Source: a virus
Direction: 5' to 3' (one strand)
Virus record (IMG/VR): IMGVR_UViG_3300025133_004109
Coordinates: 1-29,004 of that record
Length of the DNA: 29,004 bases
Shown here in pieces: positions 1 through 29,004 of the stretch. The translations under genes were made by a program, and so were the position numbers. Under the pieces are notes generated by a model. The model searched no databases. It was not told the DNA's origin and saw only the letters and a program-made list of their open reading frames with translations. The first letter of the stretch is position 1. Each line of letters opens with the position of its first letter.

Positions 1-2
1 AC

Positions 3-170
3 TACAAAAGCAGAGGGCAGGAAGGAGAATCGTTAGACCGGATAATAGATGAACGAGGTTTAACTGTACAACCTATTCCGCCCGGTATTCTACCTCATTG
101 GATTGAGCCTAAAGATGTACAGGACCCTGGAACAAAGAAACGATTAGTAGATATCTATGACGACCTATAA
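3..170 (+). CDS. C-terminal end of an unidentified protein, cut by the window edge
   Basis: An open frame enters from the left edge and runs 55 codons to a TAA at 168-170. The visible part is charged and includes the stretches GLTVQPIPPGILPHW and DPGTKKRLVDIYDDL. It overlaps the next gene by 14 nt, the dense packing seen throughout this operon, which supports it as coding. I do not recognise the family. Its position suggests it belongs to the same sugar-related operon, but that is only inference from location. Confidence 0.6.
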   Translation, partial: YKSRGQEGESLDRIIDERGLTVQPIPPGILPHWIEPKDVQDPGTKKRLVDIYDDL

Positions 171-777
171 AAAGTTAGTTATATCCCCTCATATAGATGA
201 TGAGGTACTTGGATGCGGAGGTATACTTGATGAGACCACATTTGTATTAGAGTGCGGTGTGGACCAGTTTCATGTCGTGTCTAGAAAGGAGCGCATAAAA
301 GAGTTAAAGAAAGCCCAAGCTCTTCTAGGGTTTGAATTTAAAATACTAACTAACCTAGTAAATAATTACGAAGTCCCGGTGCTGATAGACCAGTTGTCTG
401 ATGTAATAAATCACGTTAAACCGGAGAAGGTCTTCTTACCTTACCCCTCCTACAACCAGGACCATCAAGCTGTATACAAAGCGTCTTTAATAGCTTTAAG
501 ACCGCATGACGTAAACTTTTTTGTGAAGAAAGTTCTTGTGTATGAACAGCCCCACGTGTTTTTATGGGATTATTCCTACGACAAGGACGCTTCTTTTAAA
601 CCCAATTACTTCGTCCCTATAGACATTGACCAAAAGCTAGATGCCTATTCCTGTATTAAGTCTCAGATAAGGGCTTTTCGTGCCCCTGAACTTGTTAAAG
701 AACTGGCGTCTATGAGAGGAAGGCAGGCTCAATGCGGACACGCCGAAGCGTTCGAAACTTTGAGGTGGGTAGAATGA
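157..777 (+). CDS. PIG-L (LmbE-like) family N-deacetylase
   Basis: This 206-residue protein has the PIG-L zinc-site signature near its N-terminus: SPHIDDEVLGCGG, with His12, Asp14, Asp15 and Glu16. A second expected ligand region, NQDHQAVY, places His103 correctly. PIG-L enzymes remove acetyl groups from N-acetylated sugars such as GlcNAc conjugates, using Zn2+ and an aspartate base. The length is usual for the family and no signal peptide is seen, so it should act in the cytoplasm. It is followed, through an ATGA overlap, by an N-formyltransferase-like gene. Deacetylation followed by N-formylation of an aminosugar is a plausible pair, but that pairing is inferred. The substrate is unknown. 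Confidence 0.85.
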   Translation: MTTYKKLVISPHIDDEVLGCGGILDETTFVLECGVDQFHVVSRKERIKELKKAQALLGFEFKILTNLVNNYEVPVLIDQLSDVINHVKPEKVFLPYPSYNQDHQAVYKASLIALRPHDVNFFVKKVLVYEQPHVFLWDYSYDKDASFKPNYFVPIDIDQKLDAYSCIKSQIRAFRAPELVKELASMRGRQAQCGHAEAFETLRWVE

Positions 778-1433
778 AAATATTATTTTGTGGGTATAGG
801 CAATGGGCTTTGAATGTGTGTAGTGAACTTAGTAGGAAGTTCGACGTAACATTAGCTAAAACTTCTGCAGCTTCTGATAACCACATGAGCACAGGTGAAT
901 ACGACCTTGTTTTGTTTGTCGGCTGGAGCTGGATTATACCTGATAAGTATATTAGAAAGTATAAGTGTTTATGTGTTCACCCCTCCCCTCTGCCGAAGTA
1001 CAGAGGAGGATGCCCGTTACAACACCAGATAATAGACGGAGTAGAGAAGAGTGCTATAAGTATTTTTATTATGGATAATAAGTTGGACCACGGACCCATA
1101 CTGTCTCAAACAAGCTTAGATTTGACAGGAGAGTTGGGAGATGTTATGTCTCGGCTAGCCCACCGTACCGAGTGGGAGCTGGGCAAAATTATAGAACGCT
1201 TAGAGAAGGAGCCAGATTGGACGGGGGTAGAACAAGCCCACTCTAAAGCAACAATATACAAACGAAGAACTCCCTCCGATAGTGAGATAAAAGTAGAAGA
1301 TTTTAATCAATTTACGGCAAAACAACTGTATAATAAGATTAGGGCACTCCAAGACCCATACCCAAATGCGTATGTTGTCTGTAAGGACGGGACTAAGCTC
1401 TATTTAACCAAATCGAAATATGAAAAAGACTAA
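774..1433 (+). CDS. Sugar N-formyltransferase-like protein (formyl_trans_N fold)
   Basis: The protein has 219 residues and resembles the catalytic domain of methionyl-tRNA/sugar N-formyltransferases, which transfer formyl from N10-formyltetrahydrofolate to an amine. The hallmark HPSPLPKYRGG lies at residues 69-79 and LDHGPIL near 104-110 carries the family aspartate (Asp105). His69 matches the catalytic His, but the Asn two residues before it in ArnA and Fmt appears to be Cys67. A GTG-free upstream extension from 732 is possible, but I chose 774: it forms an ATGA overlap, has GAGGTGGG upstream, and directly precedes the conserved N-terminus KILFCGY. A tRNA role is unlikely because the gene sits between sugar genes. 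Confidence 0.8.
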   Translation: MKILFCGYRQWALNVCSELSRKFDVTLAKTSAASDNHMSTGEYDLVLFVGWSWIIPDKYIRKYKCLCVHPSPLPKYRGGCPLQHQIIDGVEKSAISIFIMDNKLDHGPILSQTSLDLTGELGDVMSRLAHRTEWELGKIIERLEKEPDWTGVEQAHSKATIYKRRTPSDSEIKVEDFNQFTAKQLYNKIRALQDPYPNAYVVCKDGTKLYLTKSKYEKD

Positions 1434-2181
1434 GAATGTTGAAGTAGTATCCTTGATTTATAAATCATTGGATTACTTGCACTTTATTGCTGAGCAGTTG
1501 AAAAGTGATTTATGTAAAGTTGACGGGTGGGACGTTGGCGTACGTATAGTGGCAAACGATGCTACCGAAGAAGTATTAGAAGCTTTGGATAAGTTAGACA
1601 TACCTTACACTGTATTCAACAACCTTGACCCTGATGAATTTTATTTGAATCGTGTTTATCGTGCCTACAATCACTGCGTCGCTTCCAGTAAGTATGATAA
1701 TGTTGTGTTGGTAAATTCTGACGACAGGTTTTCTGAGGGATGGTTAGAGAATTTACTTAAGCATCATGACGGTGTAAACATCCCGTGCAGCAGGTTAATT
1801 GAAAGCGGTAAAATGGCTAGTGGAAAACACGGAGTAAATTTAGGTGACGCACATTTCGGTAGACACCCAAACGAGTTCGATGTAGACGGTTGGAATAACT
1901 GGGTAGAGGAAAACAAAGAAGATAAAACTGAACCGCATGGCTTGTACATGCCTTGCCTTGTCAATAGGAAGCAGATTATTGATGCCGGTTTCTACCCTAC
2001 AGGGAATATGTTTGTAGAGGACAATAAAATAGTGTGCGGTTACCCTAACGATAGACCTGTATGGATGGCAGGGGATGACTTCTTCTTTCATAAAGTTCTT
2101 GAGGAAGGTTATGGTATGAAGCATATTACCGCATTTGATTCTTTAGTCTATCATATTATCGAAGGAGAAAAAGATGAATAA
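1420..2181 (+). CDS. GT-A-like glycosyltransferase
   Basis: The 253-residue protein starts with a beta-strand/helix pattern (VEVVSLIYKSLDYL) typical of GT2-type GT-A folds. NNVVLVNSDD-like sequence ends in Ser100-Asp101-Asp102, followed by RFSEGWLENLL, which fits the metal- and nucleotide-sugar-binding DxD region. A later GDDFFF (about residue 215) could be the acceptor-side acidic motif. It should transfer a sugar from an activated donor made by the neighbouring enzymes; donor and acceptor are unknown. There are no membrane segments. It overlaps both neighbours (14 nt upstream, 8 nt downstream). Family-level call from motif pattern only. Confidence 0.7.
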   Translation: MKKTKNVEVVSLIYKSLDYLHFIAEQLKSDLCKVDGWDVGVRIVANDATEEVLEALDKLDIPYTVFNNLDPDEFYLNRVYRAYNHCVASSKYDNVVLVNSDDRFSEGWLENLLKHHDGVNIPCSRLIESGKMASGKHGVNLGDAHFGRHPNEFDVDGWNNWVEENKEDKTEPHGLYMPCLVNRKQIIDAGFYPTGNMFVEDNKIVCGYPNDRPVWMAGDDFFFHKVLEEGYGMKHITAFDSLVYHIIEGEKDE

Positions 2182-2947
2182 TAAAAAAGTAATGTTGTAT
2201 TGTCAAGTAGGTAGTTCTCTTGACATGGCTAAGTTTTCTATCAAGAGCGCTATTGAAAATGCAGGTCTTGCATATGGTGTAGAGTTTGATATTGTTTTCT
2301 TATGCTGGAAGACTTCGGATGAAGTCTATGAGTGGCTCAAAGAAAATAACTACAACTATGTCGATATGGAATACGATGAAGGTAAAGGGTTCTTATGGAA
2401 TTTATATAAAGGCTGGAACTTAGGGTACACCGAAGGGTATAAAGAAGCTGACTATGTCTGTCCTATTGCGACAGACCACGCCTTTTATAAGGACTGGTTA
2501 GCCAACTTGTATAAGAATGCCGCCCCTAATAGAATTGTAAATTGTAAGTTGATTGAGCCGGGAACGTTACCCACATTACATACCGCCAGAAACTTAGGTC
2601 TTACTATTGAAGATGAATTCGATTATGGAGAGTTCGAAGAGTTTGCCGGTGGAATTTATAAAGCCGGTAAAGACACTCTTATTATGGGGGAAGAAGCCTA
2701 TACTCATAGACTAGATGCTATGCCTTTTATGGTAGCTAAAGATGTGTGGGAAAGATTTGGTCCTATGGCACAGGAGCTTATTATGGACCAGCGAGACTGG
2801 GCTGGCGGACATGTTACTGGAGATACTGATTTCTTTAATCGTTGTAAGGCTGGAGGAGTTGAAGTAACCAAAGCTTTGGATGCTATTAGCTATCATTGTG
2901 GTGGCGTAGAAACTAAACGTAATGAACAAAAAGGAATATACACATGA
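2174..2947 (+). CDS. Second GT-A-like glycosyltransferase-type protein
   Basis: This 257-residue protein begins with KKVMLYCQVGSSLDMAKFS and has a central PIATDHAFYKDWLANLY segment. There Thr100-Asp101-His102 replaces the DxD of its upstream neighbour, and the same D-x-F/W-L spacing follows. A late GDTDFFNRC resembles GDDFFFHKV in the preceding gene, so the two are probably distant paralogues. It likely transfers a sugar in the cytoplasm, using donors made by this operon. The start has GAAGGAGAAAAAG just upstream. Weak DxD conservation leaves room for a non-catalytic or differently specific role. Confidence 0.6.
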   Translation: MNNKKVMLYCQVGSSLDMAKFSIKSAIENAGLAYGVEFDIVFLCWKTSDEVYEWLKENNYNYVDMEYDEGKGFLWNLYKGWNLGYTEGYKEADYVCPIATDHAFYKDWLANLYKNAAPNRIVNCKLIEPGTLPTLHTARNLGLTIEDEFDYGEFEEFAGGIYKAGKDTLIMGEEAYTHRLDAMPFMVAKDVWERFGPMAQELIMDQRDWAGGHVTGDTDFFNRCKAGGVEVTKALDAISYHCGGVETKRNEQKGIYT

Positions 2948-3738
2948 AAATAGGAATCATGGGTGTTGGCGCTGTTGGCAGTGCTATTAAATATGGCTTT
3001 GAAAAACTGGGGCACGATGTCCTTGGATATGACACAGCAGATTTTGAGACCGAGTTTCGTGACGTACTACACACGGATATTTGTTATATTTGTGTGCCTA
3101 CCCCAAAAAATGAGGATGGCTCCTGCAACGTAAGCATTGTGGACAAATGCGTAAGAGACCTTATCGCAGCCGACTACACCGGTATTATAGCAATTAAATC
3201 TACGGTTTCTCCGGGTACTACACAAAGATTTATCGATTCGTTTGGAGAGAGAATCTGTTTTGTGCCAGAGTTTCTTCGTGAGAGATGCGCCATCACGGAT
3301 TTTATGGAATCGCATGATGTGTGTATTATAGGCACGGAGGATAAGGAGGTGTTTAAGGCTATTAGAAAGTCTCATGGTCGTTACCCTAATAAGGTTGTAC
3401 AGGTGTCCCCAACGGAAGCTGAGATGTGCAAGTATTTTAATAATGTATACAACGCTACATTGATAACATTTGCTAACAGCATGTTTGAAGTGTGTGAGGT
3501 TCTAGGTGCTAATTATACTGCAGTTAAAGAGGCGATGACTAAACGTACACATATTTTTGATAGGTACTTAGATTGTAACGACAAGACACGAGGGTTTGGT
3601 GGAGTGTGTTTGCCTAAAGACACTGCCGCGTTGGATAGTTTGTGCAAAGACCTTTCTATCGATGTAGAGTTATTCAAGTGTTTACTAACTGAAAACAGTA
3701 AGTATGAAACCACAGTTTTTGAAGGCATGAGAAAATGA
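2944..3738 (+). CDS. Shortened UDP-sugar 6-dehydrogenase (UDP-glucose/UDP-ManNAc dehydrogenase family)
   Basis: Family enzymes oxidise C6 of a UDP-sugar to a carboxylate using two NAD+. The protein shows the NAD-binding GVGAVG (residues 7-12), ICVPTP (49-54), IKSTVSPGTT (84-93), FVPEFLRE (106-113) and the catalytic-cysteine motif GFGGVCLPKD with Cys222. It has only 264 residues, against roughly 390-450 in the family, and ends about 40 residues after the catalytic Cys. It therefore lacks most of the C-terminal UDP-binding domain. The frame is intact and overlaps both neighbours by 4 nt, so this looks like a genuine short form. Activity may need a partner, or the substrate may be bound differently. 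Confidence 0.85.
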   Translation: MKIGIMGVGAVGSAIKYGFEKLGHDVLGYDTADFETEFRDVLHTDICYICVPTPKNEDGSCNVSIVDKCVRDLIAADYTGIIAIKSTVSPGTTQRFIDSFGERICFVPEFLRERCAITDFMESHDVCIIGTEDKEVFKAIRKSHGRYPNKVVQVSPTEAEMCKYFNNVYNATLITFANSMFEVCEVLGANYTAVKEAMTKRTHIFDRYLDCNDKTRGFGGVCLPKDTAALDSLCKDLSIDVELFKCLLTENSKYETTVFEGMRK

Positions 3739-4757
3739 AAACAGTATTAGTAACAGGAAGCCAAGGGTTCATCGGGTCGTACGTGTGTACGGAGCTGTTA
3801 AACAAAGGGTATAAAGTAATAGGGGTGGACAACTACTCAAAGTACGGAGAGGTACAAAGAGCTCACGACACTCATGAACATTTTCGCCTTATTGAGTGCG
3901 ATGTACGATATCTTAGCAATCATCTCGACAAACTTTCTGACGTGGAATACATTATAGCAGGTGCAGCCATGATTGGAGGTATTAGTTATTTCCACAAGTA
4001 CGCTTATGATTTGTTAGCGACCAACGAAAGGATTCTCGCCGAGACCTTTGACGTTGCCATCAACTTGCGCCTTCATGGGAAGCTAAGCAAAGTGGTAGTG
4101 CTGTCTAGTAGCATGGTATTTGAGAACACAGGCGTTTACCCTACCCCTGAAAGCGAGGTAGAGGTAAGTCCCCCACCTCTAAGTACTTACGGGTTCCAGA
4201 AGTTGGCTTCGGAGTTCTTTGCAAAAGGAGCGTGGGAACAGTACGGCATCCCTTACACTATCATTAGACCATTTAACTGTGTAGGTATTGGGGAGGAGGA
4301 GTCGTTACAGGATGAGGAGTATTACGTAGGCAACCACAAACTACTGATGAGCCACGTATTACCTGACCTAATCCATAAAGCACTTACTTTAGGTCCTAAT
4401 GAAAAGCTGCCTATTTTGGGAGACGGTTCACAAGTAAGATGTTATACCAATGGGAAAGATATTGCCCGAGGTATCGTTATAGCTATGGAAAGCGAAAAAG
4501 CTCTTAACGAAGACTTTAATATTTCTACTCCCACACCCACGACGGTTAAAGAGTTGGCGCAGGAGATTTGGAGCCAACTGTACCCAGTAGGACCCCAATT
4601 AGATTTTGAGTACCAAGAGCCGTTTATGTATGATGTACAGAAACGAATACCGGACGTTAGGAAAGCAGAAGAGCTTCTAGGGTTCAAAACCGAAATCAGT
4701 TTATCTGAAAGTGTTGGAGAAGTAATAGAATGGATGAAACAAAAATTAGTAAAGTAA
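3735..4757 (+). CDS. NAD(P)-dependent sugar-nucleotide epimerase/dehydratase (extended SDR)
   Basis: This is a 340-residue extended short-chain dehydrogenase. It has the cofactor motif TGSQGFIG at 7-14, the strand-end SSSMVFE around Ser124-Ser126, and the catalytic Tyr152-x3-Lys156 (YGFQK). RPFNCVGIGEE and GDGSQVRCYTNGKDIARG are typical substrate-domain segments. It probably epimerises or dehydrates a nucleoside-diphosphate hexose made nearby; the exact substrate cannot be read from the sequence. It begins in an ATGA overlap with the dehydrogenase gene and runs 28 nt into the next one. Confidence 0.85.
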   Translation: MKTVLVTGSQGFIGSYVCTELLNKGYKVIGVDNYSKYGEVQRAHDTHEHFRLIECDVRYLSNHLDKLSDVEYIIAGAAMIGGISYFHKYAYDLLATNERILAETFDVAINLRLHGKLSKVVVLSSSMVFENTGVYPTPESEVEVSPPPLSTYGFQKLASEFFAKGAWEQYGIPYTIIRPFNCVGIGEEESLQDEEYYVGNHKLLMSHVLPDLIHKALTLGPNEKLPILGDGSQVRCYTNGKDIARGIVIAMESEKALNEDFNISTPTPTTVKELAQEIWSQLYPVGPQLDFEYQEPFMYDVQKRIPDVRKAEELLGFKTEISLSESVGEVIEWMKQKLVK

Positions 4758-5089
4758 TAGACAGTATTATAAAAGACACAATTCACGAGTTCCCTTCAGG
4801 AGCTCATGAGTTGGAGCAGGTGCCTTGTCCTTTTGAGAATTTGTTAAGTTTTGGGGAGCTAGTAGACCGACTGTCAATAGTAAACTTTAAATTGTACAAC
4901 CTGAAAGATAAGGTTATGGAAAGCGAGGACCTTGAGTTTAAGGCTTGGGCTTCCGAGCACGACGTAATTCTGGTCGAGGAAAGAGCTAGATTAAAAAAGT
5001 GCATAGATTTAAAACTTTTATCTATTATAAAGGGAGCCAACTCAGGCTCGGACACGTTTAACCCCGAAGTAAAGAGGTACGGAAAATGA
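4730..5089 (+). CDS. Small protein, possibly DUF6165-like
   Basis: A 119-residue protein with the central segment LLSFGELVDRLSIVNFKL. This resembles the GELIDKxTILEIK-type motif I associate with DUF6165 proteins found beside glycan-synthesis genes. The rest is helical and charged (KDKVMESEDLEFKAW, VEERARLKKCIDLK). No function is established for the family. It is fully embedded in the operon, overlapping the epimerase upstream by 28 nt and the next epimerase by 4 nt, so it is likely co-translated with them. The family match is from memory and should be treated as tentative. Confidence 0.55.
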   Translation: MDETKISKVIDSIIKDTIHEFPSGAHELEQVPCPFENLLSFGELVDRLSIVNFKLYNLKDKVMESEDLEFKAWASEHDVILVEERARLKKCIDLKLLSIIKGANSGSDTFNPEVKRYGK

Positions 5090-6042
5090 AAGTATTAGTA
5101 GTAGGTGGTGCAGGGTACATCGGAGGATGTACCGTAGACACGTTAATTGGCGGCTCTGGTCATGAGGTTACTGTATATGATAATCTCATGTATGAAAATA
5201 TGTATTTAAAGCCGGTTAAATTCATCGCAGGGGATATTAGAGACCCTGAGCTTTATACTGATATCTTACCGAACTACGATGCCGTGGTCTGGTTGGCGGC
5301 TATAGTAGGGGACGGTGCTTGTACCGTTGACCCCGCTCTAACCACCGAGGTTAACTACACTTGCGTGAAGCGCTTGGTTGATAGTTATAAAGGACGAATC
5401 GTCTTCACTTCTACGTGTTCTGTTTACGGTAAGAATGACGCAATCATTGACGAAGAAGCAGAACCAAACCCCCTTTCCCTGTATGCTAAAACTAAATTGC
5501 AGGCTGAGCAGTACCTCGTGGAAAACCATAAAGACTATCTTATTTTTAGATTAGGGACTTTGTTCGGGCTTAGCGACCAGTACTCTAGACTTCGTTTGGA
5601 TTTGGTTGTTAATATCTTAACGAAGAAGGCTACTAGCGGGGAGGACCTAACTGTCTTTGGTGGAGAGCAATGGAGACCGTTACTGCACGTTAAAGATGTA
5701 GCGAGTGCCGTTGCGTATGGCTTAGATAATAGTATTGCAGGTTTATATAACCTTAGCTATGATAACTTTACTATCAGTGAGTTAGCCCGCACAATTCAAG
5801 GGCAGATTCCAGGCGTTAATATCGTGGAAACTGATTTGGCATTTGAGGATATGAGAAATTACAAGGTTAAAACGGACTTGTTCGCAGCGACGGGATGGAC
5901 CCCAATGTGGACATTGGCTGACGGCATTAGTGAGCTACACACAGTAATGAAAGAAGGTAGAATCACGAACGCGAATAATCCGGTTTATAATAACCACGCA
6001 TACATGAAATCAAGAGCAGTAGCAGAGGGGTGGGTATCATGA
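5086..6042 (+). CDS. NAD-dependent epimerase/dehydratase (extended SDR)
   Basis: The 318-residue protein shows GGAGYIGG at 7-14, a conserved IAGDIRD segment (nucleotide-binding Asp), WLAAIVGD, FTSTCSVYG with catalytic Ser/Thr around 108-112, and Tyr133-x3-Lys137 (YAKTK). FRLGTLFG and WRPLLHVKDVA match the C-terminal half of NDP-sugar epimerases. It differs clearly from the SDR at 3735, so the operon carries two separate sugar-nucleotide SDR activities besides the RmlD-like one. The product could be a 4-epimer or a 4-keto-6-deoxy sugar. Start ATG overlaps the previous stop (ATGA). Confidence 0.85.
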   Translation: MKVLVVGGAGYIGGCTVDTLIGGSGHEVTVYDNLMYENMYLKPVKFIAGDIRDPELYTDILPNYDAVVWLAAIVGDGACTVDPALTTEVNYTCVKRLVDSYKGRIVFTSTCSVYGKNDAIIDEEAEPNPLSLYAKTKLQAEQYLVENHKDYLIFRLGTLFGLSDQYSRLRLDLVVNILTKKATSGEDLTVFGGEQWRPLLHVKDVASAVAYGLDNSIAGLYNLSYDNFTISELARTIQGQIPGVNIVETDLAFEDMRNYKVKTDLFAATGWTPMWTLADGISELHTVMKEGRITNANNPVYNNHAYMKSRAVAEGWVS

Positions 6043-6461
6043 GACCGTGGACAATAGATGGTGGAGTTGCCGTCGATGACAGGGGTTCTGTACGGTTTGT
6101 TAACGATTTTACCTTTTCAAATATTAGTAGGTTCTACCAAGTAGAAAACCATAAACGCGGTACTGTTAGAGCATGGCACGGACACAAAACAGAAGCAAAA
6201 TATGTGTATGTAGTGAAAGGCTCAGCTAAAATAGCAACAGTATCAATGCGCGAAGATGACCCTACTCCTAAAGTATGTGTTATGAGCGACAAAAATCCCC
6301 AAGTACTTTACGTTCCGGAGATGCATTACAACGGGTTTCAAACTTTGGAAGAAGATACGATTGTTATGTTCTTTTCTACAAAGCCGTTAGAAGATAGTTT
6401 AAAGGACGACTTCAGAGAAGATTGGAACAAGTGGAATGTCTGGGAGGATGACTACAGGTAA
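6039..6461 (+). CDS. RmlC-like cupin sugar-nucleotide epimerase/isomerase
   Basis: This 140-residue single cupin has the active-site strand VRAWHGHKTEAKYVYVVKG, with His47, His49, Lys50 and Lys60. YVPEMHYNGFQTL forms the second cupin motif. Short cupins of this type group with dTDP-4-dehydrorhamnose 3,5-epimerases and 3,4-ketoisomerases acting on dTDP-4-keto-6-deoxyhexoses. I take 6039 as start (ATGA overlap, GAGGGGTGGG upstream) rather than the GTG at 6030. A paralogue sits at 8678. The exact regiochemistry (3,5- versus 5- or 3,4-) is not determined. Confidence 0.75.
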   Translation: MRPWTIDGGVAVDDRGSVRFVNDFTFSNISRFYQVENHKRGTVRAWHGHKTEAKYVYVVKGSAKIATVSMREDDPTPKVCVMSDKNPQVLYVPEMHYNGFQTLEEDTIVMFFSTKPLEDSLKDDFREDWNKWNVWEDDYR

Positions 6462-6649
6462 TGGCAGTAGAGACTCGGGTACGAAGCCTTCTCAAGACCG
6501 TAGTGTGGAGAGTAGTTGCAACGGCTAATAGTTACCTGGTTTTAGTCTCTGATTTCTGCCAAACAAATATAGAGAGCGCTGTTCTAATGAACATTACAGG
6601 GTTCTTTATTTTTTACGCGCATGAGCGTGTATGGGCACACATAAAATAA
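6461..6649 (+). CDS. DUF2061-type small membrane protein
   Basis: A 62-residue protein with the family pattern: KTVVWRVVAT near the N-terminus, a central hydrophobic stretch, and the C-terminal ITGFFIFYAHERVWAHI, matching the DUF2061 YYxHERxW ending. Two short membrane spans are likely (about residues 14-30 and 39-55). DUF2061 function is not known; in bacteria the domain is sometimes found with sulfate-assimilation enzymes. The start codon shares one base with the previous stop (TAATG). Its place inside a sugar operon suggests a membrane anchor or transport accessory, which is only inference. Confidence 0.8.
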   Translation: MAVETRVRSLLKTVVWRVVATANSYLVLVSDFCQTNIESAVLMNITGFFIFYAHERVWAHIK

Positions 6650-6654
6650 ATAAA

Positions 6655-7521
6655 ATGGCAAAAGTATTAGTATTAGGTTCAACGGGGATGTTAGGTTCTC
6701 AAGTAATGAAAACTCTCAAAGAGAAAGGTCATACTGTTAAAGGGACAATTCGTCCTTATAGCTCTCAGCAGCCACTGGCGACAGCTATTAAATCCCAACA
6801 CTCAGACCGGACAGAAGGGTTGGTAACCTTCGACGCTTACCATGACCGTGAGATGGCTCTTATCCCTATGCTGGATTGGGCTGATTATGTTATTAACTGT
6901 ATCGGAATAATTAAGCCCTTTATGGACAAATACATGGCAGCGAGTATTAAAGTTAACTCTATCTTTCCAAGGATGATGGCTCAGATGATAGAAAAGTTTG
7001 ACGGTAAGACTAAGTTCATTCATATCACGACGGACTGCGTTTACTCAGGGCAACAGCCTACGGCTTCGGTGGAAAGCACCCCACACGACGCTCTGGACGA
7101 GTACGGAAAGAGCAAGTCTCTAGGTGAGCCGGTTGATACGTGCATGGTTCTTCGAACCAGTATTATAGGTGAGGAAATGGATAAACACGCTAGTCTAATT
7201 TCATGGGTTAAATCCCAAAAAGGGGAAGAGATTGATGGGTACAGCCACCACTTATGGAACGGTGTAACCACGGCTCAATACGCTGACGTAATACATCAGA
7301 TTATGGAAAAAGAGTTGTTTGAAATTGGTTTGTTTCACGTACATTCTAATACAGTAAACAAGTTTCAACTAATGAACATGTTGAATGAGCGATTTGATTT
7401 AAGTCTCAAGATTAATGAGGTGGAAGGGTTCCCTGTAGTGAACAGGGCTCTGGCTACAGAAAAAGGTCTTATGGATAAATTAGAAATTCTACCATTGTCT
7501 GAACAGATTAAAGCTATATAA
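6655..7521 (+). CDS. RmlD-like dTDP-4-dehydrorhamnose reductase family protein
   Basis: The 288-residue protein carries LGSTGMLG (7-14), NCIGIIKP, ITTDCVYSG (124-132) and catalytic Tyr150-x3-Lys154 (YGKSK), as in RmlD. The TDCVYSG block is especially characteristic. RmlD reduces dTDP-4-keto-rhamnose with NAD(P)H as the last step to dTDP-rhamnose. An in-frame ATG at 6631 exists, but homology begins at the second ATG (6655); neither has a good ribosome-binding site. A second, shorter RmlD-like protein is encoded at 13890, so the two may act on different 4-keto sugars. Confidence 0.8.
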   Translation: MAKVLVLGSTGMLGSQVMKTLKEKGHTVKGTIRPYSSQQPLATAIKSQHSDRTEGLVTFDAYHDREMALIPMLDWADYVINCIGIIKPFMDKYMAASIKVNSIFPRMMAQMIEKFDGKTKFIHITTDCVYSGQQPTASVESTPHDALDEYGKSKSLGEPVDTCMVLRTSIIGEEMDKHASLISWVKSQKGEEIDGYSHHLWNGVTTAQYADVIHQIMEKELFEIGLFHVHSNTVNKFQLMNMLNERFDLSLKINEVEGFPVVNRALATEKGLMDKLEILPLSEQIKAI

Positions 7522-7524
7522 AGT

Positions 7525-7674
7525 ATGAAACGATTTACCAAATTCCGTCACTTTATGCCTGGTAGCCCTATGTGGAGAGAGGAGCAAGCGCGCATACTCG
7601 CCGAAGAAGAAGCAGCTAAAGCTAAGCCTAAAAAGACTACCAAGAAAAGCACCAAGAAAAGCACCAAGAAGTAG
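7525..7674 (+). CDS. Small lysine-rich protein
   Basis: A 49-residue frame starts four bases after the previous stop and ends at a TAG just before the recombinase promoter/hairpin. The N-terminal part is MKRFTKFRHFMPGSPMWREE, then a short Glu/Ala helix, then a tail built of KKSTKKSTKK repeats (codons aagaaaagcacc). Strong positive charge suggests binding to nucleic acid or acidic surfaces. There is no obvious Shine-Dalgarno, and no known family is recognised. Its position last in the operon and its compositionally simple tail leave some doubt. Confidence 0.5.
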   Translation: MKRFTKFRHFMPGSPMWREEQARILAEEEAAKAKPKKTTKKSTKKSTKK

Positions 7675-7686
7675 TCCAAACTAGCC

Positions 7687-7712
7687 AGCCATGCCTATAA
7701 TAAGGCATGGCT
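7687..7712 (+). promoter_or_regulatory. Hairpin with TATAAT in the loop and the recombinase ATG in the stem
   Basis: AGCCATGCC (7687-7695) and GGCATGGCT (7704-7712) are perfect 9-bp inverted arms around the 8-nt loop TATAATAA. TATAAT at 7696-7701 is a perfect -10 hexamer. The start codon of the recombinase (7707-7709) lies in the right arm, 5 bases after the -10. There is no clear -35 and no Shine-Dalgarno. As DNA it could be an operator over a promoter for a leaderless mRNA; in read-through RNA it would hide the ATG. Which of these operates is not decided by sequence. Confidence 0.5.
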
Positions 7713-8681
7713 AGTATTCTAGATGATATATGTAAGCGCCTTGACGGCGCTAGTTTGCTTTCTGAGGAAGGGCAGGTTTACGGTTACGTAGACTCCGGCT
7801 CCTACGCCCTTAATAAGATTATTTCGGGGAGGTACGATGGCGGTTATCCTATTGGAGCGATTACCGAAATTTACGGAGAAAGTAGTACGGCGAAAACAGT
7901 TTTTCTAACACACGCTTTTGTAGGAGCACAAAAGAAAGGCTACTACACAGTCATGATAGATAACGAGCACGCCTACTCACCGTCTTTTGCCAAGACATTA
8001 GGCGTAGACCCAGAGAGGCTAATCTATCAAATGCCAGAGACAATGGAAGATTGTTTTGAGGCTATTGAGACTGTTATTGGAGCTATTCGGGAGCACGATA
8101 AAGACACCCCAATTGTTATCGGTTACGACTCCATTGGAGTTTCTCCTACCCGAAAGGAAATGGATGATACGTTTGGAAAGAACAGCGAGATGGGTGGAGC
8201 TCTACGAGCGAAGGTAGCAGGTCAATGCCTGCGTCGAATTAACCCACTTCTCCGCAAGCACAAGGCGGCACTCCTTATTGTAAACCAAGTACGAAGCAAG
8301 GTAGGTGTTATGTTTGGTGACCCTCGCACTAAAGCGGGTGGAGGTAAAGCACTGCTTTACTACTGCGGCGTTTCTTTGGAAACACAGTCTGCTAAGAGCG
8401 ATGTCCTGTATGATGACCTGAAGAATCCTATAGGTATTAAAGGTAATATTAAATGTGTTAAGAATAAAGTTACCGTACCTTATCAGGAATGTGAGTTTAG
8501 GTTAGTGTACGATGAAGGTCTGCGACGAGATACAGGGCTGACCACGTTCATGGCTAAGAAAGGGCAGGTGACGGTACCTTCCAAAGGTTGGTATAGTGCT
8601 GATGGCGGCAAAACGAAATCCCGAGCCGTCGACTTAAATAAGGTTCTATGTGAGAGAATTGAGAAGGGAGAAATTGAATGA
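7707..8681 (+). CDS. RecA/UvsX-type recombinase
   Basis: The 324-residue protein has a RecA core: Walker A GESSTAKT (57-64), a catalytic Glu in DNEH (Glu87), Walker B IVIGYDSIG (136-144) and the DNA-binding L2 region NQVRSKVGVMFGDPRTKAGG (193-212). These proteins form ATP-dependent filaments on single-stranded DNA and drive strand exchange in phage replication and repair. It is somewhat shorter than cellular RecA (about 350) and T4 UvsX (about 390). ATG 7707 fits the N-terminal homology but lies inside the hairpin described separately. The following cupin gene overlaps it by 4 nt, so the two should be co-translated. Confidence 0.9.
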   Translation: MASILDDICKRLDGASLLSEEGQVYGYVDSGSYALNKIISGRYDGGYPIGAITEIYGESSTAKTVFLTHAFVGAQKKGYYTVMIDNEHAYSPSFAKTLGVDPERLIYQMPETMEDCFEAIETVIGAIREHDKDTPIVIGYDSIGVSPTRKEMDDTFGKNSEMGGALRAKVAGQCLRRINPLLRKHKAALLIVNQVRSKVGVMFGDPRTKAGGGKALLYYCGVSLETQSAKSDVLYDDLKNPIGIKGNIKCVKNKVTVPYQECEFRLVYDEGLRRDTGLTTFMAKKGQVTVPSKGWYSADGGKTKSRAVDLNKVLCERIEKGEIE

Positions 8682-9109
8682 AGCTCCATAAAATAGAGAA
8701 ATTCATGGATGCTCGGGGGTGGAGTATGAACGATATTTACGCTTGTACCCCTGTGGGTAGCACCGATGATTACCAAATCAATTATTCGGTACTGTACCCA
8801 GGAATTATTAAAGCGTGGCACCGTCACAAACATCAGAATGATTTCTTTTGCGTGTTGCATGGCACCGCACAGGTCGGGATATACAATCCCGATACACAGG
8901 AAGCCACCAAGCTCTTTGTCGGGGATATGAATCCTCAGATAATCGAGATTGAAGCGGGAGAATGGCACGGTCTGACAGCCGTGGGACCACAGCCTGTAGG
9001 TTTACTGTATCTTGTTACTAACCAATATAACCCAAGCGAGCCAGATGAAGAGCGGGCTAGCTGGGCTTCCTTTGTAGGCTCTGAATGGTGGCTACCAGAA
9101 AACAAATGA
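8678..9109 (+). CDS. Second RmlC-like cupin
   Basis: A 143-residue cupin with IIKAWHRHKHQNDFFCVLHG as the active-site strand (His48, His50, Lys51), followed by VGDMNPQIIEIEAGEWHGL, the usual metal/substrate-pocket return strand. It resembles short dTDP-4-dehydrorhamnose 3,5-epimerase-type cupins and is a paralogue of the gene at 6039. A good ribosome-binding site (GAGAAGGGAG) lies before an ATGA overlap with the recombinase. With RmlA, RmlB and RmlD-like genes further on, it could complete a dTDP-deoxysugar pathway. Having a sugar gene directly behind a recombinase is unusual. Confidence 0.75.
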   Translation: MKLHKIEKFMDARGWSMNDIYACTPVGSTDDYQINYSVLYPGIIKAWHRHKHQNDFFCVLHGTAQVGIYNPDTQEATKLFVGDMNPQIIEIEAGEWHGLTAVGPQPVGLLYLVTNQYNPSEPDEERASWASFVGSEWWLPENK

Positions 9110-9420
9110 TGCCAGAAATTGTTAATGAGGTCTTAGGCTTTATTTTAGCTGTTGGTCTCTTGTTATGGTTGGGAGCGTCTCCTGTGATAGCAGTAAGAAG
9201 TTTAAAAACCGTAACAAAACCCTCAAAAAAGAAAGGGGTAGAAATCCCCAAGAAACAGTGGAGAAAGATTTCTGACCACATACGAACCACCACGGCTCCT
9301 CCTATTGAGAAGCCATCTAACGTAATAGACTCTTGTAGTTCTAAATACGAAATAAACGATAATTTTAGTTGGAATAATGAGCATAGTCGCAGTAAGAGGA
9401 AAAGGCTACTTCACAGGTAG
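9106..9420 (+). CDS. Small single-span membrane protein of unknown function
   Basis: From the ATGATG at 9106, overlapping the previous stop, the product has 104 residues. A hydrophobic segment, VLGFILAVGLLLWLGASPV, lies around residues 9-27, followed by a strongly basic stretch (TKPSKKKGVEIPKKQW) and a polar tail. This is a signal-anchor layout. The family is not recognised; phage lysis proteins (holin or spanin type) can look like this, but nothing specific supports that. Its last 44 nt overlap the next gene in another frame, so one of the two ends may be misjudged. Confidence 0.5.
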   Translation: MMPEIVNEVLGFILAVGLLLWLGASPVIAVRSLKTVTKPSKKKGVEIPKKQWRKISDHIRTTTAPPIEKPSNVIDSCSSKYEINDNFSWNNEHSRSKRKRLLHR

Positions 9421-9607
9421 TCAGTGTAAAGCTGGCTACAATGTAGTCCGTAGGTATCAGAGAGCAGATGAGCCTTGTGATAAGACGGATGTGTTTGAGT
9501 GGCTAGGAGCGTTTAAAACCGAGGCTGCTGCTAATAAGTACATTAAAGCAAATAATTTAAAAGATACTACTGAAATAATTGAGTACAAGAAACCGAAAAC
9601 CCCCTAG
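9377..9607 (+). CDS. Hypothetical protein
   Basis: A 76-residue protein beginning MSIVAVRGKGYFTG and containing NVVRRYQRADEPC and FEWLGAFKTEAAANKYIKAN. The latter looks like the strand/helix pattern of small phage proteins that carry a query-sequence-like alpha/beta unit. No family is recognised. The start lacks a Shine-Dalgarno and overlaps the previous gene by 44 nt. It ends five bases before the next ribosome-binding region. Coding is favoured by protein-like composition and fit to the gene string. Confidence 0.5.
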   Translation: MSIVAVRGKGYFTGSQCKAGYNVVRRYQRADEPCDKTDVFEWLGAFKTEAAANKYIKANNLKDTTEIIEYKKPKTP

Positions 9608-9624
9608 ATAAGGTGGAGTTTATT

Positions 9625-10023
9625 ATGAAATATCTCGGAGAAGTAAAGAAAAAATCTGGAAATAAGGAGGTTAGCGCCGACAAAATGGGTCATTTAGACA
9701 GTTCAAAGAAGTCTAGAGTTCCTGTCGTGGGGTCTATCTCGCAAGCCATGTCTAAGCATGAGTACGGTTTTATTTTTACAACTCCTAAGTCTGACAGGAT
9801 TTATGTCATTACGCAAGGTACCTGGGGCGAAAAATCTGACAACAAAGTTGTTAAAGGATTTCCCGGAACAACCGCTATTGAGAAAATCAAAGGTTACGGC
9901 AAAAGGACTAAAGTTAAACACGGTCCTGCGAAAGCCCCTACTTCCACCGAAGACGCTGGAAAGAAGGGCTACGCCACCCGTAAAATGAAGGACGGAAAGA
10001 AACGACGAAAAGACCTAGACTAA
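9625..10023 (+). CDS. Basic hypothetical protein
   Basis: A 132-residue protein. I chose ATG 9625, preceded by AAGGTGGAG with 6-nt spacing, over the in-frame GTG at 9613, which lies inside that site. The central part (HEYGFIFTTPKSDRIYVITQGTWG) looks like a small beta sheet; the C-terminal third is very basic (KGYGKRTKVKHGPAK, KMKDGKKRRKDLD), suggesting DNA or RNA binding. No known family is recognised. It is coupled to the next gene through TAATG. Confidence 0.6.
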   Translation: MKYLGEVKKKSGNKEVSADKMGHLDSSKKSRVPVVGSISQAMSKHEYGFIFTTPKSDRIYVITQGTWGEKSDNKVVKGFPGTTAIEKIKGYGKRTKVKHGPAKAPTSTEDAGKKGYATRKMKDGKKRRKDLD

Positions 10024-10334
10024 TGGCAAGAAATTATATCCCTAAGCGCTCATATTTTTCTGAAACGCGTGTTCAGAAGATAGCGAAGGAGGTTATGAAA
10101 GATTGCCAGCAGGACAGGCAAAAAGCGTTAGAGATGTTTCAGTATTTCTTGAAAATGGTCGAAAATAATCCAGAGGATGACAAGGCGAAAGCTGAAATGT
10201 CTAAAGCCTTGGATTTAGCTCAAAGCTCAAATGATAAGGTAGTTAAAGTACTGGACATGATGCTGAAGATGACCCAACATGAAATGAAAGATAAAAAACC
10301 AGACGAATTCTCGTTTGAACAACTCCAAAAATGA
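10023..10334 (+). CDS. Small alpha-helical hypothetical protein
   Basis: A 103-residue, almost wholly helical protein with many Lys, Asp, Glu and Met residues (AKEVMKDCQQDRQKALEMF, KALDLAQSSNDKVVKVLDMM). It starts in a TAATG overlap and ends in a 4-nt overlap with the Clp-like ATPase gene, so it is translated next to that ATPase. It could be an adaptor for it or a small helical packaging or binding protein, but there is no motif to decide. Its function is unknown. Confidence 0.55.
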   Translation: MARNYIPKRSYFSETRVQKIAKEVMKDCQQDRQKALEMFQYFLKMVENNPEDDKAKAEMSKALDLAQSSNDKVVKVLDMMLKMTQHEMKDKKPDEFSFEQLQK

Positions 10335-11548
10335 ACGACCCATACATACTTTATAGCCCCGTTATCGACAACTTCATTAAGATTAAAAAGTTGTCTGAAA
10401 AGGAATGCCTAGTTATTGTAGAGGAGCTTAGAGGAAAAGTTAAAAGCCCTAAGTTCAAAATAACTAATTACGTTAACTACATGATTAGTTTGCTGGTTGA
10501 TAAGCATGAGACTTTAATTAAGGGAAACGGGGAAGGAACTCACGAAGCATTGTTTGAATGTGTATGTGAAGTTTATCCTGGATTTTCTATAGAGCTTTTA
10601 AACAAAACTCTTAATGATGGATTTGAGGACGAATCTGAGGTTGGCGTATCCGTTTCAGGTCTAACTCTTCCGCAGGTGGAGAAGATTGAAAGGAAAATTA
10701 AAAGTTTTTTAGTCGGTCAGGATTCTGCGGTATCAGAGGTTGTGAAGTGCATTAAATTAATGTCCTCAGGATTGGAAGGCTCCACTTCAATGTTTTTCAT
10801 CGGACCTACAGGAGTAGGAAAGACGGAATTAGGCAAGTTACTAGCCAAGTGTTACTTAGGCACGGATAAGAGGTTACTGAAGGTAAACTGTGCCGAGTAC
10901 TCAGGCTCACACGAGTACGCTAAGCTCATCGGAAGCCCTCCAGGGTATATCGGTCATAATGAAAAGGGAATCCTTACTGAGTGCGCTAAGAAGTCGTCTC
11001 AATGGATTCTACTGTTTGATGAGATAGAGAAGGCATCTGACAAATTACATAATCTCTTACTAGGCTTATTAGACGAGGGCAAAATTACCGATTCACATGG
11101 CACGGTTCTGGATTTCACTAATACCATCATCTTATTCACTAGTAATGTGGGTGTTAAAGATGTCGTAAATAGAAAAGCGATGGGATTTGGTGCTGAGAAG
11201 ATGTCATATGCAGATTCCCGGGCTGAGGTGGAAGAAGCGTTCAAGGATACATTTTCTCCGGAATTTATTAATAGACTAGACTCTATTGTGTACTTCAACA
11301 CCCTAAATAAAGATGACGCTAAGCATATTGCTCGTCTTAATCTGAAACATCTCCCTATACGAGTTACGAAGAAGCTCGTGGATTGGGTTGTCGAAGAATC
11401 CTTTTCGGAGGACTTTGGGGCGAGGAACATCAAGCGTTTTATTAAAAATAATATAACCTTACAGGTAGCTGATAAGATACTAGAGGGCAATGCAGACACA
11501 GTATTTTCTCCGGTATTTTCTAAAAATAAATTTCAAGGATTAAAATGA
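10331..11548 (+). CDS. Clp-type AAA+ unfoldase with a single (D2-like) ring
   Basis: The 405-residue protein matches the second ATPase domain of ClpA/ClpB/ClpC: Walker A GPTGVGKT (158-165), substrate pore loop GYIG (205-208), Walker B LLFDEIEKA (227-235), sensor-1 region LFTSNVG, arginine finger in FINRLD (Arg315), and sensor-2 GARN (Arg365). Residues 1-110 are a helical N-terminal region unlike the Clp N-domain. There is no first AAA+ ring. Between sensor 1 and the finger is RKAMGFGAE, where ClpA/ClpC carry the ClpP-docking tripeptide (IGL/VGF). It may therefore feed substrates to the host ClpP. The substrate is unknown; the small helical protein encoded just before it is a candidate partner. 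Confidence 0.85.
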   Translation: MNDPYILYSPVIDNFIKIKKLSEKECLVIVEELRGKVKSPKFKITNYVNYMISLLVDKHETLIKGNGEGTHEALFECVCEVYPGFSIELLNKTLNDGFEDESEVGVSVSGLTLPQVEKIERKIKSFLVGQDSAVSEVVKCIKLMSSGLEGSTSMFFIGPTGVGKTELGKLLAKCYLGTDKRLLKVNCAEYSGSHEYAKLIGSPPGYIGHNEKGILTECAKKSSQWILLFDEIEKASDKLHNLLLGLLDEGKITDSHGTVLDFTNTIILFTSNVGVKDVVNRKAMGFGAEKMSYADSRAEVEEAFKDTFSPEFINRLDSIVYFNTLNKDDAKHIARLNLKHLPIRVTKKLVDWVVEESFSEDFGARNIKRFIKNNITLQVADKILEGNADTVFSPVFSKNKFQGLK

Positions 11549-11808
11549 CATCTAAAACAAACGCCCCCCTTCGCTTTTCTATAGCGAACATTATAACTTT
11601 ATCGTTATCTTTGATTTCGGTGGGAGTTACGTTTGGCATCACTGCACAGAGGCTGGCGGAGATTGAGAACCGGGTTGCTGTATTAGAGGACGGTACATCC
11701 AAATCTTTGAATGAAATTAGAGAACAATTAATTCAGCTCAGAGTGGACACCGGGAAGATGGCTAAAGACGTAGAATGGCTCCGGTCGACCGCAAAGTCTG
11801 ATGAGTAA
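11545..11808 (+). CDS. Small membrane-anchored coiled-coil protein
   Basis: An 87-residue protein with a transmembrane segment near residues 15-33 (IITLSLSLISVGVTFGI) and a C-terminal heptad-rich coiled coil (RLAEIENRVAVLEDG through LRVDTGKMAKDVEWL). The layout resembles inner-membrane spanins or XhlA-like lysis-associated proteins, but no hallmark is decisive. It starts in an ATGA overlap with the Clp-like gene and is the last gene before a non-coding gap with a new promoter, so it probably ends this transcription unit. Confidence 0.6.
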   Translation: MTSKTNAPLRFSIANIITLSLSLISVGVTFGITAQRLAEIENRVAVLEDGTSKSLNEIREQLIQLRVDTGKMAKDVEWLRSTAKSDE

Positions 11809-11853
11809 AGGACTTAAGTTTTACCAAATTTAGGGTCAAAACTGCCCCCAAAG

Positions 11854-11862
11854 TGCTATAAT
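11854..11862 (+). promoter_or_regulatory. Extended -10 promoter
   Basis: TGCTATAAT (TG at 11854-11855, TATAAT at 11857-11862) is a perfect extended -10 element. The expected start is near 11869, leaving a leader of about 37 nt before the ATG at 11906. No good -35 is seen (GGTCAA at the 17-nt spacing). It lies in the 97-nt gap after the previous operon. In the leader, AGGTAAAACA occurs twice, the second copy acting as the ribosome-binding region. Confidence 0.6.
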
Positions 11863-11905
11863 AATATGTAACGAGGTAAAACAACCCTCCGAACAAAGGT
11901 AAAAC

Positions 11906-12184
11906 ATGAAAGATAAAAAATTTAACTACAAAACCGCGTCTAGCGATAAGTCCCCACGTGTGTTGATTACTACTGAGAATCAGCACGTTCTTCGTGGGTT
12001 TAACATTCATTATATGACACCCAAACAAATTGGGCAGATTCGTAAAGAGTGGAATATGGTTCGTAACCAGCCTTGGACCAACGCAACTAAAGAGCGTGTA
12101 ACTATCCGCCGTGCGGGTAAGTTCGCGAAAAACTGTTTCCGTTCATACAAGAAGCCTAATATTACCAAGTGGTATAACAGCTAG
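11906..12184 (+). CDS. Small basic hypothetical protein in its own transcription unit
   Basis: A 92-residue basic protein with KKFNYKTASSDKSPR at the start and IRRAGKFAKNCFRSYKKPN near the end; the middle has HYMTPKQIGQIRKEWNMVRNQPW. AAAGGT upstream gives a reasonable ribosome-binding site. It has its own extended -10 promoter upstream and a strong terminator 20 nt after its stop, which is exceptional in this otherwise polycistronic window. No family is recognised. Separate high-level or timed expression, for example of a nucleic-acid-binding or virion-internal protein, is an inference from layout. Confidence 0.65.
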   Translation: MKDKKFNYKTASSDKSPRVLITTENQHVLRGFNIHYMTPKQIGQIRKEWNMVRNQPWTNATKERVTIRRAGKFAKNCFRSYKKPNITKWYNS

Positions 12185-12203
12185 TAAGTACTGGAATTAT
12201 ATT

Positions 12204-12235
12204 AAAGGACACAAGTAAAACTTGTGTCCTTTTTT
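12204..12235 (+). terminator. Rho-independent terminator
   Basis: AAAGGACACAAG (12204-12215) pairs perfectly with CTTGTGTCCTTT (12221-12232) around the loop TAAAA, and a T run continues to 12235. It ends the transcription unit of the small basic protein and insulates it from the RmlA gene. It is the only strong intrinsic terminator I see in the window. Confidence 0.9.
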
Positions 12236-12244
12236 AATTGTTTT

Positions 12245-12253
12245 TGCTATAAC
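12245..12253 (+). promoter_or_regulatory. Extended -10 promoter for a probably leaderless RmlA mRNA
   Basis: TGCTATAAC (TG 12245-12246, TATAAC 12248-12253) lies directly after the terminator. The RmlA ATG begins at 12259, six bases after the -10, which is where transcription should start. No Shine-Dalgarno precedes the ATG. The simplest reading is a leaderless transcript. The same TGCTATAA core occurs at 11854 and 20064. Confidence 0.5.
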
Positions 12254-12258
12254 ATGTT

Positions 12259-12984
12259 ATGAAAGGAATCGTACTAGCAGGGGGACTCGGAACTCGGTTG
12301 CGCCCTCTTACATACGCTACTAACAAACACCTGCTTCCAGTGTTTGACAAGCCTATGGTTTACTACCCTATCCAATCTTTGGCACAGGCAGGTATCACAG
12401 ATATTATGGTAGTAACAGGCGGACAACACGCGGGAGATTTTATTAAAGTATTAAAAAACGGAGAAGATTTTGGACTGGAGAGACTCAGCTACGCTTATCA
12501 GGAAGGCGAGGGAGGCATCGCGGATGCGCTCGCTATGGCAGAAACATTTGTTGGGGGTGACAGTTGTGCTGTCGTTCTTGGTGATAATATCATTGCTGAT
12601 GATATCACTACTGCTGTTTCCCATTACAATGATTTGGACGGGGCTGTTATCTTTACTAAAGAAGTTGACGACCCGGAAAGGTTCGGCGTGATTAAGTTTG
12701 ATGATACAGGAACCATTATAGAAGATATTATTGAGAAGCCTACTAACCCCCCTTCTAATGAAGCTGTTATAGGGCTGTATATGTACGATAATACAGTGTT
12801 CGATAAGATTCGTTCATTGGCACCGTCACAGCGCGGTGAATTAGAGGTTACGGACCTAAACAAAATGTACTTAGGAGATGGCAAGCTAGAGTCCTGTAAG
12901 ATTAGAGGTACATGGATTGATTGTGGTACGCCTGAATCTCTGGCAAGAGCAACATTTAAATTTTACGAAGATGCAAAAGAATAA
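12259..12984 (+). CDS. rmlA: Glucose-1-phosphate thymidylyltransferase (RmlA)
   Basis: RmlA makes dTDP-glucose from dTTP and glucose-1-phosphate. The 241-residue protein has the signature KGIVLAGGLGTRLRPLTYAT at residues 2-21, with HLLPVFDKPMVYYPI after it. VLGDNI carries the metal-binding Asp, and RFGVIKFD and EKPTNPPSNEAVIGLYMYD form the sugar-phosphate pocket. It ends after the GTWIDCGTPESL segment, about 45-50 residues short of bacterial RmlA (around 290), as in compact phage and archaeal forms. It starts right after a terminator and promoter, heads a three-gene unit with RmlB and an RmlD-like gene, and overlaps RmlB by 14 nt. Confidence 0.93.
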   Translation: MKGIVLAGGLGTRLRPLTYATNKHLLPVFDKPMVYYPIQSLAQAGITDIMVVTGGQHAGDFIKVLKNGEDFGLERLSYAYQEGEGGIADALAMAETFVGGDSCAVVLGDNIIADDITTAVSHYNDLDGAVIFTKEVDDPERFGVIKFDDTGTIIEDIIEKPTNPPSNEAVIGLYMYDNTVFDKIRSLAPSQRGELEVTDLNKMYLGDGKLESCKIRGTWIDCGTPESLARATFKFYEDAKE

Positions 12985-13930
12985 AAAAATAATTATCACG
13001 GGGGGCTATGGATTCATCGGCTCTCGCTTTGTTAAGGCAGTATATGATAAGACTAACTATGAAATACTGGTTATCGATAGTATAACTTATGCCGCTGATT
13101 TCAATAGAATCCCGGACAGGATTAAGGAGGATATCGACAGATTTAGGTTCTTGTCTAAAGATATCTGTGACGTTACTTGCGAAGACTTAAAAGGTGCTAC
13201 TTATTTGGTTAACTTTGCGGCAGAGTCCCATGTTGATAACTCCATCACCGACGGCAAACCTTTTATTAGAAGTAATATTGAGGGAGTGTTTAATTTGTTG
13301 CAGTGTGGAGGAGGTACTGTTAAGAAGTTTATTCAAATATCAACGGATGAAGTTTATGGGGACATGTACGACCTAAGAGGAAGACAGTATGCGGATGAGT
13401 CTTTTAGACTTCGCCCTAGTTCATACTACTCAGCCTCGAAAGCGTCGGCTGACCTGTTAGTACAGGCGGCTGCTCGTACCTTTGGAACCCCTTACATTAT
13501 TACGAGAAGCTGCAACAACTTTGGACCAGGACAGCATAAAGAAAAATTCCTCCCAACAATCTTTGATTCCATAGCAAACGATAAGGACGTTCCGGTATAT
13601 GGGGATGGTCTTCAGTCGCGTGAGTGGATTCATGTAGATGATAATGTAGAAATCATTTTAGAGCTAGTATTATCCAATGTTAAGGACGAGATTTATAACA
13701 TTGGTTCCGGGTACCATTACAAGAATATTGAGCTCGTGAACTATATTGGTGAGTGTTTAGGCACTAAAGTTAAACGTGTTCCCGTGGAAGATAGACTTGG
13801 TCACGATAAAGTTTATAGGCTTAATTGTAAAAAGGTAGAAGGGTTTCTAGGAGAAAGAGTATATCAATGTTTGGAGGGATACTTAAAAGATGAAGCTAAA
13901 GGGCTGCAGGGTACTTCTAACAGGAGCTAA
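12971..13930 (+). CDS. rmlB: dTDP-glucose 4,6-dehydratase (RmlB)
   Basis: The 319-residue extended SDR has GGYGFIGS for NAD+, NFAAESHVDNSI, the RmlB hallmark STDEVYGDM, catalytic YYSASKASAD (Tyr-x3-Lys), and RSCNNFGPGQHKEKFLPT and SREWIHVDDN for the dTDP-glucose pocket. It converts dTDP-glucose to dTDP-4-keto-6-deoxyglucose. I use ATG 12971 because the cofactor motif follows within 15 residues; a longer frame from 12917 would lie inside RmlA. It overlaps the next SDR gene by 41 nt. Confidence 0.93.
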   Translation: MQKNKKIIITGGYGFIGSRFVKAVYDKTNYEILVIDSITYAADFNRIPDRIKEDIDRFRFLSKDICDVTCEDLKGATYLVNFAAESHVDNSITDGKPFIRSNIEGVFNLLQCGGGTVKKFIQISTDEVYGDMYDLRGRQYADESFRLRPSSYYSASKASADLLVQAAARTFGTPYIITRSCNNFGPGQHKEKFLPTIFDSIANDKDVPVYGDGLQSREWIHVDDNVEIILELVLSNVKDEIYNIGSGYHYKNIELVNYIGECLGTKVKRVPVEDRLGHDKVYRLNCKKVEGFLGERVYQCLEGYLKDEAKGLQGTSNRS

Positions 13931-14576
13931 TGGAAGGCTAGGACAAGAACTTATACCTTTATTAGAGGCTGAAGGAGCGGATTTATCCACTCCTTCTTCT
14001 TCTGTCTGGGATATCACGAAAAAGTCTTATCCGCAGTATTTAAGTACTTGGAGCCCTGAGCTAGTTATTCATTGCGCCGCTTACACGGACGTGACGGGAG
14101 CGGAGAGGGAAAGAGGGGACGTTATCGACACTAACATTGTAGGTACCCTCAACGTAGCACAGCTTTCTCGCATGCACCAAGCTAAACTTGTGTACATTTC
14201 TAGCGATTACGCGGCGGTACAGCCTATGGGAATGTATGCTTTTACTAAATTAGCAGGAGAGAGTTTTGCTAGACCTAATGATATGGTAATCCGTACGTCA
14301 TTTAAATCTCGTGGAACTTGGGGGAAAAATGCACTAACAAAGGTGTTTCACCCCGTATTTACTAACGCTGATTGGGTAGATATAATAGCGGGTAAGATTC
14401 TAAAAGCAATAAAACTTGATTTGACGGGTATAGTTAATATCGGAACCAAGAAGAAGACTTTAAAGACTCTTGCTCAACAGGAATATCCGTATGTGGACAT
14501 AATTCCTGTCCGGGAAGCGGATGCTCTAGTAGGATATAAGTATCCTAGGGATTGCTCGATGGATTTAACTATATAA
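13890..14576 (+). CDS. RmlD-like SDR reductase, short form
   Basis: A 228-residue SDR with LLTGANGRLGQEL at the N-terminus, VIHCAAYTDVTGAE (the RmlD-type block), YISSDYAAV and a Tyr-x3-Lys in MYAFTKLAGE. The C-terminal substrate domain is shorter than in RmlD (about 290-300 residues). It most likely reduces a dTDP-4-keto-deoxysugar made by RmlB and a cupin. The start overlaps RmlB by 41 nt, with GGAGGG somewhat far upstream. It closes the rml unit and is followed after 4 nt by virion-type genes. Confidence 0.75.
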   Translation: MKLKGCRVLLTGANGRLGQELIPLLEAEGADLSTPSSSVWDITKKSYPQYLSTWSPELVIHCAAYTDVTGAERERGDVIDTNIVGTLNVAQLSRMHQAKLVYISSDYAAVQPMGMYAFTKLAGESFARPNDMVIRTSFKSRGTWGKNALTKVFHPVFTNADWVDIIAGKILKAIKLDLTGIVNIGTKKKTLKTLAQQEYPYVDIIPVREADALVGYKYPRDCSMDLTI

Positions 14577-14580
14577 TATT

Positions 14581-14979
14581 ATGGCAAACGATACTACACC
14601 AGCACTCGGAGGAGGTTATGGATTTACTCTTAAGGATTCTAATCAGAACGTCCGAAATTACGGCAGTCTCAGCACAACCTCCGTTGAGATAACAGGAACC
14701 AGTGATTACGGTCTTCTACCGGCAGTCGCTGGTCGAACCTATTACATTTGGGGAATGAACCTAACAACGGATAATTCCGCAGCATTTGGGGGTTTCTTGG
14801 AGGATTCTGATGGAACTGAGCTGATGGCGGGGGTATGCAACCTACAAGGACCGTTCTTCCTGAATCTTGAAATCCCTATAAAAATTACAACTGGAAAAGG
14901 ATTACAGTTTGATAGCTTGGCTGGAGCAGGGTCTAGAGAGTGTTGGGCTCTAATATTTTACACTCAGAGGGATGACTAA
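14581..14979 (+). CDS. Small beta-rich protein, probable virion decoration/fibre-associated (paralogue 1)
   Basis: A 132-residue beta-rich protein. It shares a pattern with the genes at 14979 and 19484: an aromatic strand ending in Gly (GRTYYIWG at 51-58), a polar Ala/Ser/Asn loop, then Leu-Gln-Gly-Pro-Phe-Phe and a closing Tyr-rich strand (CWALIFYTQ). No signal peptide or membrane span is present. The position beside the long fibre-like gene suggests a surface or fibre-tip protein; this is inferred. ATG 14581 follows TATAATATT with no Shine-Dalgarno. Confidence 0.6.
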   Translation: MANDTTPALGGGYGFTLKDSNQNVRNYGSLSTTSVEITGTSDYGLLPAVAGRTYYIWGMNLTTDNSAAFGGFLEDSDGTELMAGVCNLQGPFFLNLEIPIKITTGKGLQFDSLAGAGSRECWALIFYTQRDD

Positions 14980-15395
14980 TGGTTAACGATACAGTAAATT
15001 GGGGAAATGATATGGGAGTTTTTTCGGGAACTCCTTTAAATGCATACGAAACGGGTCATTGTCTGACTATGTGTTCTGCTTTGAAGAATGGTATCACTAC
15101 CTCAGAACTCCATCCTGTTATAGCGGCTCCCACTAACGGAAGAACGATATTTTTGTGGGGGTGGGCTGCCGCCACCGCTGGAAATAGCAACTCTCAGTCT
15201 TTAGTTGCCGGTTTGAGAAATACAGGAGAATCCGTGAATAAGATAAGGGTGCAGTCTTCCTTACCAGGACCTCAATTCGTCAGATTAGCTGTCCCGGTAG
15301 AATTCCCGGACGGGGTAACATTAGACACAATTAAAACGGCGGAGCTCGGCGTCGGCGGTAATAATTACCTCACACTGATATACACATTATCTTAA
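14979..15395 (+). CDS. Small beta-rich protein, probable virion decoration/fibre-associated (paralogue 2)
   Basis: A 138-residue protein similar in layout to its upstream neighbour: GRTIFLWG at 54-61, a loop rich in Ala, Asn and Ser, SLPGPQFVRLAVPVEFP, and a closing strand NYLTLIYTLS. The start shares a base with the previous stop (TAATG), and GAGGGATG serves as ribosome-binding site. The pair probably arose by duplication. No catalytic motif is seen. The role is inferred from the neighbouring fibre gene. Confidence 0.6.
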   Translation: MVNDTVNWGNDMGVFSGTPLNAYETGHCLTMCSALKNGITTSELHPVIAAPTNGRTIFLWGWAAATAGNSNSQSLVAGLRNTGESVNKIRVQSSLPGPQFVRLAVPVEFPDGVTLDTIKTAELGVGGNNYLTLIYTLS

Positions 15396-15398
15396 CCT

Positions 15399-18300
15399 AT
15401 GGCTCCAGGCAGCAACGACTCGATTGATGTATCATCGGTAATCGACCCAGATAAGGTTGGAGGAACACCAGTTGATACAGTCAGACCGGGGGATGGAACG
15501 GACCATCGCCAGATTATTGTATTGGGTGACCCCCATACCATTGGTGGAGTTGCTGGTGTCGTAGATGGTCAATTAGTTGTATCCGCTGGACCCACTTCCT
15601 CGATGACCGTGGCTGGGGCTACTGCGAATGTCCCTGTTGTTAGAGCTTTAACAGACGCCGTTCTGAGTGTTGATAACATTGAATTTGGGGATGTCAATAT
15701 AGGGGGCACGGTTCATACGTCCTCTATCGGAGGCAAAACAGTATCTGCTTTAGTTACATCCGGTGTCACTGACCTCCTTCATATGGCAAAGTTAGATAGT
15801 ATTGAAGGTAAATTGGATACTATAGACAGTGTTTTAGATGACATTAAAACTGGAACTGATTATTTAGATGAAATTAAAACTGGAACTGATTATTTAGATG
15901 AAATTAAAACTGGAACTGATTATTTAGATGACATAGATGCGGACACTAATGCTATTAAAGGCACTTTGGATGACCATCTAGAAGAAGGATTCAACAACGT
16001 ATCGGGTGGTTTATATCACACTTCCGCAGGTCTGTTTAATGTTTCATCTACTATTAAAGGGCACATTGGGACTTGGTTGGACAACGTGCGGGTTAACCAT
16101 ACCGAGACTCCCGCCGTATCCGCCATGCGTGTCGCTTTACCTGTCGTAGCCGGTGAGTCTGGTGGAGCAACGAACCATCCAACAAATTTCTCTAGACTAG
16201 ACACTTCTGGTCTCTCCTCTATTAATGGTAGCGGGCTTATGACTCACGCTATTATGGTTGGGGATAGGTGGCAACCGATGAGGCAGACAGCTACTGGGCG
16301 AATTGGTGTTGAGGCGCGTATTGTATATCCGGACTCCCTAACCCAATGGATTAACCAGGGTGACTTGGGCTATACCGCCGATGGCGTGGGAGAGGTTAGT
16401 GCATTAAGAAACTTGATGTACGTCAGTGGTAACGATACCGAGGCTTTCCCCCTAATGGGAGACACGGGTGTTAGTGCCTTATACACAAGCGGAGTTAATG
16501 ATTATAATTTATCTAATATTACGGGTTCAGGTTTAGGTGACATAATTACTGTAAACTCTTCTGGTTTAGGAGACCTCATTACTGTAAACTCTTCTGGTTT
16601 AGGAGACATAATTACTGTAAACTCTTCTGGTCTGGGGGATTTAATTACTGTAAACTCTTCTGGTCTGGGGGATTTAATTACTGTAAACTCTTCTGGTTTA
16701 GGAGACATAATTACTGTAAACTCTTCTGGTCTGGGGGATTTAATTACTGTAAACTCTTCTGGTTTAGGAGACATAATTACTGTAAACTCTTCTGGTCTGG
16801 GGGATTTAATGACGCAATTACGAGAAAAGTGTCTACCTGTAAAACAAACATTCTGTCATGAAAATTGGACCTTCTCCAGCGATATACAAGCTCTCTCAGG
16901 GAATGGGTGCTTAGATGCATCTTCTTGTAACCCATGGATGGGTTTCTGGTTTGATACTATCCACGCACCAACCGTAAGGAACGCTAGCTGTACCCCCGAG
17001 GTCATATCTGATGTAGGTAATGATAAGGGAGACGATGGCGATACAGGTCTAACAATTCGAGGTAGCGACGGCGGCGGCAATGGTGGTGGGATTGGTGGTC
17101 CGCCCCACGACCACACCGAAAAGACCGGAATACAGGGGGACCAAAATAACCCTGACTGGGGAGAAAACGCGACCGACAGAGGTCCGGGTTATGACTTAAA
17201 CAAAGCCAGTGCTAGCAATCGAGGAGAATCTGAATACGCATTGGAGTGGCACGGCGGAGCTACGAGCGGCACTGTTCACGACATACCTCCTGATGAGTGG
17301 TATTGCCAACACGCTGTTAAGGTTGATGATGGTGATAATGAGGCAACTGAACTAGCCTTTAACCATAACCTAATGCCTATCGTAGCGCCTAGGAAGGCTG
17401 GCGGAGTTTGGGTTGCGGGCAAGGAAGCGATATCTAAAACCGCTTTTGTCAGGTTAGACAGACCGCATAGCGTTAACCCTCCATTAGGATGGATTCCTAA
17501 TGGGTGTAAGCACTTTTCTGAAAGTCCAGGGGGACAGATTGATAATTCATTCTCCGGCACGGTACGTATGACCAACAACCCGTTTGACATTAGACCTTCA
17601 GAGAATACGGGCTTCGGGTGGTCCTGGTACGACGCAATATCATTACCTAAGAATGTCTCTGCTACGTCTCCTAGCGCAAACGTATCCCCATCAGGAGAGC
17701 TTTGGGACTGGGCTGGTGCTTCAGCAACCGCAGCCGGGACGAACTACCAAGGCGTGAGCTACGCACATTGGGGGGTTAATCAAACTCTCGCTACCGCAGA
17801 AGCACAAAGCCCTCACATCCGTGAAGAAACCGGCGCCGTCGGGAAATGTCTGGTTGTTTCTGGTGGTTATGGAATGTTTGAAACTAGCAGTTGCGCCGTC
17901 GTACCCGAGCATTTTGCGTATATAAAAGACTTTAGCTCTTGCTGGGCTGTTCTTAGCTCTAATACAAACGTTCACCACGAAACCGTTACATTGCCGCATG
18001 GCACGGTGGTGGAAACACCAGCCTTAGAACCCAACACCGAGTACTTGATAACCGCAGAGGTTTCTTGCGTTAATGCAGGGTCTACGTATCGAGGTCAAGA
18101 TTATTCTGGAGCGTTATTTGTGTGGGGAGGAACTTGTTGGGAATCTTCTGCTCAATGTTATCCAACCTATAATGGGGGTGGGGGTCTGCAGTCTCCAAAT
18201 GAAGACAAAATCCACGACCTTCAGGTGTTCCACTCCCTACAGAGTCCGTATATTTTAGCAAAGGCGAGACATATAAACGGCAACCAAGACACTAGAGCTA

Positions 18301-19076
18301 ATTGGGGTAACAACACCACATATCAGGACTTAGGGGTTGTATCTTCCACGTTTAAGACGGATGCGTCATCTACTAACCTTGTATTGGGTTGGGCAGGGCT
18401 AAGGGACATTAGCCAAGGTTACGCAAACAATCACACAGACGTTTGGTGTATCCGTAATATATCTCTTTATAAGAAGTATTACAATACGTGTAAACGTGTA
18501 GTATTACATGGAATTACTATGGACTCAGCCGGAGACACCTCCCTGAAAGAGGATGCGTGGAATATCAAACCTGGGAAACCTAAAGGTACAATGACAGTTT
18601 ACGACGGAAAGTACCCCACGAACCATGGATTTGACCCGCATTGGGCTGGCTGGGCGGGGATTGCGTTTAGTGCTAATCCCTCAGGTCCCCCAGCTAGCGC
18701 TCTGCAATCGTATGGAGCGTTAAACAACACTCAACATGAATCAAACGTACACGCTGAATACAGACACCACGGGGATGCAGTGGGTATGACTAGACAAACC
18801 ACTTTTGACCCTCCTGTACCTTGTCACCCAGGTTACCCGGTGAGAGTAATGTGTACGGAAGAGTGGAATCCCGACTTTACACCTTTCATAGACAAAAAGA
18901 ACCAGGGAAGCGACCTCACTATATTAAACCACGGGGTGCGACCTAGTGATGTATACTGGAATGGTACTATTACCTACTCCATAGAAACTCTGAAGGACGC
19001 AGTGGCGCCCGTAATGACGACTGATACACGTAATCCTAATCAATTAGAAACACCTAACACGGACAAGTGTACATAA
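15399..19076 (+). CDS. Long tail-fibre/appendage-like protein with two tandem repeat arrays
   Basis: This 1225-residue protein is by far the largest here. Residues 1-145 are Gly/Val/Thr-rich beta sequence. Residues 146-175 carry a ten-residue repeat (LDEIKTGTDY) in a coiled-coil-like stretch. Residues 377-471 carry nine 11-residue units (SGLGDIITVNS or SGLGDLITVNS). A Gly-rich linker with HDHTEKTG lies near 555-575. The C-terminal part holds all 18 cysteines. Residues about 860-1025 (LEPNTEYLITAEVSC to CIRNISLYKKYY) have the strand order of carbohydrate-binding modules. This suggests a trimeric or shaft-like fibre with a glycan-binding distal part; receptor binding is inferred. There is no Shine-Dalgarno before ATG 15399. 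Confidence 0.7.
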   Translation: MAPGSNDSIDVSSVIDPDKVGGTPVDTVRPGDGTDHRQIIVLGDPHTIGGVAGVVDGQLVVSAGPTSSMTVAGATANVPVVRALTDAVLSVDNIEFGDVNIGGTVHTSSIGGKTVSALVTSGVTDLLHMAKLDSIEGKLDTIDSVLDDIKTGTDYLDEIKTGTDYLDEIKTGTDYLDDIDADTNAIKGTLDDHLEEGFNNVSGGLYHTSAGLFNVSSTIKGHIGTWLDNVRVNHTETPAVSAMRVALPVVAGESGGATNHPTNFSRLDTSGLSSINGSGLMTHAIMVGDRWQPMRQTATGRIGVEARIVYPDSLTQWINQGDLGYTADGVGEVSALRNLMYVSGNDTEAFPLMGDTGVSALYTSGVNDYNLSNITGSGLGDIITVNSSGLGDLITVNSSGLGDIITVNSSGLGDLITVNSSGLGDLITVNSSGLGDIITVNSSGLGDLITVNSSGLGDIITVNSSGLGDLMTQLREKCLPVKQTFCHENWTFSSDIQALSGNGCLDASSCNPWMGFWFDTIHAPTVRNASCTPEVISDVGNDKGDDGDTGLTIRGSDGGGNGGGIGGPPHDHTEKTGIQGDQNNPDWGENATDRGPGYDLNKASASNRGESEYALEWHGGATSGTVHDIPPDEWYCQHAVKVDDGDNEATELAFNHNLMPIVAPRKAGGVWVAGKEAISKTAFVRLDRPHSVNPPLGWIPNGCKHFSESPGGQIDNSFSGTVRMTNNPFDIRPSENTGFGWSWYDAISLPKNVSATSPSANVSPSGELWDWAGASATAAGTNYQGVSYAHWGVNQTLATAEAQSPHIREETGAVGKCLVVSGGYGMFETSSCAVVPEHFAYIKDFSSCWAVLSSNTNVHHETVTLPHGTVVETPALEPNTEYLITAEVSCVNAGSTYRGQDYSGALFVWGGTCWESSAQCYPTYNGGGGLQSPNEDKIHDLQVFHSLQSPYILAKARHINGNQDTRANWGNNTTYQDLGVVSSTFKTDASSTNLVLGWAGLRDISQGYANNHTDVWCIRNISLYKKYYNTCKRVVLHGITMDSAGDTSLKEDAWNIKPGKPKGTMTVYDGKYPTNHGFDPHWAGWAGIAFSANPSGPPASALQSYGALNNTQHESNVHAEYRHHGDAVGMTRQTTFDPPVPCHPGYPVRVMCTEEWNPDFTPFIDKKNQGSDLTILNHGVRPSDVYWNGTITYSIETLKDAVAPVMTTDTRNPNQLETPNTDKCT
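15834..15923 (+). repeat. Three 30-bp tandem repeats in the fibre gene
   Basis: Three 30-bp units in frame (15834-15863, 15864-15893, 15894-15923), each encoding LD(D/E)IKTGTDY, followed by a partial copy (LDDIDADT). Copies two and three are identical in DNA. Upstream residues (LDSIEGKLDTIDSVL) continue the same heptad-like pattern, so the repeat extends a coiled coil or beta-helical collar. Confidence 0.9.
16527..16811 (+). repeat. Nine 33-bp tandem repeats in the fibre gene
   Basis: Eight full 33-bp units and a partial ninth starting at 16791 encode SGLGD(I/L)ITVNS. Two DNA versions alternate: ggtttaggagacata (Ile type, units 3, 6, 8; unit 1 close) and ggtctgggggattta (Leu type, units 4, 5, 7, 9); unit 2 is a third version. 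The second half, attactgtaaactcttct, is constant. The pattern points to recent unequal recombination. The 11-residue period fits a repetitive beta-type shaft. Confidence 0.95.
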
Positions 19077-19079
19077 GAT

Positions 19080-19484
19080 ATGGCTACTAATATTGACCCA
19101 ACACGTAACTCACCTTTATCTCGGACAGGAGAATGGGGAGAGCAGAGGAATTATGCGCGGTACACCTTTGAGCCTGCTGACGACTCTAAGATTCAGACTG
19201 ACCCAATACCAACCGCAGGGTTTGAGTACGCTGTTATATTGTGGGACCCGGATTCCGATGGGACAAAACTAGATTTCGATAAAACCTCGTATTTAGCGTA
19301 TGACGCTAACACAGGCACGAAATACATTAAGGAAAACCCAGAGTGTGGTGTGGTTATAGCCACGGAGACCAAAGTAGGTTACATAGGAATGCCAGCTCTA
19401 CCCGCTCAGTTGGTTATCGAGACCCCCTGTGACGGCTCGCTGGTAGTAGAATTACACAATCCAGTAAACAGGAGAGTGAACTAA
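19080..19484 (+). CDS. Hypothetical protein of the virion-type block
   Basis: A 134-residue protein with an N-terminal polar arm (NIDPTRNSPLSRTGEWGEQ), then strands such as FEYAVILWDPDSDG and a Cys-containing section (NPECGVVIATETKVGYIG, IETPCDGSLVVEL). It looks beta-rich and cytoplasmic or virion-associated. No family is recognised. It lies 3 nt after the fibre gene and shares a base with the next start (TAATG), so it could be a fibre chaperone, tip or attachment protein; none of these is proven. Confidence 0.55.
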   Translation: MATNIDPTRNSPLSRTGEWGEQRNYARYTFEPADDSKIQTDPIPTAGFEYAVILWDPDSDGTKLDFDKTSYLAYDANTGTKYIKENPECGVVIATETKVGYIGMPALPAQLVIETPCDGSLVVELHNPVNRRVN

Positions 19485-19858
19485 TGTTTAATGAAACCAA
19501 TTATATCTCAGCCAGTGCTGTAGACTTTGATGCCAACGGGGATATTGCTATGTCTGACACAACATTAATAGCCGCTCCCGGGACTGGCTACCGTATTGTT
19601 TTATACGGAGTAAACATGTCAATGGCTGGAAGCACGGCTTCTACCGCAGGTAGGTTGTACCTAACTGATGGGGACAAAGGTACCTATACTATTTTGTGGC
19701 AACTAAGATGCCAAGGAGTATACCCTGTACAAAGTGATATGACATTCCCAGTAGGTGTTAAGCTAAGTGCTAACACCGCCCTCAAGATTACAGGCGAGGA
19801 AGACTCCGCCCAGGCATACGCATTCGGTACAGTTTATTACCGTATTGAGCGCACGTAA
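19484..19858 (+). CDS. Small beta-rich protein, probable virion decoration/fibre-associated (paralogue 3)
   Basis: A 124-residue protein that repeats the layout of the genes at 14581 and 14979: GYRIVLYG at 35-42, a Met/Ala/Ser-rich loop, a Leu-rich strand, TFPVGVKLSANTALKI, and a closing strand GTVYYRIERT. AGGAGAG upstream is a clear ribosome-binding site, and the start forms TAATG. It is the last gene before the tRNA region and the base-composition change. Confidence 0.6.
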   Translation: MFNETNYISASAVDFDANGDIAMSDTTLIAAPGTGYRIVLYGVNMSMAGSTASTAGRLYLTDGDKGTYTILWQLRCQGVYPVQSDMTFPVGVKLSANTALKITGEEDSAQAYAFGTVYYRIERT

Positions 19859-19887
19859 GCATAAGTCAAAGCTATTATAAGACTGGG

Positions 19888-19964
19888 GGGGATGTAGCTC
19901 AGTCGGTTAGAGCGCCGGTCTTATATGCCGTAGGTCCCAGGTTCAAGTCCTGGCATCCCTACCA
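19888..19964 (+). tRNA. tRNA-Ile (anticodon UAU)
   Basis: A full cloverleaf can be folded by hand: acceptor GGGGATG/CATCCCT (G-U at the end pair), D arm GCTC/GAGC, anticodon stem CCGGT/GCCGT with one C-T mismatch, seven-base loop CTTATAT with anticodon TAT at 19922-19924, T arm CCAGG/CCTGG with loop TTCAAGT, and an encoded CCA at 19962-19964. It would read AUA codons, which are common in the phage genes here. Confidence 0.88.
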
Positions 19965-20008
19965 TTATTACGTGCGTAAGTATAAGTCAAAGACTATAAT
20001 AATACTAA

Positions 20009-20048
20009 GGGGTACTAGTCCAGGGTTCGACTCCCAGGCACCCTACCA
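20009..20048 (+). pseudogene. tRNA remnant with only acceptor and T arms
   Basis: GGGGTAC (20009-20015) can pair with GCACCCT (20038-20044, one mismatch, one G-U). Between them is a T arm (CAGGG, loop TTCGACT, CCCAG, one A-A mismatch), and A-CCA follows at 20045-20048. The D and anticodon arms are missing: only five bases, TAGTC, separate the acceptor strand from the T arm. It is preceded by the same motif block as the intact tRNA. It is most likely a deleted tRNA, though a functional minihelix RNA is possible. Confidence 0.65.
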
Positions 20049-20092
20049 CGTAAATATAAGCGTTGCTATAAGTCAAGGCAAGGTATATAACA

Positions 20093-20620
20093 ATGAAAAC
20101 CCCATGGATAATAACTAATATGAAACAAGGAACAAAAGCAAATAAATCAGGATTGAAACTTGAATCCCAAGTTGAGAATCTTATCATCAAGAACTTGAAA
20201 GTAGACTCCGAGTATGCGAGTCGCTATAAGTCAAGAGAGGATAATGAGGATATTCTACTTAAGAATGTGCCATACACAAACATATATGGCAATACCAAAT
20301 GTCGCTCTGAGTTTGTCCTCTGCTATAAGTCAAGAAAGGTAAGGATAGAATGTAAAACCCAACATTCTGCTGGGAGTGTCGATGAAAAACTACCTTACCT
20401 TTACATGAACTTTACACAAACAATACCAGAATCCGAAGCAATCATTGTGATTGAAGGAAATGGATTTAAGCAAGGGGCAAAAGAGTGGTTGAAAACGAAT
20501 TGTAAAGGAACAAAGGTAAAAGTGATGGACTTATCTGAGTTTCAGCGATACATCATTAGTGGTATGCCGAAAATCGTTCCCTCAATACAGAATCGTATAA
20601 AAAACTGGTTGAGCGGTTAG
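20093..20620 (+). CDS. PD-(D/E)XK-like nuclease
   Basis: A 175-residue protein with the layout of small PD-(D/E)XK endonucleases: an N-terminal helix with LKLESQVENLI (Glu24), then EFVLCYKSRKVRIECKTQ, where Glu73, Glu86 and Lys88 (E-C-K) would form the metal site, followed by IVIEGNGFKQGAKEWL. Such enzymes cut DNA; in phages they serve as homing, repair or host-degrading nucleases. Two YKSR stretches are encoded by the ATAAGTCAA motif that also lies upstream. The ATG lacks a strong ribosome-binding site. Position beside tRNA genes at a compositional border would suit a mobile nuclease, but that is inference. Confidence 0.6.
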   Translation: MKTPWIITNMKQGTKANKSGLKLESQVENLIIKNLKVDSEYASRYKSREDNEDILLKNVPYTNIYGNTKCRSEFVLCYKSRKVRIECKTQHSAGSVDEKLPYLYMNFTQTIPESEAIIVIEGNGFKQGAKEWLKTNCKGTKVKVMDLSEFQRYIISGMPKIVPSIQNRIKNWLSG

Positions 20621-20688
20621 CCATTATCATAATAGACATTTCTCCCCAATACAAACTCCTGAATACCCTAAACTACATAAATACTTAT

Positions 20689-21066
20689 ATGAATAACATT
20701 TCGTTTCGACTAAACATGGATGATGATGAGGTATTTGCCTTTTTCAATATTCTACCTTTGGCTCGCATAACTGCGTCAGAGAAAGAACGAAAAGCGGTTA
20801 TGAGAATGATGGGATTCACAAGTGAGTCTTTATTTGTGAAAGAACTTGATTCTAGTAAGGTTATGCTAGAGCAATACTCTATACTATTATACCTCACGCA
20901 TTTGAGAACAGAAGATAAAGCCTTGAGTAATTTTTTTAAGCGACTAACTTGGTTAGATAAGGAAATGGAACAAAGGGTTAGAGATATGTTGTGGATTGAA
21001 AATGACGCTCCTAGTAACGAAGAGTTGTCTAAATGGTTTGAGGTTGAGTCCGACAAAGAGTTGTAA
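20689..21066 (+). CDS. Hypothetical helical protein
   Basis: A 125-residue, mostly helical acidic protein starting NNISFRLNMDDDEVFAFFNILPL and including EKERKAVMRMMGF, EQYSILLYLTHLRTEDK and LSNFFKRLTWLDKEMEQ. No family is recognised. There is no Shine-Dalgarno. CATAAATA (20676-20683), a 7/8 match to the T4-type late promoter TATAAATA, lies six bases before the ATG and would give a leaderless transcript. It is the first gene in the low-G+C module. Confidence 0.55.
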   Translation: MNNISFRLNMDDDEVFAFFNILPLARITASEKERKAVMRMMGFTSESLFVKELDSSKVMLEQYSILLYLTHLRTEDKALSNFFKRLTWLDKEMEQRVRDMLWIENDAPSNEELSKWFEVESDKEL

Positions 21067-21081
21067 TCTGAGGTCGTGGGC

Positions 21082-21120
21082 GTGTTCGTAAGTGTAGGCG
21101 GGCAAAGGACTTACGAACGC
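21082..21120. repeat. Inverted repeat in the gap before the AAA+/VWA operon
   Basis: GTTCGTAAG (21084-21092) pairs with CTTACGAAC (21110-21118), extended by two more pairs, around a 17-nt loop. A related sequence, CGACTTACACGAAC, follows about 50 nt later. There is no T run, so an intrinsic terminator is doubtful. It may be an operator, attenuator or origin-related structure in the 246-nt gap (21067-21312). Confidence 0.55.
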
Positions 21121-21224
21121 CATTTTACCCCCTGAGCGTAACTGCTTTGCTGTAAACGACTTACACGAACCTGTAATATAAAACAAGTTTATGTAAGTAT
21201 TTTTCTATTATGGCATAATAATAC

Positions 21225-21253
21225 TTGACAGGAAGCACTTTTTTTGGTATAAT
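21225..21253 (+). promoter_or_regulatory. Perfect sigma70 promoter
   Basis: TTGACA (21225-21230), a 17-nt spacer and TATAAT (21248-21253) match the bacterial sigma70 consensus exactly. Transcription should begin near 21260, giving a leader of about 53 nt that contains a small TGGGA/TCCCA hairpin and then AGGAGGT before the ATG at 21313. It should drive the AAA+/CobT-like/VWA operon early, using host polymerase. Confidence 0.92.
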
Positions 21254-21312
21254 ATATGTTCAATGTGGGACTCACAAACTCCCATTTCAACTCAATACTA
21301 AAAGGAGGTAAA

Positions 21313-22107
21313 ATGTTTGTAATAGATAAAATCAAGAAAGATATGATAGCGGAACTTGTTTCGCAAGAACAAAGTGTTCTATTGACAGGGGCAACAGGCT
21401 GTGGAAAGACTACTTTATGTAAGGAAATCGCTGATGACCTAGACATGAATGTGGTTATTGTAAACATGGGTTCGACACAAGATGCTCGCACTACACTAAT
21501 TGGTTATCACACATTACAAGATGGTGAAACCAAGTTTGAGAAATCTGCTTTCATAAATGCGATTCAACAAGAAAATACTTTGATTATTCTTGATGAGTTG
21601 AGTAGAGCAAGTGATGATGCGTATAACATTATCTTCCCACTTTTGGATTTTCGTAAAGAGGTTCATGTAGAAGAAACAGGTGAAACTATTAAAGTTGCTG
21701 ATGGCGTTAGATTTATCTCTACTGCCAATGTAGGTTTGGAATACTCATCTGCTCGTTCTATTGACAGGGCTTTACAAGACCGATTTATGATTTTCAACAT
21801 TCCATACATGACAGGAAAAGAGTTGAAAGGATACATTAAGACTGTTCATGGTAAGGAGATTGCTTCTTCTATGGCTAACTTGTGTAGTGTTTATGATTAT
21901 AGTCATCAACAATACGAAAAGTCTCGCATTTCTGCGAAAATGTCTCCTCGTATGATTCTAAACTGTTGTAGTTTAGTTGGTAAGTTTACTGATGCTGAAG
22001 TTATGAACAATGTTTTGTTGTCTATGTTTGAGCAAGATAGCAGTAGCATTACTTCTGACGCAAACATTATGCGTGAATACGCTGATTCTTTAGGAATGTT
22101 TAACTAA
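21313..22107 (+). CDS. MoxR/CobS-like AAA+ ATPase
   Basis: A 264-residue AAA+ protein with Walker A GATGCGKT (26-33), Walker B IILDELSRA (91-99), sensor 1 STANVG (Asn139), an arginine finger in RALQDRF (Arg157) and a late SPR sensor-2-type motif (KMSPRMIL). This matches the MoxR/CobS group, whose members work with VWA-domain partners to remodel or load metal into other proteins. The start is ATG 21313, with AGGAGGT at correct spacing; an in-frame ATG at 21256 lies before the expected transcript start. It shares one base with the next gene (TAATG), a CobT-like partner. Confidence 0.88.
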   Translation: MFVIDKIKKDMIAELVSQEQSVLLTGATGCGKTTLCKEIADDLDMNVVIVNMGSTQDARTTLIGYHTLQDGETKFEKSAFINAIQQENTLIILDELSRASDDAYNIIFPLLDFRKEVHVEETGETIKVADGVRFISTANVGLEYSSARSIDRALQDRFMIFNIPYMTGKELKGYIKTVHGKEIASSMANLCSVYDYSHQQYEKSRISAKMSPRMILNCCSLVGKFTDAEVMNNVLLSMFEQDSSSITSDANIMREYADSLGMFN

Positions 22108-23399
22108 TGAACGAAAGGGAAATAGACGCAACACTTATGAATAAGTGGTTGGGGGATAAGAAAATTACAGACTTATCTCCTAAGACTCTCTATGATATTC
22201 AGACTTTGATTGAGTATTACAGAGATGTGATTGTTCCCAATGTAGATGTGAAAGTTGGATTTCCTGTTGAGGGTATCCCATGTGCTGATACGGATAAGAA
22301 AGAAATCTTTATACCATATCATATGTTGAAAGAAGGTCGTGTTGATGAAACCATTGGTGCGATGATTCACGAACTAAGGCACATTGAAGATACTCCTGTA
22401 AAGGAAAAAACCGTAGCACCTATTTGGTCTTTACTTAATAAGATTCTAAATAGTCTCAAACTAGACAATGGAAAGACGATTGCGGAAGTTGTATTTTCAG
22501 ATTCATCATATACGCTAAACGCTATTTTGCGTGAGCCTAAAGATGATGAGAGATATGACCCAAATCTGTTTTTTCTTCGTGAAGCGTGTGGAGTCCTTTT
22601 CGGTTTAGCAAATGCGACTGAAGATGTTAGGATTGACACTAACACTCCCCCAAACCTAAAAAAGTATATCGACAAGATAGACAAAAATGCTTTTGAGAAG
22701 TTTGAGGAAGCACGACAGAAAGGGGACATTGAGGATTGGGATTCTTTACATACCATGTTGTTCCGTTTCATATTTCATCATAAAGGTTACTACAATGACC
22801 CTTTGATTGAAAAGATTTCTCCTACAACAGAAGAAATCTGTGGGATGGGTTCTGTTGAAGCAATCACAAATGTGTTTGATAGATTCAGAGATACTTGCCA
22901 AGAAGAAGTTGCCAAACTATTTAATCAGTATGTTCCACCACAACCTAATGATGGCGATGGGGAAGATTTGATGGATATGTTTGATGACTATGTTGGAGAT
23001 ATGGTAAACGAAGAACTACAAAATGACCTTGCTAACCAAGCAGGAGATGATGGTGGTGCTACAAAAGGTATTACCTTAGAAGAGAAAAGTGTAGGAGATT
23101 TTGCTAAGACGCACGATACAACTACTGAAATAGAACAAACAGAAGGCGAGAAAACAATGTCGCATGATGACGCTGTTGAAAATGGGCAAACACAATGTAA
23201 GCCCTTCGCCAAAAAGGAAACTCCAATGAAGGAGTTTGCTAAAACAATGAACGCTGATGCTAGGACACAACTAATATCAGCAGAACTAAATGCTCAAATC
23301 CAAAACTTCTCTAACATACAAGTCCATACGACTACTGAGAACTTTGGAAGAGACACAAACACAACTTACGATACCGTCATTTTTGACGCAACAAAATAA
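22107..23399 (+). CDS. CobT-like protein with HExxH metallopeptidase-type motif, lacking a VWA domain
   Basis: A 430-residue protein. Residues 84-95 (GAMIHELRHIED) contain His88-Glu89-x2-His92, the zinc-site motif. ANATEDVRID (around Glu172) matches the ED-R motif of CobT-like and VWA-associated metallopeptidases and could supply the third ligand. Residues about 275-400 are acidic and low complexity (NDGDGEDLMDMFDDYV), like the CobT linker. A VWA domain, which should follow, is absent: the frame ends, and the VWA is encoded separately at 24153. It is coupled to the AAA+ gene. Proteolytic activity is possible but unproven. Confidence 0.72.
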   Translation: MNEREIDATLMNKWLGDKKITDLSPKTLYDIQTLIEYYRDVIVPNVDVKVGFPVEGIPCADTDKKEIFIPYHMLKEGRVDETIGAMIHELRHIEDTPVKEKTVAPIWSLLNKILNSLKLDNGKTIAEVVFSDSSYTLNAILREPKDDERYDPNLFFLREACGVLFGLANATEDVRIDTNTPPNLKKYIDKIDKNAFEKFEEARQKGDIEDWDSLHTMLFRFIFHHKGYYNDPLIEKISPTTEEICGMGSVEAITNVFDRFRDTCQEEVAKLFNQYVPPQPNDGDGEDLMDMFDDYVGDMVNEELQNDLANQAGDDGGATKGITLEEKSVGDFAKTHDTTTEIEQTEGEKTMSHDDAVENGQTQCKPFAKKETPMKEFAKTMNADARTQLISAELNAQIQNFSNIQVHTTTENFGRDTNTTYDTVIFDATK

Positions 23400-23413
23400 C
23401 AAAGGAGATTACA

Positions 23414-24160
23414 ATGGTTAATAAACCCGAAATGTATCACATGGAGCATTACTTAAAAGATGCCCAATCACTACCCAAAGAAGCACTTGCTATCGTGTCC
23501 GAACAAGATATGTTAGGATATGAAAAGGAATACGCAGTTTACCAAAAGATTCAACAAGAGGCGGTTCAGAAATGTTCAACTCTTGTGAGCGAAGTAAAAG
23601 AGCGTATAAGTGTTTTGTTTGGAGGAAACTACTCTAAGCAATATAAGTATTTTGATAGAGCAGTTATGGGGGGCGAGATTTTGACCGACCAACATAACAG
23701 TTTGTTCCCTAAGCCAAATGTGGTTCGTGATTTAGTAGAAACTGCTAAACTGCGATGCCCTAATATCCAAACAGATAATAGTGTTGGTGGACGCAGTAAT
23801 GAGAGTGTAGAAGAAATGAACTCAGCAGTATCATACTTGCTAGGAGAAGGTCTTACTCTTAATACTGATTTTACTGTTGGTAACGCTGTTGAAGTAGCGA
23901 AAGCAAGAAAGGCTACGGAGTTTCATGCTAACATGGCTTCAAAACTTAGAGGATACTTAGATGGAACGAAATTTCCTAAAATGGCGATGAAGGATAACTT
24001 CAAGGGAACAAGTTGTGTTGATGACGATTGTTTAAGTGAACACATTAAGTTTGATGCTATACATGACAAGTTTGACTGTAAATGTGGCAGTAATTCTTAC
24101 AAAGGTTGTGTAGGAACAAACGCCGAAGGGTGTTGGGAGTTTTCTGTAACTGATGCCTAG
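23414..24160 (+). CDS. Unknown protein of the AAA+/VWA operon with a cysteine-rich end
   Basis: A 248-residue protein preceded by AAAGGAG. The first two thirds are helical and charged. The C-terminal 50 residues hold several Cys and His residues (CVDDDCLSEHIKF, DKFDCKCGSNSYKGCVG, NAEGCWEF), suggesting a zinc or other metal site. No family is recognised. It sits exactly between the CobT-like N-terminal part and the VWA protein, overlapping the latter by 8 nt, so it is probably a third partner of the same complex. Confidence 0.6.
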   Translation: MVNKPEMYHMEHYLKDAQSLPKEALAIVSEQDMLGYEKEYAVYQKIQQEAVQKCSTLVSEVKERISVLFGGNYSKQYKYFDRAVMGGEILTDQHNSLFPKPNVVRDLVETAKLRCPNIQTDNSVGGRSNESVEEMNSAVSYLLGEGLTLNTDFTVGNAVEVAKARKATEFHANMASKLRGYLDGTKFPKMAMKDNFKGTSCVDDDCLSEHIKFDAIHDKFDCKCGSNSYKGCVGTNAEGCWEFSVTDA

Positions 24161-25073
24161 AAGTAATACCGACAACATTTCCCTCTGTAAAGAGGGAATG
24201 TTCTCCGTCCAAGATTGGAGGACAGAGGATAACAAACATCTCCGAGATGTTATGTATAACCGATTCAAGAATCAAGTTTCATTGCTTCTTGAAAGTAAAA
24301 AACCAAAAGCCTTTCACTCAACTAAAGGTCGATTAGACCCTCGTAGAGCGTATAGGAGTCCGTTTAGTGATAATATCTTTTTACAAACTACAAAAGTGCC
24401 TAATGGAGATACTACTATCGTCATGTTAATTGACGGTAGTGGTTCTATGGATTGTGGCGTGGAAGTCTTTGGGAAAGGATATACTCGTATTGGTGTGTGT
24501 AATGCTATTGTATCCGCTTTTTCTAAAGCGGTAAACGATGTGTTAGGTAATGAAATCAAGATTGAAGTGTTCCTAAAGTCTGCCCCTTCCTATCATGGTA
24601 AGGCAATCACAGGAACTGATAACGGAAGTTTTGTTACTCTTACAAGAGTGTTTAGTAACTCTAATAAGAACTTGGACTTTGATAAAATCTTGAAGTTAGA
24701 TTGTGTTTCTCCCATTAAGAGAGGTGGTAGCAACGATGGCAGTTATACTGCTGAGTATGCTGTGTTACCTGCTTTGTTAAAATGGATGAATAAGAACATT
24801 GTTACGAAGAATGTAGTTCTGTTTAATCTAACTGATGGAGATGCGTATTGCTCTTTGGGCAGTAACAATATGAGTTTCAATGACGAGGAAAATAAGCAAA
24901 TGCGAATCAAGTATTTGAGAAATGTTCCTAACGCAACAATGTCTATCGGTGGCAGAAGTAATCATAACCATATGACCAATGTGTATGGGCAGAATGTGAT
25001 TGAATGTGATGACGATGGTTTTCATGTTAAAATGTTTAATACCTTTATGACCTTTATTGGAGAAGCACTATGA
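24153..25073 (+). CDS. VWA-domain protein (CobT C-terminal-like)
   Basis: A 306-residue protein. GRLDPRRAYRSPFSDNIF (59-76) is the segment that precedes the VWA domain in CobT-type proteins. IVMLIDGSGSMD contains the MIDAS motif Asp94-x-Ser96-x-Ser98, and LFNLTDGDAY supplies the later Thr227/Asp228. VWA domains bind Mg2+ and ligands and couple MoxR/CobS AAA+ rings to substrates. It overlaps the cysteine-rich gene by 8 nt and the sigma-like gene by 4 nt. Together with the genes at 21313 and 22107 it forms a split CobS-CobT-like set. Confidence 0.83.
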   Translation: MPRSNTDNISLCKEGMFSVQDWRTEDNKHLRDVMYNRFKNQVSLLLESKKPKAFHSTKGRLDPRRAYRSPFSDNIFLQTTKVPNGDTTIVMLIDGSGSMDCGVEVFGKGYTRIGVCNAIVSAFSKAVNDVLGNEIKIEVFLKSAPSYHGKAITGTDNGSFVTLTRVFSNSNKNLDFDKILKLDCVSPIKRGGSNDGSYTAEYAVLPALLKWMNKNIVTKNVVLFNLTDGDAYCSLGSNNMSFNDEENKQMRIKYLRNVPNATMSIGGRSNHNHMTNVYGQNVIECDDDGFHVKMFNTFMTFIGEAL

Positions 25074-25615
25074 TTTCTAATGAACAATGGGAAAAGGTGG
25101 AGAAAAAGTATAAAAAACTTATGTGGCACATCTCGCACAGAATCGGACAAGACCCTATCACAAATGATAAGGCAGATTCTTACCAAGAGTTAAGCATAAC
25201 TTGTTTAGACGCAATCCGAACTTTTGCCAAATCAACAAATACAGAGTTTGATGACTTCTTTGATACAGTAGCATTTGATAAGTATATTAAAACTTGTCTG
25301 TGGAACAAAAAGAATAATCAAGGAATGAAGATTGTAAAGAGAGAACCTTTGCGTAGGCAAATAACGATTGAAGAAAGTTTACTTACTGAGAAAGCGATAA
25401 ACCCAAAAGAGGCTTTTGAACCTTTCGGATTAGAAAACTTTGATGCTAACTTACAAGAAATCATTGACGCTATCCAACAAGATGGCAAGATGATTAAGCC
25501 AAGCGGTAGAATAAATGTCAATCGCATGGCAACATACACAAACAAACCAAAGTCGCAAATCAAACATAGCATTGAACGACTACAAAAACAACTAATAAAT
25601 GATTTCGGAGAATAG
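25070..25615 (+). CDS. Sigma-factor-like protein (possible phage late sigma)
   Basis: A 181-residue protein with a region-2-like pattern: a helix at 8-25, then DSYQELSITCLDAIRTF (36-52), matching the D-x-x-QE-x-x-x-x-L-x-A-x-x-x-F signature of sigma70 region 2, then FDKYIKTCLWNKKNNQ. The C-terminus (VNRMATYTNKPKSQIKHSI) looks like a helix-turn-helix. Such proteins direct host RNA polymerase to phage promoters, as T4 gp55 does, although gp55 itself is not closely similar by eye. It is coupled to the VWA gene by an ATGA overlap. An anti-sigma or unrelated DNA-binding protein remains possible. Confidence 0.5.
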   Translation: MISNEQWEKVEKKYKKLMWHISHRIGQDPITNDKADSYQELSITCLDAIRTFAKSTNTEFDDFFDTVAFDKYIKTCLWNKKNNQGMKIVKREPLRRQITIEESLLTEKAINPKEAFEPFGLENFDANLQEIIDAIQQDGKMIKPSGRINVNRMATYTNKPKSQIKHSIERLQKQLINDFGE

Positions 25616-25617
25616 AA

Positions 25618-26487
25618 ATGGCTAAAATAACTAATAAAACAATCCCTGTGGAAGCAACGATTACCACATTAAAAGGTGTAATGACCATCATCGAACTTTT
25701 GAGGACTGCCAACAATGTGTTTGACAGAGCAGGTTTTGAGAGTCCTTACAAAATGAATGACAACGATTTGGGTTTGCTTGCTTTTGGAATGGCATTATTT
25801 GATGGTAGTATCGACAATTACCGACATGATGGTATTTCTGACGAGGTTATTAAACCATTTAAGCCTTTGGTTGAATGGGTTAATGAAGAAGGAAATAGTG
25901 GTGTAACTAAGGTGTTTACTTCTTTTGTTGATACTGATAAGGTTGCTGTAAAGTTTGTTTATACTGCGAATAAGTTTGGTGTAGCAATCTCTAGAGGTTA
26001 CTTACTAGACCTTGTTGCTAGGTATAACAACTTGGAACAAGAGCATAACAAGAAAACTGAAAATAGAAACGATTGGAGGAGAAACTTGCGTGTAGAATCT
26101 TCATGGTTTGTTCCACGAATCCTTGATGTAGCAAACGCACTTCGTGAGTTGGACACTAACATCGCAGAGAGTAACATTACTTTCTTCGATAGAACTCTCT
26201 TTAAGAATAGAGCAGGTCGTGGTTACAGTTATTACTCAAGGGGAACAGACTATTTGACTAGCCCACAAAGCAATCCATATCTTTCGCAGAGATACGAACA
26301 AGAAACTGTAAAGAATATTTTAATGGGAACTTATGGAGAACATTATAAGGAATCCGATTTGAGTAATATCAAAAGAGGTTCTTTAGATTATCGTGAAAAG
26401 GGTTTTCCTTTGCCTGTGGCACAAGCAGAACTTATCTATTCACGAAACTATAACAGTAAACTGAAAGGAGTAGAAACAAATGCCTAA
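25618..26487 (+). CDS. Hypothetical protein
   Basis: A 289-residue protein with GGAGAATAGAA before its ATG. It starts AKITNKTIPVEATITTLKG and includes FVYTANKFGVAISRGYLLDLV, a basic segment (NKKTENRNDWRRNLRV) and a Tyr/Ser-rich stretch (GRGYSYYSRGTDYL). No transmembrane or catalytic motif is seen and no family is recognised. It overlaps the DUF1281-like gene by 8 nt, with GAAAGGAG near its own end serving that gene. Confidence 0.6.
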   Translation: MAKITNKTIPVEATITTLKGVMTIIELLRTANNVFDRAGFESPYKMNDNDLGLLAFGMALFDGSIDNYRHDGISDEVIKPFKPLVEWVNEEGNSGVTKVFTSFVDTDKVAVKFVYTANKFGVAISRGYLLDLVARYNNLEQEHNKKTENRNDWRRNLRVESSWFVPRILDVANALRELDTNIAESNITFFDRTLFKNRAGRGYSYYSRGTDYLTSPQSNPYLSQRYEQETVKNILMGTYGEHYKESDLSNIKRGSLDYREKGFPLPVAQAELIYSRNYNSKLKGVETNA

Positions 26488-27070
26488 TTGGACATTTAAT
26501 AACTTGGAAGTTGAAGGGAATGAAGCAAGCCGTAAAAAGTTTGCTTCAGACCACAAGAGTGTTAGGAAAACTTGGAAAAACGACAAACAAGACGGTTGCG
26601 AAACAGAACTTGATTTTTCAGCGAGTGTTTGGGATTCTGAATACGCTAAGAATCATAAATACTCTACTGATGGATACAGTTGGTGTTGTGAGCATTGGGG
26701 AACTAAATGGAACGCTTGTGAAGTTGATACCTATGATGATGGTGTAATGTTACATTATAGGTTTGATACGGCATGGAGTCCTCCTCACGATTGGCTTTTA
26801 GAAGCATCAAAGAAGTATCCTAATCTAACTTTCACTCTCACAGCCACAGAAGAAAGTGATGCTTTCTTGTATGGTGTAGAAGTAAGTAATGGTAAAATAC
26901 TAAAACAGTATGACACAGGAGATGTTTTAGGTGCTGTAATGGAAAAAGCAGATATAACATTAGAACAACGAGTAGAATTTAATTCTAGTGATTGGTATGA
27001 CGATGATGAATTACGAGAAATCTACTCATCAACTCAACACGAGATTTTAGGAGATAAAAAATCATGGTAA
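26480..27070 (+). CDS. DUF1281/Api92-like ferredoxin-fold protein
   Basis: A 196-residue protein with the family pattern: MPNWTFNNLEVEG at the start, WCCEHWGTKWNAC in the middle, FDTAWSPPHDWL and YPNLTFTLTATEESDAFLYG in the second half. DUF1281 (YubB/Api92-like) proteins occur on plasmids and phages; they have a ferredoxin-like fold and no assigned function. GAAAGGAG upstream is the ribosome-binding site. It overlaps the previous gene by 8 nt and the next by 7 nt. Confidence 0.8.
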   Translation: MPNWTFNNLEVEGNEASRKKFASDHKSVRKTWKNDKQDGCETELDFSASVWDSEYAKNHKYSTDGYSWCCEHWGTKWNACEVDTYDDGVMLHYRFDTAWSPPHDWLLEASKKYPNLTFTLTATEESDAFLYGVEVSNGKILKQYDTGDVLGAVMEKADITLEQRVEFNSSDWYDDDELREIYSSTQHEILGDKKSW

Positions 27071-27300
27071 AGAAAAAAGAAAAACGATATGTAGTGGCAC
27101 GAAAGTGTCATGCTATTGAATGGGTATTTGTAGATGCGACTACTGAAAAGGAAGCGGTTAAGTTCGCTAAACATAGTGATGATGTTGCGTGTGGTCATTT
27201 GGAGTTCGCAGGTTATCAAGATATAAAAACTTGGACTGCCGAAGAACTAGCACAGCCAAAACCAAGTGAGGTTCGATACGGAGATGTTTGTGATGACTGA
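27064..27300 (+). CDS. Small hypothetical protein
   Basis: A 78-residue protein starting KKKEKRYVVARKCHAIEWVFVDATTEKEAVKFAKH, a beta-beta-alpha pattern often seen in small phage proteins, ending with an acidic tail. AGGAG lies about 10 nt before the ATG. No family is recognised. It overlaps both neighbours by a few bases. Confidence 0.6.
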   Translation: MVKKKEKRYVVARKCHAIEWVFVDATTEKEAVKFAKHSDDVACGHLEFAGYQDIKTWTAEELAQPKPSEVRYGDVCDD

Positions 27301-27505
27301 TAACATTAACCACCCCGAACACTATAATAGAGGTGTAGAAACTACTTCTTATATTAACTCTTGGTGTATGGATTTTGTTGAGGGTAACATTATCAAATAT
27401 GTTACTCGATACAAATACAAGCATGGGGTAGAGGACTTGAAGAAGGCTAAATGGTATTTGGAGAACCTTATTGAAAGAGAGGAGAAGAATGACAAAGAAA
27501 ACTAA
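27293..27505 (+). CDS. DUF3310 family protein
   Basis: A 70-residue protein matching DUF3310: NHPEHYNRGVETTSYI, then FVEGNIIKYVTRYKYKHGVEDLKKAKWYLENLI, with the HP-x-HY and GN-x-x-KY-x-x-R motifs intact. These are widespread phage proteins thought to act in nucleotide metabolism, without a settled activity. I use ATG 27293, after GGAG, and not an in-frame GTG at 27266 inside the previous gene. Confidence 0.85.
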   Translation: MTDNINHPEHYNRGVETTSYINSWCMDFVEGNIIKYVTRYKYKHGVEDLKKAKWYLENLIEREEKNDKEN

Positions 27506-27686
27506 TATGATAAAATGTCCTGTGTGTAGTGGCACAGGCATACAGGAAGAAACCATGAAAGGTTACCGTAGATACAAATGTTGGTGCTGTGAAGGCGCAA
27601 GATTTATAATGAGTTCTTCCGTAACAGAAACAGAACAAGAAACAGAACAAGAAACAGAACAGGAGGATGAAAATGAACAAGGATAA
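27489..27686 (+). CDS. Small zinc-knuckle protein with TEQE repeats
   Basis: A 65-residue protein with CPVCSGTG (10-17) and CWCCEGA, a paired CxxC zinc knuckle like those of DnaJ. The C-terminal tail is a repeat of TEQE (about 27627-27662, 12-bp unit gaaacagaacaa) and is very acidic. GAGAGGAG upstream supports ATG 27489. It overlaps DUF3310 by 17 nt and the ligase by 14 nt. It may bind nucleic acid or a protein partner; function is unknown. Confidence 0.7.
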   Translation: MTKKTNMIKCPVCSGTGIQEETMKGYRRYKCWCCEGARFIMSSSVTETEQETEQETEQEDENEQG

Positions 27687-28506
27687 GATTGCTATGTTAG
27701 CAAAAGATTTAGATGACAGGAAACTAGAATACCCATGCTATGTTGAACCAAAGTATGATGGTGTTCGTGTTCTTGCTAAAGTAAACACAGAAGAACATAC
27801 CGTAGAGTTTTTCTTCCGTAGTGGAAAAGAGGTTTATACTCTTGACCATTTAGTAGAACCATTATTAGAACTTGATTTAGGAGTTGAGTATTATGTTGAT
27901 GGAGAAGTAGTAAACAACGAAGGAGGTTTTATGAAGTGTGTTGGCGATGTTCGTAGAAAGAGCAAGCAAGCACCACATCTTGAATACCAAATCTTTGATG
28001 CTTTCTTTGAGAATGATAGTAGAGATTACTTAACTCGTAAGGAGTTGGTAAAGAATCAAATCTCTACCCATATTTCTGGTGTGATAGATTATGTTATACA
28101 TAAGAAATGTTGCTGTATCGAAGAAGTGTTGGCATTCAAAGACCTTTGGGAAACTATGGATTCTAATGTTGAAGGTGTGATGGTTAAGAAAAATACTTTG
28201 TATCAGCACAAACGCACTTGGGATTGGATGAAAATCAAAGATGAACTATCGGTAGATTTCCCTGTCGTAGATGCGTATGAGGGAAAAGGAAAATACGAGG
28301 GGGTGTTAGGAGGACTTATTGTTGAGAATCCACAAACAAAGGTTCGGATTCGTGTCGGTGGTGGCTATAATGATGAGGAACGATATTCTTTTTGGAATGA
28401 CCTTCCTACATACATCGGAAAAACCGCCGAAGTAAAATACCAATACATGACTCCAAAGGGTTCACTTAGACACCCTGTTTTCAAGGGTTTCAGAATAGAC
28501 AAGTAA
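27673..28506 (+). CDS. Small ATP-dependent DNA ligase
   Basis: The 277-residue protein has the nucleotidyltransferase motifs in order: I EPKYDGVR (Lys27 takes AMP), III FFFRSGKE, IIIa/IV YYVDGEVV (Glu78), EGVMVKK (167-173) and V WMKIKD (185-190). A C-terminal OB-like part follows (VDFPVVDAYEGKG to HPVFKGFRIDK). It seals nicks in phage DNA during replication or repair. It is shorter than T7 ligase (about 359) and near the smallest viral ligases. ATG 27673 is chosen because AGGAGG sits 6 nt upstream; the ATG at 27667 directly abuts it. Confidence 0.9.
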   Translation: MNKDKIAMLAKDLDDRKLEYPCYVEPKYDGVRVLAKVNTEEHTVEFFFRSGKEVYTLDHLVEPLLELDLGVEYYVDGEVVNNEGGFMKCVGDVRRKSKQAPHLEYQIFDAFFENDSRDYLTRKELVKNQISTHISGVIDYVIHKKCCCIEEVLAFKDLWETMDSNVEGVMVKKNTLYQHKRTWDWMKIKDELSVDFPVVDAYEGKGKYEGVLGGLIVENPQTKVRIRVGGGYNDEERYSFWNDLPTYIGKTAEVKYQYMTPKGSLRHPVFKGFRIDK

Positions 28507-28508
28507 AG

Positions 28509-28958
28509 ATGAGTAGTAATTGTAACGAGTGTAACGAATGTTTTACAGGGTGTGTATTTTGTGATGCCACAGGTATAAAAACTGACCATCACATTATCGT
28601 GAAAGATAAATACCCAATAACGAAAGGACATTTGCTTGTTGTTCCTAAACGCCATTTACTTCATGTTTCACAGTATGAGGTTCAAGAATGGAGTGATTTA
28701 CATAATGCTATCAGCGAAGCAAAACAAATGTGTTCTTTCGCTACTGATTTTAACATTGGAGTAAACGAGGGAACATACGCAGGGCAAACAGTAAATCATT
28801 TACATTGGCATATTATTCCACGAACAGAAAATGATGGTGGGAAACCTTGTGGTGTGAGAAATGTTTTTCCTAATAAAGCAGACTATCGCAAAGAAGCACA
28901 AACAGAAACAGATGGGGAAGGAGAAACTTTTAACCATTACTACACAGGAGATTACTAA
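28509..28958 (+). CDS. HIT-family nucleotide hydrolase/transferase
   Basis: A 149-residue protein with the histidine-triad motif HLHWHIIP (His97, His99, His101), a preceding NEGTYAGQTVNHL, and N-terminal CVFCDA with further Cys residues that may bind zinc. HIT proteins act on nucleoside phosphoramidates, ApnA or adenylylated intermediates. The neighbour is a DNA ligase, and aprataxin-type HIT enzymes remove AMP from abortive ligation ends, so a shared role is possible but only inferred. The sequence is closer to general HIT than to aprataxin. Confidence 0.88.
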   Translation: MSSNCNECNECFTGCVFCDATGIKTDHHIIVKDKYPITKGHLLVVPKRHLLHVSQYEVQEWSDLHNAISEAKQMCSFATDFNIGVNEGTYAGQTVNHLHWHIIPRTENDGGKPCGVRNVFPNKADYRKEAQTETDGEGETFNHYYTGDY

Positions 28959-29004
28959 ATGAAACTAATAGGAATGATAATGTTGGCAACAATGATTGTG
29001 CCAC
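28959..29004 (+). CDS. Start of a protein with a signal-peptide-like N-terminus, cut by the window edge
   Basis: After CAGGAG, an ATG at 28959 opens a frame read for 15 codons (MKLIGMIMLATMIVP) to the window end. The hydrophobic stretch after one Lys looks like a signal peptide or membrane anchor. Nothing more can be said from 46 nt. Confidence 0.5.
   Translation, partial: MKLIGMIMLATMIVP

Follow-up and report, generated by a model that had tools for sequence, protein, structure and literature searches.

Phages are already known to encode a MoxR/CobS-like ATPase together with a partner in which an HExxH part and a VWA part form one chain. In the portions of the literature drawn on here, such a pair has been described in jumbo phages as MoxR-vWA-metallopeptidase, with the ATPase beside a partner whose N-terminal metallopeptidase is fused to the vWA part (PMC7824862), and elsewhere as viral CobST, for which a split cobT is also reported and whose cobST clusters are described as widespread in tailed viruses (PMC8651126). 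CobS has been listed among the cyanophage core genes (PMC3037559), and the function of cobST is disputed, with help in cobalamin synthesis set against an assembly chaperone with proteolysis (PMC7824862). The pairing of a MoxR-clade AAA+ protein with a VWA/MIDAS partner for ATP-driven remodelling is also represented by NorQ/NorD, CbbQ/CbbO, RavA/ViaA and midasin, for which the portions of the sources compared report no peptidase; in NorD, the N-domain is connected to the VWA domain through a linker (PMC13036017, PMC9976466). The phage locus described here features the same kind of ATPase and VWA protein, and what is new is a conserved split of the HExxH and VWA parts into separate proteins with an added protein, P3, encoded between them. 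This three-way split with a middle gene was not found in the portions of the open-licence PMC literature compared.

The locus occupies positions 21,225-25,073 of the window, the whole stretch of 29,004 nt that was analyzed (IMG/VR virus record IMGVR_UViG_3300025133_004109), and the features given with coordinates below lie on its plus strand. In order, it encodes the ATPase P0001 (264 aa; 21313..22107), the HExxH protein P0002 (430 aa; 22107..23399), the middle protein P0003 or P3 (248 aa; 23414..24160) and the VWA protein P0004 (306 aa; 24153..25073). The junctions between successive genes measure -1, +14 and -8 nt, so that both the four open reading frames and the tight coupling claimed in a preliminary description of this DNA are confirmed. 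That description had also proposed a perfect sigma70 promoter, which is indeed present: TTGACA-N17-TATAAT with a TG ahead of the -10 box (21225..21253) matches the consensus at 12/12 positions with a 17-nt spacer. It is the only exact site of this kind in the window, and any such site appeared in 1/200 dinucleotide shuffles. The promoter is largely conserved as well: 17 of the 21 loci tested (window included) have a TG-bearing site that matches at 10/12 positions or more and whose -35 box begins 55-107 nt before the ATPase start. With its own sigma70-like promoter, the operon could be read by a host-type RNA polymerase. The ATPase start is assigned to the ATG at 21313, which is preceded by a Shine-Dalgarno AGGAGG (21303..21308) and agrees with the conserved N-terminus of the family; an ATG at 21256 was rejected as it lies only 2 nt past the -10 box. 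No unusual fold was found in the RNA leader (21253-21330; z 1.0). Downstream, a sigma-factor-like gene (25070..25615) overlaps the VWA gene by 4 nt and has a relative in 26/31 contigs, from adjacent to about 2.5 kb downstream; it is a conserved neighbour, for which we make no claim of membership in the machine proposed below. A PD-(D/E)XK nuclease-like gene lies upstream of the four-gene cluster.

Besides being genuine and tightly coupled, the four genes are conserved. Among the 31 IMG/VR contigs holding a component, 25 carry all four genes in the order ATPase-HExxH-P3-VWA, and in each of these 25 complete clusters the HExxH and VWA parts are on separate genes; the complete contigs include near-identical ones, while others diverge down to 27% identity. 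The remaining six comprise three that are cut by contig ends and three (L076, L077, L078), belonging to two divergent types, that have neither P3 nor HExxH. Trees place L076 and L077 on long branches that meet, and do not separate a single loss from two.

P0001 is a MoxR/CobS-type AAA+ ATPase (AAA_5, E 1.8e-19; phrog_249, E 7.7e-29), and its Walker A residues and LDELSR are invariant in 18/18 ATPases. The solved structures best matching the ATPase profile are midasin, followed by NorQ, CbbQ and CobS, all members of AAA+/VWA pairs as described in the portions of the sources consulted (PMC13036017, PMC8651126). A VWA gene accompanies the ATPase gene in 29/31 contigs, and the two others (L013 and L075) end before its place. 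A related ATPase is present in Microcystis phage Mel-JY01 (E 1.2e-59), where no VWA or HExxH relative at E <0.1 was found in the 16.8 kb searched of the 190-kb genome. A pattern-based scan of cellular contigs with the ATPase profile, which reaches near relatives, returned two distant ATPases. P0004, whose family matches phrog_459 in 6/6 members, contains the intact MIDAS that had been noted in this separate VWA protein: D94, S96 and S98 of DGSGSM (residues 94-99; 24432..24449), T199 (24747-24749) and D228 (24834-24836) are invariant in 17/17 VWA proteins. Ahead of the VWA domain, a KGRLDPRRAYR-type motif (24324..24356) is, by eye, common to P0004, phage CobT-like proteins and cellular CobT.

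In profile comparison with the fused relatives, the HExxH and VWA proteins map to consecutive parts of one phage chain. Both families find their best target in the one-chain proteins of Bacteroides phage BS162P1, LR756508 and MT835482, with the HExxH family mapping to columns 96-306 of the three-phage profile (probability 91.6%, pairwise E 8.1e-7) and the VWA family to columns 377-475 (probability 93.3%, pairwise E 2.6e-7). In these three phages the ATPase gene lies directly upstream, as it does here, but a single chain holds both the HExxH and the VWA part, with no intervening gene; the jumbo-phage pair differs from the present locus in the same way (PMC7824862, in the portion compared). Cyanophages, with CobS (phrog_249) and a "peptidase"/CobT-like protein (phrog_459), share the order of HExxH, ED.RI, G.L motif and MIDAS, but their CobT-like protein is also one chain, and the gene order is reversed, the CobT-like gene coming first and the ATPase following with 0 to 5 genes between. 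The VWA family matches these chains with a profile probability of 97.7% (E 1.4e-12), whereas the match of P0002 to them is weak, its local match being confined to the ED.RI motif at 26% and the global comparison giving 11.7% one way round and 47.4% the other. A precedent for the split is HHTV-2, in which gp2 (HEVQH/EDNHID) and gp3 (VWA) are separate proteins, as described in the portion of the source compared (PMC8651126). There, however, gp2 adjoins gp3 with no gene between, and the ATPase, gp10, is six genes further on. HHTV-2 gp8 was rejected as the HExxH part, since HExxH is absent from gp8 and present in gp2. The preliminary claim of a split AAA+/HExxH/VWA unit with a new middle protein draws support from the gene order in 25/31 contigs and from the mapping onto fused relatives; a split CobT-like pair as such is already in print.

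The P3 protein itself has no convincing match. It is present in 25/31 contigs and in part in L075, and consists of a helical core (approximately residues 1-115; 23414..23758) in which K78, Y79 and R82 are invariant (18/18), and further sequence; the short P3 proteins (114-132 aa) comprise hardly anything beyond this core. The protein had been called a cysteine-rich unknown, which holds for its C-terminal tail only, where a C-x4-C...C-x-C motif (24014..24085) may form a zinc knuckle; the C-x(2-4)-C...C-x-C pattern is found in 7/12 long P3 proteins and 0/6 short ones. P0003 had no match in Pfam, NCBIfam or PADLOC and a single one in PHROGs (E 0.08). The P3 profile matched neither the cyanophage chains nor the HExxH or VWA families, and among nine phage loci (L055-L063) plus three from bacteria it hit no ORF at E <=5. 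Fold searches with the P3 model gave nothing convincing (Foldseek best E 1.5; VIA best Z 5.1). One lead to its origin is a short motif, KYF.R...G, that appears common to P3 and the fused gut/jumbo chains (hmmsearch E 0.015 for L089 and 0.22 for L087; hhalign E 0.012, probability 3.6%, over 29 residues). As this motif falls within the segment of columns 377-475 to which the VWA family maps, P3 is not claimed to be a piece of the ancestral chain.

Taken together, we consider it somewhat better than even (a probability of roughly 0.55) that the products of the four genes make up a single MoxR-type AAA+/VWA remodelling machine of the phage, one of whose subunits is a metallopeptidase. In such a machine, P0001 would form a hexamer, P0004 would dock on its pore with the MIDAS metal holding an acidic residue of the target, and ATP turnover would move the VWA part. 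The separate P0002, binding zinc via H88, H92 and E172, would anchor the target, clip it, or both, and P3 could be an accessory, either coupling the HExxH protein to the other components or presenting the target; that target may be a complex involved in phage assembly or replication. Since related phages have the HExxH part fused to the VWA part, it is the covalent link between them that is absent here, with P3 standing at the break.

The peptidase part of this reading depends on P0002, which is predicted to have a gluzincin-like N-domain, a low-confidence linker and a conserved C-terminal tail with two predicted strands (residues 395-426; 23289..23384). The preliminary description had pointed out HELRH and an ED-R motif, and both prove to be invariant: HExxH and ED(V/I)RID are kept in 18/18 aligned HExxH proteins (P0002 included), down to 27% identity. 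HELRH (residues 88-92; 22368..22382), the predicted zinc site, lies on predicted helix 79-95, and EDVR (residues 172-175; 22620..22631), the start of EDVRID (172-177), lies on predicted helix 152-178. H88, E89, H92, E172, D173 and R175 are all invariant, and E172 is proposed as the third zinc ligand. The fold statistics behind the gluzincin-like prediction are weak. Foldseek placed minigluzincins in 8 of the first 9 PDB rows (probability 0.66-0.99) at E-values of 0.31 and above, and VIA gave Z 6.0-6.8 over 97-103 residues for the same proteins, of which even 6.8 is within background, because by VIA's own guidance a best Z of 7-8 is usual for models that match nothing clearly. A search of the viral library returned zero matches at E 0.001, and the sequence profile reached abylysin at E 0.6 only, ranked behind unrelated chains.

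It is possible, at appreciably lower odds, that the same remodelling machine uses its HExxH domain as a zinc-dependent or structural target-binding domain that does not cut protein. L077, in which the HExxH position reads RAFRK, and L078 retain ATPase and VWA with no HExxH, and L076 has an ORF in the HExxH-protein position that is without the motif. The single cellular CobT looked at, from a Methylobacterium genome (L082), keeps HDNAVH and VEQARVE and has no HExxH, and the best-studied relative, NorQD, remodels without a protease as far as the portion of its description compared goes (PMC13036017). The preliminary suggestion of a proteolytic device fits the HExxH and Glu pattern and the predicted fold, but the divergent contigs indicate that not every member requires proteolysis. 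Against a non-cutting domain stands the invariance of HExxH and the downstream ED in this family, and HExxH is also found in 7/7 cyanophage-type chains, Mae-Yong1326-1, 3/3 gut/jumbo-type chains and HHTV-2 gp2. In HExxH the Glu serves as the catalytic base; a zinc site with a purely structural role could dispense with it.

An unlikely reading is that the genes form a protease machine for host takeover or anti-defence, unfolding and degrading some host protein in the early phase of infection. Its own sigma70-like promoter and the nuclease-like gene upstream would suit such a role, but P0002, P0003 and P0004 matched no PADLOC model at E 0.01, and conservation across divergent phages would better suit a general function. 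In addition, the cyanophage-type pair sits between annotated recombination-endonuclease and sliding-clamp genes in 4/7 loci (L058, L061, L062 and L063).

We regard as slightly less probable still a viral cobaltochelatase CobST that, with host CobN, raises cobalamin synthesis, although cobaltochelation has been argued for related viruses and this role proposed for viral CobST (PMC8651126, in the portion consulted). Phrog_249 is labelled porphyrin biosynthesis, and the ATPase profile scores solved CobS (50.7-53.1 bits) about equal to NorQ (51.4-57), with 55.9 bits for a Methylobacterium ORF beside CobT that is presumably CobS. The VWA profile detects cellular CobT (E 8e-5), with which the pre-VWA motif is also shared. 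On the other hand, Pfam CobT (PF06213), a model that does detect cellular CobT, is unmatched in 7/7 HExxH proteins at E up to 1, and CobN was found in 0/8 related phage records, which are possibly fragments. The CobT VWA domain (PF11775) matches 1/17 members, at E 0.1. The preliminary premise of CobT as a single chain with both HExxH and VWA does not hold for the cellular CobT examined, that layout being the one of phage CobT-like proteins. The preliminary view that cobaltochelation is not the target is plausible yet unproven, given an ATPase about equally close to CobS and NorQ. Lastly, that the split reflects decay or a sequencing error is hardly credible: related phages do have one chain, but the identical split recurs in 25 contigs, near-identical and divergent, and each part has its own start with a conserved gene between.

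Returning to the remodelling machine with a metallopeptidase subunit, a more specific and rather tentative version is that P3 serves as a dedicated non-covalent coupler, a clutch, between an AAA+/VWA rotor and a gluzincin-like peptidase, so that a NorD-type linker would have been naturally broken and the break conserved. The joint absence of P3 and HExxH from two divergent types fits a P3 that serves the peptidase. If this is true, it would represent a modular ATP-driven phage protease, a layout absent from the portions of the MoxR-VWA literature compared. The linker of NorD has been proposed, in the portions of the sources consulted, to be stretched by VWA rotation, and the split version bears on that model; with its N-domain and VWA domain lacking a covalent linker, the locus offers a test of it. 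Because the peptidase, the VWA protein and the extra factor are separate proteins, each can be removed or mutated singly, and the divergent contigs point to a motor/VWA core that can do without HExxH, which they lack.

Four genes lie on the plus strand of the 29,004-base record, encoding a MoxR/CobS-type AAA+ ATPase (P0001, 21313-22107), an HExxH protein (P0002, 22107-23399), a middle protein (P3, or P0003, 23414-24160) and a VWA protein (P0004, 24153-25073). The junctions of -1, +14 and -8 nt bear out the tight coupling claimed in the preliminary description. The ATPase start at 21313 follows a Shine-Dalgarno sequence, AGGAGG (21303-21308, plus strand), and the start of an alternative longer ORF, 21256, falls 2 nt past the -10 box of a sigma70-type promoter, TTGACA-N17-TATAAT (21225-21253, plus strand). 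This promoter had been called perfect, and it does match the consensus at 12/12 positions; the window holds one such site, and across 200 dinucleotide shuffles the mean was 0.005, with any site in only one shuffle. In 17 of 21 loci, a site that scores 10/12 or better and carries TG ahead of the -10 box has its -35 starting 55-107 nt 5' of the ATPase start, a count that includes the window and the near-identical L035 and L036 and takes the best site in 250 nt over five spacings without a local control. Outside it fall L033 (only 101 nt of upstream sequence), L047 and L076 (9/12 each) and L077 (10/12, without TG). When 16 loci were scanned for plus-strand sites of at least 11/12, the module promoter was the sole site in seven, one of two in four, and not among them in five (L015, L031, L054, L076 and L077), three of which (L031, L054 and L077) carry sites of that quality at other positions.

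Next after the P0004 gene comes a sigma-factor-like gene (25070-25615), relatives of which occur in 26 of 31 module contigs, from adjoining to ~2.5 kb downstream; in the other five the contig ends inside or just past the module. Matches to phrog_351 (sigma factor) are weak (11/16 members, best E 6.2e-5). Upstream is a PD-(D/E)XK nuclease-like gene (20093-20620; PDDEXK_11, E 4.5e-26), which an ORF of L078 (13461-14039) resembles by eye. The window also carries numerous nucleotide-sugar/glycan-type genes by eye (epimerase-, nucleotidyltransferase- and glycosyltransferase-like; 157-6461 and 12259-14576), a RecA/UvsX-like recombinase (7707-8681; 2,792 matching phage records, all below 60% identity), a second AAA+ protein, Clp-like by eye (10331-11548; AAA_5, E 6.7e-12 at 10790-11149), and a 1225-aa ORF containing a series of SGLGDxITVNS-type repeats, tail-fibre-like by eye (15399-19076).

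The best-supported reading, to which we give a probability of roughly 55%, is a remodeller driven by ATP whose gluzincin-like subunit is a protein of its own. Gene order, motifs, homology and the promoter are shown directly. ATP turnover would drive remodelling by an assembled module, the HExxH subunit would bind zinc and cleave a target, and P3 may serve as the coupler.

IMG/VR contig scans that used the ATPase, HExxH and VWA components, as proteins or as profiles, yielded 31 contigs. The preliminary description had proposed looking for the same gene order in other phages, and all four genes occur in identical order and strand in 25 of the 31, including L035 and L036, which end within the VWA gene, and one contig that was analysed as two adjoining loci (L037 and L046); no different order was seen among the 31. 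Because the contigs were found via module components and several are near-identical, the 25 are not independent, and distant lone copies may exist. P0001, P0002 and P0004 are 100% identical in L003, L004 and L005. In L013, L050 and L075 contig ends cut the module, with the remaining genes in order. In the alignment of 18 HExxH proteins, which share 27-37% identity with P0002, H88, E89, L90, H92, E172, D173, R175, I176 and D177 are invariant, as are D94, S96, S98, T199 and D228 in 17 VWA proteins.

The HExxH motif and the full gene set do not extend to three divergent contigs. L077 has RAFRK at the HExxH position and FEDIKLD as its ED motif, and L078 has the same ORF lengths and likewise no HExxH. 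In L076 a 352-aa ORF without HExxH occupies the position; the HExxH profile does not recognize it, and its kinship to the HExxH protein is suggested by position and by-eye alignment. The 103-aa ORF that follows looks, by eye, like the P0002 C-terminal tail. A P3 search (E up to 10) was negative in all three records, possibly fragments, and positive in both comparison records, so P3 and HExxH are jointly absent in two types. Both types keep the ATPase and the VWA protein, with the MIDAS as DISGSM (L076) or DASSSM (L077). For the chief rival, the same remodelling machine without proteolysis, these contigs speak in favour and the invariant HExxH residues elsewhere against; we regard it as less likely than the main reading.

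For the remodeller with a gluzincin-like subunit, the P0002 model (mean pLDDT 73.3, pTM 0.71) has strands, a helix (79-95) bearing HELRH and another (152-178) bearing E172. Of the first nine Foldseek PDB rows, eight belong to the minigluzincins selecase, abylysin and jannalysin (probability 0.66-0.99, E at least 0.31). VIA places these three and the M48 peptidase BepA at Z 6.0-6.8, values that alone are not above background, since by the tool's own note a best Z of 7-8 is usual for models that lack a clear match. By sequence profile abylysin gave only E 0.6, ranked below unrelated chains, and a viral library gave no match at E 0.001. A zincin fold is suggested by the metallopeptidases in the leading rows and by the motifs lying on the right helices. 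In the P3 model (mean pLDDT 75.5, pTM 0.47) the helical core, up to about residue 115, is confident and the tail uncertain, and fold searches gave no convincing match. The label "cysteine-rich" suits the tail of 7 of 12 long P3 proteins, with C-x(2-4)-C...C-x-C, but not the short ones (114-132 aa), which have little beyond the core.

Among fused relatives, the cyanophages have one chain that carries HExxH, EDxRI, an acidic stretch, a G.L motif and the MIDAS, with a CobS-like ATPase near; the S-CREM2 chain is matched by 463 of 50,697 phage records at E 1e-5. HExxH is present in 7/7 aligned cyanophage-type chains (one from Ochrobactrum phage OC) and in that of Mae-Yong1326-1. In Bacteroides phage BS162P1, LR756508 and MT835482 the ATPase lies directly 5' of a single-chain gene (602-640 aa as an ORF); HExxH, ED.RI and MIDAS occur in all three. 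In profile comparison against these three sequences only, the HExxH family maps to columns 96-306 (91.6%, E 8.1e-7), followed by the VWA family at columns 377-475 (93.3%, E 2.6e-7). Compared with cyanophage chains, the VWA family aligns strongly (97.7%, E 1.4e-12) and the HExxH family weakly (26%; global, 11.7% and 47.4%), although HExxH and ED.RI are in register. P3 has no convincing match. Hence P0002 and P0004 correspond to parts of a chain undivided elsewhere, and the best reading of P3 is that of an addition between them. Microcystis phage Mel-JY01 encodes a 560-aa protein (7170-8852 of locus L056) with a P0001 relative in its C-terminal half; the 16.8 kb read there gave no VWA or HExxH relative under E 0.1.

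The preliminary description took CobT to be a chain with HExxH/ED-R and VWA parts, which fails for the one cellular CobT compared, the 633-aa Methylobacterium protein, which has HDNAVH and VEQARVE but lacks HExxH. It does share a pre-VWA motif with P0004 by eye, and the VWA profile matches it at E 8e-5. The adjoining ORF, presumably CobS, scores 55.9 bits with the ATPase profile; it and solved CobS score about equal to NorQ, and midasin scores far above both, over several stretches of one chain. Pfam CobT matches 0/7 HExxH proteins and CobN was found in 0/8 related records, possibly incomplete; by sequence, the module is kin to CobST, with a chelatase role putative only.

In the accessible portions of the literature, group 2.2 jumbo phages have a MoxR-vWA pair that includes an N-terminal metallopeptidase, proposed to act in virion assembly and proteolytic processing (PMC7824862), and further viral or bacterial MoxR-vWA systems are described (PMC7911831, PMC7159879). 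NorQ is proposed to rotate the NorD VWA, stretching the linker to the NorD N-domain (PMC13036017), and NorD MIDAS changes abolish activity and keep NorQ binding (PMC9976466). cobS is among the cyanophage core genes (PMC3037559). Tailed viruses carry cobST clusters, for which hijack of host CobN is proposed, and HHTV-2 cobT is two ORFs (PMC8651126). In our own analysis of HHTV-2, gp2 has HEVQH and EDNHID and gp3 the VWA, with no gene between them, whereas the window has the P3 gene at the break. The accessible portions of these articles describe no division into three parts with an extra gene in the middle. The layout is new, and the underlying kind of module is already known.
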